A DNA stretch of 64,000 nt, taken from the NCBI GenBank assembly GCA_003001975.1, contig PVUG01000002.1, forward strand, positions 1-64,000, written 5' to 3'. Position numbers and translations under genes: made by a program. Shown here one piece after another: positions 1-64,000 of the stretch; the stretch's first letter is position 1, and every line of letters begins with the position of its first letter. The DNA is from Martelella mediterranea (lineage in GTDB: Bacteria; Pseudomonadota; Alphaproteobacteria; Rhizobiales; Rhizobiaceae). The notes under the pieces are model-generated. The model made no database searches, was not told the origin of the DNA, and saw only the letters and a list, made by a program, of their open reading frames with translations.

Positions 1-101
1 TTGGCGATGACGGTGGCCTGGTCGCCGCAGGAAACGGCAATCGTGTCCTTTGCAATGTCGCAGCCGAGACAGGTGTGTGGAGGATGGTGCAAAACGGCCA
101 T
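1..101 (-). CDS. IS110-family transposase, N-terminal fragment (runs off the left edge)
   Basis: Reading leftward from an ATG at 99-101, the frame stays open to the window edge (33 codons). It encodes a start followed by LGCDIAKDTIAV, which matches the N-terminal RuvC-like motif of IS110/IS1111 transposases (consensus G-D-V/I-A-K); the Asp of GCD would be the first residue of the DEDD catalytic set. A purine-rich GAAAGGATA lies 10 to 18 bases upstream as a ribosome binding site. Only the start of the gene is present, so the rest of the RuvC-like domain and the C-terminal Tnp (catalytic Ser) domain cannot be checked. IS110 family is likely from the motif; the exact group is not determinable. 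Confidence 0.72.
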   Translation of the reverse strand, partial: MAVLHHPPHTCLGCDIAKDTIAVSCGDQATVIA

Positions 102-370
102 GGCGATGCTATCCTTTCAAGGCATGCTTGGGATTGTTTGCGGGCGTGGCAATCAGCGGCCCAATCAACTCTTCAAGCGGTTGCTCGGTGCAACAGTAAC
201 CTTGATGACAGCGGGTGTCTCACCCAATGCTCGGACGGTCGCCTGTTGCAGCAGCTGCGGGCAAGCCAACGGCCCGCAGCTGCATCACAACAATAACCCA
301 GATCCGACAAACAATGCTCGGACATGATCCGAGCATCCATTCCGCTCAACCCTTTAATAAGAAAGGGTTT
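1..370 (-). mobile_element. IS110-family element, 5' end and leader (outer boundary uncertain)
   Basis: The transposase start at 101 is preceded by about 270 bases with no credible gene but three perfect hairpins: 251-262 pairs with 272-283 (12 bp), 314-322 with 328-336 (9 bp), and 348-355 with 362-369 (8 bp). A 12-base direct repeat CAATGCTCGGAC occurs at 225-236 and 312-323. In IS110-group elements the non-coding end upstream of the transposase encodes the bridge RNA that guides recombination, so a structured RNA here is expected if the family call is right. IS110 elements lack conventional terminal inverted repeats, so the 370 boundary is a guess. Confidence 0.45.
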
Positions 371-394
371 CAAGCAAGCATACATCGTGTAGCC

Positions 395-424
395 TTGGAT
401 CCTCGTGTCGAGCACGAGGATGAC
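395..424. repeat. Single RIME-like palindrome
   Basis: The hairpin CCTCGTG-TCGAG-CACGAGG is flanked by CTTGGAT and ATGAC. It resembles one arm of the two-arm intergenic palindrome at 48861-49014, with a Gly-to-Thr-like base change in the stem compensated on the other side. It lies beside the IS110 leader and its partner arm is missing, which suggests a remnant. From here to 591 I see no gene, only a GGAGGGAGGGGGAGG purine run around 428-443. Confidence 0.4.
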
Positions 425-591
425 CCGGAGGGAGGGGGAGGAGACAAAACCGTGATTGCTTGCGGGGTATTGTCAATATTCTGAGGAAACAGTCCGGATC
501 TCCGGTCCGTTTCCTATACATGCCATCCTGAAGCTCAGCCTTCATCCCACCCCAGCAGAACACATGCGAAGAACGCAGGGCCTGAACCCTG

Positions 592-1383
592 TCACGCATC
601 TTCGATATTGATCTGCCGCCAGATCGCCTCGGCGAAGGAATAGACGGCAAACAGCACGACGCCGACGCCAAGAGCAGCCAGCAGGAATGCGCCAAACGGC
701 AGGTCCTGAGTGTATTCAAGCGCATCCTTGATGCCGGGCGTGTCGGAGCCGTCTTCGCTCATCAGCCCACGGAAAATCAGAAGCATGGCGAGAATGGCGA
801 AAACGCATCCCCGTGCGGCCAGCCCGGTCATCGATATCGGGTGCAGCCAGGTCATAACCGCATCGGAGGCCTTGAGATGTTCGGCATATTTGCGCTTGTA
901 GGCCTTCCACCAATGCGCGATGGCGACACCGGCGAAAATTGCTGCGAGCGCGATTGAAACGGGCCGCGAACCGAAAAAGCCGGCAATCATTTCAGCCGGC
1001 GATGCGCCGTCACCCTCGCCACCGTTGGAAATACCGACGAGTGACAAGGCATAAAACGCCAGCAGACCGTAGGTTACGGCGCTTGACAAGAGACCGGCCC
1101 GCACCGCCAGCCCCCTCGCCCCGTAACCATGATCGTCGGGGTCCATGACCGCCTGAAACAGCCGCCAGAGACCATAGCTTACAAGTCCGACAATGAGGAC
1201 AGCCACCAGCGCCGAGCCGAAAGGTTGGCTCAAGACGGTTTGCAGCGCGTCCCTTGTATCCTTGCTTTCCGCCGATCCGATAGCGGCGAGAATGGCAAAC
1301 AAACCGATGATGGAATAGACGAGGCCGCGCGCGAAATATCCCGTTCGCGCCAGATGCTTGATCCACTTGGAGCCCTTTGCCAT
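592..1383 (-). CDS. DUF1206 integral membrane protein
   Basis: A protein of about 263 residues with six hydrophobic segments arranged as three similar two-helix repeats, each starting with a pattern like A-R-x-G-Y-x-A-R-G or A-R-G-C-V-F-A, which is the layout of DUF1206 proteins. The function of the family is unknown; it sits in the inner membrane. The start at 1383 (MAKGSKW) is chosen because AAAGGGGAA precedes it by about 7 bases; an in-frame ATG at 1410 lies upstream without a ribosome binding site. It is transcribed divergently from the sugar-import operon and has no evident functional link to it. Confidence 0.85.
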   Translation of the reverse strand: MAKGSKWIKHLARTGYFARGLVYSIIGLFAILAAIGSAESKDTRDALQTVLSQPFGSALVAVLIVGLVSYGLWRLFQAVMDPDDHGYGARGLAVRAGLLSSAVTYGLLAFYALSLVGISNGGEGDGASPAEMIAGFFGSRPVSIALAAIFAGVAIAHWWKAYKRKYAEHLKASDAVMTWLHPISMTGLAARGCVFAILAMLLIFRGLMSEDGSDTPGIKDALEYTQDLPFGAFLLAALGVGVVLFAVYSFAEAIWRQINIEDA

Positions 1384-1787
1384 CCGGCGTTCCCCTTTGT
1401 TTTGTTTCATGAAAGCAACGCCCGGTTTCAGTCTTTGTTCCGGAACCGGAAAAGCTGACGGTTGCTTGCGTTCCGGTGCTGCGAAAGTCGTAGAGGCCGC
1501 GCAGACAAAGACGACAGCCCGTCTTGACCCTTTGTCCGAAAGCGCTAAAGTCTATTAAATTGGCATTTTTCAAAAATGCCTAAGTAAACTGCAGGCGATG
1601 GGAGGAGATCCATCGGTAACAGACTGGCCTGACGCACACGGCGTCATGATCTCGTGACGGCCCGGATTTCAGACCCGGTCGCTGCGTCGTCTGCGATGTC
1701 GCGTGCGAAAAACCGGTTCGGCCTTTTGCCGGGTCGTGGCGGAAGACCGGGTTCAGGTTTTCCGGTGGAAGCTTTTGGAGGATGACA
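1384..1787. other. Divergent intergenic region, DUF1206 gene / sugar-import operon
   Basis: About 400 bases without a credible gene. It carries a perfect inverted repeat at 1562-1580 (GGCATTTTT-C-AAAAATGCC) and an AAAGCGCT stretch near 1538, the latter resembling the CG-centred half-sites of LacI-family operators. The promoter of the operon starting at 1788 must lie here; I could not identify a convincing -35/-10 pair. Confidence 0.5.
1562..1580. promoter_or_regulatory. Perfect 19-bp inverted repeat, candidate operator
   Basis: Nine-base arms GGCATTTTT and AAAAATGCC surround a single C. It lies between divergent genes, so a terminator role is unlikely because no transcript is expected to end here. 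It could be a binding site for a regulator of the downstream import operon. Confidence 0.35.
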
Positions 1788-3131
1788 ATGAAGACACTGA
1801 CGAAACTGACGGCAGCCCTCTTGCTCTCGGCAAGCGCTGCATCCCTGGCACATGCGGACACAATCCGCTTCTGGACCACGGAAGAACAGCCCGAGCGGCT
1901 GGCCAAGCAGCAGGAAATCGCCGACGCGTTCATGGAAGAAACCGGCAATGAGGTGCAGGTCATTCCGGTGACGGAAAGCGAACTCGGCACCCGCGCAACC
2001 GCTGCCTTTGCCGCCGGCGACCTGCCGGACGTCATCTACCTGACCCTGCAATATGTGCTGCCCTGGGCGGAAGCCGGCATTCTCGATGCGGAAATCGACG
2101 ACGAAATCGTAAACGACCTCGGCATTGACAGTTTCGCACCCGGCGCTATCGAAATGGCGCAGTTCGAAGGCATGACCGCCGCCGTGCCAGTCGACGGCTG
2201 GACGCAGATGATCATCTACCGCAAGGACCTGTTTGACGAGCACGACCTTGCTCCGCCGGACTCCTATGAAAACATCGCCAAGGCGATCGAGGTCCTCAAC
2301 AATCCGCCGGACATGTACGGTTTCGTCGCCGCCACCAAGATTGACGACAACTTCATGAGCCAGGTGCTGGAGCATGTCTTCCTCGCCAATGGCGTGACGC
2401 CGGTGGACGAAAACGGTTTCAAGCCGCTGGACGAAGCCAAGACCATCGAGGTTCTGGAGTTCTACAAGACGCTGGCCGATGCCTCGCCCGCCGGTGAGCT
2501 CTACTGGCAGCAGTCGCGCGCGCTCTATTTCGACGGCAAGGCGGCGATGATCATCTGGTCGCCCTTCATCCTCGATGAGCTTGCCGGCCTGCGCGACAGC
2601 GCACCGCCGACCATCAACGACGATCCGACCTCCACGGAACTTGCCCAGAAGACCGACGTCGTCACCACCTTCTCCGGCCCGTCCAACCCGGATGGCGCGG
2701 CCTGGGCGGATATCCGCTATCTCGGCGTGACGGCGGATGCCAATATCGACGTCGCCTCCGACTTCATCAAGTTCTCCATGGATGAGGGCTACATGAACAC
2801 GCTGTCGATGGCGCCGGAAGGCAAGTTCCCGGTTCGGCGCGGCACGGCGGAAGAACCCAGCAAGTTTGTCGATGAATGGGCAACACTGCCGGTCGGCGTC
2901 GACCGCAAGGCGCCGCTTGCCGATGTCTACCCCGCCGAGACGGTGCAGAAAATCGTCACCGGCCTTGAGACCGCCAATCGCTGGGGCGTGAAGGAAGGCC
3001 AGTTGGCGCTCGCCTCGAAGATGGTCAACAGCCAGGTCATCAATCAGGTCGTGCGCGAATATATCGACGGCGAGATTTCCGGACCGGACGCCGTCGAAAA
3101 GCTCAATGCGGAGCTTTCGGAAATCAACTGA
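1788..3131 (+). CDS. ABC transporter sugar-binding protein
   Basis: A 447-residue periplasmic solute-binding protein of the family-1 (MalE/UgpB-like) class. It begins with a clear Sec signal (MKTLTKLTAALLLSASAAS, cleavage after AHA) followed by a mature protein starting DTIRFWTTEEQPERL, typical of the family. ATG at 1788 is preferred over ATG at 1782 because GGAGG (1777-1781) directly touches the earlier codon. It heads an operon with two permeases, a glycoside hydrolase and an ATPase, and would deliver the substrate to the permease pair. The neighbouring hydrolase points to an oligosaccharide or glycoside ligand; the exact ligand is not evident. Confidence 0.9.
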   Translation: MKTLTKLTAALLLSASAASLAHADTIRFWTTEEQPERLAKQQEIADAFMEETGNEVQVIPVTESELGTRATAAFAAGDLPDVIYLTLQYVLPWAEAGILDAEIDDEIVNDLGIDSFAPGAIEMAQFEGMTAAVPVDGWTQMIIYRKDLFDEHDLAPPDSYENIAKAIEVLNNPPDMYGFVAATKIDDNFMSQVLEHVFLANGVTPVDENGFKPLDEAKTIEVLEFYKTLADASPAGELYWQQSRALYFDGKAAMIIWSPFILDELAGLRDSAPPTINDDPTSTELAQKTDVVTTFSGPSNPDGAAWADIRYLGVTADANIDVASDFIKFSMDEGYMNTLSMAPEGKFPVRRGTAEEPSKFVDEWATLPVGVDRKAPLADVYPAETVQKIVTGLETANRWGVKEGQLALASKMVNSQVINQVVREYIDGEISGPDAVEKLNAELSEIN

Positions 3132-3149
3132 TTTCCGGCCGAAAGAACA

Positions 3150-3184
3150 GCCGGGCGCGAACCCCACGCCCGGCCGCTTTTCCC
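3150..3184 (+). terminator. Intercistronic hairpin behind the binding-protein gene
   Basis: GCCGGGCG (3150-3157) pairs with CGCCCGGC (3167-3174), followed by CGCTTTTCC. Hairpins here are common in ABC operons and make the binding protein more abundant than the permeases, by attenuation or by protecting the upstream mRNA. Confidence 0.6.
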
Positions 3185-3200
3185 GCAAAAGGCTTGAGAC

Positions 3201-4517
3201 ATGGCAGATATGACCGACAGCGGCAGCCCCGCGCCCGAACCGTCCCCCAAACCACCCAAGGGTTTCGGCCGGATGGCGCGGCGCGAAATGCGCTTTGCCT
3301 ATACGATGCTGGCCCCGACCTTCGCCATTGTGCTGGCCGTGGTGCTGCTGCCGCTGATTGCCAATTTCTGGATATCGTTCAAGCCGGTTCAGCTTTCCGA
3401 TCTGCGCCCGCCGCAGCTCAACGTCAACGAGCGCCTGCGCGGCGATCTGGAAAACCCCGGCGATGAGGCGGAAATCGAATACCGGCTGCGCAATACCTCG
3501 CAGAAGGCCTCCATCTACAATGCCGGTTTTGTCGATATCATTCCCGAGGGCCTTCAGGTCTCTGGCCTTGATGAGCGCTGCACGCTGGAAGGCCGTCAAC
3601 TGAGCTGCACGCTCGGCGACCTGCCGGAAAAATTCCGGGACCGCATCCGCATGCAGGTTATTGCCGATACCGCCTATCTGACATCGCCCGTCGAACTGAG
3701 AGACAGTGAGCCGCAAACCTCGGGCCGGGCCGATAATATCCTGACGAATTTCGACTTCACGCTCGAAAATTTCGCCCGCATTTTCTCCTCGCCGGACTTC
3801 TGGAAAGTGCTGCGGGTGACCTTCTATTACACCGTGTTCGGCACGGCGAGCGCACTGGTGCTGGGGCTGTTCGCCGCCCAGCTTTTGAACCAGAGTTTCA
3901 AGGGGCGCTCGGTGCTGCGCGGACTGTTCCTGTTTCCTTACGTGGCCCCGGTCATCGCGGTCGCGTTCACCTGGATTATCCTGCTCAATCCCTATTCGGG
4001 CACGCTGAACGCGCTTCTGGTGCGTTCCGGCATGATCGGTGCGCCGATCGATTTCTTCGGCCAGCGCGATGTCGATATCTCCATTTTCGGCCTGACCTTC
4101 CAGTTCCCGGTGGCGCTGACGACCGTGATCGCATTTGAGGCATGGCGCTATTTTCCGCTGTCCTTCCTGTTCATCCTGGCCCGCATGCAGGCGCTTTCCA
4201 CCGATGTCTACGAGGCCGCCGAAATCGATGGCGCAACGCCGCTGCAGCAGTTCTGGTACATTTCGCTGCCGCAGCTTGTCGGCATTCTGGCGGTTCTGTT
4301 CCTGCTGCGCTTCATCTGGACCTTCAACAAGTTCGACGACATTTTCCTGCTCACCGGCGGGGCGGCCGGCACCAGAACGTTGACGGTCGATGTCTATGAA
4401 CAGGCCTTTGCCGTGTCCAATCTCGGCGCAGGCGCGGCGGTTGCCGTCGTCGTCTTCGCGGTGCTGCTGTTCTTCTCGCTGGTCTTCTTCAAATTCTCAC
4501 CACAGGATGACGGATGA
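3201..4517 (+). CDS. ABC sugar transporter permease, MalF-like, with a large periplasmic insert
   Basis: A 438-residue inner-membrane permease. A first transmembrane helix lies near residues 35-58, followed by about 130 extracytoplasmic residues, then the binding-protein-dependent transport domain with helices from about residue 205 on and the EAA loop (EAAEIDGATPLQQFW) that contacts the ATPase. The insert reads like an Ig-fold/DUF11-type domain (for example YRLRNTSQKASIYNAGFVD, IPEGLQVSGLDERCTLEG), a position equivalent to the P2 loop of MalF, which contacts MalE. The start has only a weak GCTTGAGA upstream. It overlaps the next permease by four bases (ATGA), indicating translational coupling. 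Confidence 0.88.
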   Translation: MADMTDSGSPAPEPSPKPPKGFGRMARREMRFAYTMLAPTFAIVLAVVLLPLIANFWISFKPVQLSDLRPPQLNVNERLRGDLENPGDEAEIEYRLRNTSQKASIYNAGFVDIIPEGLQVSGLDERCTLEGRQLSCTLGDLPEKFRDRIRMQVIADTAYLTSPVELRDSEPQTSGRADNILTNFDFTLENFARIFSSPDFWKVLRVTFYYTVFGTASALVLGLFAAQLLNQSFKGRSVLRGLFLFPYVAPVIAVAFTWIILLNPYSGTLNALLVRSGMIGAPIDFFGQRDVDISIFGLTFQFPVALTTVIAFEAWRYFPLSFLFILARMQALSTDVYEAAEIDGATPLQQFWYISLPQLVGILAVLFLLRFIWTFNKFDDIFLLTGGAAGTRTLTVDVYEQAFAVSNLGAGAAVAVVVFAVLLFFSLVFFKFSPQDDG

Positions 4518-5764
4518 TGCGTATCGGAACCGGCTTCATCGCCGCCATTCTTCTGGGCGCTTTCTGGGCAATCGTCTGGATGATTGTCATCGGCCTCGTG
4601 TTCACGCTGTTTTCCGGTGAGGCGAGCGCGCCGCAGCTTGGCTATGCCGCACTGGCGGGCGCTGTGGGGGCGGCCATATACGTGCTGGCGCCGGTCAGAA
4701 CCCGCGACCGCCCGAAAGCGCGCGGGGCTGCGGTACAGGCTTCCATGATCGTCGCCATTTTCGCGGTGCTGATGCTGACCACGTTCGGTGAACCCTTCGG
4801 GCTGTCGCTCGCCTACACAACGGGGCTGCAGCTTGTCGCCTTTGCCGGCTTTCTGGTGGCCGTCTGGTGGTCGATTGTGGCTGCCCTTCACGATCAGAAG
4901 GCCGGCAATATCGGCCGTTACCACCTCGAAGTCATCTTCCTGCGCTTCATGAAAGGGCTTGGCCTGACGCTGTTCACCATCGTCGTGGCCCTGCCCTTCT
5001 ATGTGATGGTGATGACCAGTTTCAAAAGCCAGCAATCGCTGATTTCCAATCCGCTCGACCTTTCGATCGACCTCAGCCAGGGGCTTTCCGGCCTGTTCAA
5101 TTCCTATATCGAACTGTTCACCGTCTATTCTTTCGGCACCTTCCTGATGAACTCGGCCATCGTTTCGGTGGCAACCGTCATCATCACGCTGGTCTTTGCG
5201 GTGCCCGGCGCCTATGCGGTGGCCAGACTTCGCTTTCCCGGTCAGGCGTTCCTGTCGCGCTCCATCCTGCTGATTTACATGGTGCCTGCCATCGTGCTGG
5301 TGATCCCGCTTTATTCGGTGTTCTCGCAGGTGGGTTTGAGAAATTCACTCATCGGTCTGATGATCGTCTATCCGGCGACCACCATTCCGGTCGCGCTCTA
5401 CATGTTGCAGGGCTATTTCCGGGGGCTGCCCTCCGAACTGGAAGAGGCGGGGCTGATGGACGGGCTGAAGCGGCCCGGCGTGATCCTCAAGATCACCCTG
5501 CCGCTGGCGCTGCCCGCCCTCGCCTCGGTTGCGCTTTACGTCTTCATGATCGCATGGAACGAATTCCTGTTCGCCTTCATGTTCCTGGACGACATCAACA
5601 TGTTCACGCTTTCGCGCGGGGTCGTCTCGCTCAATTCATCGGAAGTGCCGCGCCAGCATCTGATGGCGGGTGCGGTGGTTGCCACCGTGCCGGTGCTGTT
5701 CATCTTCCTGTGGTTCGAACGTTTCCTCGTGGCAGGCCTGACTGCCGGCAGCGTGAAAGGATGA
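4514..5764 (+). CDS. ABC sugar transporter permease, MalG-like, with an N-terminal membrane extension
   Basis: A 416-residue inner-membrane permease. The canonical MalG-like part begins near residue 145 (FMKGLGLTLFTIVVALPFYVM) and includes the EAA loop (ELEEAGLMDGLKRPGVI). Before it lie about 140 extra residues with four predicted helices, longer than the usual roughly 280-residue MalG. The gene overlaps the preceding permease and the following hydrolase by four bases each (ATGA), so the three are translationally coupled. Together with the first permease it forms the transmembrane channel powered by the ATPase at 7058-8110. Confidence 0.88.
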   Translation: MMRIGTGFIAAILLGAFWAIVWMIVIGLVFTLFSGEASAPQLGYAALAGAVGAAIYVLAPVRTRDRPKARGAAVQASMIVAIFAVLMLTTFGEPFGLSLAYTTGLQLVAFAGFLVAVWWSIVAALHDQKAGNIGRYHLEVIFLRFMKGLGLTLFTIVVALPFYVMVMTSFKSQQSLISNPLDLSIDLSQGLSGLFNSYIELFTVYSFGTFLMNSAIVSVATVIITLVFAVPGAYAVARLRFPGQAFLSRSILLIYMVPAIVLVIPLYSVFSQVGLRNSLIGLMIVYPATTIPVALYMLQGYFRGLPSELEEAGLMDGLKRPGVILKITLPLALPALASVALYVFMIAWNEFLFAFMFLDDINMFTLSRGVVSLNSSEVPRQHLMAGAVVATVPVLFIFLWFERFLVAGLTAGSVKG

Positions 5765-7056
5765 GCATGCATCAGTCGTTGAAACAACAGGCCATCGATA
5801 TCCTGCGCATGAACGACCGGGGCGGCTATACCGTGCCGACGGCGCGCCTCTATCCCTATCAGTGGGAATGGGATTCCGTCTTTGCTGCACTCGGCTTTGC
5901 CACTTTCGACCGCAACCGGGCGTGGGAAGAAATCGAAACGCTGTTTTCCGGCCAGTGGGATGACGGCATGGTGCCGCATATCATCTTCCACAAGACCGAC
6001 CCGGACTATTTTCCGGGACCGGAAATGTGGAAATCGAACACCACCCCGCCCTCCTCCGGCCATTCCCAGCCGCCGGTTGCCGCCAGCGCCATGCTGACGA
6101 TGCTGAAGACCGGCGGGACGATGGATCGGGAGCGTGCGGAAGCGCTTTTCGAAAAGCTCGTCGCCTGGCACCGCTGGTTTCACAAATACCGCGACCCGGA
6201 TGAAACCGGCGTCGTCGGCATTATCCACCCATGGGAATCGGGCCGCGACAACTGCCCGGACTGGGATATCGGCATGGCGCAGATCACCGTGCCCGACGAC
6301 CTCGGCGACCTGCCGCGCCGCGACATCACCCATGTCGACCCGTCCGAACGGCCGACGGCGGAGCAATATAACCGCTACCTCGCCATCGTGAAATTCGGCC
6401 ATGAATGCAAATGGGATCATCTCGAGATTGCCCGCAACGGGCCGTTCTTCATGGTCGACCCCTGCGTCCAGTTTGCGCTGATGCGCGGCGACCGCGATCT
6501 GGCCGAACTCGCCGATGAATTCGGTCTTCCCGCTATCCGCGATGAAGCGGAAAGCTGGCTGAAACGCGCAAAGGAAGGCTGCGGCAGTTTCTGGAACGAG
6601 GATGTCGGCGGCTTTGTTGCCAAGGACCTGCGCTCCGGCGCGCTGTCGACGGCCTTCACCAATGCGTCGGCCATGGCACTTTACGCCGATGCCGGAGATG
6701 CGGCGCAACAAGCCCGCTCGGTGAGGGAAATCACCGCCATTCTCGATTGCTGCACCTATGGTTTTCCCAGCTGGGACCCGCGCGACAGCCAGTTTGAAAG
6801 CCGGCGCTACTGGCGCGGCCCCATCTGGTCCGTGGTCAACTACATGATTGGCACCGGCCTTGCCGAAAAGGGCCATGGCGCCCTTGCCGAACGGCTGCGC
6901 GGCGACACCCGAAGGGCCGTCGAGACATCCGGCTTTTATGAATATTTCGACCCGCTGACCGGCGAAGGCCTTGGCGGCAAGCTTTTCACATGGACCGCAG
7001 CCATTCATCTCGCCTGGGCCATGGGCGACGATCTATTGCAGGCTGAAGGAGAATAA
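5761..7056 (+). CDS. GH63-like glycoside hydrolase (MGH1-type (alpha/alpha)6 barrel)
   Basis: A 431-residue cytoplasmic enzyme without a signal peptide. Motifs of the GH63/GH37 clan are visible: YPYQWEWDS near the N-terminus, [14 protein letters not shown] in the middle (the Asp is the candidate general acid), [15 protein letters not shown], and [20 protein letters not shown] near the C-terminus. Characterised relatives include mannosylglycerate and glucosylglycerate hydrolases and glucosidase I, so an imported glycoside such as a glycosylglycerate is a plausible substrate, but this is inference. The start at 5761 overlaps the previous stop (ATGA); an alternative ATG lies at 5767. The open frame extends far upstream, but that part is an out-of-frame shadow of the permease. 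Confidence 0.82.
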
Positions 7057-7057
7057 G

Positions 7058-8110
7058 ATGGGCTCTATCCGGCTGGAAAACGTGGAAAAATGGTTCGGCG
7101 ACCTGCAGGTCATCAAAGGCATCGACCTTGAAATTGATGACGGCGAATTCGTCATCTTCGTCGGCCCCTCCGGCTGCGGAAAATCCACCTTGCTCAGGAT
7201 GATTTCCGGGCTTGAGGAGACAAGCCGCGGCCGCATTCTGCTCGATGGCGACGATGTGACCGACCGGCTGCCGTCAGAGCGCGGCCTTTCCATGGTGTTT
7301 CAGTCCTACGCGCTCTATCCGCATATGGATGTGCGCGACAATATGGGCTTTTCGCTGAAAACCGCCGGCAGCCCGAAAAAGGAAATCGCGGAAAAGGTCG
7401 GCCGTGCCGCCGAAATCCTGCGCCTCGACGACTATCTCGACCGCCGCCCGAAGGCGCTTTCCGGCGGACAACGCCAGCGCGTCGCCATCGGTCGCGCTAT
7501 CGTGCGCGAACCGAAAGGCTTTCTGTTTGACGAACCGCTCTCCAACCTCGATGCGGCGCTCAGGGTCGAGATGCGCTTCGAAATCGCCCGCCTGCATGAA
7601 ACGCTCAACACCACGATGATCTATGTGACCCACGATCAGGTCGAGGCGATGACGCTGGCAGACCGGATCGTGGTGCTGAAGGATGGCCGCATCATGCAGG
7701 TCGGCACCCCGCGCGACCTTTACGAAAAACCCGACAACCTGTTCGTCGCCCAGTTCATTGGCTCACCGAAAATGAACATTCTGCCGTGTTCGGGCGATGG
7801 CGGGGACTATAAAATCGAAGGCCATGGCAGCGGGCCAATGCCTAAGGGCACGGAAGGTGCGCCCGCCTCGCTCGGCATCCGTCCAGAACACATCGACGTC
7901 GTCGAGGCCGGCAAGGGGCAGGTGACGGGCAAGGTGGAGATCTCCGAATATCTCGGTTCCGACACCTATCTCTATGTCGATTGCGGCGATGCCGGCAGGC
8001 TCATCATCCGCGTTGCAGAAATCGACGCCGACATTCGCGGCAAGGATATCGGCCTTTCCTTCCGCCCGGATAAACTGCACTTCTTCAACGAGGCCGGGCT
8101 TTCGCTTTGA
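7058..8110 (+). CDS. ABC sugar transporter ATP-binding protein (MalK/UgpC class)
   Basis: A 350-residue ATPase. Walker A is GPSGCGKST with Lys42; the Q-loop lies in [11 protein letters not shown], the signature is LSGGQRQR and Walker B is [11 protein letters not shown], followed by the switch His in YVTHDQVEA. After about residue 240 comes the TOBE/MalK C-terminal regulatory domain (for example [11 protein letters not shown]). GAAGGAGAA precedes the ATG and the gene begins one base after the hydrolase stop. It energises the importer and completes the operon. ATPases of this class can serve several importers. Confidence 0.93.
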
Positions 8111-8266
8111 TGCCCGCAACGTTCGCCCCGCCTGAACCATTACCGCGGCGGAAGGCATGAAAGGCCGCATCGGGACCGCCAGACGCCCCTTTTGCCGTTC
8201 GCGCCTTGACGACGCCACCTAATCCCGGAAAGGTCAGGCTTGCAAACGGCAACAGGGAGACCGGTC

Positions 8267-9634
8267 ATGGCGGACACAGGCGGAAATTCATGGGAAGAGA
8301 AGGACATGGCCAATGTCTTCCATGGCTTTACCGATTTTCCTTCACTGAAGGAAAACGGGCCGGTCGTTCTCACCCATGGCGAAGGCATTCATGTCTTCGA
8401 TGTGCACGGCAAACGCTATCTGGATGCCAATTCAGGCCTGTGGAACAATGTCGCCGGGTTCAATCACTCAGGTATTGTGGATGCGCTTTGCGCACAGGCG
8501 CAGCGCTTTCCGGGCTATCATTCGTTTTTCGGCCGGATTGCCGATGTCACCGTCGAACTGTCCGAGCGCCTGATTTCGCTTTCGCCCTTCGACAGCGGCA
8601 AGGTCTACTACACGAACTCCGGTTCGGAAGCCAACGACACCATGGTGAAGATGCTGTGGATGATCAACCGGCGAAAAGGCATGCCGGAACGGCGCAAGAT
8701 CATCACCCGCATCAATGCCTATCATGGCGTGACAGTTGCCACGGCATCGATGACGGCAAAGCCCTATAACAGCGAATTCGGCCTGCCGCTGCCGGGTTTT
8801 CTCCGCGCCGACTGCCCGCATTTCTGGCGTTTTGGCCTCGAGGAGGAAACCGAAGAGGCATTTACCGCGCGCATGGCGCGCAATCTCAGGGACCTGATCG
8901 AGCGCGAAGGCCCCGAAACCATTGCCGGCATGTTTGCCGAACCGGTGCAGGGTGCAGGCGGCGTCATTCCCCCTTCAAAAGGCTATTTCGACGCAATCCG
9001 CCCGGTCCTTCGGGAATATGACATTCCTCTGATCGCCGACGAGGTGATCTGCGGCTTCGGCCGGATGGGCACAATGTGGGGCAGCGATTATTACGGGATA
9101 GAGCCGGATGCGATCATCGCCTCGAAGTGCATTACCGCCGGCTACTATCCGATGGGCGCCGTCATTCTCGGCGAGAAGCTTGCCGCGGAACTGGAAGAAG
9201 CATCAGAGGCGGCAGAGGAATTTCCGCATGGCTTTACCGCAGCCGGCAGCCCGCTTGGCAGCGCTGTTGCCCTGAAGGCGCTCGATGTGCTCGAGACGGA
9301 AGGGCTGATCGACAATGTCCGGGCTCTGACACCGCATTTTCTCGAGCGGCTGTCACGCTTCGGCGACCATCCCCATACAGGCGAGGTGCGCGGCGTCGGT
9401 TTCATGGGCGCCATCGAAATGGTCGCCGACAGAAAAACCAGGGCGCCGTTCGACAGCAAGCTTCGGGTATCCGAGCGGATCGCCAACAAGGCGCTGGAAA
9501 AGGGCCTGATCTGCCGCCCGCTCGGGGCCGCCGTGGTTCTCGCGCCCCCCTTCATCATCACCAAGGCGGAGACCGACACCATGTTCGATCTGCTGGAAGA
9601 GACGGTTGCCGACGTCTTTGCCGAGATCGGTTAG
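8267..9634 (+). CDS. Class III (omega) aminotransferase, PLP-dependent
   Basis: A 455-residue fold-type I PLP enzyme. Family motifs include YYTNSGSEANDTMVK (phosphate cup), INAYHGVT, AEPVQGAGGVI, LIADEVICGFGR (Asp that contacts the pyridine nitrogen) and IIASKCITAGYYP, where Lys287 forms the Schiff base. It transfers an amino group between an amine or omega-amino acid and a keto acid; relatives include beta-alanine:pyruvate and putrescine aminotransferases. CAGGGAGA precedes the ATG at 8267; a later ATG at 8306 is possible. It follows the import operon by 156 bases and converges on the LacI gene, so it may or may not be part of the same pathway. Confidence 0.88.
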   Translation: MADTGGNSWEEKDMANVFHGFTDFPSLKENGPVVLTHGEGIHVFDVHGKRYLDANSGLWNNVAGFNHSGIVDALCAQAQRFPGYHSFFGRIADVTVELSERLISLSPFDSGKVYYTNSGSEANDTMVKMLWMINRRKGMPERRKIITRINAYHGVTVATASMTAKPYNSEFGLPLPGFLRADCPHFWRFGLEEETEEAFTARMARNLRDLIEREGPETIAGMFAEPVQGAGGVIPPSKGYFDAIRPVLREYDIPLIADEVICGFGRMGTMWGSDYYGIEPDAIIASKCITAGYYPMGAVILGEKLAAELEEASEAAEEFPHGFTAAGSPLGSAVALKALDVLETEGLIDNVRALTPHFLERLSRFGDHPHTGEVRGVGFMGAIEMVADRKTRAPFDSKLRVSERIANKALEKGLICRPLGAAVVLAPPFIITKAETDTMFDLLEETVADVFAEIG

Positions 9635-9663
9635 CCTGTTGCAGCATCGCCTCCCGGAACGCG

Positions 9664-10665
9664 TCATGCCGGCGCGTTGAGATAGAGCAGTTCGGCATCG
9701 ACGACCGTGCGCGTTCCTTCCGCCGCCACATTGCCACTGATCCGGTCGGAGATCGCCTGGAAGGCGGCGCGCGCCAGTGCCTCTTCATCCTGCCGGATGA
9801 CGATGACCGTGTTGGGCAGAAGTTCCAGAAAGCCGTCATAGTCAAACGTGGCGATGATCATGTCGGGCGGAACGACCGAACGCGTGCGCCTGAGATGTTG
9901 CAGGGCGCCCTCGAGCACGAGCAGCGAAGAGCACAAAAGCGCCGACGGCAATGCGCCACCGGCCTCAAGAAGTGTCTGCATCATGGCTTTGCCGGCGGCC
10001 ACGCTGTCGTCGGCCGCTGTCATCAGTCTTGCATTCTCCCCCTCGCCTGCCGCCGCGCGAAACCCGGCAATGCGCGCGACGATGGCCGGGTTTTCCGGAT
10101 GTCCGCAGAAAAACACCATGTCGCTTGCCCCCGCGCTCATTACCGCGGCGGTGAGAAGCCTTGCGTTTTCCCGGTGGTCGCTGGCGATCACCTGCGTATT
10201 ATCGCCCGGATAGTGGCGGTCGATCACGACCATGGGCGTCTGCCGGTTGCGCTTTTTGGCCAAAACCACCGGGCGTGGCGCGCACGGTGCGAGCACCAGC
10301 GCATCGACCCCGCGTTCAAGCAGGCTTTGCAGCGCACGGGCTTCCACCAGCGGGTCCTCCCCGCTCGACGTGGTGATCAGCACCAGACCCTCACTCCGAC
10401 AGCAGGCTTCAAGATGCGCCATGAAACGGGCAAAGAACGGGTTTGCGATTTCCGGCGCCACAAAGCCGATCGTATGACTGCGCTGCGTCTTCAGATTGCG
10501 CGCCGTCTGGTTGATCGTGTAGCCATGTTCGTCGACATAATCGCGGATGATCTTCTGCGTGCGGGCGCTGATCCGGTATTCGGAAGCACGCCCGCTCAGC
10601 ACCATGGTGATCGTCGTCCGGGAATAACCGGTTTCTTCCGCAATCTCGGAAATCGTTTTCGCCAT
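9664..10665 (-). CDS. LacI-family transcriptional regulator
   Basis: A 333-residue repressor: an N-terminal helix-turn-helix (ISEIAEETGYSRTTITMVL), a hinge (INQTARNLKTQRSHTIGFV) and a periplasmic-binding-protein-like effector domain to the end. It lies 74 bases downstream of the FGGY kinase on the same strand and is probably cotranscribed with it, and it neighbours the sugar-import operon. It is the natural candidate to control both. Candidate operators are the dyads at 12466-12485 and 1562-1580, though neither has the classical central CG. Confidence 0.92.
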   Translation of the reverse strand: MAKTISEIAEETGYSRTTITMVLSGRASEYRISARTQKIIRDYVDEHGYTINQTARNLKTQRSHTIGFVAPEIANPFFARFMAHLEACCRSEGLVLITTSSGEDPLVEARALQSLLERGVDALVLAPCAPRPVVLAKKRNRQTPMVVIDRHYPGDNTQVIASDHRENARLLTAAVMSAGASDMVFFCGHPENPAIVARIAGFRAAAGEGENARLMTAADDSVAAGKAMMQTLLEAGGALPSALLCSSLLVLEGALQHLRRTRSVVPPDMIIATFDYDGFLELLPNTVIVIRQDEEALARAAFQAISDRISGNVAAEGTRTVVDAELLYLNAPA

Positions 10666-10739
10666 AGCCTGTTTTTCTCCGCTGCCGGCAGTCTATCGCA
10701 AGGCGCGTGCCAAACGCCAGCACCAAGAAGGCTACGCAG

Positions 10740-12371
10740 TCAGGATGCCATCATCGCCCTGATCTTCCGGTCAGCGTCCTGCAGCAGCGCGAAAGCCTCG
10801 AATTTTGCCGCATGCAGCTCGGCAACCGCGCCGCCGGCAGGTTCGATAATCTCCCGGATCGCCGACATCTGTCGCGCGCCCTGCTCCAGATTATCGTGAT
10901 GCCCCGCGGCAACCGCGCCGATGATGGCACCGCCGAGAAGTACCGGCTCTGCCGTATCGGGAAGGGCAACCTTGAGGCCCGTCGCATCGGCAAGGATGCG
11001 CCGCAAAAGCCTGCTCTGCGCGGCTCCGCCGCTGACCACGATGGTCTCAAGCGGCAGCCCGGCTGCCTTTTCCGCCTCGATGATCTGCCGTGTGCCGTAG
11101 CACAGGCCGCAAAGCCCCGCGACGTAGAGCGCGACAAGACTGTCCTCCCCCGTATCAAGCTTCAGCCCACTGACGACACCGGTTGCCTGCGGATCGGCAT
11201 AGGGCGCGCGGTTTCCGAGAAATTCCGGCACCACCTGAATGTCACGGCCGAGAAAGGTCGCCGCGTCCAGCGAGCCGGCCTGTTCGATCGCGCGCTTTTC
11301 CAGATAGACAGGGACGGGCAGGCCTTCGGCCGCCGCCTTTTCGCGGATGGCTGGATAGGCCGGATGAAGGGTGACGAGGTGATCGAGGGCCGCGCCATAA
11401 GCGGATTGCCCGCCCTCCAGAAGCCAGAAGCCCGGCACCATCGCGCCGAAATACGGTCCCCAGACGCCATCGACGAAATGCGCATCCTGCGCCAGTGTCA
11501 TCGCGCAGGCCGAGGTCCCCATGATCAGCGCCATCTGGGTTTCCGGCGGCAGGTTTTCGCCATTCGGGCCTTCGCAGGCAAAAGTGCCAACGCCGCCGCA
11601 ATGGGCATCGATCAGCGAGGCGCCGACCGGCGTTCCGGCAACAAGGCCGAGCTCTGTGGCAGCCGTATCCGTCAGCCCGTCGCCAACAGGGGTTGCGATA
11701 TCGACGACATTCGCGCCGATGCGCGCAAATGCGTCGTCAGCAAGTTCCTCAAGGCCGATGGCCTTGAAATATTCGGCGTCCCAGCGTCGCTCATGGGCCA
11801 GATAGGTCCATTTGCAGGTAACCGTGCAGACCGAGCGGTCTGTCGAACCGGTTGCGCGCCATGACAGAAAGTCGGCGAGATCGAAGAAATGACCGGCGGC
11901 GGAAAAGGTCTCCGGCCTGTTTTCCTTCAGCCAGAGCAGTTTCGGTGTTTCCATTTCCGGCGAAATCCGGCCGCCGACATAGCGCAGCACATCATGGCCG
12001 CCGGCATTGATGCGGTCGGCCTGCTCGATTGCGCGGTGATCCATCCAGACGATGACATCGCGCTCGGAATCGTTCGAGGGGCCGACGGCCAGTGGCTCTC
12101 CCTGCGCGTCCAGAACAACCAGCGAGCATGTCGCGTCGAAGCCAATCCCCTTGACGGTTGCCGGATCGACATTGGCTTCCGCCAGTGCGGTTTTCGTGCA
12201 AAAGCAGATGGCGCTCCAGATATCATGCGATGACTGCTCGACGATATCGCCTGCTTCCCGCCAAAGCGTCAGATCCTTCTTGCCGACACCCAGCAGACGG
12301 CCGTTCTCGTCGAAAACGCCTGCCCGGGCACTGCCGGTTCCGACATCGATACCGATGAAATGATTGTTCAT
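10740..12371 (-). CDS. FGGY-family carbohydrate kinase (ribulokinase-like)
   Basis: A 543-residue sugar kinase. The N-terminal FGGY domain starts FIGIDVGTGSARAGVFDENG (phosphate-1 motif) and the C-terminal domain has VVSGGAAQSRLLRRILADA and PDTAEPVLLGGAIIGAV, typical for the family. Length and N-terminus resemble the D-ribulokinase/YDR109C group rather than xylulokinase or GlpK. It would phosphorylate a pentulose or polyol in the cytoplasm. The start at 12371 (MNNHFIG) follows a strong GGGAGG; the open frame extends upstream without a ribosome binding site. Its substrate may be a product of the nearby import and hydrolase operon, which is inference from position. Confidence 0.87.
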   Translation of the reverse strand: MNNHFIGIDVGTGSARAGVFDENGRLLGVGKKDLTLWREAGDIVEQSSHDIWSAICFCTKTALAEANVDPATVKGIGFDATCSLVVLDAQGEPLAVGPSNDSERDVIVWMDHRAIEQADRINAGGHDVLRYVGGRISPEMETPKLLWLKENRPETFSAAGHFFDLADFLSWRATGSTDRSVCTVTCKWTYLAHERRWDAEYFKAIGLEELADDAFARIGANVVDIATPVGDGLTDTAATELGLVAGTPVGASLIDAHCGGVGTFACEGPNGENLPPETQMALIMGTSACAMTLAQDAHFVDGVWGPYFGAMVPGFWLLEGGQSAYGAALDHLVTLHPAYPAIREKAAAEGLPVPVYLEKRAIEQAGSLDAATFLGRDIQVVPEFLGNRAPYADPQATGVVSGLKLDTGEDSLVALYVAGLCGLCYGTRQIIEAEKAAGLPLETIVVSGGAAQSRLLRRILADATGLKVALPDTAEPVLLGGAIIGAVAAGHHDNLEQGARQMSAIREIIEPAGGAVAELHAAKFEAFALLQDADRKIRAMMAS

Positions 12372-12465
12372 GGTTCCCTCCCTGCCCCGTTCGCCAACGG
12401 AGCAACTCCGTATCTTTCGATCAGGGCACCACTGCCCGATGCTCACCTGCCATCGCTCGACCTAA

Positions 12466-12485
12466 GCTTTTCAGCCTTGAAAAGC
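12466..12485. promoter_or_regulatory. Inverted repeat upstream of the kinase-LacI operon
   Basis: GCTTTTCA and TGAAAAGC flank GCCT, a perfect 8+4+8 dyad about 95 bases upstream of the kinase start. Its position suggests an operator, possibly for the LacI protein encoded downstream. Confidence 0.35.
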
Positions 12486-12572
12486 ATATGCTGCTACGAG
12501 TTAGCGACCTACAGCTATATCTTTCCCGGAGGAAGCTCAAGCACCATTGTGCAATGTCTCCCCCGAACAACG

Positions 12573-12600
12573 AAAAAGCGCCGGAAAATATCCCGGCGCT
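12573..12600 (-). terminator. rirA: Rho-independent terminator of rirA
   Basis: On the minus strand, GCGCCGG and CCGGCGC form a stem around an eight-base AT-rich loop and are followed by TTTTT. It lies about 55 bases past the rirA stop. Confidence 0.8.
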
Positions 12601-12655
12601 CGTCGTACCAATTCATAAAAGCGTTTCGGTCGCAGACCTCGTCTGCACAGTGCTA

Positions 12656-13123
12656 TCAGGCGGCTGAGGATTCAACCTTCTCGTTTTCCTCGATGCTGAG
12701 AAGCTTGAAAATGTCACCGCGACGCCGCACCAGATCGGCGATCGTGTAGTCGGCGAGAACCGCGAAAAAGGCGTTGAGTGCCTTTCGCAGCGCTCCGTTG
12801 AAACCGCAACTGTCGACCAGCGGGCAATCCGTTTCGTTGCTGTCATCGAAACACTCGGCCATGGAAAAGTTTTCCTCAGTCACGCAAACGACATCGAAAA
12901 GCGTAATCTCGGAAGCGGGCCGACCAAGGCGAACACCGCCATTGCGCCCACGCACCGTTTCCATGATACCAGCCTTGTGCAAGGGCTGAATGATCTTGAA
13001 CAGAAACAGCTCGGACACACCGTAGGCCTTGGCAATCTCGGGCACGCGGCTGAGTTTTCCGTCATTGGCGGCGCAATACATGAGCATGCGTACCGCATAA
13101 TTCGTCTGCTTTGTCAGGCGCAT
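12656..13123 (-). CDS. rirA: Iron-responsive transcriptional regulator RirA (Rrf2 family)
   Basis: A 155-residue Rrf2 protein: winged helix at the N-terminus (MRLTKQTNYAVRMLMYCAA, recognition region YGVSELFLFKIIQPL), then the cluster-binding region with Cys91, Cys100 and Cys106 (AECFDD..DCPLVDSC), the three-cysteine pattern of rhizobial RirA. The family holds a [4Fe-4S] cluster and represses iron-uptake genes when iron is sufficient, binding IRO boxes. The gene faces a ferric-iron binding protein gene across a regulatory region that contains both an ICE-like and an IRO-like box. Sequence agreement with known RirA is strong over the N-terminal half; the C-terminal tail (SIEENEKVESSAA) is divergent. 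Confidence 0.93.
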   Translation of the reverse strand: MRLTKQTNYAVRMLMYCAANDGKLSRVPEIAKAYGVSELFLFKIIQPLHKAGIMETVRGRNGGVRLGRPASEITLFDVVCVTEENFSMAECFDDSNETDCPLVDSCGFNGALRKALNAFFAVLADYTIADLVRRRGDIFKLLSIEENEKVESSAA

Positions 13124-13172
13124 ACCAATTGTCCTCTTTAGAATGTTTCCATCTTTATAGCGCGTTTCTCAC

Positions 13173-13189
13173 TTTGGAACAATTCCAAA
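13173..13189. promoter_or_regulatory. ICE-like (Irr) box in the rirA promoter
   Basis: TTTGGAA-CAA-TTCCAAA is a perfect 7+3+7 dyad matching the Irr iron-control element layout TTTaGAA-N3-TTCtAAA, with the same substitution in both arms. It lies 50-66 bases upstream of the rirA start; a plausible rirA -10 (CTATAA on the minus strand, around 13155-13162) puts the dyad over the -35 region. Confidence 0.65.
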
Positions 13190-13248
13190 AGAAGAAATTT
13201 TCACTCAAGTCCAGAAAGGCTCTCGGTTGACACCTCGATCCGAATACC

Positions 13249-13263
13249 TGATGACATAATTCA
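13249..13263. promoter_or_regulatory. IRO box (RirA operator) upstream of the iron-binding protein gene
   Basis: TGA-TGACATAAT-TCA fits the iron-responsive operator pattern TGA-N9-TCA bound by RirA in rhizobia. It lies 26 bases before the start of the ferric-iron binding protein gene and just downstream of a TTGACA at 13227-13232, where it would overlap the -10 region and block transcription. Confidence 0.7.
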
Positions 13264-13289
13264 ACTTAAAAGAACACAAGGAGGATTCA

Positions 13290-14324
13290 ATGACAAGGCT
13301 CAAGGCGTCCGCCGGTTTTTTTCTTGCATTCGCGACTGCCGCTTTTGCCGCACCTGCGGCCCTGGCCGAGGATGTCAATATCTATTCCTATCGCCAGCCG
13401 GAGCTGATCGCCCCCCTGCTCGAGGCCTTTGAGGCCGAGACCGGAATCAATACCAACGTGTTGTTTCTGGATACGGGCCTTGTGGAACGGGTGAAGGCAG
13501 AAGGCGCCAATTCGCCCGTCGACGTGATTCTCACAGTCGATATCGGCCGGCTGACGGAAGCCAAGGAAGCCGATGTCACCCAGCCGGTCGAAAGCGCGAT
13601 CATCAATGACCATATCCCCGCGCAGTTCCGCGACCCCGACGGCAACTGGTTCGCGCTGACCAAACGTGGTCGCGTGGTCTACGCATCGAAAGACCGCATC
13701 GGCCAGATCCCCATTACCTATGAGGAACTGGCGGACCCGAAATGGAAAGGCGCGATCTGCATCCGCGACGGCCAGCATCCCTATAATATCGCCCTCATTG
13801 CTTCCATGATCGCCCATCACGGCACGGAATACACCGAAGAATGGCTGGAAGGCCTCAAGGCCAATCTTGCCCGGCGCCCGAACGGCAATGACCGGAGCCA
13901 GGCCAAGGCAATCATGTCCGGCGAATGCGACCTCGCACTTGGCAACACCTATTATGTCGGGCTGATGATGACCAACGACAAGGAACCCGAGCAGAAGGAA
14001 TGGGCAGCCGCGATCGATATCCTGTTTCCCAATGCCGATGACCGCGGCACCCACGTCAATGTTTCCGGCATGGCCATGGCCAAACATGCGCCCCATCCGG
14101 AAAACGCACTGAAGCTGATGGAATTCCTCGCCTCGCCCGAAGCCCAGGAAATCTACGCCGAACAGGTGTTCGAGTATCCGGTGATGCCGGGGGCCGAAGC
14201 TTCCGAGATCGTGCAGTCATTTGGCGATATCCATCCGGACGACCTGCCGCTCATCGAAATTGCCGATCACCGCCGCGAGGCATCAGAGCTCGTCGACAAG
14301 GTCGGCTTCAACAACGGTCCGTAA
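13290..14324 (+). CDS. Ferric-iron ABC transporter substrate-binding protein (FutA/FbpA class)
   Basis: A 344-residue periplasmic protein with a Sec signal (cleavage after AALA) and a mature start EDVNIYSYRQPELIAPLL, typical of Fe(III)-binding proteins. Further family features are LFLDTGLVERVKAEG, CIRDGQHPYNIALIASMIAHHG and GNTYYVGLMM with the two neighbouring tyrosines that bind iron in FbpA-type proteins. A GGAGG lies before the ATG. The gene is alone: no FbpB/FbpC permease or ATPase follows, so its membrane partners must be encoded elsewhere. Control by RirA is implied by the IRO box directly upstream. Confidence 0.9.
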   Translation: MTRLKASAGFFLAFATAAFAAPAALAEDVNIYSYRQPELIAPLLEAFEAETGINTNVLFLDTGLVERVKAEGANSPVDVILTVDIGRLTEAKEADVTQPVESAIINDHIPAQFRDPDGNWFALTKRGRVVYASKDRIGQIPITYEELADPKWKGAICIRDGQHPYNIALIASMIAHHGTEYTEEWLEGLKANLARRPNGNDRSQAKAIMSGECDLALGNTYYVGLMMTNDKEPEQKEWAAAIDILFPNADDRGTHVNVSGMAMAKHAPHPENALKLMEFLASPEAQEIYAEQVFEYPVMPGAEASEIVQSFGDIHPDDLPLIEIADHRREASELVDKVGFNNGP

Positions 14325-14360
14325 ATCAGCGGCGACCGATCGGCGGCAACACGCTTCTTC

Positions 14361-14391
14361 GGCCTGGTGTTTGACGACACCGGGCCTTTTC
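14361..14391 (+). terminator. Rho-independent terminator of the iron-binding protein gene
   Basis: GGCCTGGTGT (14361-14370) pairs with ACACCGGGCC (14377-14386) with one mismatch around a TTGACG loop, followed by TTTTCGTTT. Confidence 0.8.
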
Positions 14392-14515
14392 GTTTCTGCG
14401 CCGTACGATCTTGACGCCCTCTGCGACCTGCCTTGCATGGGTCGCGCAAGAAAGCAGAGCCCGTGCCTGCATTTTCCGCTATGGTGGCGACAGCAACCAA
14501 TTGGGAGAACAAGCA

Positions 14516-14863
14516 ATGGTCAAACTGATTCAGACAGCAGCGCTTGCGGCACTGGTCGCCCTCGCTGCCTGCCAGACGGCTCCACCGGAGGCGCAGGAAA
14601 CGCCGCTACAGGAGCTGCTCGACCAGGGCGCCCGCGCCGAACTCGCAGCCCAGCGATGCGAAAGCTATACCAGCCTGCGGGGCGACCGGAAGCTCAGGGC
14701 CGCCTCCGAACAGATCTATGCCAAGGCGAGAACGATGGGCGCTGACCAGTCCGACATCGATGCCGCACGGCTGCACGCCCGCCAACAGGCACAAATTCGT
14801 GACACGCTTGTGGGCAATGAACAGACCTGCGACGAACTATCGGTGCTGCCGGCAGGGTATTGA
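14516..14863 (+). CDS. Small predicted lipoprotein of unknown function
   Basis: A 115-residue protein with a lipoprotein signal (MVKLIQTAALAALVALAAC, lipobox LAAC with Cys19) and a helical, Gln/Ala/Glu-rich mature part containing Cys residues near 40 and the C-terminus (QRCESY, EQTCDEL). No family is recognised. The start at 14516 follows GGGAGAA; the frame is open further upstream but without a signal. It is a single gene flanked by terminators on both sides. Its product should be anchored in the inner or outer membrane. Confidence 0.7.
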   Translation: MVKLIQTAALAALVALAACQTAPPEAQETPLQELLDQGARAELAAQRCESYTSLRGDRKLRAASEQIYAKARTMGADQSDIDAARLHARQQAQIRDTLVGNEQTCDELSVLPAGY

Positions 14864-14884
14864 GCGGCACGGCCACATAGCTTT

Positions 14885-14905
14885 GAACAGGAGCCGTTCC
14901 TGTTC
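14885..14905. other. Perfect hairpin downstream of the small lipoprotein gene
   Basis: GAACAGGA and TCCTGTTC form a perfect 8-bp stem around GCCGT. It has no T-run and sits just before the stronger terminator at 14916. Confidence 0.5.
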
Positions 14906-14915
14906 ACCTGATCAG

Positions 14916-14949
14916 AAAAGGCCGGCAGCAAAAGCAGTCGGCCTTTTTA
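14916..14949 (+). terminator. Rho-independent terminator of the small lipoprotein gene
   Basis: AAAAGGCCG (14916-14924) pairs with CGGCCTTTT (14939-14947), followed by further T. Confidence 0.8.
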
Positions 14950-15020
14950 TGAGAATTCCGATTCTGCGCCGCAGAACAGTTCAGGTCAGCCTTTCGGTGT
15001 TCGCGCGGACCAACCGCGAG

Positions 15021-15049
15021 AAACTATGGAAAATCTTTCCATAGTTTTC
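15021..15049. terminator. Bidirectional terminator before the exopolysaccharide locus
   Basis: AAACTATGGAAA and TTTCCATAGTTT form a perfect 12-bp stem around ATC, giving a T-rich 3' end on either strand. It separates the small lipoprotein gene from the convergent export-protein gene ending at 15075. Confidence 0.65.
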
Positions 15050-15074
15050 TCTACTCAAACCAACACCCGAACCG

Positions 15075-16424
15075 TTAGTTCACTATGCCGTTGGCAGTCC
15101 CGAGGATCGAAATCGACGGCAGGACCTGGGAAATCAGGCGGTTCCAGTTGGTGACCGGCTGGCTTGCAACGAACACGATATCGTTCGGGCGCAGCTGGAG
15201 TTCCGTGGCCAGCAGCAGGTTTGCCGTATTCTGCGCATCAAGCGACCAGGCCGTGATCCCCATCGCACCGCTTGAAGTATCCCTATTCTTGCGCAGAACA
15301 TAAATCCGACGCGGATTTCCGGTAACCGGCTGAATGCCACCCTGCTCGAACATCGCATCGGCAAGTGATGCAGTGCGGTCGAACGGCAGCGGCCAGCGTC
15401 CCTGCGTCTTGACCTCGCCAAAGACATAAACATAGTCCCGATCGACCGCATCCATCTCCACACGCGTCTGGAAGATATCACGCTGTTCATCCAGAACGTC
15501 GCGCTGGAACTTGGCGAGATCGAGCTCCTGGCGCATATATCCTTCAGCCAGCTCGACAGAATATTCGGTATCGACGAAAACACGGTCGCCGTTTTGAAGC
15601 AGAACCTTTGGAATATCGTTCTTGGCAAACAGCTTGTTTGCCGAAATCTGATAGGTCTGTTCGTCACGATAAAGCCGCACAGTCGCGTAACTTGGATCGG
15701 CAGCGACCACACCGCCTGCCGCCGTAATGGCCTCATCCAGATAAAGCGGCGTCAGAGTAATCGGCTCGAGTTGCGGCTGTGCCACAGCCCCGCCAACGGC
15801 AACGCGCTGCGAATTGAAGTCGGTAATTTCCAGATTGAATGTCGGATCGATCTGGCTTTGAACGAGTTTCTGGAACAAGGCGGACTGGGCCTCCTCCAGC
15901 GTCATCCCACCGATCGAAACACGCCCCACGGTCGGGATCGCAATCGCGCCATCGTCCTGAACAGTGTAGCCCTGGCGCGCGTTCTGCGCAGCCAGAAGTC
16001 CATTGATCTCATTCAGCGCAGAATCGGCGTTCGGGGTCGCCAGAAGCACCACATCTCCGACACCGATCCTGTAGGCTTTCGGTTGCTGTACGGGCGGCAG
16101 TTTGGTTGGCACGGCACCGGGCCTGGCCTGCGGCTTGTAGGCCGAAATGCTCGGCACGGCCGAACTCTGGAGCGTCGCCGTCTGGTCAAAGACAGGCGGC
16201 AGGGAACGCGGCGTATACGGCGTCATCGCGTTTGCCATCATGACATTCTGGCTCGTTACCGGCACCACCTTGACCACCGAAGTTTCGCCGACGACCGGAC
16301 GCACTTCGGAAACATTATACAATGCACTGCATCCGGTCATCGTGACCGCGGCAAGGATGAGGGTGATGAAACGCAATTGAAATACTCCGAATTGCTGCGA
16401 CTTGCCCCGAAAGTTAAAGCTCAA
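15075..16424 (-). CDS. Outer-membrane polysaccharide export lipoprotein (Wza/OPX family)
   Basis: A 449-residue protein with a lipoprotein signal (FITLILAAVTMTGC, lipobox TMTGC). A Poly_export domain follows at about residues 115-200 (YRIGVGDVVLLATP..VQDDGAIAIPTVGRVSIGGMTLEEAQ) and then SLBB/ligand-binding repeats (VAVGGAVAQPQLEPITLT; VYVFGEVKTQGRWPLP..SLADAMFEQGG). OPX proteins form the outer-membrane exit channel for capsule or exopolysaccharide, working with a chain-length/co-polymerase protein such as the one at 19938-21485. It is one of two OPX genes in the locus. A TTG 51 bases downstream of the chosen ATG has a better-placed CGGAG and is an alternative start. Confidence 0.88.
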   Translation of the reverse strand: MSFNFRGKSQQFGVFQLRFITLILAAVTMTGCSALYNVSEVRPVVGETSVVKVVPVTSQNVMMANAMTPYTPRSLPPVFDQTATLQSSAVPSISAYKPQARPGAVPTKLPPVQQPKAYRIGVGDVVLLATPNADSALNEINGLLAAQNARQGYTVQDDGAIAIPTVGRVSIGGMTLEEAQSALFQKLVQSQIDPTFNLEITDFNSQRVAVGGAVAQPQLEPITLTPLYLDEAITAAGGVVAADPSYATVRLYRDEQTYQISANKLFAKNDIPKVLLQNGDRVFVDTEYSVELAEGYMRQELDLAKFQRDVLDEQRDIFQTRVEMDAVDRDYVYVFGEVKTQGRWPLPFDRTASLADAMFEQGGIQPVTGNPRRIYVLRKNRDTSSGAMGITAWSLDAQNTANLLLATELQLRPNDIVFVASQPVTNWNRLISQVLPSISILGTANGIVN

Positions 16425-16615
16425 AACATATCACCCCGCTGGAGACAAGCAGATCGCCCGGCAAGAATACACAAAATACTCATAAACACATAAACTGAAA
16501 TTGACCCTGCCCCTGACTGAAAACACGCGGGGCCGAATAACATCATTATCTTTTTCTGCCGCAACCAGTCGCCGACATCGCGCTGCCCTGGAAATACGGA
16601 ACATTTTAGCCTCCC

Positions 16616-18268
16616 TTAATACGCAAATCTCAACGTGAGTCCATAGCGCGGGTCGTCCTGCGCAAGCATTGTGCCGACTCCGTGAAGACCTGTTGCATTT
16701 GTGGCATAGACATCCGCACTGAACGGCGTGCCGTTGAGGTTATAGCGCGCACCAGCCGACCAGATCGTGTCGCCGTCATCGGAAACGGCAGTGACCTCGC
16801 CCAGCAATTCGAGATCGCGGAACGGGCGCACGGAAAGACCACCGCCGACAGCCCACAAACGCTCGGAGTCGTAAGCGGCGAATTTCGATTCCAGCGTCAC
16901 ACTTGCCTTCTCCGAGAAGGCAAGACTTGCCGGAAGAGCGCCGTAGAGAATACCCGTTGTCGGCTTTTTGAAATCACGTCCGGCGAGGACCTGAGCGGAC
17001 AGAGAGAACAGATCGCCATATTTCTGGTCCATCAGGCGGAGCTTGCCGCCAAACATATAGGACCATTCATCGTTCCACACGCTCTTGGCCTTGCCGGCAG
17101 CGCCTCCAGAAGGATATTGCGAAAAAATAGCGTCAAGCTGGAGATCCTGATCCGGACTGAAGGCGAGATGGATATCGCGAAAATCGCGGTCTCCGATGCC
17201 CGCCTCAACCAGAAAACGCCCCGGCGTCAGCGTATCAGCACTTTGCAGTGTAATACCGCCAATCTGCTGGCGAAGCTCCAGGTCCGTGACAGGGCTCAGC
17301 ATATCAACCCGGTAACTGTCGAAATAGACATCGCGCGTCGCCGTGCCGACAAACGGCGTGTAGCTCAGGCGGACACCATAGGCGATATCATCCGATTCCG
17401 GAGGAAAGGCGATGATGCTGGTTGCCGGCGTCATCCCCCATCCATTGGTCGCGAAAAGGTCCACTGCGGCCTTTGGCGTGACGGCAAGCTTGACGCCCGC
17501 CATCCAGACCGGTTTCGTCTCAAGTCCACCACTGCTCGACAGGGTATTGCCGTCGGTAGCGTAGGGCAGCATCACCGTTGCATAGGACTGCAGCCCGGTA
17601 ACCGGCTGCCAGGTCAGACCGGCGCCGAGATAAGGCACGGTGCCGAAATAGGGTTGGCCGTTGATACTGTCCGGCAGGAAGGAAACACCCGGCGTCACAT
17701 GCAAACGCAATGAATCCGTCACGGTGAGGCTGATCGGCAGTTGCAGGCTGCCGGCAAGATTCAACGTTCCGTCTCCGTCATTCTCATAGAGGTTTCCGGA
17801 GAGGAAAACGCCCTCAAGTGACCCGAAAGCCGCCATGGAGAGCCCGTAACTGTCGAGCAGGCTGTATTTGACGCCGCCGCCGCCAGCCATAAAAGTAAGG
17901 TTAGCATCACACAGGGCAGTGCCGCACAATGGCGGGTCGTCGAACACATGACCGAAAGCACTCACCTGAAAGCGATCGGTAATCGCCCAGTCTGCCCGTC
18001 CTTCGTAAACCTGCGTACCGGTCGAGTTACCGCCCAGTGTCTGATCCGAACCGAATTGCAGATAAACGGCCCCTTTGGGCAGAAGATATCCGGTTTCGAA
18101 ACTCGAATAGTTGGTCGCCATCATTTCGATCGGCGTCTGATCGAGAAACAGCGCACCGGGCCCTTCAAGCACCTGCGCCTCGGCAGACCTCGTGCCTGCC
18201 GTCACAAAAGTGCTGCTCCAAACAGCAGTAAGTAAAACGAAACCGGACAGGTTCGATATTCTGGGCAT
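16616..18268 (-). CDS. Predicted outer-membrane beta-barrel protein of the exopolysaccharide locus
   Basis: About 550 residues with a Sec signal (MPRISNLSGFVLLTAVWSS, cleavage after SAEA) and a mature part full of alternating amphipathic strands rich in Gly, Tyr and Ser (for example LQSYATVMLPYATDG, WSAGARYNLNGTPFSADVY), ending in LTLRFAY with a C-terminal aromatic residue, the mark of a Bam-inserted barrel. I do not recognise the family. Its place between an OPX gene and the polymerase gene suggests a role in secretion or surface attachment of the polysaccharide. The start at 18268 is favoured by GGGAAG upstream; 18289 and 18331 are possible. Confidence 0.72.
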   Translation of the reverse strand: MPRISNLSGFVLLTAVWSSTFVTAGTRSAEAQVLEGPGALFLDQTPIEMMATNYSSFETGYLLPKGAVYLQFGSDQTLGGNSTGTQVYEGRADWAITDRFQVSAFGHVFDDPPLCGTALCDANLTFMAGGGGVKYSLLDSYGLSMAAFGSLEGVFLSGNLYENDGDGTLNLAGSLQLPISLTVTDSLRLHVTPGVSFLPDSINGQPYFGTVPYLGAGLTWQPVTGLQSYATVMLPYATDGNTLSSSGGLETKPVWMAGVKLAVTPKAAVDLFATNGWGMTPATSIIAFPPESDDIAYGVRLSYTPFVGTATRDVYFDSYRVDMLSPVTDLELRQQIGGITLQSADTLTPGRFLVEAGIGDRDFRDIHLAFSPDQDLQLDAIFSQYPSGGAAGKAKSVWNDEWSYMFGGKLRLMDQKYGDLFSLSAQVLAGRDFKKPTTGILYGALPASLAFSEKASVTLESKFAAYDSERLWAVGGGLSVRPFRDLELLGEVTAVSDDGDTIWSAGARYNLNGTPFSADVYATNATGLHGVGTMLAQDDPRYGLTLRFAY

Positions 18269-18661
18269 AAACTGCCACTTCCCGATCATGAAATAAACTA
18301 AAGAACCGGCGAGACGATAGCCTATTAACAACTCCTAAACAAGCGAACGGACCGGGTTTGCGGACGTTCTGTCTGCTCGGTTAAACTCATAGTAGAAGAG
18401 CGGCTTGCTAACGATCGGATAACCTTCCGTAACAAGCGTTCCCCACACTATATCAGCATCCGGTCCAAGTATTTTTCCACACCCCGACCTCCTGCGACAT
18501 ATACGCAGGGCAGGTATCGGCGTGCGCGGCCAACCGAGCGTATGTATCATTTTTGCAATCTGTAAACCATAAACTCAAAACCACCCGAAAACGCAACCAG
18601 ACCGCGCGCTATGTGTATTTCTGCGGAGCGGTCCGGCGCGAAAACAGGCAGTATAGGGGCT
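18269..18661. other. Intergenic region inside the exopolysaccharide locus
   Basis: About 390 bases. It must contain the promoter of the barrel-protein gene (leftward) and the end of the polymerase transcript. GATAGCCTATT near 18315-18325 is weakly like the dyads found elsewhere in this locus. GACCGC at 18599 and GCGGTC at 18629 can pair. The 71-residue open frame at 18335-18550 has no ribosome binding site and is not supported. Confidence 0.4.
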
Positions 18662-19936
18662 TCAGGCGCGCGCCTGACCCCGCATCTCGCGTGCATGAAT
18701 GCCGAGCATCATCAGCGCCGGCCACATGAGATAAGCTTCGATCTCGATATTCTCGCCGAAGCTCAGGACAATCATCACGAACACGACCGAAAGCGGCAGC
18801 CGCCCGCGCGGATGACGAACGCAGTCGACGAGCACGATGAAGGTCTGCGCCAGAAGCGGTATCAGCATGGCCAGAAAACCGGTCAGACCCTTTACGAACA
18901 GTAGACCATACCAGGTATGGTGGGAGCCGATCGGCATGTATTCCACCAGATGCGGCCCCGGCTGCACGGTGCCATGGCCGAACCAGTAGGCCTCCGACCA
19001 GCGCTCATAGGCAATGCGCTGCAACGCCTCGCGGACACGGGTGCTGTCGGCGCGGGCATTCTTGAAGGCATAGATGCCGCCCTGGATCATGGTGAACACC
19101 GCGCCGCCGAAAATCGCCATCAGTGTCGCAAGTGCAGCCGCCATCCGCCAGGCATAGACCTTCGCCACCAGCGGCAGCATCCGCGGACCGACCGTGCAGA
19201 CCACAACGCCGACAAGGCTCATGCGCGACTTGGTGAGCACGATCATGGCAAGGCCCGCGACGATGCCGCAGGTTTTCCAGAAAGGTTGTTTTTCTTCCAG
19301 CGCAAAAGCGACCATGACAATGCCGAGCAGACCGGCAAAGGGCGACCACGGCGCATAAAACTGCCAGCGCGGCGTCCAAGTCGACGGGTCGAGCGTGTAA
19401 AAATAGACCGAGAAATATTCCGGCCCCGGCCCGCCGACCGCCTTGAGCGGTGAAACGAAAATCCGCTCAGGCAGACCGATATACGGTGCGGCAAACATCA
19501 CCGGCAGCAGGATCAGCGTCCACAGGCCGATAACACATTGGCCGCGCACCAGCACTTCGCGCCGCACCTGAAGAACAGCACCGGCCAGCGGGAACAGCGC
19601 CAGCAGTGCCCAGCCCTTGGCCCAGCCGATACTCGACTTGATGGTCTGCTTGAGGCCAAGCCCCCATTGCAGATGACCGCCCCAAAGGGCGATCAACATG
19701 ACCAGCATGCCAGCAATCCACAACCAGACGATAAACGGCACCGGGCCTGCCGGCCTCAGCGATGGCCTGAGCGCCGGCCCGAAATAAAGCGCGATCACGG
19801 CAAGCGCGAACAGCAACCACCCCAGGACCGGCCCGACCACGTAGAGCGCGCCGAAGGCGTAGAACAGCCAGGTGAAGACCAGCGTCTTGTAGACGATGGC
19901 CTCCGGGAGGTTTTCGGGCCGCAATGAAAGGCTCAT
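18662..19936 (-). CDS. O-antigen polymerase/ligase-like membrane protein (Wzy candidate)
   Basis: A 424-residue protein with about ten hydrophobic segments and a long extracytoplasmic loop in the second half (residues about 280-350, FKNARADSTRVREALQRIAYERW..GSHHTWYGLLFVKG), the layout of Wzy_C/O-antigen ligase-type proteins; the H-x-x-Y-G/L motif after the loop is common in them. It would polymerise repeat units at the periplasmic face of the inner membrane. ATG at 19936 lies one base after the stop of the chain-length gene (TGAGATG), so the two are coupled. The open frame reaches 20173 but that part is a shadow. Confidence 0.8.
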   Translation of the reverse strand: MSLSLRPENLPEAIVYKTLVFTWLFYAFGALYVVGPVLGWLLFALAVIALYFGPALRPSLRPAGPVPFIVWLWIAGMLVMLIALWGGHLQWGLGLKQTIKSSIGWAKGWALLALFPLAGAVLQVRREVLVRGQCVIGLWTLILLPVMFAAPYIGLPERIFVSPLKAVGGPGPEYFSVYFYTLDPSTWTPRWQFYAPWSPFAGLLGIVMVAFALEEKQPFWKTCGIVAGLAMIVLTKSRMSLVGVVVCTVGPRMLPLVAKVYAWRMAAALATLMAIFGGAVFTMIQGGIYAFKNARADSTRVREALQRIAYERWSEAYWFGHGTVQPGPHLVEYMPIGSHHTWYGLLFVKGLTGFLAMLIPLLAQTFIVLVDCVRHPRGRLPLSVVFVMIVLSFGENIEIEAYLMWPALMMLGIHAREMRGQARA

Positions 19937-19937
19937 C

Positions 19938-21485
19938 TCACTTGCCTTCGGTAAAGAGCCTGACGGCCCGGCCAAGGATCGGCTGGCGGATCCATGCAAG
20001 AAGCAGGCTGAACAGAGCAAATGCACTGCCCGCAACGCCGCCGGCAATCGCGATCTTGATGTTCGGCGAGGTCGGCTGATACTCAATCGACGGGCTACTG
20101 ACGACCTGCACCATCGGATAGGACGCAAAGATATCCGACTTTGCCGTATTGATGCGGGCGAGCGCTGAAGCAAACACGGCCTCGGCCACCTTGTATTCGC
20201 GCTTCAGGGCATCAAGCCGCGCAGCAGAGGCTGACAGTGCTCGCACACGCGCCTCGCCACGTTTGAGCGTTGCCCGCATGGTGAATATTTCCGCGGAGAG
20301 ACCACGCGCCTCGGCGGACAATGTAACCAGGCTGGACAAAAGCCCCGCCCGCTGGCCATCGGCCAATGCATCGACTTCACCGGCAAGCTCCAGTGTATCG
20401 AACCCCGCCAGAATGACACCCCGGCCGGAAAGCTGATCACGCAATCCGCTGACACGATTGTTCGCGCCAACGACTTTCGGATGTTTCGGACCGAAATTAA
20501 CGGTCAGCTTGGCCAGGGCCGCATTGTCACGGGCCAGATTATCGGCAAGCGTAACATATTGCGGATCCGCGCGCAGCTTGAGGATGATTGCCGCGATTTC
20601 CGGCGTGGTTTCCAGAGTCCGGCTGAGTGTCGCGATCCGCTGATCGATCTGGTCGAACCGGGCCTCGGCGGCCGCGATTTCCAGCTGCAGGTCCTCATTA
20701 TCGGCAATAATCGCGTCATACTGTTCGTTGGAGTTCAGACCGCTTTCATGCTGCAGGTCGGCAATCGCCTTGCGGGCGTCCTCGACCTTTTCCTGATAGG
20801 CATCGATCGCATTGACGACCGAGCTTTCGCGACGAACGATCTCATCATTGCGCAGCGTGTCCAGTTCGAACAGAAAGGCATCGAGCAGCGCCTTGTTGCG
20901 GGCGCGGGCCTGTTCCGGCGAACTGCCCTTGATGGCGACCTGAATGAAGCTGGTCTGGTCGAGCAGCTTGATCCGCGGCTTGCCGAATGCCGCTGGATCA
21001 TTGCCCAGTGCATCGGCCGCACGCTCAAGGACCTGCGGCGATGACAGCAGGCTTTGATAGGTGACGGTCGGGCTCAGCGTCGAGCTGGAATAGGCCGAGT
21101 TGGCCGACGAGGACGCCTGGCCGATATCGGAAAGGTTGATGGACGTCGAGGCGCCAGCGCCCGGCAGGATCAGGGCCATATCCGATGAATAGGTGAGCGG
21201 CGCGTAGCGGACGTAGCTGATGACGGGCGCCCAGATGGCGGCCAGCATGATTGCCCCTAGCAGCACATAGCGCGGCAGACGGCCGGAATCATCCAGCTTG
21301 CCGCCGCTGGCGACACGCCAGAGGCTGAGCCTGCCACCGCGGCTGAGGTGCAGAAGACGCGGAACGGACAGGAAACCGCGGACAACCGCCTTCACGCCCC
21401 GAAAACCCCAGACAAAGGGCGAGAGCATGCGCGACATACGGCCTGCGGACTGCGAATTCTCTTTAGAGCTGCTGGTCTTCATCAA
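19938..21485 (-). CDS. Polysaccharide co-polymerase / chain-length protein (Wzz/GumC class, no kinase domain)
   Basis: A 515-residue inner-membrane protein. Transmembrane helices lie near residues 73-92 and 470-495, enclosing a large periplasmic coiled-coil region (for example ALLDAFLFELDTLRNDEIVRRE, EDLQLEIAAAEARFDQIDQRI). The chain-length motif region after it contains KREYKVAEAVFASALARI and the proline-rich segment PSIEYQPTSPNIK before helix 2. There is no cytoplasmic tyrosine-kinase domain, unlike ExoP, and no separate kinase gene in the locus. It sets chain length and connects with OPX channels. It is coupled to the polymerase gene. A GGATAGG dyad lies about 100 bases upstream. Confidence 0.87.
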   Translation of the reverse strand: MMKTSSSKENSQSAGRMSRMLSPFVWGFRGVKAVVRGFLSVPRLLHLSRGGRLSLWRVASGGKLDDSGRLPRYVLLGAIMLAAIWAPVISYVRYAPLTYSSDMALILPGAGASTSINLSDIGQASSSANSAYSSSTLSPTVTYQSLLSSPQVLERAADALGNDPAAFGKPRIKLLDQTSFIQVAIKGSSPEQARARNKALLDAFLFELDTLRNDEIVRRESSVVNAIDAYQEKVEDARKAIADLQHESGLNSNEQYDAIIADNEDLQLEIAAAEARFDQIDQRIATLSRTLETTPEIAAIILKLRADPQYVTLADNLARDNAALAKLTVNFGPKHPKVVGANNRVSGLRDQLSGRGVILAGFDTLELAGEVDALADGQRAGLLSSLVTLSAEARGLSAEIFTMRATLKRGEARVRALSASAARLDALKREYKVAEAVFASALARINTAKSDIFASYPMVQVVSSPSIEYQPTSPNIKIAIAGGVAGSAFALFSLLLAWIRQPILGRAVRLFTEGK

Positions 21486-21582
21486 ACGGTCCCCCGGTTC
21501 GAGTTCGCGCTTTTAATAAAGACTTCCCTGTGTTGCGTGCCGGCACGATGGCACTAACCGCGCGCCCTTTCGCGTTCATCGC

Positions 21583-21600
21583 TACCCTTTGGGATAGGGT
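21583..21600. promoter_or_regulatory. EPS-locus dyad, copy A
   Basis: TACCCTTTGGGATAGGGT, between the response-regulator gene and the chain-length operon. It shares the GGATAGG core and the opposing CC half with four other intergenic sites in this locus. Confidence 0.5.
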
Positions 21601-22214
21601 CAGAACAGACCGGCATTCTTGGCGATCATCGCCGCCATGGTGCGGTTGCGCGCATCCAGCTTGCGGCAAAGCGTCTTGACGTGCAGTTTGACGGTCACTT
21701 CCTGGAGATCGAGCGTGCGCGCGATTTCCTTGTTGGAATGGCCTTCGACAAGCCCTTTCAGAACCTCCATCTCCCGCCGGGTCAGTTTTTCCTCCAGCGG
21801 ATGGGTCGTCTTCTCTTCCTTTTCCGTCATGAACTGCACCGGCGCATATTGCTCGCCGGCGGCCATGAAGCGCACCGCATGGATGAGCGACTTTGCCGGA
21901 AGGCTCTTCGGCAGAAATCCGGCCGCACCGGACGCCAGCGCCTCTTCCGCCACATCGCGCGAAGCGGTGCCCGAAAGGATGGCGACAGGGCTGCCGAAAT
22001 TCAGGTCCCTGGCTTTCGCAAGTCCCTCCAGACCATTCATCCCCGGCATCGCGTAGTCGAGCAGCACAAGATCGAACGGACCTTCCTTGTTCATCAGGTC
22101 GGCCGCGCCGTCAAAGTCGGCCGCCACGGAAATGCGCAATCCCGGCTCGTTCGACAGGAAGGCAGATATGGTGTCGCGCACCAGTTCGTGGTCGTCCGCT
22201 ATCAATATCTTCAT
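21600..22214 (-). CDS. LuxR/NarL-type two-component response regulator
   Basis: A 204-residue regulator: receiver domain at residues 1-120 with the acidic pair Asp7-Asp8, phospho-acceptor Asp53 (VLLDYAMPGMNG) and conserved Lys in FLPKSLP; a LuxR-type helix-turn-helix at about 140-200 (LTRREMEVLKGLVEGHSNKEIARTL). No kinase is adjacent, but the hybrid kinase at 24514-27123 ends in an HPt domain that could phosphorylate it. It sits in the middle of the exopolysaccharide genes, flanked by GGATAGG dyads, and is the natural candidate to bind them; this is inference. Confidence 0.92.
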   Translation of the reverse strand: MKILIADDHELVRDTISAFLSNEPGLRISVAADFDGAADLMNKEGPFDLVLLDYAMPGMNGLEGLAKARDLNFGSPVAILSGTASRDVAEEALASGAAGFLPKSLPAKSLIHAVRFMAAGEQYAPVQFMTEKEEKTTHPLEEKLTRREMEVLKGLVEGHSNKEIARTLDLQEVTVKLHVKTLCRKLDARNRTMAAMIAKNAGLF

Positions 22215-22300
22215 GAGCTTCCCCTTCTCATGACCTCTGCCTCAAAGTTCACCCATAACTTAAAAAGGTATGATCTGTCACCGTCACCCGGCATCGATAT

Positions 22301-22317
22301 AGCCTAAGGGATAGGCT
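22301..22317. promoter_or_regulatory. EPS-locus dyad, copy B
   Basis: AGCCTA-AGGGA-TAGGCT, a perfect 6+5+6 inverted repeat about 90 bases upstream of the response-regulator gene. Confidence 0.55.
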
Positions 22318-22331
22318 GGTTCGCGTGAATA

Positions 22332-22348
22332 TGCCCTTTGGATAGGTG
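22332..22348. promoter_or_regulatory. EPS-locus dyad, copy C
   Basis: TGCCCTTTGGATAGGTG, 31 bases after copy B (three helical turns) and about 145 bases before the fusion transferase gene. Confidence 0.5.
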
Positions 22349-22491
22349 TGCCATCCGAAAGCAGCAGACAACGTTGCGGGCGCGCAGTCTCCTATGCTTC
22401 CAGGCGTAAAACATCACCTTACTCGATAAGGCGCAGGCCCCGCGCTTCCGACATCTTCTCCCCAACAGCAACACGCATGATGGAGAGGCAG

Positions 22492-23847
22492 ATGGCCGCT
22501 TTCAAAACAGTTTCGCTCTTCGGACTTCCGATTGTTAGCGCTACCCAGCAGGAGGCGGTCAGCGGCCTGCTCGAGGCGCCGCAGGAAAAGCGCACCGCCG
22601 CTTTCCTGAACGCCCATTGCATGAATACCCATAAGGACGATGCATCTTATCGCTGGGCCGTCAGCAAGGCGGATTACCTGTTGCCCGATGGTTCCGGCAT
22701 GAAGCTCGCAGCCAAGCTGCAGAAAAAGGGTTTCGAGGCCAATCTCAACGGCACCGACCTTTTCGTGCCGCTGTGTCGGGAAGCTGCACGGCTTGGCCGT
22801 TCAATCTACTTTTTCGGCAGTCAGAATGGTGTGGCGGATGCTGCGGCCAAGCGTGCCGGCGAACTTGCGCCCGGCCTGAAGATTGCCGGCACCCGCCATG
22901 GCTATTTCACCCGTGACGACGAAGCCGGCATCATCGACGCCATCAACCGTTCGGGCGCCGATATCGTGCTTGTCGCGCTTGGCGTGCCGATGCAGGACGT
23001 GTGGATTGCACGCAACCGCCACAAGCTCAATGCCGGCATGGTCATGGGCGTCGGCGCTCAGTTCGATTTCTGGTCGGGCCGGGTCACCCGTGCGCCTCTG
23101 ATCTTCCGCAAGGCGGGATGCGAGTGGGTCTGGCGGCTGATGATGGAACCGAAGCGGATGGCCAAACGCTACCTCGTCGGCAATTTCCGTTTCGTTTTCA
23201 ATGCCTGGCGTGAGGCCCGCACGGTACGTGCCGGCGCGACGGCTGCTGCAAATGTTCGCGGCAAGCGTCTGCTCGACATTGCCGTTGCCTCATCGGCACT
23301 TTTGATGCTGTCGCCGCTGATGGCCAGCACTGCGCTTGCCGTGGCAGCCACCTCGCGGGGGCCCGTGTTCTTTCGTCAAACCCGTGTCGGCGAAAACGGC
23401 CAGACATTCTCCATGCTGAAGTTCCGCTCGATGTACCGCGATGCGGAGGCCCGCCGCGCAGCATTGCTGGAAACCAGTGACCGCGAAGGCATCTGCTTCA
23501 AGTCGCGCAAGGACCCGCGCGTCACGCCTATCGGCCGGATTATGCGCAAGCTTTCGATCGACGAACTGCCGCAGCTGATCAACGTGCTGAAGGGCAATAT
23601 GTCGATTGTCGGCCCGCGCCCCGCGCTGCCGCAGGAAGTTGCCGCCTATGCACCGGAAGCCATGTCGCGGCTTGCCGCCAAGCCTGGCATCACCGGGCTC
23701 TGGCAGGTTTCCGGCCGCGCGGAAATCGGGTTCGAGCGGATGCTGCAGATGGACAATGCCTATATCCGCTCGCGCAGTATCGTCCTGGACCTGACCATTA
23801 TCGCGCTGACGGTGCGCGCGGTCTTCTCCGGGCGCGGCGCCTATTGA
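22492..23847 (+). CDS. Fusion of WecG/TagA/CpsF glycosyltransferase and polyprenyl-phosphate sugar transferase
   Basis: A 451-residue protein with two domains. Residues about 5-235 are GT26 (WecG/TagA): NAHCMNTHKDDASYRWAVSK, DYLLPDGSGMK, VGAQFDFWSGRVTRAP and EWVWRLMMEPKRMAKRY. Residues about 250-451 are an initiating sugar-phosphate transferase (ExoY/WbaP-like): a membrane segment, then GPVFFRQTRVG, KFRSMYRDAE, SIDELPQLINVLKGNMSIVGPRP and GITGLWQVSGR. The C-terminal half would load the first sugar-phosphate on undecaprenyl phosphate and the N-terminal half could add the next sugar. ATG 22492 is chosen for GGAG spacing; ATG 22477 is in frame upstream. Confidence 0.9.
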   Translation: MAAFKTVSLFGLPIVSATQQEAVSGLLEAPQEKRTAAFLNAHCMNTHKDDASYRWAVSKADYLLPDGSGMKLAAKLQKKGFEANLNGTDLFVPLCREAARLGRSIYFFGSQNGVADAAAKRAGELAPGLKIAGTRHGYFTRDDEAGIIDAINRSGADIVLVALGVPMQDVWIARNRHKLNAGMVMGVGAQFDFWSGRVTRAPLIFRKAGCEWVWRLMMEPKRMAKRYLVGNFRFVFNAWREARTVRAGATAAANVRGKRLLDIAVASSALLMLSPLMASTALAVAATSRGPVFFRQTRVGENGQTFSMLKFRSMYRDAEARRAALLETSDREGICFKSRKDPRVTPIGRIMRKLSIDELPQLINVLKGNMSIVGPRPALPQEVAAYAPEAMSRLAAKPGITGLWQVSGRAEIGFERMLQMDNAYIRSRSIVLDLTIIALTVRAVFSGRGAY

Positions 23848-23895
23848 AAACAAAAGGTCCGGCACGCGATCCAACGTCACGATCGCGTCGCCGAT

Positions 23896-23913
23896 CCTAT
23901 CCTTTCGTATAGC
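23896..23913 (-). promoter_or_regulatory. EPS-locus dyad, copy E
   Basis: On the minus strand GCTATACGAAAGGATAGG, 16 of 18 identical to copy D at 28685. It lies about 90 bases upstream of the gene starting at 24000. Confidence 0.5.
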
Positions 23914-23999
23914 GCAACCACGCTTGTTTGCTCATCAGCCCGCGCGGCTTGCGCGTAAAATCACAATATCAATTCCGCGAACCTGGAAGGTTGCTGATC

Positions 24000-24509
24000 A
24001 TGTTCCAACGACTTTTTCTGACCGCAGTGCTGACGCCCTTTCTTCTGATTGCGACCGCATCGGCCGAGGACCTGCCCGCACCGATGGGCCGCGTCATCCT
24101 GACGGTTTCAGGCAACATCGGCGTGACCAACGCCGACGGTGCGGCCGAATTCGATCTCGCCATGCTGGACGCCCTGCCCCAGACCCGTTTTACGACAGAG
24201 ACAATCTGGACCGACAGGGCGGCTGAATATTCCGGCGTGGAACTGTCGGCGCTGCTAGACGCCGTCGATGCCGATGGCACGCAACTGCTGATGACCGCGC
24301 TCAACGACTACGCAATTGATGTCCCGGCATCGGAGGCCGTTTCCGGCGGGCCAATCCTGGCGACGCGGGTTGACGGACACCCTCTTTCGGTGCGGGACAA
24401 AGGACCGGTCTGGGTGATCTATCCCTTTGATGACAAGCCGGCCTACAAGACAGAGATCACATATTCGCGTAGCATATGGCAGTTGAAGTCGATCGAAGTG
24501 GAAGACTGA
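24000..24509 (+). CDS. Exported protein with an oxidoreductase molybdopterin-binding-like fold
   Basis: A 169-residue protein with a Sec signal (MFQRLFLTAVLTPFLLIATA, cleavage after ASA). The mature part (GRVILTVSGNIGVTNADGAAEFDLAMLDALP..TIWTDRAAEYSGVELSALLDAV..LNDYAIDVPASE) resembles the short sulfite-oxidase-like molybdopterin-binding domain, but the Cys ligand of true sulfite oxidases is not visible, so it may bind another ligand. GGAAGG precedes the ATG. It ends five bases before the hybrid kinase and is surely cotranscribed, which suggests a periplasmic sensor partner for that kinase. Confidence 0.75.
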   Translation: MFQRLFLTAVLTPFLLIATASAEDLPAPMGRVILTVSGNIGVTNADGAAEFDLAMLDALPQTRFTTETIWTDRAAEYSGVELSALLDAVDADGTQLLMTALNDYAIDVPASEAVSGGPILATRVDGHPLSVRDKGPVWVIYPFDDKPAYKTEITYSRSIWQLKSIEVED

Positions 24510-24513
24510 TCTG

Positions 24514-27123
24514 ATGCAGGAACAGGCTGGCATAGCCGCCCGCGACCGCAAACCGAGAGACTGGAGAGGCGTTTACGTCGGCGCCGGTCTCTTTTTGCTG
24601 GCGGTGACGCTGGTGCTGAGCCTGCTTGCTGCACAGCTGATGCAGGAACTGGCGCGGCTGCGCTCGGCTTCGACCGACAATGTCCAGTGGCAGATGGCGC
24701 AGGTCCAGGTCGAACTGCTGGTGCTGGAAAGCGCCGTCGACGATGCGACCCGTAACCCGACGCCCGCAACACTTGACGAGCTTCGCCAGCGCTTCGATAT
24801 CTTCTACAGCCGGATCGACACGCTGCGGCGCGGATCGGTCTTCAGCAACGTCACGCGACAGGCGGGCGCCCGGCAGACCCTGAACCGGATCTCCGATACG
24901 CTCAACCGCGCCATCCCCCTCATTGACGGACCCGATGACGCGCTCGCCAGCGCCCTGCCGACGCTCAAGCCGAAACTGAATGCAATGCGTGACGACGTCC
25001 GCGAAATCGCGCTGACCGGCGTGCGCCTTCTGGCCGCGCAATCCGATCAGGACCGGCAGGCCTTTTCCAGTCTTCTGCTGCGCACCGGGCTGGTCGCAGC
25101 CGGTGTTATGGCGGCCATGTTTCTGGCGCTGTTCCTCGCCGTCTGGCAGTTCCGCATTGCACGGATACGAACCGAGGATCTGCAAACGCAGAATCTGCTT
25201 TACGAAAGCGCGATCAACGCCTCGCTGGATGCAATCATCGTCTCGGATGAAAAAGGGCGCATCCTCGATTTCAATCCCGCCGCCGAACAGCTTTTCGGCT
25301 ACAAGCGCGAACATGCGCTTGGCGTCACGGCGGAAAAGCTGATCATCCCGAAGGAGGACCTTCAGCTCCACCGAGACAGGCGCGTCGAGTTTCTCGACCG
25401 GTTCCGCGGCAGCGAAACCAACCTTTCCGGGCGGTTGGAAATCAACGCGATGCGCGCTGACGGCGAAGTCTTCCCGGCGGAAGTGTCGGTCGGCCTGATC
25501 CGGCGCGGCGAAAGACGCATCATCGTGACCTATATGCGCGACATTTCCGAACGCAAACGCGCCCAGGACAATCTGACCCAGGCCCGCGACGATGCCGTGG
25601 CAACGGCAAAGGCGAAATCCGACTTTCTTGCCGTCATGAGCCACGAGATGCGCACCCCGCTCAACGGGGTCATGGGCCTGCTGGACATGCTGAACGAAAC
25701 CCGGCTGACCCGCAAACAGCGTGATTATGTCGAAACGGCCATCGCATCCGGCGAAATCCTGCAAAGCCATATCGACGATGTTCTCAACATCACCCGCATT
25801 GAAGCAGGCGTTACCCGGCTCAATCCGGTTCACTTCGAAGTTCTTCCGCTGATGACGGAACTGAAGAAAATGAACGATCCGGCAGCGCAAAGACGCCGAA
25901 ACTCTATAGAGATAAGGACTGCGGAAGAAGCAGCGTTTTTCGATCAGGACCGCCACGCCCTGCGTCAGGTGTTGATCAATCTCGTCGGAAACGCCGTGAA
26001 GTTCACCGAAAACGGTACGATCCGGATCAGCGCTCTCCCGTATGACAAAGAGGGCTGGGTCGAGTTTTCCGTCAGCGACACCGGCATCGGGATCAGTGAA
26101 GCGGATGTTTCACGCATTTTCGATGACTTCGTGATGCTGGACCCTTCCTATAAACGGACGGCGCCCGGCTCGGGTCTCGGCCTTGGAATTTCGCGCCGGC
26201 TTGTCGAACTGATGGGCGGCGAAATCGGCGTTGAAAGCGCGCCCGGTCAGGGCAGCCGTTTCTATCTGCGCCTGCCGCCGCTTGCGGTGTCGGAACAGCG
26301 ACCGGTGGAGGTCGAAAGGACCGAAAGCGCGCCTGTACCGCTCGAACAGGCGGGACTTTCCGTCCTGCTTGTCGAAGACAATGAGACGAACCGTTTCGTG
26401 GCGCGTGAAATGCTGAAGAAGCACGGTTGCCGGATCGTGGAGGCCCATGACGGCATCGAAGGTGTCGACAAGGCCGCAGCCGAGCGCTTCGACGTGATTT
26501 TCATGGATGTCAGCATGCCGCGCCTCGACGGGATCGGCGCCACCCGTGCCATCCGTGAAGGCAACGGTCTGTCGCGCAATGTGCCGATATTCGGCCTGAC
26601 CGCCCATGCCTTGCCGGATGAGCGCCTGAAGCTCGAAGACGCAGGCATGGAAGACTGCATCGTCAAGCCGCTTCGAAGCGCCAAGGTGCGGGAGGTGATC
26701 GGCATGCTGATGCGCCGGCGCGAGGCTGCCGACAATGCATCGCCCGATGACGATGAGGTATCGGATGATTTCAACCTGATCGATCATGAAACGCTGGCGG
26801 ACCTGACCGAGGCGCTGCCGCCCGAACTGTTTCAGCGCCAGCTTGAACGGTTCAAGACGGAACTGGCTGAATCGGAGTCAAGGTTCTGCGGCGATCCCGA
26901 GCAGAACACCGACCTCGAAGACCTGGCCGCCTGCGCCCACAAGATGGCGGGTTCTGCCGCCGTTTTCGGCGCAATTGCCCTGCGGGCCACATTGCTGGAT
27001 GTGGAATCGGCGGCAAAGCACGGCGCGCGCGAACAAATTGCCCCGCTCTGCACCGCCGCGCGTGAAACAGCTGAAAGAACGCTGAAAGCCCTGTCGGAAC
27101 TGATACCAAGAGTCAATGATTAG
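24514..27123 (+). CDS. Hybrid sensor histidine kinase (PAS-HisKA-HATPase-REC-HPt)
   Basis: An 869-residue inner-membrane kinase. Helices lie near residues 20-43 and 189-212 with a periplasmic helical region between. Then come a PAS domain (about 228-349), HisKA with His377 in MSHEMRTPLNG, HATPase (about 480-586; NLVGNAVKF, GSGLGLGISRRLVELMGG), a receiver (about 616-736) with Asp665 in FMDVSMPRLDG, and a C-terminal HPt with His809 in ACAHKMAGSAAVFG. This is a complete His-Asp-His relay that needs an external receiver, most simply the LuxR-type regulator at 21600-22214. The last six residues (IPRVND) and the stop are encoded by the terminal repeat of the element at 27103. Confidence 0.93.
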   Translation: MQEQAGIAARDRKPRDWRGVYVGAGLFLLAVTLVLSLLAAQLMQELARLRSASTDNVQWQMAQVQVELLVLESAVDDATRNPTPATLDELRQRFDIFYSRIDTLRRGSVFSNVTRQAGARQTLNRISDTLNRAIPLIDGPDDALASALPTLKPKLNAMRDDVREIALTGVRLLAAQSDQDRQAFSSLLLRTGLVAAGVMAAMFLALFLAVWQFRIARIRTEDLQTQNLLYESAINASLDAIIVSDEKGRILDFNPAAEQLFGYKREHALGVTAEKLIIPKEDLQLHRDRRVEFLDRFRGSETNLSGRLEINAMRADGEVFPAEVSVGLIRRGERRIIVTYMRDISERKRAQDNLTQARDDAVATAKAKSDFLAVMSHEMRTPLNGVMGLLDMLNETRLTRKQRDYVETAIASGEILQSHIDDVLNITRIEAGVTRLNPVHFEVLPLMTELKKMNDPAAQRRRNSIEIRTAEEAAFFDQDRHALRQVLINLVGNAVKFTENGTIRISALPYDKEGWVEFSVSDTGIGISEADVSRIFDDFVMLDPSYKRTAPGSGLGLGISRRLVELMGGEIGVESAPGQGSRFYLRLPPLAVSEQRPVEVERTESAPVPLEQAGLSVLLVEDNETNRFVAREMLKKHGCRIVEAHDGIEGVDKAAAERFDVIFMDVSMPRLDGIGATRAIREGNGLSRNVPIFGLTAHALPDERLKLEDAGMEDCIVKPLRSAKVREVIGMLMRRREAADNASPDDDEVSDDFNLIDHETLADLTEALPPELFQRQLERFKTELAESESRFCGDPEQNTDLEDLAACAHKMAGSAAVFGAIALRATLLDVESAAKHGAREQIAPLCTAARETAERTLKALSELIPRVND

Positions 27124-27369
27124 GACTCATATGATGCGCGCTGGAATGGTCGTCCGAGTAGGAAAATACCGCAGAGCGATGCCGGAGCATCGCGCGAGGA
27201 TTTTGACGCCCTCGGTGGCCATTCCAGCCGCACCCTACGGGCCGGGCGCTTTTGAAAGCCCGCGTTGTTGAAAATCCTCGCCGTAGCTATGGCTACGACT
27301 GCGGTTTTCGCCTAGCCGGCTTTCAAAAGCGCTCCGGTCATATGGGTCCTAATCATTGACTCTTGGTAT
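27103..27369. repeat. Palindromic mobile-element-like repeat, copy 1 (MITE-like)
   Basis: 267 bp bounded by terminal inverted repeats that begin ATACCAAGAGTCAATG and agree at all but one of about 31 positions. The interior has two hairpin modules: GCTGGAATGG (27138-27147) with CCATTCCAGC, and a perfect 15-bp arm GCGCTTTTGAAAGCC with GGCTTTCAAAAGCGC, each with smaller nested pairs. No transposase frame is present. Copy 2 lies at 63338-63606 in opposite orientation. No clear target duplication was found. The left repeat supplies the end of the kinase gene. Confidence 0.85.
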
Positions 27370-27384
27370 GACAGGCTGAAGCGC

Positions 27385-28617
27385 TCAGATGATCACGCCG
27401 AGCGCGCCGATAATCCCCAGCTTGGTGGCAAGGTCGGTAATGTTGATCACCGAGGAATCATAGCAGGCCAGTGCATCCCCCGGCATCAGATAGGGATCGA
27501 AATTGTCACGATCCCCGCGTCGCAGGAGTTCTTCGAGATTGCGTTCGATCACGATCGACTGGCCGGTGATGGGATTACGGGTAAACAGCACCGCCGAGCG
27601 ATTGGAATTCGTCAGTCGCGTGCCGCCAACGCAGTTGAGGCTGAAGACGGCCTGCAGAAAGCGCGTCCCGTAGCGCAGTTCGACCGTATCCTTGGAAATC
27701 GCGGCCTGGGAATTGGATGTGGCAGGCACCGCGAGATTGGACATGAACACCTTGACCCCCGGCGGTGAAACCGCCGACGGCGCCACCAGCTCTTCCTGGA
27801 AGCAGTGGCGGCTTGGAATTTCGACCTGATCGCCCTCCAGCAGAACAGGATCGGGGTAGGCATGCCCGGTAATCACAGGGCGCATGTCATAAACTTTCTT
27901 GTGTCCGCCGCGCCAGACCGAGACCCGCGAAAGGTCGGCATCCGGGCGCACGCCGCCGGCCGATTGCAGGGCGCGCGCCAGGCGCCGCGCGCTGGTCCGC
28001 CCGCCGGCCGTTTCCTGCCGAAGCCGGTCCAGCGATGTTGCGGCAACCGAACCGATCGTCACCGATCCCGGCTCGAACACGGCGCCGGCCACGAAGACAC
28101 GCGCCGGTGCAAAGTCCATCACGCGGATCGAGACCAGCGGCACAGTGTTGTAAAGCCCCTCGTCAATCAGGGTCCGGCGCACGGATTCCTCGATGGAATC
28201 GACAGACCGCCCCTGGGCGCGGACCGGCGGCACATGCATCAGCCGCAACATGCCGTCCTGCGACACTTCGTATTTGCCTGAAATCACATCGTCGTCGGTA
28301 ATCGAGATTTCGATCAGATCGCCCGGCGACAGGATATCGATATCGGGTGGCACCATCCGGCTGCCGGGCGGCCCGAGCTTCTGGTCGGGCGCACAGCGCT
28401 GGGCATTCATCAAAACGGAGGATTTGCGCAGACGTTCGGCCTCGTCATCGGATGTCGTCGCCCGATACTGAGCCTGATAGCTTTCGCCTTGCTTGACGTT
28501 TTCGCTGTTTTCAATCGGCTCGAGCGTGGCACACCCTTGCGCAAAGGCAAGAAGCGACACGAGCGCGACGCGGCAGCAAGCCGTTTTCAGTCGGTTTTCC
28601 AAACGCTTTTGACCCAT
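27385..28617 (-). CDS. Second outer-membrane polysaccharide export lipoprotein (Wza/OPX family)
   Basis: A 410-residue protein with a lipoprotein signal (LVSLLAFAQGC, lipobox AQGC). The Poly_export domain (DIDILSPGDLIEISITDDDV..VSQDGMLRLMHVPPVRAQGRS) is followed by SLBB-like segments (VFVAGAVFEPGSVTIG; LARALQSAGGVRPDADLSRVSVWRGG) and a further SLBB-like part near the C-terminus. It would form an outer-membrane polysaccharide channel like the protein at 15075-16424, to which it is only distantly similar. The start at 28617 (MGQKRLE) gives a normal signal; an upstream in-frame ATG at 28665 does not. Divergent from the flippase gene; copy D of the dyad lies between them. Confidence 0.87.
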   Translation of the reverse strand: MGQKRLENRLKTACCRVALVSLLAFAQGCATLEPIENSENVKQGESYQAQYRATTSDDEAERLRKSSVLMNAQRCAPDQKLGPPGSRMVPPDIDILSPGDLIEISITDDDVISGKYEVSQDGMLRLMHVPPVRAQGRSVDSIEESVRRTLIDEGLYNTVPLVSIRVMDFAPARVFVAGAVFEPGSVTIGSVAATSLDRLRQETAGGRTSARRLARALQSAGGVRPDADLSRVSVWRGGHKKVYDMRPVITGHAYPDPVLLEGDQVEIPSRHCFQEELVAPSAVSPPGVKVFMSNLAVPATSNSQAAISKDTVELRYGTRFLQAVFSLNCVGGTRLTNSNRSAVLFTRNPITGQSIVIERNLEELLRRGDRDNFDPYLMPGDALACYDSSVINITDLATKLGIIGALGVII

Positions 28618-28684
28618 ACTGCAATGCGGCCTTTTCCGCCGGCCGCTGACACACCCAATAATCACACGGCTCTACCGCCTGTCG

Positions 28685-28702
28685 CCTATACCAAAGGATA
28701 GG
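28685..28702 (+). promoter_or_regulatory. EPS-locus dyad, copy D
   Basis: CCTATACCAAAGGATAGG, with CCTAT and ATAGG as inverted half-sites, between the divergent export-protein and flippase genes. 16 of 18 positions match copy E. Confidence 0.55.
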
Positions 28703-28825
28703 AAACAGAGCCGAATGTGCGTTCCGATGTCCTTCGGCACCCCCAAAGACCGCCCTCCTTTCACTTATAAACCTAACACAACGAAACCCGACGTCCACCG
28801 CTTGAAACACAAGGCCGATACCAGG

Positions 28826-30103
28826 ATGAACATGCTCAGACAGAAAATTGCTGACGCTGCTTCTTCGCCGCTTCTGCGCGGCGCTTCGGCCTATCTCGCG
28901 TCGGAGGCTGCCGCGAAAGCCTCCCGGCTCGCGGTCGTCGTCGCGATGGCCCGCTTCCTCTCCCCCGTGGAACTCGGCATCGCGGCGGCGGCCATGGCCG
29001 GCTCGGAAATCCTCAAATCGCTCGCCGAAAACGGCGTAGGCCAGCGCATCATCATCGCCGGCGACAACGAGCTTGACGCCGTCTGCAACCGCGCCCGCCA
29101 GATCTTCTGGGTCTGGTGCACGGGGCTTACCGTTCTGCAGATCGCAGTCGGCGCCGGTGTCTGGCTTGCCGGTGGCAGCATCATGACCTTCGCCCTGATC
29201 GCACTGCTCGGGCTAGAATACCTGTTCATGCCCGGCGGCCTTGTCCAGTGCGCCCTTGCCATGCGCAGGGGCATGCTGACCCGCACGGCCGCGGTCTCGG
29301 GCGCACAGAATGTCAGCGCCAACCTGCTGACCGTCGTTCTCGTCGCCATATTCCCGAGCCCGCTGGCCGTGGTTCTGCCGAAGCTGATTTCCGCACCGGT
29401 CTGGCTGATCGGCATGCGCCGCCTGGTCGCCTGGAAGCCCGCACCCGGCATCGCGCCGGCGCCGCTTTCCGCCTTCACCCGCTTCGGCGCGTCGGTGCTC
29501 GGTATCGAATTCGTGAAGGCCGTCAGGGCACAGGCCGACAAGCTGATCGTCGGCGCCGTCCTCGGAACGGAAGCGCTCGGCATCTATTTCTTTGCCTTCA
29601 ATGCCGGGGTCGGCATCTCGACCTCGCTGGCAACCGCGCTGTCGACGGTCCTGTTTCCCTATCTGTCGACGTCCGGCGATCGTATCGGTGCGCTCAAGCG
29701 CGGCCTGACGCTGGCCCTGACAGCGATAACAGTTGTCGCGCTGACCCAGAGCTTTGCCGCATCGTCTTATGTTTCGCTCGTCTTCGGTGCCAAATGGGCA
29801 TCGGTTGCCCCGCTGGTCGCCATTCTCTGCCTGACGGCGATCCCGAACATGCTGTGGTCGGTCACAGCCCAGTGGCTGCGCTCCGGTGGCCGTGCCGATC
29901 GTGAACTGGCCCTGTCGCTGGTTGCCGGAACCATCATCACGGCGACGGCTGTTGTCGCGGCCCCCTACGGCCTGACGACCCTGGCCTGGGCAACACTTGC
30001 CGCCGCGACGATCGTCCAGAGCGCCGTTTCGATACCGGTACTGTTTCGCGCTTTCGGTGTCCGCACCGTGGCCCATTGCAAACCCTCGTTTCAGGGAGCC
30101 TGA
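28826..30103 (+). CDS. Polysaccharide flippase (Wzx/oligosaccharide transporter)
   Basis: A 425-residue protein with about twelve hydrophobic helices, of the MOP/MVF superfamily. Family-like features are the N-terminal amphipathic start (GASAYLASEAAAKASRLAVVVAMARFLSPVELGIAA), FGASVLGIEFVKAVRAQADKLIVGAVLGTEALGIYFFA and LVFGAKWASVAPLVAILC. It would move lipid-linked repeat units across the inner membrane for polymerisation by the Wzy candidate. The start at 28826 is preferred because upstream sequence is hydrophilic; its ribosome binding site is weak. It begins a four-gene rightward operon with three glycosyltransferases. Confidence 0.87.
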   Translation: MNMLRQKIADAASSPLLRGASAYLASEAAAKASRLAVVVAMARFLSPVELGIAAAAMAGSEILKSLAENGVGQRIIIAGDNELDAVCNRARQIFWVWCTGLTVLQIAVGAGVWLAGGSIMTFALIALLGLEYLFMPGGLVQCALAMRRGMLTRTAAVSGAQNVSANLLTVVLVAIFPSPLAVVLPKLISAPVWLIGMRRLVAWKPAPGIAPAPLSAFTRFGASVLGIEFVKAVRAQADKLIVGAVLGTEALGIYFFAFNAGVGISTSLATALSTVLFPYLSTSGDRIGALKRGLTLALTAITVVALTQSFAASSYVSLVFGAKWASVAPLVAILCLTAIPNMLWSVTAQWLRSGGRADRELALSLVAGTIITATAVVAAPYGLTTLAWATLAAATIVQSAVSIPVLFRAFGVRTVAHCKPSFQGA

Positions 30104-30105
30104 TC

Positions 30106-31044
30106 ATGACCAGATTTTCGGTTGTCATTCCTTGCTACAACGCCGCCGAAACGATCGCGGCAACACTGAACGCGGTTCTCGACCAGACCTTTTTCGATTT
30201 CGAGGTTATCGTCATCGATGATGGTTCAACCGACGAAACCGTCGCCATCGCCAGCTGGTTTGCCCAGCGCAGCAGACGGATCCGGATCGTACAGCAGGCC
30301 AATGGTGGCCCGAGCATCGCCCGCAACCGGGCGGTCTTCCACCACGCCGAAGGCGAGTTGATCGCCTTCCTCGATGCCGATGATATCTGGCCCGCCAACC
30401 GCCTGAATGTTCTCGACAAGCGGTTCGCCGAGACGGATGCCCCGGACGTTGCCTATGGCCGCGTTGCGTTTTTCGCCAACAGCGTTGCGGATGTCGAGAC
30501 CTATTCCACGGTTTCGAACACCCCGCTGACGGTCGCCAACCTGATCGCGGAAAACGAAACCTGCACGATGTCGAACATTGTCGTCACACGCGAAGCCTTC
30601 ATCGCTTCCGGCGGCTTCAACGCGAACATCGTGCATGGCGAAGATGTCGAGTGGCTGGTGCGGCTTGCCGCCAGCGGCGCGCGGATCGAAGGGATCGACA
30701 CGGTGCTGACCTTTTACCGCACGAGCCGGAGCGGCTTGTCATCCGACCTGGCGGCCATGCGCTTTTCCTGGGAAACCGCGCTTTTGACCGCCCGCCGGCT
30801 GAACGTTGCCCTCTCGCAAAACGAGATCAATGCGGCCGAAGCCACGCACCTGCGCTATCTCGCCCGCCGCGCGCTGCGGCTGGAGAGCACACGCGGCACC
30901 GCGCTCAAGCTTGCACTCAAGGCGCTCTGCCTCAGCCCGCGCGCCTTTTTCAAACAGCCCAGCCGGGGCGTCCTGACCCTCGGCGCAGCCACTGTCGAAG
31001 CCCTGAGCCCGAGCGCTTTCAAGCGTCTTTCGGCAAACCACTGA
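30106..31044 (+). CDS. Family 2 glycosyltransferase
   Basis: A 312-residue GT-A enzyme: FSVVIPCYNAAETIAATL at the N-terminus, VIDDGSTDET for nucleotide binding, FLDADDIW as the DxD-type metal site, and HGEDVEWLVRL near residue 185 as the candidate catalytic region. It would add one sugar of the repeat unit in the cytoplasm. It follows the flippase stop by two bases, with GGGAG upstream. About half of its sequence resembles the next gene, so the pair may stem from a duplication. Confidence 0.9.
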   Translation: MTRFSVVIPCYNAAETIAATLNAVLDQTFFDFEVIVIDDGSTDETVAIASWFAQRSRRIRIVQQANGGPSIARNRAVFHHAEGELIAFLDADDIWPANRLNVLDKRFAETDAPDVAYGRVAFFANSVADVETYSTVSNTPLTVANLIAENETCTMSNIVVTREAFIASGGFNANIVHGEDVEWLVRLAASGARIEGIDTVLTFYRTSRSGLSSDLAAMRFSWETALLTARRLNVALSQNEINAAEATHLRYLARRALRLESTRGTALKLALKALCLSPRAFFKQPSRGVLTLGAATVEALSPSAFKRLSANH

Positions 31045-31066
31045 TCATCACCCGGAGAACGTCGCC

Positions 31067-32062
31067 ATGAAAAACCTGTTTCCCGCCGCCAGCATCGTTG
31101 TTCCGGCCTACAATGCCGCGACAACCATTCGCGAAACCCTCGATTCCCTGCTCGACCAGACCTTCGCCGATTTCGAGATCATCGTTGTCGACGACGGCTC
31201 CAGCGACAGCACGGTTGCCATTGTCAAAGGGTATGCCGATCCGCGCATTCGCCTGATCTCGCAGGCCAACCGGGGTCTCGCGGGCGCCCACAACACCGGC
31301 ATCGCCGCCGCAAAGGGTGCCTATGTCGGCTTTTGCGATGCCGACGACCTGTGGCTGCCCGAAAAGCTTGAGCTTCACATCCGCCACCTTGAGGACAACC
31401 CGGATGTCGGCATCAGCTTCGCAGGGTCCAGCATGATCGATCGCGATGGCAAGTCCGTCGGCATCAACCAGTCGCCGAAGCTGAAGAACATCACCGCGGC
31501 CGACGTCTTCTGCCGCAACCCGATCGGCAACGGCTCCGCCGCTGTTATCCGCGCCGCCGCCCTGGAAGGCTTCGGCTATCGTCCGGCCGGAGAGACCGAG
31601 CGCGACTGGTGGTTTGACGAAAACTTCCGCCAGTCTGACGACATCGAAGGCTGGCTGCGTTTCATCGTCACCCAGGACTGGAAGATCGAAGGAATTCCGG
31701 GTCATCTGACGCTTTACCGCATCCATATCGGCGGTCTTTCGGCCAATGTCGAAAAGCAGTTTCAGACCTGGCTTGCCATGCGCGACAAGATCGCCCGGAT
31801 CGCCCCCGGCCTGGTCGAACGCCATGGCGACCGTGCCGCCGCCTATCAGCTGCGGTATCTGGCACGACGCTGTGTTTCCCTGCGACAGGGCCGCGCAGCA
31901 CTCGGCTACGCGCTGCGTTCGCTGAAAGCATCGCACCGCCCGCTCATTGAAGAGCCGGTGAAGACCACCGTCACGCTCGCCGCCGCCGCCGTGATCGCAC
32001 TCGCCGGCGACGGCCTCTACGCCCATGTTGAAAACCGCCTTCTCGGCACCAGCAACGCCTGA
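31067..32062 (+). CDS. Family 2 glycosyltransferase
   Basis: A 331-residue GT-A enzyme: ASIVVPAYNAATTIRETL, VVDDGSSDST and FCDADDLW, with QSDDIEGWLRFI as the ED-like catalytic region. It lacks membrane segments and should act on the cytoplasmic side of the repeat-unit lipid. It lies 22 bases after the preceding glycosyltransferase, which it resembles in the N-terminal half and in the C-terminal YLARR..LR..G.AL.. pattern. Confidence 0.9.
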   Translation: MKNLFPAASIVVPAYNAATTIRETLDSLLDQTFADFEIIVVDDGSSDSTVAIVKGYADPRIRLISQANRGLAGAHNTGIAAAKGAYVGFCDADDLWLPEKLELHIRHLEDNPDVGISFAGSSMIDRDGKSVGINQSPKLKNITAADVFCRNPIGNGSAAVIRAAALEGFGYRPAGETERDWWFDENFRQSDDIEGWLRFIVTQDWKIEGIPGHLTLYRIHIGGLSANVEKQFQTWLAMRDKIARIAPGLVERHGDRAAAYQLRYLARRCVSLRQGRAALGYALRSLKASHRPLIEEPVKTTVTLAAAAVIALAGDGLYAHVENRLLGTSNA

Positions 32063-32081
32063 TCTTTGGGAGACCCGATCC

Positions 32082-33089
32082 ATGACCATCTACCACCTCG
32101 TCGATGATGCCGGTTTCGGCGGTGTCAACCGCATGCTCGATCACCTCACCCGCGCCCTCGGACAGGGCGCCGGAGAACACAAGCTCGTGCGTGTCAAACG
32201 CGGACAGCTTTCGCCGCCGCGCCTTGCCGATGCCAGCCATATCGTCTCGCATCTTTCGGTCTGCTGGAAAAACATGCCGCTGATGACGGCGCTGCGGGCC
32301 CGTTATGCCGAAACGCCGCTGATCCATGTCGAGCACAGCTATTCGGAGCGCTTCGTCACCGCGCGTGTCGAAAAGCGTGACCGGTTCGAAACCCTGCTGT
32401 CGGCAGCCTATGCGCTGTTCGACAAGGTTGTCGCCGTCAGCGCCCAGCAGGGGCAGTGGCTCGGCCGCAAATTTGTTTCGGGCGACCGCCTCGCCGTCAT
32501 CGAACCCTGTGTTGCGCTCGACGATTTTTTCGCCCTGCCTGACAGGTTGCCGGCCGGCAAGACGGTCATCGGTGCAATCGGCCGTTTCGACAGCCAGAAG
32601 GGCTTCGACATTCTCATCGAAGGCCTGCGCCGTTCGAACCGGAAGGATATCGAACTGCATGTTTACGGCAGCGGCGCGGACGAAAAGCACCTGAAAAAAC
32701 TGTCCGGCAAGGATCCGCGCATCGTGTTCAAGGGCTATGCGGAAAGCCCGGCAGCCGCGATGGCCGCGTGCGACGTGATCGCCATGCCTTCACGCTTCGA
32801 GCCTTACGGGCTGGTGGCACTTGAGGCGATGGCAGCCGGCCGGCCGGTGATTGCCTCGGGCGCCGACGGCCTTGCCGGGCATATCGCAAACGGTGCAGCC
32901 GGCGTCGGCGACAATACGCCGGATGGCTGGGCCCGTTTTCTGGATGAATTTGAAGTCAATACCTTTCGACGGGGCGCCGTATCCCGAAGAAAGCAGGCGA
33001 AGGAGGCAGAGCAAACATTTGCAGACCGCTGGCTGCAATTGCTCGGCGACCTGACGGAACACCCCCTCCGGTTCCAGATGGCCGCATAG
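32082..33089 (+). CDS. Family 4 glycosyltransferase
   Basis: A 335-residue GT-B enzyme. The N-terminal domain begins YHLVDDAGFGGVNRML; the C-terminal domain carries GAIGRFDSQKGFDILIEGL and the donor-binding E-x7-E motif in PSRFEPYGLVALEAMAAG. GGGAGA precedes the ATG at 32082; the frame extends upstream inside the previous gene without a ribosome binding site. It is the last gene of the flippase operon and is followed by a terminator. Confidence 0.9.
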   Translation: MTIYHLVDDAGFGGVNRMLDHLTRALGQGAGEHKLVRVKRGQLSPPRLADASHIVSHLSVCWKNMPLMTALRARYAETPLIHVEHSYSERFVTARVEKRDRFETLLSAAYALFDKVVAVSAQQGQWLGRKFVSGDRLAVIEPCVALDDFFALPDRLPAGKTVIGAIGRFDSQKGFDILIEGLRRSNRKDIELHVYGSGADEKHLKKLSGKDPRIVFKGYAESPAAAMAACDVIAMPSRFEPYGLVALEAMAAGRPVIASGADGLAGHIANGAAGVGDNTPDGWARFLDEFEVNTFRRGAVSRRKQAKEAEQTFADRWLQLLGDLTEHPLRFQMAA

Positions 33090-33110
33090 AATCGTCCACG
33101 CCTGTCATGG

Positions 33111-33140
33111 GAACCCGCCGGTTTTGACCGGCGGGTTCTT
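33111..33140 (+). terminator. Rho-independent terminator of the flippase-glycosyltransferase operon
   Basis: GAACCCGCCGG (33111-33121) pairs perfectly with CCGGCGGGTTC (33128-33138) around TTTTGA, followed by TT. It closes the exopolysaccharide locus. Confidence 0.75.
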
Positions 33141-33264
33141 CAGTATATAGACCTGCCTGAAACGCTTGCACGCAATCGGCAAAGACCGTCGGTCCGCAAG
33201 ACTTGCATTCCTGGTCGAGATGACGCTTTCTGCCGTCACTTGCCACAGCGGAAAGGTCAAAACC

Positions 33265-33933
33265 ATGAAAACCCGCAGCTTCGCCGTGATCGGTCTTGGA
33301 ACGTTCGGCAGCACCGTTGCCAGTGAACTTGCCCGTTTCGGCAATCCGGTGCTGGGCATCGACATCGACGGCCAATACGTGACAAGGCTGGCGGAAACGC
33401 TGACGGAAGCGGTGATTGCCGACGGCAAGGACGAAGTCGCGCTCAAGGAAGCAGGCGTCGCAGACTACGACGTCGCCATTGTCGCGATCGGGGAAGATCT
33501 GGAAGCGAATGTCCTGTGCACCATGAACGTCAAGATGCTCGGCGTCGAGACGATCTGGGTCAAGGCCCTCAACCGGACGCACCACCGCATCCTGACCAAG
33601 CTCGGCGCGGACCGCGTGATCCTGCCTGAACAGGAAATCGGACAGCACATTGCGCAGATGCTGCACAATCCGCTTGTTCGCGACTATGTCAGCCTCGGAA
33701 ACGGTTATCATGTGGTCGACTTCAAAGTGCCGGCCGAACTCGATGGCAAGATGGTCGGCAAGGCCGCCATTTTCGAGAAATATAACGTCAGGGCATTGGG
33801 GGCGATGCGGGACAATCAGTATCTGTCCTGTGACGATGGCGACCTGAGGCTGATGGAAGACGACAAGCTTCTCCTGCTCGGCAAGCGCGCGGACCTGCGC
33901 CATTTCGGAGACGATCTGCGGGACGGAAACTGA
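33265..33933 (+). CDS. Potassium uptake regulatory subunit (TrkA/KtrA family)
   Basis: A 222-residue cytoplasmic RCK protein: Rossmann motif VIGLGTFGSTVASEL, the acidic LGIDID at the end of strand 2, then the RCK_C domain from about residue 140. With a single RCK_N/RCK_C pair it is the KtrA type, not the duplicated E. coli TrkA. It forms a nucleotide-binding ring on the membrane subunit encoded three bases downstream. The start at 33265 is supported by GCGGAAAGG upstream. Confidence 0.92.
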   Translation: MKTRSFAVIGLGTFGSTVASELARFGNPVLGIDIDGQYVTRLAETLTEAVIADGKDEVALKEAGVADYDVAIVAIGEDLEANVLCTMNVKMLGVETIWVKALNRTHHRILTKLGADRVILPEQEIGQHIAQMLHNPLVRDYVSLGNGYHVVDFKVPAELDGKMVGKAAIFEKYNVRALGAMRDNQYLSCDDGDLRLMEDDKLLLLGKRADLRHFGDDLRDGN

Positions 33934-33936
33934 GGC

Positions 33937-35271
33937 ATGATACGCATCTACGCGAAACGCCAGACGCCGCATCTGGCCCCGCCGCTCGTCCTGATCCTCA
34001 TCTATGCCGGCTGCATCATCCTTGGCACGGCGGCGCTGAAACTCCCCCTTGCGACCACCGGCCCGATTACCTGGTCCGATGCCGCCTTCACGGCGACGTC
34101 GGCGGTCACCGTCACAGGTCTCGTTGTCGTGGATACCGGCAGCATTTTCACCGTGTTCGGTCAGGCTGTTGTCATGCTCCTGATCCAGCTCGGCGGCCTT
34201 GGTCTCATGACATTTGCCGTCCTGATCCTGTCGATGCTTGGCCTGCCGGTCGGCTTTACCCACCGTCTTTACCTGAAGGAAGACCTCAACCAGACCTCGG
34301 CGACGGACCTGCTGGCACTGACCCGCATGATCCTCAAGGTCGTCCTTTTATGCGAACTGGTCGGCGCGGGACTGCTGGCCCTGGTTTTCGTGCCCGAAGC
34401 GGGGTGGCGCGAGGGGCTCTGGCAGGCTCTGTTTCACGCGGTTTCCGCTTTCAACAATGCAGGTTTCGCCCTGTTTCCGGACAGTTTGAGCCGCTGGGTC
34501 GGCAACCCGATCATCAACCTGACCATTCCCGCCCTGTTCATCATGGGCGGGCTTGGCTTCACGGTCGCCTCAGACATCTGGCGGGTCCGCAGCTGGCGCC
34601 GGTTCTCGCTGCACACCAAGCTGATGCTGACCGGCACGGTGGCATTGCTTGTGTGGTCGGCACTGGCTTTTGCCCTGATGGAGTGGACGAACCCCGGAAC
34701 CCTCGGGGCGCTTCCATGGTTCGACCGGCTCTGGGCAAGCTGGTTTCAGGCCGCCACAACACGCACCGCCGGGTTCAACACCGTCGAGATCGGCAACCTG
34801 TCCGACCCCACCGCGCTGATGTTCATGACCCTGATGTTCATCGGCGCCGGCAGCACATCAACCGGGGGCGGCATCAAGGTCACGACCTTCATTGTCCTGT
34901 TGCTGGCAACGGTCGCGTTTTTCAAACGGCGGGCCAATATCCAGGTCTTCGGGCGTGAACTCGGACTGGATCAGGTCATGAAAGTTCTGGCGCTTGCCAC
35001 AACCAGCATCCTGCTCATCATGACCGCGATCTTCGTGCTCCTGCTGTTTCACGAAGGCGATTTTCTCGCTATTGCGTTCGAAACGGTCTCTGCCTTCGCC
35101 ACAGTCGGCATGTCTCAAGGCGTCACAGGCGATCTCGACAATGCGGGCCGGGCCATCATCATGGTGGTCATGTTCATCGGCCGCGTCGGCCCGATAACAT
35201 TGGGCTTCCTGCTCGCCACCCGGAAACCAAGCCGGATCGGTTATCCCGCAGGCACGGTCTATCTGGGTTAG
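33937..35271 (+). CDS. Potassium uptake membrane subunit (TrkH/KtrB family)
   Basis: A 444-residue inner-membrane protein built of four M1-P-M2 repeats. The four selectivity-filter segments are TSAVTVTGL, SAFNNAGF, TRTAGFNT and SAFATVGMS, each with the central Gly of the K+ or Na+/K+ filter. Length fits KtrB. A gating-loop-like glycine stretch (GAGSTSTGGGIKVTT) follows the third repeat. It is coupled to ktrA, with which it forms a K+ importer likely used in osmotic and pH homeostasis. Confidence 0.93.
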   Translation: MIRIYAKRQTPHLAPPLVLILIYAGCIILGTAALKLPLATTGPITWSDAAFTATSAVTVTGLVVVDTGSIFTVFGQAVVMLLIQLGGLGLMTFAVLILSMLGLPVGFTHRLYLKEDLNQTSATDLLALTRMILKVVLLCELVGAGLLALVFVPEAGWREGLWQALFHAVSAFNNAGFALFPDSLSRWVGNPIINLTIPALFIMGGLGFTVASDIWRVRSWRRFSLHTKLMLTGTVALLVWSALAFALMEWTNPGTLGALPWFDRLWASWFQAATTRTAGFNTVEIGNLSDPTALMFMTLMFIGAGSTSTGGGIKVTTFIVLLLATVAFFKRRANIQVFGRELGLDQVMKVLALATTSILLIMTAIFVLLLFHEGDFLAIAFETVSAFATVGMSQGVTGDLDNAGRAIIMVVMFIGRVGPITLGFLLATRKPSRIGYPAGTVYLG

Positions 35272-35301
35272 GTCTGCACGGACAACGGCAATAGCAGCGC
35301 T

Positions 35302-36042
35302 CTAATCCACCCGCCCCGTCGCAATCACCTTGACCCAATCTTCATAGCCGGCGTCGCGCGCCAGCGAGACCATGCGGGTGGTGTCGTAGCGGACCTGATG
35401 GAAAGTCGGTTGCCAGCCGGCGTCCGTTTTTTCGATGATCGCGTAACAGGCAAACGGGTTTGCCGCTTCCAGCTTGTGATCGACAGGCACGTTATAGGCG
35501 AAACCGGGGCAGCCGACGGAACCGGGATTGACGAGAATACGGCCCTCCGACAGCAGCACCGAGCGCGCGGTGTGGGAATGGCCGCACAGGATCAGCGGAT
35601 AGGAAATCCCCTCGGCCAGCGCTTCGATCTCCGCCTGGGATTTCAGCGCGAAATGGCCGGACGGCAGCAGTTCCTCGGTCCACATGACATCGTCTCTTTG
35701 CGGTGTCGCGTGGCACATGAAAACCTCGCCCTCGACCACCAGCGCACTCGGCATGTCGCGGAGCCATTGCAGATGGGCTTCCGAAAGCTCCGGAAAGGCC
35801 GGTTTCTCCCAGTCCCCCATCTCGCTTTCCGGGCCTTCGACCAGCGCCCGGTCGTGATTGCCGCGCACCGTCGGCAGCGACAGCGGCAAAAGCCGCTCGG
35901 CCGTTTCACCGGCGGCAAGTGGCGAGGACAGGCTGTCGCCGAGATTGACGATCGCATCCGGCCTGTGGCGCTCGATATCCGCCAGCACGGCCTCCAGTGC
36001 ATCGATATTGCCATGGATATCGGCGAGTGCGGCAATCTTCAT
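35302..36042 (-). CDS. Metallophosphoesterase (calcineurin-like, YfcE-related)
   Basis: A 246-residue enzyme with the five metallophosphoesterase motifs: ADIHGN, NLGDSLSS, RGNHDR, CHATPQRDD and CGHSHTA. These bind two metal ions for phosphodiester or phosphomonoester hydrolysis. It begins five bases after the uraH stop and so is the last gene of the purine-catabolic run; a specific role in that pathway is not obvious. Confidence 0.88.
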   Translation of the reverse strand: MKIAALADIHGNIDALEAVLADIERHRPDAIVNLGDSLSSPLAAGETAERLLPLSLPTVRGNHDRALVEGPESEMGDWEKPAFPELSEAHLQWLRDMPSALVVEGEVFMCHATPQRDDVMWTEELLPSGHFALKSQAEIEALAEGISYPLILCGHSHTARSVLLSEGRILVNPGSVGCPGFAYNVPVDHKLEAANPFACYAIIEKTDAGWQPTFHQVRYDTTRMVSLARDAGYEDWVKVIATGRVD

Positions 36043-36047
36043 GGGGA

Positions 36048-36404
36048 TCAGCTTCCGCGATAGGTTGAATAGGCGTGGGCGGAGACCAGCAGCGGCACAT
36101 GGTAATGCGCCGTCACATCGGCAATCCCAAAACGCAGCGGTATATCCTCCAGAAACGCCGGTTCGGTGACCGCAGCGCCGGTGCGCCTGAGATAATCACC
36201 GGCGTGGAAGACCAGTTCATATTGCCCCACCTCGATATCATCCGATGCAATCATCGGGCCGCCGTCGATACGCCCGTCATCATTGGTATGGACCGACTTG
36301 ATGAAGGTCCGCTCCGCGCCGTTCAGGCGGTAAAGATCGATCTTCATGCCGGAGGCGGGCTGGCCGAGGGCGGTGTCGAGAACATGCGTGGTCAGGCCGG
36401 TCAA
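36048..36404 (-). CDS. uraH: 5-hydroxyisourate hydrolase (transthyretin-like)
   Basis: A 118-residue protein with the family signatures: N-terminal LTTHVLDTALGQPA, and the C-terminal tetrapeptide YRGS preceded by YHVPLLVSAHAYST. It converts 5-hydroxyisourate, the product of urate oxidation, to OHCU as a cytoplasmic tetramer. Its start overlaps the allA stop by four bases. It acts immediately before UraD, encoded in the same run. Confidence 0.95.
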   Translation of the reverse strand: MTGLTTHVLDTALGQPASGMKIDLYRLNGAERTFIKSVHTNDDGRIDGGPMIASDDIEVGQYELVFHAGDYLRRTGAAVTEPAFLEDIPLRFGIADVTAHYHVPLLVSAHAYSTYRGS

Positions 36405-36901
36405 AACTCAGTCTCCTCGATGGTGAACAGGGCGGGGTAGATGTATTCCTCCAGATTGTTGCCGGGACCGTCCCGATCGACAACCAGAAAATCACTCGTC
36501 TCGCCAAGCGCCATCAGCGGGTGATGCCAGACATTGGCGCGGTAATTGACCCCCTGCCCGTTCTCGGCCAGGAAAACCCGCGGTTTGGCCGGCGTGCCGC
36601 CGTGATCCTCGGCGACGATGACGAGGAACGGCCGGGGCGAAAGCGGCGAAAAGCTCTGGCTGCCCAGCGGATGCCGCTCCATCATGTCCACCTGATAGGG
36701 AAACCGGCGCGGGCTCCCGCGAAAGATGTTGATGATCACCCCGGCATCGGTGCCAAGCGCCTCGCACCGCGCCAGCGCATGAAAACGCGTGGTCGTGCCG
36801 CCGTTGATCGACTTTGCCGTTGCCGGATCGGGCGCGATCACCGTGCCGAAGGGCGCGAAGGCTTCCGGGGTCAGCTTCTCAACGGGCAGCCTGATGCTCA
36901 T
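36401..36901 (-). CDS. allA: Ureidoglycolate lyase
   Basis: A 166-residue protein of the AllA/DAL3 family: PEAFAPFGTVIAPD near the N-terminus, MMERHPLGSQSFSPL, FLVIVAED and GVNYRANVWHHPLMAL, with conserved His residues of the cupin-like active site. It splits ureidoglycolate, made by allantoicase, to glyoxylate and urea. It starts one base after the allantoicase stop and overlaps uraH. Confidence 0.93.
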   Translation of the reverse strand: MSIRLPVEKLTPEAFAPFGTVIAPDPATAKSINGGTTTRFHALARCEALGTDAGVIINIFRGSPRRFPYQVDMMERHPLGSQSFSPLSPRPFLVIVAEDHGGTPAKPRVFLAENGQGVNYRANVWHHPLMALGETSDFLVVDRDGPGNNLEEYIYPALFTIEETEF

Positions 36902-36902
36902 C

Positions 36903-37937
36903 TCAACCTTTCACTCCGTAAAGACGCAGACGGCTGATCCCGCCATCGGGGAACATCGCCAGTCGCACATGGGTCACCGAGCCGATATTCTTCACCGCAG
37001 CGCCGGAAAACTCGTGAATATGATCGGCCTGCATCTTGGTCTGATCCAGGATCGGCTCCCAGTTTTCCGAGGCGGTGATCTCTTCCGGCGTGAAAACGTC
37101 ATTCTGCTCCGGCAGATTGGCACCGAGCAGCATGCAGGTATCGGGGAAATTGCCCTTGAAGTGCGCGGTATCGACGACGATGCGGCGAATGATGCCCGGA
37201 TGACCGAGTTTGAGGATCATCCAGTCATGGCCTGGGCCGCGCCGGCGCGCGGTTTCCCATCCGTCGCCCATATTGACACCGCGGCCGGGCGCCAGCGTGC
37301 GGTCGGGATGGCCGTAATGGGCATCGGACCAGTGCAGGGCGTGGGTGCCGCCGAAGATATAGGCAAGATCGACTTCCTCGCCATCGCCGACCTTGTCCCA
37401 GTTGAAATAGGCCGATCCATAGGCCCTGAGGCGGGCAATGCCGCCATCGGGATAGATGTGGACCCTCAGATGGGTGAACACCTTTTGCCGCCGGTCCTGA
37501 TCCATCTCGAAATAATGATGGCTGTCGGGACCGAGATCGGAACGGCTGAGGACCTCCTGCCAGTCGGCATTTCCGTCCGGCTCGCCGGATTCCATATAGC
37601 AGCCCTCAATGGAACACTGCGGCGGATAATTGCCGGTAAAATGCGAGGTATCGACATCGAAACCGCGAATGCGGCCCGGCATGGCGAGACGGATGATTGC
37701 CCAGTCATGGCCGGGTACGCGCTTTCTGCGGCTTTCCCAGCCGTCCATCCACTTGCCGTGCTCGTCATATTCGCCGGGCAGAAAGACAGGGGAATCGTCT
37801 TTCAGCATACGCGCCAGCGGCGCAAAAAACTGGTCGGTGGCATAAAGCGCACGCGCGCCCAGACGGGCCGAGGCGAGGTTGATCGCTCCCACTGCAAAAT
37901 CAGGCAGGGCCACACTCATTTCTTGTTCGGACATCAA
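36903..37937 (-). CDS. alc: Allantoicase
   Basis: A 344-residue protein with two tandem jelly-roll allantoicase domains, seen as repeated segments: GRIRGFDVDTSHFTGNYPP with CSIEGCYME in the first half, and GIIRRIVVDTAHFKGNFPD with CMLLGA in the second; each is preceded by GWESRRKRVPGHDW or GWETARRRGPGHDW. It hydrolyses allantoate to ureidoglycolate and urea. It starts on the base after the uraD stop. Confidence 0.95.
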   Translation of the reverse strand: MMSEQEMSVALPDFAVGAINLASARLGARALYATDQFFAPLARMLKDDSPVFLPGEYDEHGKWMDGWESRRKRVPGHDWAIIRLAMPGRIRGFDVDTSHFTGNYPPQCSIEGCYMESGEPDGNADWQEVLSRSDLGPDSHHYFEMDQDRRQKVFTHLRVHIYPDGGIARLRAYGSAYFNWDKVGDGEEVDLAYIFGGTHALHWSDAHYGHPDRTLAPGRGVNMGDGWETARRRGPGHDWMILKLGHPGIIRRIVVDTAHFKGNFPDTCMLLGANLPEQNDVFTPEEITASENWEPILDQTKMQADHIHEFSGAAVKNIGSVTHVRLAMFPDGGISRLRLYGVKG

Positions 37938-38432
37938 TTACTCCGCGAGAAGGGACTGCAGGCGGAACCCGGCGATTTTCTCGACCTGAAGACAGGCTGT
38001 AGCCAGTTCCTCCTCGGCGGAATTGTCGATTCGGCTTTTGAAGGCGGCGAGAATATCGTCCTTATTGAGTCCGCTGACTGCAATAATGAAAGGAAATTGG
38101 AATTTCTCTATATAGGCGGAATTGAGTTCCGTAAACTCTGTGTGCTCTTCCGGCGTAAGCCGATCGAGCCCGGCGCCGGCCTGTTCGCGGCGGCTTTCTT
38201 CCGTCAGATCCCCGGAGACGGCAAGTTTTCCGGCAAGGTCCGGATGCTTGCGCAAAACGCCAAGCCGCTCCGCATCGCTTGCCGCGCGAAACACCGTACA
38301 CAGCGCATCATGCACGCCGGATGCCGTCAAAGGCTCGCTGACAAGCCCCTGATCATAGGCACGTTCGGCAATGAACGGCGAATATTCGAACACGCCGCCG
38401 AACCGGCTGACAAATTCCGCGCGTGAAATCAT
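37938..38432 (-). CDS. uraD: OHCU decarboxylase
   Basis: A 164-residue protein of the UraD family: FVSRFGGVFEYSPFIAERAYD near the start, an LRKHPDLAGKL motif, and ELNSAYIEKFQFPFIIAVSG. It decarboxylates 2-oxo-4-hydroxy-4-carboxy-5-ureidoimidazoline to S-allantoin. The characteristic His of the family is not at its commonest position near the N-terminus of some members but the HPDLAGKL His is present. Its start overlaps the puuE stop (ATGA). Confidence 0.94.
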   Translation of the reverse strand: MISRAEFVSRFGGVFEYSPFIAERAYDQGLVSEPLTASGVHDALCTVFRAASDAERLGVLRKHPDLAGKLAVSGDLTEESRREQAGAGLDRLTPEEHTEFTELNSAYIEKFQFPFIIAVSGLNKDDILAAFKSRIDNSAEEELATACLQVEKIAGFRLQSLLAE

Positions 38433-39364
38433 GCTCCCTCTCCCACCGGCAGATGATGCTCATACCAGTGGCGGGCGATCTCGACACGCCTTGGAAGCCA
38501 GACCTTGTCGTGTGTCTGGACGTAATCGAGGAAACGCCTGAGCGCTGCCGCACGACCCGGCTTGCCGACAAGCCGGCAATGCAGGCCCACCGACATCATC
38601 TTCGGCGCGCCCTCGCGGCCTTCCTCGTAAAGCGTGTCAAAGGCATCCTTGAGATAGGTGAAGAACTGATCGCCCGAATTGAAGCCCTGCGGGGTGGCAA
38701 ACCGCATGTCGTTATTGTCGAGCGTATAGGGAATAAGCAGGAAGGGTTTGCCCTCGGGCGTTTTCACCCAATAGGGCAGATCATCGGCATAGGTATCGGC
38801 GGAATAGAGGAAGCCACCCTCCTCCATCACCAGATCGAGCGTATTGACCGAAGGCTTGCCCTGATAAAGACCATAGGGGCGTTCGCCGGTCACTTCGGTG
38901 TGCAGCCGCACCGCCTCGCGAATATGGGCGCGCTCGGTCTCGATGTCGAAATCCTTGTATTCCAGCCAGCGCAGGCCGTGGCTGGCAATTTCCCAGCCCG
39001 CTTCCTTCATCGCCGCGACCGCTTCCGGGTTGCGCGCCATGGCCTGGGTAACACCATAAACCGTGACGGGAATTTTAAAGCCGGTAAAAATGCGCCAGAG
39101 CCGCCAGAAGCCTGCCCGCGAGCCATATTCGTAGAGCGATTCCATGTTCATGTTGCGCTGGCCGGGCCAGGCATCGGCGCCAACGATCTCGGAAAGCAGG
39201 GATTCCGATGCGGGGTCGCCATCGAGGATGCAGCTTTCGCCACCCTCTTCGTAGTTGATCACGAATTGCACCGCGATGCGGGCATCGCCCGGCCATTTCG
39301 GATCGGGCGTGTTGCGCCCATAGCCAATCAGTTCGCGCGGATATGCGCCAGTCTCAGCAGTCAT
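38429..39364 (-). CDS. puuE: Allantoinase, cofactor-independent PuuE type
   Basis: A 311-residue protein of the polysaccharide-deacetylase fold: YPRELIGYGRNTPDPKWPG, FVINYEEGGE, MESLYEYGSRAGFWRLWRIF and WEIASHGLRW are hallmarks of PuuE-type allantoinases, which open the allantoin ring to allantoate. It differs from the dinuclear AllB amidohydrolases. The start at 39364 follows GAGGGTG; the frame is open upstream but lacks family similarity. It heads the coupled puuE-uraD-alc-allA-uraH run. Confidence 0.94.
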   Translation of the reverse strand: MTAETGAYPRELIGYGRNTPDPKWPGDARIAVQFVINYEEGGESCILDGDPASESLLSEIVGADAWPGQRNMNMESLYEYGSRAGFWRLWRIFTGFKIPVTVYGVTQAMARNPEAVAAMKEAGWEIASHGLRWLEYKDFDIETERAHIREAVRLHTEVTGERPYGLYQGKPSVNTLDLVMEEGGFLYSADTYADDLPYWVKTPEGKPFLLIPYTLDNNDMRFATPQGFNSGDQFFTYLKDAFDTLYEEGREGAPKMMSVGLHCRLVGKPGRAAALRRFLDYVQTHDKVWLPRRVEIARHWYEHHLPVGEGA

Positions 39365-39455
39365 TACACCCTCATTTTCATTTTTCGGCCGACGGTACTC
39401 CACCAGCCCGAATGCCGAAAGAGGAAAGGTGCAAAGGTCACAGAAATCAGGACGA

Positions 39456-40190
39456 TCAGGCAATCTTACGGGCGGGCAGCGCGCCCATGGGGTGAAGTGA
39501 GTGGACACAGAACGGCGCGCCGGGCTCTTCTTCAACAAAGAGCGCGATGTTTTCAAATTCCACCGGTTCCTGCAGGATCGGCCCGAAAAATTCCGAAACC
39601 GCACGCTCCATCCGCGCCATCTCGCGCGCATCAAGCGGGCCGGTCAGCGGAATGTGAAACGAAAACGCGGACATGACATCCGGCTCACCCCAGCGGTGCA
39701 GATTGGTAAATTGTACCGGCGACAGCAGGCCGGTATCGCGCCGCTCCAGTTCCGCCTCACTCAAGGGCGCGCGGAAGGGGTCGAGTTCGCAGACCACGGC
39801 GGCGGCCAGATCATCGAGTTCGGGCACGGCCACAGCCGGCGCGAAGGCCAGGATGCCGCCCCGCTGCACGACCTTCAGACGCGGCAACCAGAATGGTTGC
39901 CAGCCCGTGGCAAAGCGCATCAGCGCATTGAGCAGCATCGCCTCGCTCATGCCGTCAGCGAGATAAAACGGCGATTTCAGCATGCCCTGAAACCCGTAGC
40001 GGCGCGGCAGGGCCGTATGAAAGGACGTTTCCGCCAGTGACAGTCCGCCAATCATCGGCGGTTCGATCGACGCGCCCGAAAAGGCATTGCGGCCGACCCA
40101 GCTGGCCCCGACAATGCCGAGCGCTTCATGCGGAGCGGGCGTAAAACTGATGGCATATCGTTGCTGGTCTGATGACATTGCGGCACGCAT
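39456..40190 (-). CDS. DUF1045 protein
   Basis: A protein of about 244 residues with the DUF1045 features RYAISFTPAPHEAL, YGFQGMLKSPF and LRRWGEPDVM-like HRWGEPDVMSAFSFHIPLTGPL. The domain is found in phosphonate operons and beside purine-catabolism genes and looks like a 2H-phosphoesterase relative, but its activity is unproven. Neither possible start (40190 or 40178) has a clear ribosome binding site. It lies upstream of puuE on the same strand with a 91-base gap. Confidence 0.85.
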   Translation of the reverse strand: MRAAMSSDQQRYAISFTPAPHEALGIVGASWVGRNAFSGASIEPPMIGGLSLAETSFHTALPRRYGFQGMLKSPFYLADGMSEAMLLNALMRFATGWQPFWLPRLKVVQRGGILAFAPAVAVPELDDLAAAVVCELDPFRAPLSEAELERRDTGLLSPVQFTNLHRWGEPDVMSAFSFHIPLTGPLDAREMARMERAVSEFFGPILQEPVEFENIALFVEEEPGAPFCVHSLHPMGALPARKIA

Positions 40191-40264
40191 AAGGGCGGAT
40201 GAACATGCCTTGCAATACGCGACCGTGATGACACTGATACGACGAAACCACTGCCTTTACTGAA

Positions 40265-41413
40265 TTAATTTGGCTTTCTATTGGCTCTCTGCAAGTAGAT
40301 TCCGGGGTTATAAATGGCCGGCAGTTCCTGCAGCGCCGGCGTGTTATCGCTGACAAGCGCAATGGCATGCGCGGCCAGCCGGCCGGCGATACCAAAGCTC
40401 GTTTTGAACCCGCCGCCAAGCGCGACCACGTCCGGCACGCCTTCAATCGCGCCGATCATCGGCTCACGATGGACGCCGCGTGGACGAAGCCCGGCCCAGC
40501 GCTCGATCACCGGCGCATCCTTAAGCGCCGGAATGGCTGCACGGGCGGCGGCAATCAGCGTTTCCAGCCTGTCATCGGTGGCAAAGGCATCGTCGAATTC
40601 ATCCTCGGATGTGGAGCCGACGGCGACCCTGCCGCCCTCATGGGCAATCACGTAAAGGCCGTTGTCGAACATGATCGGCATGGCGGGGTCGCAATCGGCC
40701 TGCAGCAATGCCGCCTGCCCCTTGACCGGGCGGCCGAGCGGCTGCCCTTCCGGCGCCCACAGGGGCTGCAACAATGCGAAGGCCTCGACGCCAGCCGAAA
40801 CGATGACCTTGCCGAAACCGACACCCTGTCCATCGGCAAGCCTGATGCGACGGGCTGACACATCGATGCCGGCAACGCTTGCCTGCATGATCCGCACATG
40901 GCGGGCAGCGCGGAGAAAGGCTGTCAGCGCGGCAACCACACCGCGCGGAAACACGTGCGCGGCAAGGGTCTCGTGAACATAGGCGAGCGCGTTTTCGTCT
41001 TTTCCGGGCCAGCCCGGCAAAGGCGGCGTTTCGACCACGGTCCAGTCAAAACGGCGCTCGCCGATCCGCCAGTTCTGCGCCGCCGCGTCTTCGCGCAGGC
41101 GGGCGGTCTTGACCTGCCGCTCATTGTAAAGCGGCATGATCCGGCCTGCACGGCGATAGCCCGTGGCAATACCGGTTTCGGTTTCCAGCACACGGATCTG
41201 CTGTTCGAGCGCCACAAGCGCTTCGAACTGAAACTGTTTCTTTTCGTCCCACTGGTCCGGCATATAGGCCATCAGCGCGCCGAGAAGCCCGTTGCTGGTG
41301 CCGCCGCCGGGGACCGCGCGGTCGATCAGAAGCGTATCGATCCCCGCCTTTTCGGCGTGATAGGCCGCCCACAGCCCCATGATCCCGCCGCCGATGATCA
41401 CAAGATCGGCCAT
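40265..41413 (-). CDS. FAD-dependent oxidoreductase of the DAO family (possible MnmC1-like)
   Basis: A 382-residue flavoprotein with the N-terminal dinucleotide motif LVIIGGGIMGLWAAYHAEKAG and the C-terminal DAO segment ALGGGFKTSFGIAGRLAAHAIA. SNGLLGALM near residue 40 and the head-to-head position with mnmD recall the oxidase half of E. coli MnmC, which removes the carboxymethyl group in wobble-uridine modification. It could equally be a glycine or amine oxidase of another pathway. The start at 41413 avoids overlap with mnmD; ATGs at 41455/41458 exist upstream. Confidence 0.8.
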   Translation of the reverse strand: MADLVIIGGGIMGLWAAYHAEKAGIDTLLIDRAVPGGGTSNGLLGALMAYMPDQWDEKKQFQFEALVALEQQIRVLETETGIATGYRRAGRIMPLYNERQVKTARLREDAAAQNWRIGERRFDWTVVETPPLPGWPGKDENALAYVHETLAAHVFPRGVVAALTAFLRAARHVRIMQASVAGIDVSARRIRLADGQGVGFGKVIVSAGVEAFALLQPLWAPEGQPLGRPVKGQAALLQADCDPAMPIMFDNGLYVIAHEGGRVAVGSTSEDEFDDAFATDDRLETLIAAARAAIPALKDAPVIERWAGLRPRGVHREPMIGAIEGVPDVVALGGGFKTSFGIAGRLAAHAIALVSDNTPALQELPAIYNPGIYLQRANRKPN

Positions 41414-41456
41414 CCCGGTTTGACGGGAGGTGTTATTCGCATTATCGCCATTCATC

Positions 41457-42194
41457 ATGGGCGATGCGGACCACAAACACGAAGCTGATGCAAGCAAAAC
41501 CGGCGCGAATGCGCTTGTCTGGCACGAAAACGACATGCCGTTTTCGCCGGCCTTTCAGGATCATTTCTATTCAAAGGCAGACGGACGCGCCGAATGCGGC
41601 CATGTGTTCATCGCCGCCAACTGCCTGCCCGAGCGCTGGCATGCGGGCGGCGCCTTTTCGATCGGCGAGCTTGGCTTCGGGACGGGGCTCAATTTCTGCG
41701 AGACCTGGCGCCGGTGGAAGACGCTGCGCAGGCCGGACGCACACCTGACCTTTACCTCCTTCGAACGTTTTCCGATGCAGGCAGACGAGATTGCCCGCGC
41801 GCTGTCGCGCTGGCCGGAGATTGCCGATGAACGCGACGCGCTTGTTTCTCGCTGGCCCGATGCACCGCACGGCGCGATCACGATCGATGTTGACCGGCAG
41901 ACACGATTGATCGTTCGCTGTGATCATGCGCTGACGGCGCTCCGTTCAACGCGTGAGCAGTTCGACGCTTGGTTTCTCGATGGCTTTGCCCCTTCGCGCA
42001 ATCCGGAAATGTGGTCGACAGAACTGATGCAGGCCGTGTTCGACCATACTCGTCCGGACGGCACGTTCGGTACCTATACGGCAGCGGGTTTTGTGCGCCG
42101 GAACCTTCAGGCCGCAGGCTTTTCCGTCGCCCGTCGACCGGGTTTTGCGGGAAAACGGGAGATGCTTTGCGGATACAGGCCGCAAACGCCCTGA
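41457..42194 (+). CDS. mnmD: tRNA (mnm5s2U34) methyltransferase MnmD
   Basis: A 245-residue SAM-dependent methyltransferase: N-terminal FSPAFQDHFYSKADGRAECGHVF, the SAM motif GELGFGTGLNFCE, FDAWFLDGFAPSRNPEMW and GTYTAAGFVRRNLQAAGF. These are diagnostic for the MnmD (DUF752) domain, which methylates the aminomethyl group at wobble uridine of some tRNAs. In E. coli it is fused to an FAD oxidase; here it stands alone. ATG 41457 is chosen; a GTG at 41430 touches a GGGAGG and is less likely. Confidence 0.92.
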   Translation: MGDADHKHEADASKTGANALVWHENDMPFSPAFQDHFYSKADGRAECGHVFIAANCLPERWHAGGAFSIGELGFGTGLNFCETWRRWKTLRRPDAHLTFTSFERFPMQADEIARALSRWPEIADERDALVSRWPDAPHGAITIDVDRQTRLIVRCDHALTALRSTREQFDAWFLDGFAPSRNPEMWSTELMQAVFDHTRPDGTFGTYTAAGFVRRNLQAAGFSVARRPGFAGKREMLCGYRPQTP

Positions 42195-42492
42195 TTTAGG
42201 GCAAAACCAACTTGCGGCTTGACTTTTGCAAGCCCGGGCCTCATGTAGCGCTCAGGCTTTCCACCTGTTCGCATGCCGCGTGAGCATGCCCGCCACTGAA
42301 GAACCCGAGCGGTTTCGGCAAGGTCAGGTCAAGCGCTTGATGAAAGACCGGGCTCCCACCCGGCGCGCGGAAGGCATTTTCCACCCATAAGTTCCCACTT
42401 CACGCGGGGTTCTTGAAACCGAAAACACCGGCTTGGACCGTGATGGTCTGGCTCAGGTGACATTTTGGTATGCCTTGAAAGGCGCACTTGAT
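42195..42492. other. Leader region before the DEAD-box helicase gene
   Basis: Nearly 300 bases without a gene. AAGCCCGGGCCT near 42231 and GAACCCGAGCGG are GC-rich and could pair locally. A long, structured leader is common before RNA-helicase genes, but I see no named motif. Confidence 0.4.
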
Positions 42493-43833
<1,341 letters not shown>

Positions 43834-43856
43834 TTTTCAGGACAAGACAGAATATG

Positions 43857-43891
43857 AAAGCCCCGCCGAAATGCCGGCGGGGCTTTTTTGT
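43857..43891 (+). terminator. Rho-independent terminator of the DEAD-box helicase gene
   Basis: AAAGCCCCGCCG and CGGCGGGGCTTT form a strong stem around a short AAATGC loop, followed by TTTTTTG. Confidence 0.9.
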
Positions 43892-43933
43892 TGACTGCGC
43901 CCGCAAGCGCCTGTGGCGTTTTGTTCCCGTCTT

Positions 43934-44015
43934 CCGTCACCCCGGACGTGTTCCGGGGTCCAGGGCAACACGGCGCACACCTTTGAAGCAACGCGCGGCA
44001 ATGCCGGGATGACGG
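43934..44015. repeat. RIME-like intergenic palindromic element
   Basis: 82 bp with inverted ends (CCGTCACCCCGG and CCGGGATGACGG) and a hairpin ACCCCGGA-CGTGT-TCCGGGGT at the left. It sits between convergent genes. Short palindromes with GTCATCCCGG ends are typical of Rhizobiales intergenic repeats. Confidence 0.6.
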
Positions 44016-44087
44016 ACCATAAGGACTTTGTTGATACCTGAGCCCCACCAAAAGTGCGGCGGCCTTTTGTCAGGCCATATGGACACC

Positions 44088-45266
44088 CTATTCGCCGTTG
44101 CGGGAAATGGCGGAAAACGGAACGCAGGTGATGTCGACGTCTTCCTTGTTAGTGGCGTAGCTGACGCAGAGCCGGTCGTTCCACACAAGGCTCTTGGTGT
44201 AGTGATAGCCCGGGCGTTTGGCCCGCCCCTCACCGCGCTGTTCCTGCATGTCGCCGGTTGAGCGCAGCAGAAAGGCCGCGTCAAAATGCGCGCCGTCCTT
44301 CGATGTGACGACGGCAAGCGGGAAACGGCCCTTATGCCCTGTCGGGCTGCCGGCCATATAGGCCGTGCCGTCGGGCAGGTTGCCAGCCGCCTGCTTGGTG
44401 CGGGCGTCGGGCATTTCCGTTTCCACCGGCTTGGCCCAGGTTTCGCCGCCATCCGTGCTTTCGGCAGCCAGTTTCACAAACGATCCGCCCTGATCGCGAA
44501 ACACCATCACCGCGGCACCGTCGGCGCGTTCATACCAGCTTGGCTCCAGCTCGCGGGTAATGTCGCCCTCATGCGGCAGGTTTTCCATTTCGCCGACATG
44601 CCAGCCGGAAATGCCCAGCGGGTCGTCCGTATAGATCGGCTTGCCGGTAAGGCCGGGCTGCATATGGGCGGCGTTGATGATGCGGCCGGACGAATGGGCG
44701 TGCGGGTCCTGTTCGAAAATGCCCATGAGCGGCGAACCGTCGGCCATCAGCACCGGCCGCGCCTTGCTCCAGGTCTCGCCGTCCTTACTGGTCCTGTATT
44801 CAACATGACCGCCGCGCGGGGTGACCGTATCCGGCCAGGTGTTCAAAAACGCCACCAGCGTTTCGCCATCCGTCAGCCAGCCGCCATTGCTGTGGTATCC
44901 CCCGTTCCACGGCGCCGTCAGCGCCACCGGCTTGCTCCAGCTCTTGCCATCCTCGCTGACGGCATAGACCACCACGGTCTCGGTCGCGTCCTCATCCTTC
45001 TTCGAACTCTGCCACTGGGCGTAGAGCTTGCCTTTGAATGCGGTGAGCACGATGCCGTTGACGAATTGCCAGTCGTCGGCGCCCGGCGCAAAAACCGTGA
45101 CCGTTTCAACGCCCGGCGGCGTTTCAAGACCGAGCGTGTCCTCATTGGCCGTGTCGATCAGACCGGGTTCGACCGTGAAGGGCGCATCCGCCGCAATGGC
45201 TGCAACCGAAGCGGACGTCAGAAAGAGCGCCGCAATGGCCGTGACGATACGGTTTCGTGATTTCAT
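44088..45266 (-). CDS. Secreted sialidase-like (BNR/Asp-box) protein
   Basis: A 392-residue protein with a Sec signal (MKSRNRIVTAIAALFLTSASV, cleavage after IAA or IAADA). Four Asp-box-like motifs of the S-x-D-G-x-x-W kind are seen: SEDGKSW, SKDGETW, STDGGETW and SKDGAHF, marking a six-bladed beta-propeller of the sialidase superfamily. HVEYRTSKDG, FEQDPHAHSSGR and SWYERADGAAVMVFRD carry conserved acidic and Arg residues, but a full sialidase triad cannot be assigned, so another glycosidase or lyase activity is possible. GGGAGG precedes the ATG. A single gene, divergent from the ATP-grasp operon. Confidence 0.8.
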   Translation of the reverse strand: MKSRNRIVTAIAALFLTSASVAAIAADAPFTVEPGLIDTANEDTLGLETPPGVETVTVFAPGADDWQFVNGIVLTAFKGKLYAQWQSSKKDEDATETVVVYAVSEDGKSWSKPVALTAPWNGGYHSNGGWLTDGETLVAFLNTWPDTVTPRGGHVEYRTSKDGETWSKARPVLMADGSPLMGIFEQDPHAHSSGRIINAAHMQPGLTGKPIYTDDPLGISGWHVGEMENLPHEGDITRELEPSWYERADGAAVMVFRDQGGSFVKLAAESTDGGETWAKPVETEMPDARTKQAAGNLPDGTAYMAGSPTGHKGRFPLAVVTSKDGAHFDAAFLLRSTGDMQEQRGEGRAKRPGYHYTKSLVWNDRLCVSYATNKEDVDITCVPFSAISRNGE

Positions 45267-45581
45267 TTTTTCCTCCCATGACAAAATGGAAGGCGAGAAT
45301 AACATTCCGCAGGATTGATTCAATCACTTATCATACAAGATATCCCATCAGCATTACGATCACCCTGCACCGCGGCGGCAACCCGCCCGAACTTGCAGCC
45401 TTCAGGCGCTTTGCATACCCGAAAATGCTTTTGCCCATTTATTCAGCGCCTCGTGATGGGAACTGCCCGATTTTCAGCGCGTTAATTTAATAATGCCACG
45501 CGAATAGCAACATCTGCAGGAAGGCACGGTCCTTGCATTGCTGATGATGTTGTATTGATATGCGAGAATAACAATCGGGGG
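45267..45581. other. Divergent promoter region, sialidase-like gene / ATP-grasp operon
   Basis: 315 bases without a gene. It contains the operator-like site at 45327-45339. GATTGATTCAATC (45314-45326) is a second inverted repeat right beside it. The promoter of the ATP-grasp operon must lie to the right; AT-rich GCGTTAATTTAATAATG near 45478-45494 is a candidate. Confidence 0.45.
45327..45339. promoter_or_regulatory. Operator-like site upstream of the sialidase-like gene
   Basis: CTTATCATACAAG, an imperfect inverted repeat 61 bases upstream of the start codon. It shares TA-W-CATAC-W-AG with a site at the same distance class before the secreted hydrolase operon (55677-55689). The pattern resembles GntR-family operators. 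Confidence 0.4.
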
Positions 45582-47003
45582 ATGAACGCTTTGCCATTCG
45601 ATGAAATGATGACCGCGGACAACCAGCCGCGCGAGCCTTACAAAGACTATCATGACTGGTACAGCCAGCAGAATCCGGCATCCCTGATCGCGAAATCACG
45701 CGACGCCGAGAATATCTTCCGCAAGACCGGCATCACCTTCGCCGTCTACGGCCATGCCGACAGTTCGGAAAAGCTTATCCCCTTCGACATCGTCCCGCGC
45801 ATCATCGCCGGCAAGGAATGGCGCAGGCTTGCCGCCGGGATCGAGCAGCGCGTGATCGCGCTCAATGCCTTTCTTCGCGACATCTACCACAAGCAGGAGA
45901 TCATCAAGGCCGGTCGTGTGCCGCGCCGCCTGATTGAGGAAAACGATGCCTTCCTGCCGCAGATGATCGGTTTCGAGCCGCCCGGCGGCGTCTATACCCA
46001 CATCGTCGGCACCGATATCGTGCGCACCGGCGAAGACCAGTTCTATGTGCTGGAAGACAATGCCCGCACGCCCTCCGGCGTTTCCTACATGCTGGAAAAC
46101 CGGGAAACCATGATGCAGATGTTTCCCGAACTGTTTTACAAGAACCGCGTGCGCCGGGTGGAAGACTATCCGCAGCTTCTGCGTCAGAGCCTTGCAACAC
46201 TGGCACCGCCCGGTTTTTCCGGCACCCGTCCGCGGGTCGGCGTGCTGACGCCGGGCATCTACAATTCCGCCTATTACGAACATTCTTTCCTGGCCGACAT
46301 GATGGGTGTGGAACTGGTCGAAGGCCAGGACCTGCGGGTGATCGACGGCAAGGTGAAGATGCGCACCACGCGCGGTTATGAGGCGCTGGACGTGATCTAC
46401 CGCCGCGTCGACGACGATTTTCTCGACCCGCTGACCTTCCGTCCGGATTCAGCCCTTGGCGTTCCCGGCATCATGGATGTCTACCGCGCCGGCCATGTCA
46501 CCATCGCCAATGCGCCCGGCACCGGCATTGCCGACGACAAGGCGATCTATTCCTACATGCCGGAGATCGTCCAGTTCTACACCGGCCAGAAGCCGCTTCT
46601 GGAAAACGTGCCGACATGGCGCTGTTCGGAGCCGGAGAGCCTGGCCTATGTGCTCGACAATATTGCCGATCTGGTGGTCAAGGAGGTGCACGGCTCGGGC
46701 GGCTACGGCATGCTGGTCGGCCCGGCGGCCAGCAAGAAGGAGCTGGAGGATTTCACCGCCAAGCTCCGCGCCCGTCCGGCCAATTATATCGCCCAGCCCA
46801 CGCTTTCGCTCTCCACCGTGCCGATCCTCGTCAAGAAGGGCATCGCGCCCCGCCATGTCGACCTTCGGCCCTATGTTCTGGTCTCCGACCGTGTGCGGAT
46901 CATGCCCGGCGGACTGACCCGCGTGGCGCTGAAGGAAGGCTCGCTGGTGGTCAATTCCAGCCAGGGCGGCGGAACCAAGGACACCTGGGTGCTGGAGGAC
47001 TGA
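45582..47003 (+). CDS. Circularly permuted ATP-grasp protein (DUF404/DUF407 type)
   Basis: A 473-residue cytoplasmic protein with the permuted ATP-grasp type 2 layout: an N-terminal part (RDIYHKQEIIKAGRVP), a metal/ATP segment VLEDNARTPSGVSYMLENRE, and the C-terminal VVKEVHGSGGYGMLVGP and HVDLRPYVL. Relatives form C-N bonds using ATP, probably by peptide or amide ligation, but the substrate is unknown. GGGGG precedes ATG 45582. It is the first of three genes that recur together in many bacteria (ATP-grasp, alpha-E, transglutaminase-like). Confidence 0.93.
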   Translation: MNALPFDEMMTADNQPREPYKDYHDWYSQQNPASLIAKSRDAENIFRKTGITFAVYGHADSSEKLIPFDIVPRIIAGKEWRRLAAGIEQRVIALNAFLRDIYHKQEIIKAGRVPRRLIEENDAFLPQMIGFEPPGGVYTHIVGTDIVRTGEDQFYVLEDNARTPSGVSYMLENRETMMQMFPELFYKNRVRRVEDYPQLLRQSLATLAPPGFSGTRPRVGVLTPGIYNSAYYEHSFLADMMGVELVEGQDLRVIDGKVKMRTTRGYEALDVIYRRVDDDFLDPLTFRPDSALGVPGIMDVYRAGHVTIANAPGTGIADDKAIYSYMPEIVQFYTGQKPLLENVPTWRCSEPESLAYVLDNIADLVVKEVHGSGGYGMLVGPAASKKELEDFTAKLRARPANYIAQPTLSLSTVPILVKKGIAPRHVDLRPYVLVSDRVRIMPGGLTRVALKEGSLVVNSSQGGGTKDTWVLED

Positions 47004-47005
47004 TG

Positions 47006-47944
47006 ATGCTTGGAAAAACCGCAAACGGCCTCTACTGGATGTTCCGCTATATCGAGCGCGCCGAAAACATCGCCCGCCTCATCGATGCCGGCCAGCGCGT
47101 GGCGCTGACGCGCTCCAGCGGCGCCGACGACTGGGACGGCGTGTTACAGAGCGCGGGCGTGCAGGAAGCCTATTTCGAGGTGCATGACAAGCTGACGGCC
47201 GACAACGCCATCGACTTTCTGCTGCGCGACCGCCGCAATCCGTCCAGCGTGATGTCCTGTCTGGAATCCGGGCGCAACAATGCCCGGCTGGTGCGCACCG
47301 CGCTGACGCGCGAAACCTGGGAAGCGACCAATGAATGCTGGATCGAGGCGCGCGGCATGCTCGCCGCCAAGCTGAAGCCGTCCGACCTGCCCAAGGTCAT
47401 CGACGTCATCAAGCACCGCACGGCGCTAATCCGTGGCACCTTCCACGGCTCGATGCTCCGCAACGAGATCTACAATTTCGCCCATATCGGCACTTTCATC
47501 GAGCGCGCGGACAATACCAGCCGCATTCTCGACGTGAAATATTACGTGCTGCTGCCCTCGGTGCACCATGTCGGCACCTCGCTCGACAATCTGCAGTGGG
47601 AATCGATCCTGCGCTCGGTGTCGGCTCACCGCGCCTATGGCTGGGTGCATAACGGCGAATACCGGCCGAGCCAGATTGCCGAATTCCTGATCCTCGACGT
47701 GCAGCTTCCGCGCTCGCTCGCCTATTCCTATGAGAAGATCGTGCTCAATCTCGATTATCTGGCGGCCGATTACGGCGAACGGCTGGAGGCGCATGAAACC
47801 GCCCACGCCATCCGCAACATTCTGCGCAGCCAGAAAATCAAGACGATCATGGATAACGGCCTGCATCAGTTCCTCGAGGACTTCGTCAGCCGCAACAACA
47901 AGCTCAGCCAGCAAATCAGCGAGGGGTATCGCTTCTACGCATGA
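47006..47944 (+). CDS. Alpha-E domain protein
   Basis: A 312-residue all-helical protein with the alpha-E signatures TANGLYWMFRYIERAENIARLID at the N-terminus and IGTFIERADNTSRILDVKYY in the middle, in which the conserved E-R-A-[DE]-N motif occurs twice. This internal repeat suggests a duplication. Its biochemical role is unknown; it is almost always encoded beside permuted ATP-grasp and transglutaminase-like proteins. GGAGG at 46994-46998 fits ATG 47006 better than the overlapping ATG at 47003. Confidence 0.92.
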   Translation: MLGKTANGLYWMFRYIERAENIARLIDAGQRVALTRSSGADDWDGVLQSAGVQEAYFEVHDKLTADNAIDFLLRDRRNPSSVMSCLESGRNNARLVRTALTRETWEATNECWIEARGMLAAKLKPSDLPKVIDVIKHRTALIRGTFHGSMLRNEIYNFAHIGTFIERADNTSRILDVKYYVLLPSVHHVGTSLDNLQWESILRSVSAHRAYGWVHNGEYRPSQIAEFLILDVQLPRSLAYSYEKIVLNLDYLAADYGERLEAHETAHAIRNILRSQKIKTIMDNGLHQFLEDFVSRNNKLSQQISEGYRFYA

Positions 47945-47974
47945 TGCGGAAAAGCGTGAAGAGGGACAAACGCG

Positions 47975-48793
47975 ATGCTTTTGAACATCAACCATGTGAC
48001 TGAATACAGTTACGAGACGCCGGTTCAGTTCTCGCTGCAGCGGCTCAGGCTGACGCCGGTCGACAGCGCCGGTCAGAAAATCCGCGACTGGACCGTCTCC
48101 ATCGAAGGCGCCAAGAGCGAAGTCTCCTATATCGACCAGTACGAAAACCATGTCCGTCTCGTCTCCGTCGAAGGCGAGCACCCGTCCGTGCGGCTGATCG
48201 CCGCCGGCACGGTGGAAACCCGCGATACCGACGGTATTTTCGGCCCGGCCTCCCCGGACATTCCGCTCTGGCTGTTCCTGCGCCAGACGCCGTTGACCGC
48301 GGCCGACAAGGCCATCGAGACGCTGGTTGCGACGCTGGAGGGCGATTCCGATCTTGCGAAACTCCACAACCTGATGGAGCGGCTACACAAGACCATGACC
48401 TTCAAACCCGGCGTCACCAGCGTGGCGACAACGGCCGGCGAAGCGCTGGAAGCAAAATCCGGCGTCTGTCAGGACTATGCCCACATCGTGATTGCCTCAG
48501 CGCGCAAGATGAAGGTGCCCGCCCGCTACGTCTCCGGCTATCTCTACATGCCCGACACGGAAAACCAGACGGCAAGCCATGCTTGGGCGGAATGTTATCT
48601 GGAAGGTCTAGGCTGGGTCGGCTTCGACGCCGCCAACAAGGTCTGCCCGGACGAGCGCTACGTCCGCGTCGCCTGCGGCCTCGACTACACCGACGCCGCC
48701 CCCGTCTCCGGCATGACCATCGGCGGCGGCAAGGAAAGCCTCGCGGTAAAGCTCAAGGTGGCCGGCCAGAGCCAGTCACAGAGCCAGAGTTGA
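47975..48793 (+). CDS. Transglutaminase-like cysteine peptidase family protein
   Basis: A 272-residue protein with an N-terminal Bact_transglu_N domain (NINHVTEYSYETPVQFSLQRLRLTP) and a transglutaminase core with the complete triad Cys165 (SGVCQDYAH), His202 (TASHAWAEC) and Asp218 (GFDAAN). It lacks a signal peptide. The last eight residues are four Gln-Ser repeats, coded by near-identical CAGAGC/CAGTCA codons. It may hydrolyse or transfer the isopeptide bond made by the ATP-grasp partner. Third gene of the operon, 30 bases after the alpha-E gene. Confidence 0.93.
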   Translation: MLLNINHVTEYSYETPVQFSLQRLRLTPVDSAGQKIRDWTVSIEGAKSEVSYIDQYENHVRLVSVEGEHPSVRLIAAGTVETRDTDGIFGPASPDIPLWLFLRQTPLTAADKAIETLVATLEGDSDLAKLHNLMERLHKTMTFKPGVTSVATTAGEALEAKSGVCQDYAHIVIASARKMKVPARYVSGYLYMPDTENQTASHAWAECYLEGLGWVGFDAANKVCPDERYVRVACGLDYTDAAPVSGMTIGGGKESLAVKLKVAGQSQSQSQS

Positions 48794-48860
48794 TTGGTAT
48801 AGTCGACGGACATTGCGAAAAAGAGACAGAGACTGCCGACAAACCTATCCATTCTACGGA

Positions 48861-49014
48861 CGTCATCCTCGGGCTTGACCCGAGGATCTAACCCCGTCTA
48901 CCGCGAGAGAGGTTGGCGACATCTGGAAAGACATTGCGAGGGACTTCACAACGACCGCAAACGCCTGTCGTGGGGCACGGTGTGTAGATCCTCGGGTCAA
49001 GCCCGAGAATGACG
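48861..49014. repeat. RIME-like two-arm intergenic element
   Basis: Two 29-base palindromic arms, 48861-48889 and 48986-49014, are inverted copies of each other with one mismatch; each folds as CCTCGGG-CTTGA-CCCGAGG or its counterpart. About 96 bases lie between. This two-palindrome design matches the Rhizobium-specific intergenic mosaic elements. It may also act as a transcript end for the operon before it. Confidence 0.7.
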
Positions 49015-49020
49015 CCGACT

Positions 49021-49083
49021 AGGAGGAGAGGCAGAAGAAGGCGGAGAGGCTGGGAGACGGAGAGGCCGAGAGGCTGGAGAGAG
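49021..49083. repeat. Purine-rich GGAGAGGC repeat tract
   Basis: On the plus strand almost every base is A or G, with GAGAGGC occurring four times at irregular spacing. No gene lies here. The region 48794-49169 otherwise holds only the RIME-like element and the hairpin at 49119. Confidence 0.6.
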
Positions 49084-49118
49084 CGGTGCAGAAATGCCCG
49101 GAAAGGCCTGCCGGAAAG

Positions 49119-49147
49119 ACCGGGCGGCTCGCGAGGTGCCGCCCGGT
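49119..49147 (-). terminator. Hairpin downstream of guaB
   Basis: ACCGGGCGGC and GCCGCCCGGT form a perfect 10-bp stem around nine bases, 22 bases after the guaB stop. The following minus-strand bases are CTTTCC, a weak T-tract. Confidence 0.6.
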
Positions 49148-49169
49148 GTATGACTGCTGACGTTGCCGC

Positions 49170-50687
<1,518 letters not shown>

Positions 50688-50856
50688 TCAAATACGAAAT
50701 GGCCGGGCGGTTTGTCCCGTCCGGTCCCTTGCAGATAAGTCTGGAAGTTGGCGAGTGCTCGTAACACGAAGATGACGTGTTGGAAATACCCAATCCGAAA
50801 TGTTGTTTCCGGATCGGGCAGGATTGTGAAGGCGACGCGTGGGCGCCGCCGGTTTG

Positions 50857-51852
50857 CTACAGTTTGAACTGGTAGGTCTTCGGCATGAACCTGTAGCCGT
50901 CACCGGTCTTTTCGACGTAGCCGACAGCGGGAAACGGCATGTGATAGCCAAGGAAGGGGATGCGCTCGGCGGCCACCATGTCGAACACCTTCTTTCGGGT
51001 TTCGGCAGCCATCTCCTTGTCCATGTCGAAACGCACATGCCAGTCGGGGCGCTGCAGCGACAGCACGTACTGATTCGCCGTATCGGCTGTCAGCAGCAAT
51101 CTGCGATCGCCCGATTCGAGCATGAAGATCAGATGGCCGGGCGTATGGCCGAATGCTTCCATCGCGGTAATGCCGGGAACGATTTCGTCGCCGCCGCCAA
51201 TGAAGGTCGCCTGATCGGCAAGCGGCACGACCACCTTCTTCACCGTTTCGTGGCCGCCTTCGGCCGGCGTGCCCATGCGCGCATCATCGCTCCAGAAGGC
51301 ATATTCCTTCTCGCCGAAGACATAGCGGGCGTTGGGAAACGCCGGGCCGTCCTCTTCCATCAGCCCCAGAATGTGGTCGCCATGCATGTGGGTGATGACG
51401 ACAATATCCATATCCTCCGGCTGGTAGCCGTTGGCAATCAATCCGTCGCGCAGCCGGCCCGCACCCCAGGAACGGCCCGCAGGGCCCATGCCGGTGTCAA
51501 ACAGCACGGTCTCGCTGCCGGTGTCGACAAGAACGGGAGCAAAACCGTTGACCATCTGGTCCGGCGGCAGGAAGTTTTCCTCCAGCAGCGCGGCAACGGT
51601 TTCCGGATCCTGCCCGGTTCCGAAAGTATCGCCCGGATTGTCCATCACCCGGCTGCCGTCTTCGACGACGAGAAGCTTGAAGTCGCCAAGGTTGAAACTG
51701 TCGCTTGCGGGCGGATCGGCCACCTGCATGCTGTCGCTTTCCATGTCCTGCGCATGCGCGCGCGTCGCGCCGGTCACGAAAGGCGTGGCAATGGCGGCCA
51801 GGCCCGCGCCGGCCATCAGGCTGCGACGGTGAATGCCTTTATCGGTGGTCAT
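50857..51852 (-). CDS. Tat-exported metallo-beta-lactamase-fold hydrolase
   Basis: A 331-residue protein with a twin-arginine signal (HRRSLMAGAGLAAIATPF, Arg9-Arg10, cleavage after AHA). The metal motif is THMHGDHILGL, followed by further ligands in FGHTPGHLIFM and in the C-terminal FLGYHMPFPAVGY. Substrate classes in this group include lactones, thioesters and phosphoesters; quorum-quenching lactonases share the HxHxDH site, but the assignment cannot be narrowed. Being folded before export, it may carry metals loaded in the cytoplasm. Confidence 0.87.
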   Translation of the reverse strand: MTTDKGIHRRSLMAGAGLAAIATPFVTGATRAHAQDMESDSMQVADPPASDSFNLGDFKLLVVEDGSRVMDNPGDTFGTGQDPETVAALLEENFLPPDQMVNGFAPVLVDTGSETVLFDTGMGPAGRSWGAGRLRDGLIANGYQPEDMDIVVITHMHGDHILGLMEEDGPAFPNARYVFGEKEYAFWSDDARMGTPAEGGHETVKKVVVPLADQATFIGGGDEIVPGITAMEAFGHTPGHLIFMLESGDRRLLLTADTANQYVLSLQRPDWHVRFDMDKEMAAETRKKVFDMVAAERIPFLGYHMPFPAVGYVEKTGDGYRFMPKTYQFKL

Positions 51853-52047
51853 CGGTCGTCCTCCTTGAAATCAAACATACACCGAAAATCTTGGGACCAA
51901 TGAACAGGTTTCAAGCCGGCCGGCCGTATTTGGTCCGTGCAAGGCGTCACATTTGCGTGAGCCAAAGATCGGTTTTGGCCATTGGCATTTGTGTCCCTGA
52001 AGGCTAAGACACTTGCTCTTGTCACATTATTTTGCAGTCGCCACCCG

Positions 52048-53439
52048 ATGAATCCTGTCGTTCCGCTGATCATGGCCGTCGCGCTCTTCATGGAGCAGAT
52101 GGATTCCACCGTCATCTCGACCGCCCTTCCCGCGATCGCCGCCGATCTCGGTGTGGGGCCGATCACGCTGAAACTGGCGCTGACGACCTATATGGTGGCG
52201 CTGGCGATCTTCATTCCGGTTTCCGGCTGGATGGCCGACCGTTTCGGCGCCAAACGGGTATTCAGGCTCGCAATCATCGTGTTTTTGCTGGGATCGGTCT
52301 GCTGCGCGTTTTCCGGCAACCTTCTCGAATTCGTGCTCTCGCGTTTTCTGCAGGGCATGGGCGGAGCGATGATGACGCCGGTCGGACGGCTCGTCATATT
52401 GCGCACAACGGATCGTTCGGAACTGGTGCGTGCCATGGCGCTGCTCACCATTCCGGCACTGGTGGGGCCGATGGCGGGGCCGCCGCTGGGCGGTTTCATC
52501 ACCACCTATTTCTCGTGGCACTGGATTTTTCTGATCAATGTGCCCATCGGCATTGTCGGCCTCATCATGACGGGCATCTTCCTGCCGGTTATCGAAGATC
52601 AACCACCTTCAAATCTTGACTGGAAGGGCTTTTTTCTGGTGGCGCTGGCCGCCTCCGGGCTCGTTTTCGGGCTTTCCGTCATTTCGCTTCCGGCGCTGCC
52701 GCCCGCAACGGGGTTCATCACCACCGGCATCGGCGTTCTGGCGGCCATCTGGTATGTGCGTCACGCCCGGCGCAAGGAACGGCCGCTCCTCAACCTGTCG
52801 CTGTTTCAAAATGACTGTTTCCGGACAGCCATCGCCTCTTCGACCTTCTTCCGCATGGCGACCGGCGCATTTCCGTTTCTCATGCCGCTGATGTTGCAGA
52901 TCGGCTTCGGCCTCAACCCATTCGAATCCGGCATGATCACCTTTGTCGGCGCCATCGGTGCACTGGCAACGAAATTCATTGCGCCGCGCGTCTTCACAGC
53001 CTTCGGCTTCCGTACGGTTCTGCTGAGCGCGGCTCTGGGTGCAGCCTTGCTCACCATTTCCTTCATCTGGTTTGAAGCATCGACGCCGCATCTCGTCATC
53101 ATCGGAATTCTGTTCGTGACCGGACTTTGCCGCTCTTTCTTCTTCACCGGCGTCAACGCGCTCGGCTATTCAGATATCGACAACCGGCAGGCGAGCCAGG
53201 CGACCGCCATGACCTCGATGTTCCAGCAGGTAAGTCTTGCTCTGGGCGTTGCCTTTGCCGCCGTTATCCTTGAAATCACCGGTTATTTTACCGGCGGATC
53301 GCTGACCGTGGCGCACTTCCACGTCGCTTTCTTCGTGGTCTCGATCATTTCCTTTATCGCCATCATCCCGCTTCTCCGCCTTGACCGTGAAGCCGGCGCG
53401 GCGGTTTCCGGGCACAGAAACAGGCAGCCGGCTGAATGA
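52048..53439 (+). CDS. MFS multidrug transporter (DHA2/EmrB-like)
   Basis: A 463-residue inner-membrane protein with 13-14 hydrophobic helices. VALFMEQMDSTVISTALPAIA is the characteristic first-helix motif D1 of the DHA2 group, GWMADRFGAKRVFRLAI is the MFS loop 2-3 motif, and VGPMAGPPLGGFIT is the antiporter motif C. It exports toxic compounds in exchange for protons. The start is uncertain: ATG 52048 lacks a good ribosome binding site and the frame is open to 51982. It is divergent from the hydrolase gene at 51852, with which it may share regulation. Confidence 0.87.
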   Translation: MNPVVPLIMAVALFMEQMDSTVISTALPAIAADLGVGPITLKLALTTYMVALAIFIPVSGWMADRFGAKRVFRLAIIVFLLGSVCCAFSGNLLEFVLSRFLQGMGGAMMTPVGRLVILRTTDRSELVRAMALLTIPALVGPMAGPPLGGFITTYFSWHWIFLINVPIGIVGLIMTGIFLPVIEDQPPSNLDWKGFFLVALAASGLVFGLSVISLPALPPATGFITTGIGVLAAIWYVRHARRKERPLLNLSLFQNDCFRTAIASSTFFRMATGAFPFLMPLMLQIGFGLNPFESGMITFVGAIGALATKFIAPRVFTAFGFRTVLLSAALGAALLTISFIWFEASTPHLVIIGILFVTGLCRSFFFTGVNALGYSDIDNRQASQATAMTSMFQQVSLALGVAFAAVILEITGYFTGGSLTVAHFHVAFFVVSIISFIAIIPLLRLDREAGAAVSGHRNRQPAE

Positions 53440-53469
53440 AACAGCCGGCCCGGCGCTGCGTCGTTTCCT

Positions 53470-54636
53470 TTATTTCAGCTGTCCGTCAAGCCAGTCGAAT
53501 GCCGCTTTCTGGCGGTCTTCGGTGAAGATATGTCCGCCTTCGAAAAACTCCGTCTTCAGCATGTCGTCAGCGTTATAGGCATCCCAGACCGTGTGCATCT
53601 TTGCATAGGCATGCTCGACAGACGCTTTGGGGAAGAGAGGATCATCCACCCCTTCCATAAAATAGAGGGCCTTGGGAGCGGCAAGTGAGGCGACATCGGG
53701 ATAGTCCATCACTCTGGCAAGCCCCGGATGGCTCATATACCATGCAGATTGCCCCTTGAGCTGGTTGTTGCCCGGCACCATCAGCCCGTCATAGGTGGCC
53801 ATCCAGCAATCGGCGACCGTGGCCTTGACCACCGGAGACAGAGCGGCGACCTGCCAGGCGCGGAATGCCCCCATCGAAAACCCGACAACGCCAACGCGCT
53901 CAGGATCGACCTCAGGCAGACTGGCGACAAACTCCGATGCCCGAACGTCCTCCTGTGCCATAATTCCGGCAAGTGACGAACCGAGATTCACCAGGTTGGA
54001 GGCCAGCGCCTGCTGCGCCTCGTAACCGTTTCCGGCGCGATCTCCCCAGCCGAGCGCATCGGTCGCCACAACCACGTAGCCACGTTTGGCAAGCTCTTCT
54101 CCGGGAAACAGGCCCGAGAAATATTTTTCAGACCATTGCGTGGTCGACTTCAGTCGCGCCGCGTCATACCAGGGACGAATCCACTTTTCCTTGCCAATGT
54201 CGAAACGCGCGCCGTGGTCGTGCAGCATCAAGACACCGGGAAAAGGCCCCTCTCCTTCCGGAACAAGAACAATCGCCGCAACCCGGCTTTCATCCGTAAT
54301 ATTGAACGCAACCCGCATCGCTGTAAACGCGCCGCGGTCGATCTGGTCGATGACCTCCGGCTTGAATTCCACCGTATCCTCCGACGGCAGCATCAGTGCC
54401 TCCGCAGCAGGCAGCACCCGTTCGCGCCAGGCCGCCGGGTCGCCGCCGTCATAGGCCAGCGGATAGGTCATTTTCGCCTTCAGCTCGGAAAAGAAGGTCG
54501 GCATATTGCCGTCCGTGATCGGGTGTGTTTCGAAAAAACTGCCCGATTTGGGTTCCAGCGGAGACTGGGTGGACTGTGCATAACCGGTCGAAGCCATGGC
54601 GATACCTATTATTGCGGTCAGGGCAAGACGTCTCAT
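53470..54636 (-). CDS. Secreted alpha/beta-hydrolase (acetyl-esterase / dienelactone-hydrolase-like)
   Basis: A 388-residue protein with a Sec signal (MRRLALTAIIGIAMASTGYA). The alpha/beta fold shows GVLMLHDHGARFD after strand 3, GVVGFSMGAFRAWQ with the nucleophile Ser in G-F-S-M-G, FMEGVDDPLFP with the acid Asp, and EGGHIF with the His. Such enzymes include carbohydrate esterases that remove acetyl or glucuronoyl groups. It is coupled by a four-base overlap (ATGA) to the next upstream hydrolase, so the two probably act on the same extracellular substrate. Confidence 0.83.
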   Translation of the reverse strand: MRRLALTAIIGIAMASTGYAQSTQSPLEPKSGSFFETHPITDGNMPTFFSELKAKMTYPLAYDGGDPAAWRERVLPAAEALMLPSEDTVEFKPEVIDQIDRGAFTAMRVAFNITDESRVAAIVLVPEGEGPFPGVLMLHDHGARFDIGKEKWIRPWYDAARLKSTTQWSEKYFSGLFPGEELAKRGYVVVATDALGWGDRAGNGYEAQQALASNLVNLGSSLAGIMAQEDVRASEFVASLPEVDPERVGVVGFSMGAFRAWQVAALSPVVKATVADCWMATYDGLMVPGNNQLKGQSAWYMSHPGLARVMDYPDVASLAAPKALYFMEGVDDPLFPKASVEHAYAKMHTVWDAYNADDMLKTEFFEGGHIFTEDRQKAAFDWLDGQLK

Positions 54637-55634
54637 TCGGTATCCTCCACGATAAAATGGTTATAGCGCATCCAGTCGCCAAGAAGCGCCGGCCAGCCGG
54701 CCACCGGCATGCCCTGATCCGCAGCCTTCCTGATGCCGAAACCGTGACGACCATCGCTGAAGACATGCAACTCGGCAGGCACACCGGCCTGATGCAGGGC
54801 AAGATAGAAGTCGATGGCGTTTTGGCTCGGAACAGAGGGATCGTTGTCGGCAAGGACCATGAATGTCTGCGGTGTTTGCGCCGTGACATGCCGCTCCGGC
54901 GAATAAAGCGCTTCGTTTTCGGCGGTTGGTTCCTTGCCCAGCAGCGCCTCGCGCGAACCGGCATGGGCGTAAGGATCCTCCATGGTTACGACCGGATAGA
55001 CGAGAACGGTGAAATCCGGCCGGGCGGAAAGGCTGTCGGCTGCATCGACAGGTGCATAGGCTTCACGGTCGTAGGCTGTCGCAACCGAAGCCGCCAGATG
55101 ACCGGCGGCCGAAAACCCGAGAATGCCGATACGGGCCGGATCAAGCCCCCATTCCCCGGCATGGGCGCGCACCAGACGCACCGCGCGCTGGCCGTCGGCC
55201 AGCGTCACATCAGGGCCGGCCTCATGGCCTTCACCGGGCAGACGATAGGCCAGCAGAAATGTCGTAACCCCCTCATCTGCGAGGACCTTGGCAATCTCGA
55301 TGCCTTCCTTGTCAAGCACGACACGGCGATAGGAACCGCCGGGCGCGACAATCAGCGAAGTGCCATTGGGATGCTCCGGCAGGATAACGGTCAGCGATGG
55401 ATCTGCAATGCCCATAAGTGCCCTGTCGGCGCGAAACAGGTCCTTGCTGCGTTCGACAATATAGGCTTCCAGCGTATCCGGCGTCCCGGCCGGGCGGCCA
55501 TTCCAGAGTGAAATGACCTGTTCATTCACCAGCGGCTCCTGAGCAGACGCGCCACCGCCCCCGAACGCCAGCATGGATGCCGCAAAAACAGGAACGGCCA
55601 CGCGCAGTGCGCGGGCCCGAAAATCGATTGTCAT
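54633..55634 (-). CDS. Secreted alpha/beta-hydrolase (acetyl-xylan-esterase-like)
   Basis: A 333-residue protein with a Sec signal (RVAVPVFAASMLAFGGGGASA). The oxyanion-hole segment SLIVAPGGSYRR, the nucleophile elbow GILGFSAAGHLAAS with Ser in G-F-S-A-G, LADNDPSVP with the acid and FSDGRHGFGI with the His form the catalytic set. SLWNGRPAGTPD near the N-terminus is usual in bacterial acetyl-xylan esterases of this type. First gene of a two-gene operon. Confidence 0.86.
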   Translation of the reverse strand: MTIDFRARALRVAVPVFAASMLAFGGGGASAQEPLVNEQVISLWNGRPAGTPDTLEAYIVERSKDLFRADRALMGIADPSLTVILPEHPNGTSLIVAPGGSYRRVVLDKEGIEIAKVLADEGVTTFLLAYRLPGEGHEAGPDVTLADGQRAVRLVRAHAGEWGLDPARIGILGFSAAGHLAASVATAYDREAYAPVDAADSLSARPDFTVLVYPVVTMEDPYAHAGSREALLGKEPTAENEALYSPERHVTAQTPQTFMVLADNDPSVPSQNAIDFYLALHQAGVPAELHVFSDGRHGFGIRKAADQGMPVAGWPALLGDWMRYNHFIVEDTE

Positions 55635-55676
55635 GTAGAACCTCCCAAATGGACCATTGTTGCCACAACAGTCACA

Positions 55677-55689
55677 TCTAACATACTAG
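55677..55689. promoter_or_regulatory. Operator-like site upstream of the secreted hydrolase operon
   Basis: TCTAACATACTAG, containing the inverted repeat CTA-ACATAC-TAG, 43 bases upstream of the start codon. It agrees at 9 of 13 positions with the site before the sialidase-like gene (45327-45339). Confidence 0.4.
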
Positions 55690-55817
55690 CTGATTTGAAA
55701 TGAAGATCAACTGAGTTTCATGAATTGAGCTGAAAAATCATGCTATTAACAGAATACATTTTTCACTCGGGTGGTGGAGGAGACCGCTACCTTCGCAGAC
55801 AGAGCATTCGCGCTTAA

Positions 55818-55875
55818 AAACGAATAAAAACGAACATAAAATTTGACAAAACGAATTTTTCACGTTTATTCGTGG
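55818..55875. promoter_or_regulatory. Array of AAACGAA repeats in the glpD promoter (candidate GlpR operator)
   Basis: CGAA occurs at 55821, 55831 and 55852, each preceded by A-runs; the spacing is 10 and 21 bases, so all three lie on one face of the helix. CACG and CGTG flank TTTATT at 55861-55874, adding an inverted copy. A TTGACA at 55843-55848 lies inside the array and could be the glpD -35. DeoR-type GlpR proteins bind such AT-rich repeats in glp promoters; no glpR gene is in the window. Confidence 0.5.
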
Positions 55876-55901
55876 CAGATCCATCAGCAAGGAACAAAGG
55901 C

Positions 55902-57428
55902 ATGCCCTGCGCAACTCCGAACGAGCCCATCGACATTTTCGTCATCGGTGGCGGCGTCAATGGTGTCGGTATCGCCCGGGATGCCGCCGGTCGCGGCCTT
56001 TCCGTCGCGCTAGCCGAGATGAACGATCTGGCCTCGGCAACCTCCTCCGCCTCGACAAAGCTGTTCCACGGCGGCCTGCGCTATCTCGAATACTACGAAT
56101 TCCGGCTGGTGCGCGAGGCGCTGATCGAGCGCGAAGTGCTGCTGAAGGCCATGCCGCATATCTCCTGGCCGATGCGCTTTGTGCTGCCGCACCACAAGGG
56201 CCTGCGCCCGTGGTGGCTGCTGCGGCTCGGACTGTTTCTCTATGACCATCTCGGCGGGCGAAAAATCCTGCCGGCAACCCGCAGCGTCGATCTGGCGAAG
56301 GATTCCGCCGGAAAACCGCTCAAAAGCGAATATCGGCGCGCATTCGAATATTCGGATTGCTGGGTGCAGGATGCCCGTCTCGTCAGCCTGATGGCGCGTG
56401 ATGCGAGCGAACGCGGCGCCAAGGTGATGGTGCGCACGAAAGTCGTCCATGCCGCGCAGATCGAGGAATCCGGCACGACGCTGTGGAAAATCGATCTCGA
56501 AGATGAAAACGGTCCGCTGCCGCCGGTTTATGCCCGCGCGCTCGTCAATGCCGGCGGTCCCTGGGTTGCCGATATCATTTCCGGCGCTCTCGGCATCAAC
56601 ACCGCCGAAAAGGTCCGGCTGGTGCGCGGCAGCCATATCGTCACGAAAAAACTCTACGATCATGATCGCTGCTATTTCTTTCAGGGCAGTGACGGACGGA
56701 TCATCTTTTCCATCCCCTATGAGCAGGATTTCACCCTGATCGGCACCACTGACAAGGACCACGAAGGGCCCGCATCGGCCGCGCAATGCACCGATGAAGA
56801 GGCGGATTACCTCTGCCGTTTCGCTTCGGAATATTTCGAAAAACCGGTCACACGCGCGGATATCGTCTGGACCTATTCCGGCGTCCGTCCGCTTTACGAT
56901 GACGGCGCGTCCTCGGCGACGGCGGCCACCCGCGATTATGTGCTTTCGCTGCGTGAGGACGGCGCCCCGCTGCTCAGCGTTTTCGGCGGCAAGATCACCA
57001 CCCACCGCAAGCTTGCCGAAGCGGCTATCCACAAGTTGTCCCATCATTTTCCACAGGCCGGCGGCGACTGGACGGCAGGGTCTACGCTGCCGGGCGGCGA
57101 TTTTGCGGTGAGCGAGACGACAAAACTGCCGGCGCGGCTTCAAAATGACTATCCCTTTCTGGAAAAAGCGCAAACATTGCGCATGATCCGCACCTATGGC
57201 ACCGATTGCTGGACGATTCTCGGCGACGCCACCTCACCGGAAAATCTCGGCCGGCACTTCGGCGCTGGGCTTTACGAGGCCGAGGTACGCTGGCTTGTAG
57301 ACAGGGAATTTGCCCGCCGGGCCGATGATATCGTGTTCCGGCGCACCAAGTTCGGTCTGCGCATGAGCGGTGAAGAAATTGCGGCGCTGGATGTGTGGCT
57401 TGCGGATCACCTGGCGGTCGCGCCATAG
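55902..57428 (+). CDS. glpD: Aerobic glycerol-3-phosphate dehydrogenase
   Basis: A 508-residue FAD flavoprotein: [19 protein letters not shown] at the N-terminus, [28 protein letters not shown] and [13 protein letters not shown], all typical for GlpD, with the C-terminal DAO_C domain after about residue 390. It oxidises glycerol 3-phosphate to dihydroxyacetone phosphate and passes electrons to quinone at the inner membrane. ATG 55902 follows GGAACAAAGG; ten more codons are open upstream. Followed 22 bases later by glpK. Confidence 0.96.
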
Positions 57429-57450
57429 AAATGATCGGGGAGGAAACGGC

Positions 57451-58941
57451 ATGAAGCATATTCTGGCCATCGACCAGGGCACTACATCGAGCCGGGCAAT
57501 CGTGTTTGACGCGAACATGCGACTGGTCGCCTCTGCGCAGGAGGAATTCCGGCAGCACTATCCGGCCTCCGGCCTTGTCGAACATGCGCCCGCCGACATC
57601 TGGTCGACGGTTGCCGCCACCTGCCGCGAGGCGATCGAGCGTGCCGACATCCATGCCGCCGATGTCGCCGCAATCGGCATTGCCAACCAGCGCGAAACCG
57701 CGCTGATCTGGGACCGGGCGACCGGCCGGCCGATCCACCGCGCAATCGTCTGGCAGGACCGCCGCACGGCCGACACCTGCGCCAGATTGCGCGCGGAAGG
57801 CCACGAGGCCTTCATCACCTCCGCCACCGGCCTCATTCTCGATCCCTATTTCTCGGCCACCAAGATCGCCTGGATGCTCGACAATGTGGAGGGCGCGCGA
57901 GCACTGGCCGAAAAGGGGCGGCTCGCCTTCGGCACGGTCGACACCTATCTCATCTGGCGGCTGACCGATGGCAAATCCCATGTCACCGACGCCACCAATG
58001 CCGCGCGCACCATGCTCTATAATATCCGCGAAGGAAAATGGGACGAGGATATCTGCGCGCTCTTGAATATCCCGATGTCGCTGCTGCCGGAGGTGAAGGA
58101 CTGCGCCGCCGATTTCGGCATGACCCGCCATGATCTGTTCGGCCGCGAAATCCCGATCTTCGGCGTTGCCGGCGACCAGCAGGCGGCCACCGTCGGCCAG
58201 GCCTGTTTCGAGCCTGGCATGATCAAGTCGACTTACGGCACGGGGTGCTTTGCGCTTTTGAACACCGGCGACAAGTTTGTGAAAAGCGAAAGCCGGATGC
58301 TGTCAACCATCGCTTACCAGCTCGACGGCAAGCCGACCTATGCGCTGGAAGGCTCGATCTTCATCGCCGGCGCCGTGGTGCAATGGCTGCGCGACGGGCT
58401 GAAGGTGATCCGCCACGCCCGCGAAACCGATGCGCTGGCAAACGCTGCCGACCGGGAACAGACGCTTTACATGGTGCCCGCCTTCACCGGCCTCGGCGCG
58501 CCCTATTGGGATGCCGAATGCCGCGGCGCGGTCTATGGCCTCACCCGCAATTCGGGCCCGGCGGAATTTGCCCGGGCCGCGCTTCAGAGCGTCGGCTACC
58601 AGACCCGCGACCTGCTGGAAGCGATGCATGACGACTGGGGCAGCCACGATTCGGCAAATATCTTGCGGGTCGACGGCGGCATGAGCGCCAATGACTGGAC
58701 CATGCAGTTTCTCGCCGACATTCTCGGCGTGCCGGTCGACCGCCCGCAGGTTGTCGAAACGACAGCGCTGGGCGCGGCCTGGCTTGCCGGCAGCCGCGCC
58801 GGGCTTTATCCCGACCTCACCGAATTCGCCGCCTCATGGGCCGTCGACCGCCAGTTCAAGCCGGCCATGGAAGAAGCGCCCCGCGAAAAGCTCTACAAGG
58901 GCTGGAAGAATGCGGTGCAGCGAACGCTGGGGCCGATCTGA
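57451..58941 (+). CDS. glpK: Glycerol kinase
   Basis: A 496-residue FGGY kinase: [15 protein letters not shown] (phosphate motif), [30 protein letters not shown] (substrate loop with Asp/Arg), [25 protein letters not shown] and [18 protein letters not shown]. These are specific for glycerol kinase. GAGGAAACGGC precedes the ATG. It supplies glycerol 3-phosphate to GlpD, encoded just upstream in the same operon; a glycerol facilitator gene is not present. Confidence 0.97.
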
Positions 58942-59451
58942 TCAATCGGCGAAGCGATACTGCATCGTCACCAGATCGAGCCAGCGGCCGAATTTGGTGC
59001 CGACTTCCGGGTAACGGCCGATATGGAAAAAGCCGAGGCGTTCATGCAGCGCAATCGAGGCCGTATTGTCGCCCTCGATGGCCGCGATCATGGCATGCAT
59101 GCCGGCCTGGCGCGCATGGGCAAGCAAGGCTTCCATCAGCGCGCGGCCTGCCCCGCCGCCACGACGATCCTTGTGTACATAGACCGAATGCTCGACCGTA
59201 TGGCGGTAACCGTCAAACGGGCGCCAGTCGCCATAGCTGGCATAGCCGATGACCGCACCCTCACGCTCCGCCACCAGAACCGGAAAACCGCGCGCATTGC
59301 GGGCTGCAAGCCAGGCCTTGCGGTTTTCAAGATCGACGAGGATCTCGTTCCAGATCGCCGTGGAGTGCAGAACGGCATCATTGTAAATTTCGAGGACGGC
59401 CGGAAGGTCGGCCTCTTTCGCATCGCGTATCAGCATGGTGTTCCCGTCCAT
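58942..59451 (-). CDS. GNAT acetyltransferase (phosphinothricin-acetyltransferase-like)
   Basis: A protein of about 169 residues: MLIRDAKEADLPAVLEIYNDAV at the N-terminus, EHSVYVHKDRRGGGAGRALMEALL with the acetyl-CoA pyrophosphate loop R-x-x-G-x-G/A, and ASIALHERLGFFHIGRYPEVGTKFGRWLDL, as in the PAT/MddA group that acetylates phosphinothricin, methionine sulfoximine or similar amines. Start 59451 or 59436; the latter has a better GGGAA. Convergent with glpK, its stop touching that of glpK. Confidence 0.88.
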   Translation of the reverse strand: MDGNTMLIRDAKEADLPAVLEIYNDAVLHSTAIWNEILVDLENRKAWLAARNARGFPVLVAEREGAVIGYASYGDWRPFDGYRHTVEHSVYVHKDRRGGGAGRALMEALLAHARQAGMHAMIAAIEGDNTASIALHERLGFFHIGRYPEVGTKFGRWLDLVTMQYRFAD

Positions 59452-59517
59452 TCCGGAGCATCTGTGTCCTCCCTTTAGAACGACACCCCGGGCCCGTCCA
59501 TGCCGAAACGACGTGCT

Positions 59518-60027
59518 TCAATAGGTCGGCCAGGAATTTTCCAGATAGATCGCCTGATCGGCCGTCATCCGCATCAGGCAGCCGGCATAGACCGGTCCGG
59601 CAATGGTGCCGCCCTGATACTGGTTGGCCTCATATTCGCAGGTTGCGTCCCGAAAGGTGATCCAGACCCGCTGCATGTCACGCAGACTTTCGGCGGCCTC
59701 GCCATTGGCACGCGGATCGTCGGCGGCTGCGGCATCGGCCGCCTTGGCGCGCGCCAGAAGCTTGCGATAGGTCCGGTTCAGCCAGCTATCCCAGAATTTC
59801 GTCTCAAGCGCCGAGCATTCCTGCAGCCCGATCGTGGTGGAACCATAATCCGAGGCGTTCTGGCAGGCTTGAGCAGAGACGCCGGCACAGGCTCTCATGT
59901 CGGCCTCGGTTTCGGCAAGGTCGACGCATTTGGCCACCAGATCATCCGAATAGACCACTTCATCTTCAGCCAGTGCAGGGGAAGCCGCCAGCACCGCCGC
60001 CACCGTCAAAGCCTTTGCAATCCGCAT
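59518..60027 (-). CDS. LprI-like (DUF1311) exported protein
   Basis: A 169-residue protein with a Sec signal (MRIAKALTVAAVLAASPALA). The mature part has Cys residues in KCVDLAET, ACAGVSAQAC, QECSALE, ATCEYEA and GCLMRMT, probably disulfide-bonded, and the signature WLNRTYRKLL..LRDMQRVWITFRDATCEYEA of the DUF1311 domain. Some members inhibit lysozyme; for this one the role is open. Single gene. Confidence 0.85.
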   Translation of the reverse strand: MRIAKALTVAAVLAASPALAEDEVVYSDDLVAKCVDLAETEADMRACAGVSAQACQNASDYGSTTIGLQECSALETKFWDSWLNRTYRKLLARAKAADAAAADDPRANGEAAESLRDMQRVWITFRDATCEYEANQYQGGTIAGPVYAGCLMRMTADQAIYLENSWPTY

Positions 60028-60103
60028 ATTCCTCTCCCAGATGTTTTTTGCTTGTCTTCCTGAAAACCTTAGGGGCCGCCCAGGTTCCGCGACCGTGTCA
60101 GCC

Positions 60104-60769
60104 TCAGCCCGTCAGGCTGAAACAGGTCAGCACCGCGGCATAATGCACGGCGGCGGCCGTCACGACAAATCCGTGCCAGATGGCATTCTGGAAGCGCAGT
60201 TTTTCCCAGACATGAAACAGCACGCCGGCCGAATAGATCACACCGCCGATGACGATAAGAATGCTGGTGGCAAGCGGCAGCAGCGGAAACAGCGGCCAGG
60301 CGACGACAATGCCGCTCCAGCCCATGGCAAGATAAAGCAGGATGGCAAGCCGGTCATAGCGGCCGGGCCACAACACCTTGAGCGCAATACCAAACGCGGC
60401 GATCAGCCACACGCCAATGAGCAGCCCAAAAATCATCGGCTCGTCAATGCCGCGCTGCAGGAACGGCGTATAGGTCGCGGCGATGAGAATGAAGATCGAG
60501 CTATGATCGAGCCGCTTCCAGATCGCCTTGCTGCGTCCGGCTTTCGGCGGCCAGAGATTGTAGGAAAACGAAATCGAAAGCGTCAGCACCAGCCCGGCCG
60601 AATAGATGACGGCAGCGGTAACCTGCGCCGCGCTGGTCCAGACGGCGGCATAAAAGATCAGCACCGTCGCGCCAATCAGCGCGAAAACGACGCCGACACC
60701 GTGGACAATGCCATCGGCGACGAGTTCATAAAGATCATACGGGCTGCCGCGGCGTGCGAATTGCTTCAT
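60104..60769 (-). CDS. Hemolysin III family membrane protein (PAQR type)
   Basis: A 221-residue protein with seven hydrophobic helices. DGIVHGVGVVFALIG and YNLWP..SKAIWKRLDHSSIFILIAATYTPF are the conserved PAQR segments with the Ser/His/Asp residues of the putative metal-dependent hydrolase site. Bacterial relatives (YqfA/TrhA) affect membrane fluidity homeostasis; haemolytic activity is doubtful for most. Confidence 0.88.
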   Translation of the reverse strand: MKQFARRGSPYDLYELVADGIVHGVGVVFALIGATVLIFYAAVWTSAAQVTAAVIYSAGLVLTLSISFSYNLWPPKAGRSKAIWKRLDHSSIFILIAATYTPFLQRGIDEPMIFGLLIGVWLIAAFGIALKVLWPGRYDRLAILLYLAMGWSGIVVAWPLFPLLPLATSILIVIGGVIYSAGVLFHVWEKLRFQNAIWHGFVVTAAAVHYAAVLTCFSLTG

Positions 60770-60867
60770 AAGGGACCTGGCTCAGACGTGCTGACATGAA
60801 CATGACGGACGAATGTGACGGGGCCCGGGCGGGCCCGACGCTTTCCGATTCTAGCGCCAAAACACGT

Positions 60868-60905
60868 CCGGCGAAAGGGTGCAGTGCAATGCGCCCTTTC
60901 GCCGG
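60868..60905 (-). terminator. Strong hairpin downstream of the DksA/TraR-like gene
   Basis: CCGGCGAAAGGG (60868-60879) and CCCTTTCGCCGG (60894-60905) form a perfect 12-bp stem. On the minus strand it is followed by ACGTGTTTTGG, a short T-tract. Confidence 0.6.
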
Positions 60906-60930
60906 CAATCAAAGCAGGCAGGGCCTGCCC

Positions 60931-61254
60931 CTACCCCAGATTGGCCGCACAATCCTTGCAGAAAGGCGTATAGGGCACAGCTTCAAGCCTTTCGGCGGCG
61001 ATCTCGCCGCCGCATTTCACGCAGATGCCGAAGGTGCCGTCGGTGATGCGCTGCAACGCAGCATCGATCGCCTTGAGTTCATCCGAGCCGACATGGCCGA
61101 ATTCCTCCAGAACCTCGTCATTTTCGGCTTCGGCAGCCTGCTCCTGGCTGTCGGGATTGCGTGTCCGGCCAAGATCGGTATCGATCTTCTGCAGCCGCGT
61201 CAGTATCTCGGTCTTGCGGGCTTCGAGCAGAGCCTTGTAATGCATCGCGTCCAT
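60931..61254 (-). CDS. DksA/TraR-family zinc-finger protein
   Basis: A 107-residue protein: N-terminal coiled coil (MHYKALLEARKTEILTRLQKI), acidic tip region (EVLEEFGHVGSDELKAIDAAL), and a C-terminal zinc finger CVKC-x17-CKDC. It is shorter than DksA and belongs to the small TraR/DksA relatives that bind the RNA polymerase secondary channel. The DxxDxA tip of true DksA is not seen, so ppGpp-type action is uncertain. It lies next to a universal stress gene on the same strand. Confidence 0.87.
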   Translation of the reverse strand: MDAMHYKALLEARKTEILTRLQKIDTDLGRTRNPDSQEQAAEAENDEVLEEFGHVGSDELKAIDAALQRITDGTFGICVKCGGEIAAERLEAVPYTPFCKDCAANLG

Positions 61255-61299
61255 GACTTCCTCCCTTGATACTGTTCCCGCAACCGGCGTTCGACGCCT

Positions 61300-61710
61300 T
61301 CAGCGGCGGACGAGAACGGAGCAGGCCGCATGTCGAACCACGCGGTCGGCGGTGGACCCGATCAGATAGTTGGAAAGATCGGGGCGGTGCGAGGCCACCA
61401 GAATGAGATCGGCCTGATGCGCCTTTGCGCTGGCCAGGATTTCGCGGGCCGGCGGGCCGGTGCGCAGTTCGATCTCGGCATCCACCTTGGCCCGGGACCT
61501 GAGTTCCTGCAGCTTGTCGCGCGCATCGTTGACGGCATTGTCCATCAGATCCACCGGCACATCAATTGCCAGATAGGAGGGGATTTCCTCGACCACATGC
61601 AGCAGCACGATGCTGCCTTCCGGATCAACCAGTTCGCTGGCCTTGGTGAGAATATCGAGCCCCTTGTCGAGCACCGAAATGTCAACCGGAACGATAATTT
61701 TCTTGAACAT
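61300..61710 (-). CDS. Universal stress protein (UspA family)
   Basis: A 136-residue protein: KKIIVPVDISVLDKG at the start, LLHVVEE, and the ATP-binding C-terminus LILVASHRPDLSNYLIGSTADRVVRHAACSVLVRR, which keeps the G-S-T element but has only a partial G-2x-G-9x-G motif. Such proteins bind ATP and support survival under stress or low oxygen. GGAGAAAGC precedes ATG 61710; the frame is open upstream without a ribosome binding site. An FNR/FixK-like box lies 125 bases upstream. Confidence 0.9.
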   Translation of the reverse strand: MFKKIIVPVDISVLDKGLDILTKASELVDPEGSIVLLHVVEEIPSYLAIDVPVDLMDNAVNDARDKLQELRSRAKVDAEIELRTGPPAREILASAKAHQADLILVASHRPDLSNYLIGSTADRVVRHAACSVLVRR

Positions 61711-61834
61711 TGCTTTCTCCTTTCCCGAACCGTGTCCCTCCCGACAAGGACATTTTGCTTCTCGGCACATCTGTGACGGCCCGGGGCCTACTGGCCTGTT
61801 GACCCGACATTCGCGCCACAGGTCGCTCTGCGCA

Positions 61835-61848
61835 TTGATCAAGGTCAA
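61835..61848. promoter_or_regulatory. FNR/FixK-type box
   Basis: TTGAT-CAAG-GTCAA matches the TTGAT-N4-ATCAA anaerobic box with one substitution. It lies in the divergent region between a universal stress gene and a sulfide:quinone oxidoreductase gene, both of which are common targets of oxygen-responsive CRP/FNR regulators. Confidence 0.6.
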
Positions 61849-61862
61849 TTTTGAAATTGACC
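61843..61862. promoter_or_regulatory. Perfect 20-bp dyad overlapping the FNR-like box
   Basis: GGTCAATTT-TG-AAATTGACC, 9-base arms. It shares the GTCAA half with the FNR/FixK box, so two regulators could compete here. Confidence 0.45.
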
Positions 61863-61919
61863 TTTGTTAAGCGCAAGACCCGAAATCAGTCTTTCAGCCG
61901 CCTTTATGGCAGATTAAAT

Positions 61920-61935
61920 ATACGCTATTGCGTAT
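61920..61935. promoter_or_regulatory. Dyad in the sulfide:quinone oxidoreductase promoter
   Basis: ATACGC-TATT-GCGTAT, a perfect 6+4+6 inverted repeat about 117 bases before the start codon. It may be an operator of a sulfide-sensing ArsR-type repressor (BigR/SqrR), which is inference; no such gene is in the window. Confidence 0.4.
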
Positions 61936-62051
61936 CTTCAAAATAATACATATTTATAGTGCATCGTACACTGCCTGGGAGCGGCAGTGCCGACAGGACC
62001 GGAGGCGGTCATCGATGTGACTGCCCGGTCCTGTCTTTAAGGGAGGAAGAC

Positions 62052-63338
62052 ATGGCACATATCGTGATACTGGGCGCAGGCCTCGGCGGCACCATCGCCG
62101 CTTATGAGCTGCGCGAAAAACTCGGCCGGGAACACGCGGTCACCGTGGTCAACAAGGGGTCCGTCTATTCATTCGTCCCCTCGAACCCGTGGGTGGCGGT
62201 GGGCTGGCGCACGCAAGAAGAGGTTCAGGTCGACCTGGAGCCGGTGTTCGCCAAGCGCAACATCACGCTTCGACCCGAAGGCGCTGAAAAGCTGCACCCG
62301 GCGGAAAACCGGATTGAACTGACCGACGGCAGTTCGGTCGATTATGATTATCTGGTGATCGCCACCGGTCCGGAACTGGCCTTCGACGAGATCGAGGGGT
62401 TCGGGCCGGAGACGGGGTTTTCGCAATCCATCTGCGAAACCGGGCATGCGGCAGAGGCGAAATCCGCATTCGATGCCCTGATTGAAAACCCCGGCCCGCT
62501 AGTCGTCGGTGCGGTTCAGGGGGCCTCATGTTTCGGACCGGCCTATGAATTCGCCTTCATCCTCGACAAGGCCCTGCGCGATGCAAAGGTGCGCGACCGG
62601 GTGCCGATGACCTTCGTCACGCCGGAACCCTATATCGGCCATCTCGGTCTTGACGGCGTCGGCGACACCAAGGGGCTGATGGAAAGCGAGCTGCGCGAAC
62701 GCCATATCAAATGGATCACCAATGCCCGCGTCGATCACATGACCGCTGAAAGCGTGGTTGCAGAAGAGATTGGTGCAGACGGCGCGGTGAAGGAGCGCCA
62801 CGAACTGCCGGCAAAATTCAGGATGATGCTGCCAGCCTTCCGCGGCGTCTCGGCGATTCGCGGCATTGAAGGGCTCACCAATCCGCGCGGCTTCGTCATC
62901 ATTGACGAGCACCAGCAGAACCCGGCCTTTGAAAACATCTTCGCCATCGGCGTCGGCGTCGCGATTGCCCCGACCGGCAAGACGGCGGTGCCCGTCGGCG
63001 TGCCGAAAACCGGTTTCATGATCGAATCCATGGCCACCGCGACGGTCGGCAATATCGCGCGGCTGATCGCCGGCGAACAACCCAATGTTCAGGCCACATG
63101 GAACGCCGTCTGCCTGGCCGATTTCGGCGATGGCGGGGTTGCCTTCGTGGCGCAGCCGCAAATCCCGCCGCGCAATGTCAACTGGGCCTCGGAAGGGCGC
63201 TGGGTGCACGCCGCCAAGGTGGGTTTCGAGAAATATTTCCTGCGCAAGGTGAAGACCGGCGTCAGCGAACCCTTCTACGAGAAACTCGCATTGCAGGCGC
63301 TGAAGATCGACAAGCTGAAGGCCGTGACCTTCGACTGA
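62052..63338 (+). CDS. sqr: Sulfide:quinone oxidoreductase
   Basis: A 428-residue FAD flavoprotein of the disulfide reductase family: VILGAGLGGTIAAYELREKLG at the N-terminus, YLVIATGPELAFDEIEG, and NIFAIGVGVAIAPTGKTAVPVGVPKTG for the second FAD contact. Three Cys stand where SQR needs them: Cys128 (SICETG), Cys160 (GASCFGPAYEF) and Cys354 (NAVCLADFG), the same spacing as in type I SQR. It would oxidise sulfide at the membrane, passing electrons to quinone and making polysulfide or sulfur. GGGAGGAAG precedes the ATG. The stop codon TGA takes its A from the adjoining repeat element. Confidence 0.87.
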   Translation: MAHIVILGAGLGGTIAAYELREKLGREHAVTVVNKGSVYSFVPSNPWVAVGWRTQEEVQVDLEPVFAKRNITLRPEGAEKLHPAENRIELTDGSSVDYDYLVIATGPELAFDEIEGFGPETGFSQSICETGHAAEAKSAFDALIENPGPLVVGAVQGASCFGPAYEFAFILDKALRDAKVRDRVPMTFVTPEPYIGHLGLDGVGDTKGLMESELRERHIKWITNARVDHMTAESVVAEEIGADGAVKERHELPAKFRMMLPAFRGVSAIRGIEGLTNPRGFVIIDEHQQNPAFENIFAIGVGVAIAPTGKTAVPVGVPKTGFMIESMATATVGNIARLIAGEQPNVQATWNAVCLADFGDGGVAFVAQPQIPPRNVNWASEGRWVHAAKVGFEKYFLRKVKTGVSEPFYEKLALQALKIDKLKAVTFD

Positions 63339-63606
63339 TACCAAGAGTCAATGATTAGGACCCATATGACCGGAGCGATTTTGAAAGCCGGCTAGGCGAA
63401 AACCGCAGTCGTAGCCATCGCTACGGCGAGGATTTTCAACGACGCGGGCTTTCAAAAGCGCCCGGCCCTTTAAGGGTGCGGCTGGAATGGCCGCCGAGGG
63501 CGTCAAAATCCTCGCGCGATGCTACGGCATCGCTCTGCGGTGTTTTCCTACTCGGACAGCCATTCCAGCGCGCATCATATGAGTCTTAATCATTGACTCT
63601 TGGTAT
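63338..63606. repeat. Palindromic mobile-element-like repeat, copy 2 (MITE-like)
   Basis: 269 bp, the inverted orientation of copy 1 at 27103-27369 with high identity throughout, including the terminal ATACCAAGAGTCAATG, the GGCTTTCAAAAGCGC-type arm and the GGCTGGAATGG arm. Differences are scattered substitutions and small changes, for example ACCCATATGA against ACTCATATGA. No coding potential. Like copy 1 it touches the end of a gene. Confidence 0.85.
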
Positions 63607-63651
63607 GAGACGCGGAAGCGGCCGGAAGGGAAGCCCCGCCGGCCGCGACTT

Positions 63652-64000
63652 TTAAGGATAGAGATAGTATTTGTCCCACTGGGACCGCGGAATTTCGGCG
63701 CCGATCTTGAAGCTGAAATCCTTTATCTTCAGCTCGCTCCGGTCGGTCGTGCAATGATAGCTGAGGTGATACCAGTGCTGGTGCGTGCGAAACACGGCGC
63801 CGTTTGCATCGATCGTATCGCCCTTCACCACCGGGGGTTCGAACGTATAGGCGATTACCTTGTCGGGGTTCATGTCCTTGCGGGCGGCATCGATTCGCGA
63901 AAGCGCCTCGACATCACAGCGCTGTTCCAGTTCCTCTTCCGGATCAAGACGCTGAAGCTCGGCGGCAACGCGCTTGTTGAGCGCAAAGGCCGGCAGGCCG
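63652..64000 (-). CDS. DUF930 protein, C-terminal part (runs off the right edge)
   Basis: Reading leftward from the window edge the frame is open for 115 codons before the stop at 63652: GLPAFALNKRVAAELQRLDP, then EELEQRCDVEALSRI, DKVIAYTFEPPVVKGDTI, GAVFRTHQHWYHLSYHC and the end IPRSQWDKYYLYP. These match the DUF930 domain of Rhizobiales, of unknown function, often in a longer membrane-anchored or exported protein. The first Met inside the window (63873) is internal, so the gene begins beyond 64000. Confidence 0.85.
   Translation of the reverse strand, partial: GLPAFALNKRVAAELQRLDPEEELEQRCDVEALSRIDAARKDMNPDKVIAYTFEPPVVKGDTIDANGAVFRTHQHWYHLSYHCTTDRSELKIKDFSFKIGAEIPRSQWDKYYLYP

Follow-up and report, generated by a model that had tools for sequence, protein, structure and literature searches.

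A CTATCC-N4-GGATAG dyad at the exopolysaccharide locus of Martelella, predicted operator of a NarL-type response regulator linked to a PruR-like sensor

The exopolysaccharide (EPS) locus of the marine bacterium Martelella (Rhizobiaceae) carries a conserved 16-bp dyad, CTATCC-N4-GGATAG. Very probably this dyad is the operator of the phosphorylated NarL/FixJ-family response regulator (RR) encoded at 21600-22214, which would control the EPS locus and the genes of its own relay. Computation gave the sites and their conservation, showed that they depend on the RR gene and identified the families of the surrounding genes, as described below. The window denotes the whole stretch of DNA analysed, 64,000 nucleotides long.

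Results

The dyad and its sites in the window

Mismatches are counted against CTATCC-N4-GGATAG. The sites of the locus are:

Site A, 21582..21597, no strand assigned: CTACCC-TTTG-GGATAG, 1 mismatch; between the stop codon of the RR gene and the start of the chain-length (wzc/GumC-like) operon; aligned with relatives.
Site B, 22299..22314, no strand assigned: ATAGCC-TAAG-GGATAG, 2 mismatches; weak; in the divergent RR/transferase region.
Site C, 22331..22346, plus strand: half-site GGATAGG at 22340-22346 with a poor left arm, a spacer-3 variant; 31 bp from B.
Site D, 23897..23912, a minus-strand GGATAGG site: CTATCC-TTTC-GTATAG, 1 mismatch; before the PruR-like/kinase operon.
Site E, 28686..28701, no strand assigned: CTATAC-CAAA-GGATAG, 1 mismatch; between the divergent export (wzaB) and flippase genes.

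The first-pass annotation had reported five copies of one GGATAGG dyad here. All five GGATAGG sites were present within a base or two of the reported places and all lie between genes; the window holds ten such heptamers, five of which are those of sites A to E. As copies of one dyad, A, D and E stood, whereas B has two mismatches and C misfits the spacer of 4, where it did not reach two mismatches or fewer in the dyad scan. The shared form first suggested, TA-N-CC-N3/4-GGATAGG, matched the genome in three places, including one beyond the locus, on contig C12, and was replaced by the palindrome, which is the conserved register. The perfect dyad AGCCTA-AGGGA-TAGGCT of B, with its own 6-5-6 layout, was dropped as a motif; it was not kept in the five relatives aligned. 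The spacing of 31 bases between B and C was largely kept in the alignment with relatives, as were the two right-hand half-sites. In the alignment two elements can be recognised, separated by 31 bp and degenerate in sequence, so that B and C are most readily interpreted as putative low-affinity sites. In Martelella, the RR/transferase region had a site at up to two mismatches in one of six cases, the window itself.

The window's own genome (4,632,897 b, 46 contigs) was scanned for the dyad, an analysis that had been named beforehand as a possible refutation. At one mismatch or less exactly three places were found, namely A, D and E, all in the EPS locus, while the backwards control pattern gave six places in the same scan. 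Against the control, a count of three is thus unremarkable. Chance does not explain, however, why all three sit between genes of a single 7-kb locus, nor why the dyad is conserved there in relatives. With a second consensus, CTATNCNNAAGGATAG, A, D and E were again found at one mismatch or less, and 22 further places at two (control 59).

Genes of the locus

The genes around the sites are:

18662-20173, O-antigen-ligase-like gene that follows the chain-length gene; Wzy_C below the Pfam cut-off.
19938..21485, minus strand, chain-length (Wzc/GumC-like) gene, so named by the first-pass annotation and by eye; no Pfam match at E <= 0.001; proposed target.
21600..22214, minus strand, LuxR/NarL-type RR; Pfam PF00072 (8e-22) and PF00196 (2.5e-18), a receiver and a C-terminal GerE domain; proposed binder of the dyad.
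22480..23847, plus strand, fusion of WecG/TagA and bacterial sugar transferase (Pfam); proposed target.
24000..24509, plus strand, PruR-like protein (Oxidored_molyb, Pfam); N terminus signal-peptide-like by eye; start 24000 chosen, the ORF opens at 23928.
24514..27123, plus strand, hybrid histidine kinase PAS-HisKA-HATPase-REC-Hpt (Pfam) with WX7E near the N terminus (WQMAQVQVE); predicted DTB type.
27385..28665, minus strand, polysaccharide export protein, wzaB (Pfam); proposed target.
28715..30103, plus strand, flippase (Pfam) with orthologs in relatives, then glycosyltransferase-like genes; proposed target.

The phosphoacceptor and switch residues D8, D53, S81 and K103 were read in the translation of the RR, which together with the receiver and GerE architecture are the features of the NarL/FixJ (LuxR-type) family. 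Among solved structures, NarL (1a04, E 1.7e-26) is its best relative by sequence. The PruR-like protein is homologous to a solved protein, 7kos_A (E 1.8e-35), and 7KOS is PruR of A. tumefaciens (PMC13259868).

In the PruR-DTB arrangement, a PruR gene stands directly upstream of a kinase with a DcpA-type periplasmic domain that carries WX7E (PMC13259868). In the window the PruR-like gene is directly upstream of and adjacent to the kinase gene. The kinase domains are those of the PruR-DTB definition (HisKA/HATPase, optional PAS and REC), with an Hpt domain in addition (Pfam). No Pfam family was found in the N-terminal 219 residues, and by its WX7E this part is putatively of the DcpA type. From adjacency, WX7E and kinase domains, the gene pair is predicted to be of the PruR-DTB type, with a pterin-binding partner. 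Among 30 loci with both PruR-like and kinase matches, 24 had WX7E in some form (doubtful in L152), and it was missing in L074, L090, L134, L142, L145 and L148.

The dyad is enriched in related loci that carry the RR

Relatives were collected by a transferase-based search, which gave matches in 9 of 61 genomes (own included) and 251 in named genomes, the best 80 of which were kept as loci. The same-genus genomes in the comparison include Martelella lutilitoris, radicis, alba and limonii. Sorting the 82 non-duplicate loci by tblastn of 14 window proteins gave 26 with an RR of at least 55% identity, 52 without an RR, three truncated contigs and M. alba, which was set apart, its RR lying elsewhere in the genome.

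In the 26 RR loci and the window region (492,783 b) the dyad occurred 11 times exactly, 52 times at one mismatch or less and 75 times at two or less. For 59 half-sites with these letters permuted, in the same loci, the means were 0.02, 0.58 and 10.9 and the maxima 1, 5 and 49, respectively. CTATCC ranked first of all 4096 half-sites at one mismatch or less. Only the 4-bp spacer was enriched, spacers of 0-3 and 5-15 giving 0-2 sites each. In the 52 loci without RR (977,385 b) the dyad was found neither exactly nor at one mismatch, and 27 times at two or less, close to the permutation mean of 23.8; spacers other than 4 gave 0-4 sites there. Conservation near related EPS loci, whose absence was the other refutation considered in advance, was thus observed, and neither refutation was borne out. 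Across 385 genomes of the class, a sample too sparse for an RR-dyad correlation, 27 had exact dyads, 8 an RR at E <= 1e-50 and 3 both, the two being adjacent only in G082.

Placement and form of the sites

Control regions were defined by script as about 350 bp before the estimated gene starts. A site at one (two) mismatches or less was found in 13 (16) of 24 loci for wzc, in 12 (17) of 27 for the RR/transferase region, in 9 (12) of 12 upstream of the PruR-like gene and in 15 (18) of 19 for the export/flippase region. By script, 50 of the 52 sites at one mismatch or less fell within these four regions. The remaining two (L031:5175 and L035:5181) stand some 90 bp upstream of wzc ORFs whose start the script had misplaced, and all 52 sites stand before genes of the EPS locus. 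The distance to the start of the matched proteins was roughly 70-310 bp, and the positions relative to the genes were kept across orders.

The form of the dyad was analysed in 70 distinct sites chosen at one mismatch or less. The two middle positions were A or T in 84%, and the first and sixth arm letters were 99-100% fixed, a fixation that the selection at one mismatch itself favours. GG/CC was seen at 10-11 bp outside the dyad (0.21-0.35 bits), of which related sequences may be the cause.

Two other explanations bear on these data. The dyad might act as RNA, as a hairpin or terminator of transcripts: CTATCC-N4-GGATAG could form a 6-bp stem with a 4-base loop, and site A lies just behind the RR stop codon. 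However, many sites stand between divergently transcribed genes, a mismatch that breaks or weakens a pair is present in 41 of the 52 sites of the RR loci and window, and one clear Watson-Crick compensation was seen by eye (L057:12248) among the two-mismatch control-region sites. Together with the fixed arm letters, read with the caution just given, this makes an RNA function very improbable. The several copies in one locus might also be taken for a dispersed repeat or mobile element without a regulatory role. This we regard as barely conceivable, as the sites share little sequence beyond the 16 bp (flanks at most 0.35 bits per column), the window's genome has no further copies at one mismatch or less, and the positions relative to genes are kept as described. 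The preferred reading is that of an operator acting as DNA.

The dyad accompanies the RR gene

In M. alba the EPS locus lacks the RR, kinase and PruR-like genes, and a cluster of three sites at one mismatch or less was found on another contig. The missing genes were predicted to lie at this cluster before the region was read and before the RR protein was searched there. The region carries an RR (82%), a kinase (52%) and a PruR-like gene (55%). G005 has a second RR module (L137) with an exact site before the RR. G001, where no transferase match was found at E <= 1e-60, has the RR, PruR-like and kinase genes, and one of its two genome places lies 124 bp before the RR. In L031 and L034 the genes beside the RR encode a FIST protein and a PAS kinase (Pfam) in place of PruR and its kinase, and the dyad is kept. 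The ORF layout of L035, L037 and L039 was similar to that of these FIST-type loci.

Plasmid records, which were not used to define the motif, numbered 17, and nine were read. Five have an RR of at least 57%, and the four of these that were read (L148-L151) all contain the dyad, with 13 sites at two mismatches or less. Twelve of these are between genes and stand before RR/transferase, wzc, flippase/export, PruR-like or one hypothetical gene. The plasmid records with an RR of 55% or less, five in number, had three such sites; two fall within listed genes and the third, in L155, within a gene annotated as hypothetical.

Within the genus, the RR was absent at E <= 1e-70 in 5 of 13 genomes. These (G002, G003, G006, G007 and G011) had 0, 4, 1, 1 and 0 places at one mismatch or less, none with A or T at both middle positions. 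The eight RR-bearing Martelella genomes had 2 to 8 places each. As the totals overlap between the two groups, the argument rests on the place of the dyads and not on their number. In the RR-bearing genomes, 19 of 38 places were at the EPS locus or an RR module (G000 3/3, G010 3/4, G009 3/4, G004 3/5, G008 4/8, G012 1/6, G005 1/6 and G001 1/2), and the other half are background or belong to a wider regulon with unassigned targets.

These data bear on whether another DNA-binding protein, encoded elsewhere, binds the dyad while the RR merely accompanies the polysaccharide locus. Binding by the RR is predicted from sequence, most of the 52 loci without RR come from other lineages, which makes the contrast partly phylogenetic, and some of these loci are short contigs (down to 3,595 b, L088) with an RR possibly beyond their ends. 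Against such a protein, the dyad follows the RR module to places without polysaccharide genes, the dyad persists where other genes replace the kinase and PruR-like genes, and the places in the five RR-less genus genomes lack the typical centre. We consider a different binder improbable. The data support the first-pass proposal that the LuxR-type regulator at 21600-22214 is the candidate binder of the dyads in the EPS promoters.

Limits of the RR-dyad pairing

The predicted pairing applies to most RRs closely related to this one and becomes weak beyond this group. At 58% identity, L142 and L143 had two-mismatch sites only, and no site was found in the locus of L032 (66%). The second RR of G012 (89%), an orphan between metabolic and transporter genes, had neither a site nor a kinase nearby. 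No site was found near the RRs of 44-55% identity in L144-L147 and L152-L156, including L144 and L145 (52-53%), where the kinase is present; L141 (54%) had an exact site. A diverged dyad in RR relatives at 52-66% identity was considered and rejected, as the gaps that were read showed only half-sites or poor variants. As possible further regulon members, sites in L133, L136, L138 and G364 (L139, L140) were considered and set aside, since they are single or belong to a genome that lacks an RR at the cut-off. The recognition-helix stretch, EVTVKLHVKTLCRK or EPTIKLHVKTLYRK, was nearly constant in the RRs with a dyad and also occurred in some without, so that the stretch alone does not predict a site.

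Discussion

In the mechanism we propose, the PruR-like periplasmic protein and the hybrid kinase (24000-27123) would sense a signal, probably a pterin or its redox state. A His-Asp-His-Asp relay (HisKA-REC-Hpt-RR) would end at D53 of the RR. The phosphorylated RR dimer would then, like NarL, bind two inverted heptamers around a 2-bp centre in each 16-bp site. Its targets would be the chain-length/ligase operon, the transferase, the export gene, the flippase and, as feedback, the relay genes themselves; the regulated set would be small and, in the window's genome, purely local. We infer binding, phosphotransfer, the pterin signal and activation, the relay and its signal from the gene families.

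That the control is activation is a guess; the distances of roughly 70-310 bp between site and start do not decide the sign. The RR might bind the dyads and repress the EPS genes, or act with both signs, a variant compatible with the main explanation. Either sign is compatible with the divergent sites near the gene of the RR itself, and NarL does both (PMC4549865). We think this variant rather unlikely.

Systems in which a NarL-type regulator has a set of operators within a linked gene cluster are well known. What appears to be new is the operator itself, together with the pairing to this RR family and the link to PruR-DTB and FIST sensors. The palindrome strings were found in none of the open PMC papers searched, and the open literature searched, mostly at the abstract level, gave no published regulon for a PruR-DTB-type system. 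A wider reading, which we hold to be evenly balanced, is that of a sensor-exchangeable two-component module across Hyphomicrobiales and Rhodobacterales. A PruR-DTB pterin reader in most lineages seen, and a FIST NosP-like reader in others, would feed one conserved NarL-type RR whose private operator CTATCC-N4-GGATAG drives the EPS genes. If true, PruR-DTB signalling would for the first time have a transcriptional regulon assigned to it, and extracellular pterins would have a route to EPS that bypasses c-di-GMP. The dyad gives the PruR-DTB kinases a candidate partner regulator, operator and target list. It can further serve as a tag in genome scans, as when it pointed to the relocated M. alba module.

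Comparison with known systems

The preferred NarL site consists of two heptamers in inverted orientation, separated by two base pairs, e.g. TACCCCTAAAGGGGTA (PMC4549865). CTATCCN-NN-NGGATAG has the same 16-bp 7-2-7 layout (PMC4549865), and the RR has REC and GerE domains like NarL. The half-site differs, TACCCC for NarL and CTATCC here, as do the targets, nitrate respiration for NarL and the proposed EPS-locus genes here. The partner also differs, which here is a PruR-linked hybrid kinase.

With PruR-DcpA and PruR-DTB the locus shares the PruR homolog directly upstream of a WX7E membrane protein; the cytoplasmic half is a kinase, the DTB configuration. DcpA exerts its control via c-di-GMP (PMC13259868), whereas an RR and an operator set are proposed here. 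PruR-DTB kinases are described as broadly represented in Proteobacteria, with no output named in the passages on them, and the main text of that paper nowhere uses the term 'response regulator' (PMC13259868).

VpsT was among the HTH matches of the RR in the PDB, and both have a LuxR-type HTH. VpsT controls exopolysaccharide, and VpsT-type regulators have the c-di-GMP-binding motif W[FLM][TS]R. By eye this motif is absent from the translation of the RR, which in contrast keeps the phosphorylation residues.

NosP-NahK, a FIST sensor with a histidine kinase, resembles the arrangement in L031 and L034, where the same RR has as neighbours a FIST protein and its paired PAS hybrid kinase; this likeness was judged by the FIST domains only. 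NosP is also mentioned in the PruR paper (PMC13259868). In the window, in contrast to NosP-NahK, the partner is the PruR-like protein.

Dyads and neighbouring genes in the window

The right half-sites of dyads B and C in the exopolysaccharide (EPS) locus are separated by 31 bp, about three helical turns (window 22309-22346), and this spacing was conserved in the Martelella alignment. Beyond the EPS locus, no dyad place with at most one mismatch was found in the window's own genome. Further along the window (33166-39634), inspection by eye suggests a TrkA/TrkH-like pair and, after it, ORFs resembling purine/allantoin breakdown genes.

The dyad and the response regulator in other genomes

The Martelella genome G012 carries a second, orphan copy of the LuxR-type response regulator (89% identity to that of the window) at L167:9420-10211, with metabolic and transporter genes on either side; neither a dyad nor a kinase was found there. 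At L136:6861 of the same genome, GTATCCGAAAGGATAG lies about 40 bp upstream of a gene whose product, judged by eye, is a GGDEF protein. Three exact dyads with A/T-only centres were observed in G364 (L139:7784, L139:15026 and L140:7780), one of which is flanked by the gene of a LuxR-type regulator and by one judged YfiR-like by eye. The response regulator itself was absent from this 2.6-Mb genome at E<=1e-50.

In plasmid pDY25-D of Pacificitalea manganoxidans (L149, 4400-23644), genes for the regulator, a PruR-like protein and the kinase are present. No EPS genes are annotated in the 24.6-kb plasmid stretch L149. A two-mismatch dyad is located upstream of a hypothetical gene, followed by genes for NEW3-domain and very large proteins, and a CsgG-family gene is close by. 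The dyad-preceded genes possibly constitute another surface-structure regulon.

In L031 (5799-9820) and L034 (5723-9780), genes for a FIST N/C-domain protein and a PAS hybrid kinase adjoin the same regulator and occupy the slot of the PruR-kinase pair. This replacement of one pair by the other beside the regulator is a natural sensor exchange.
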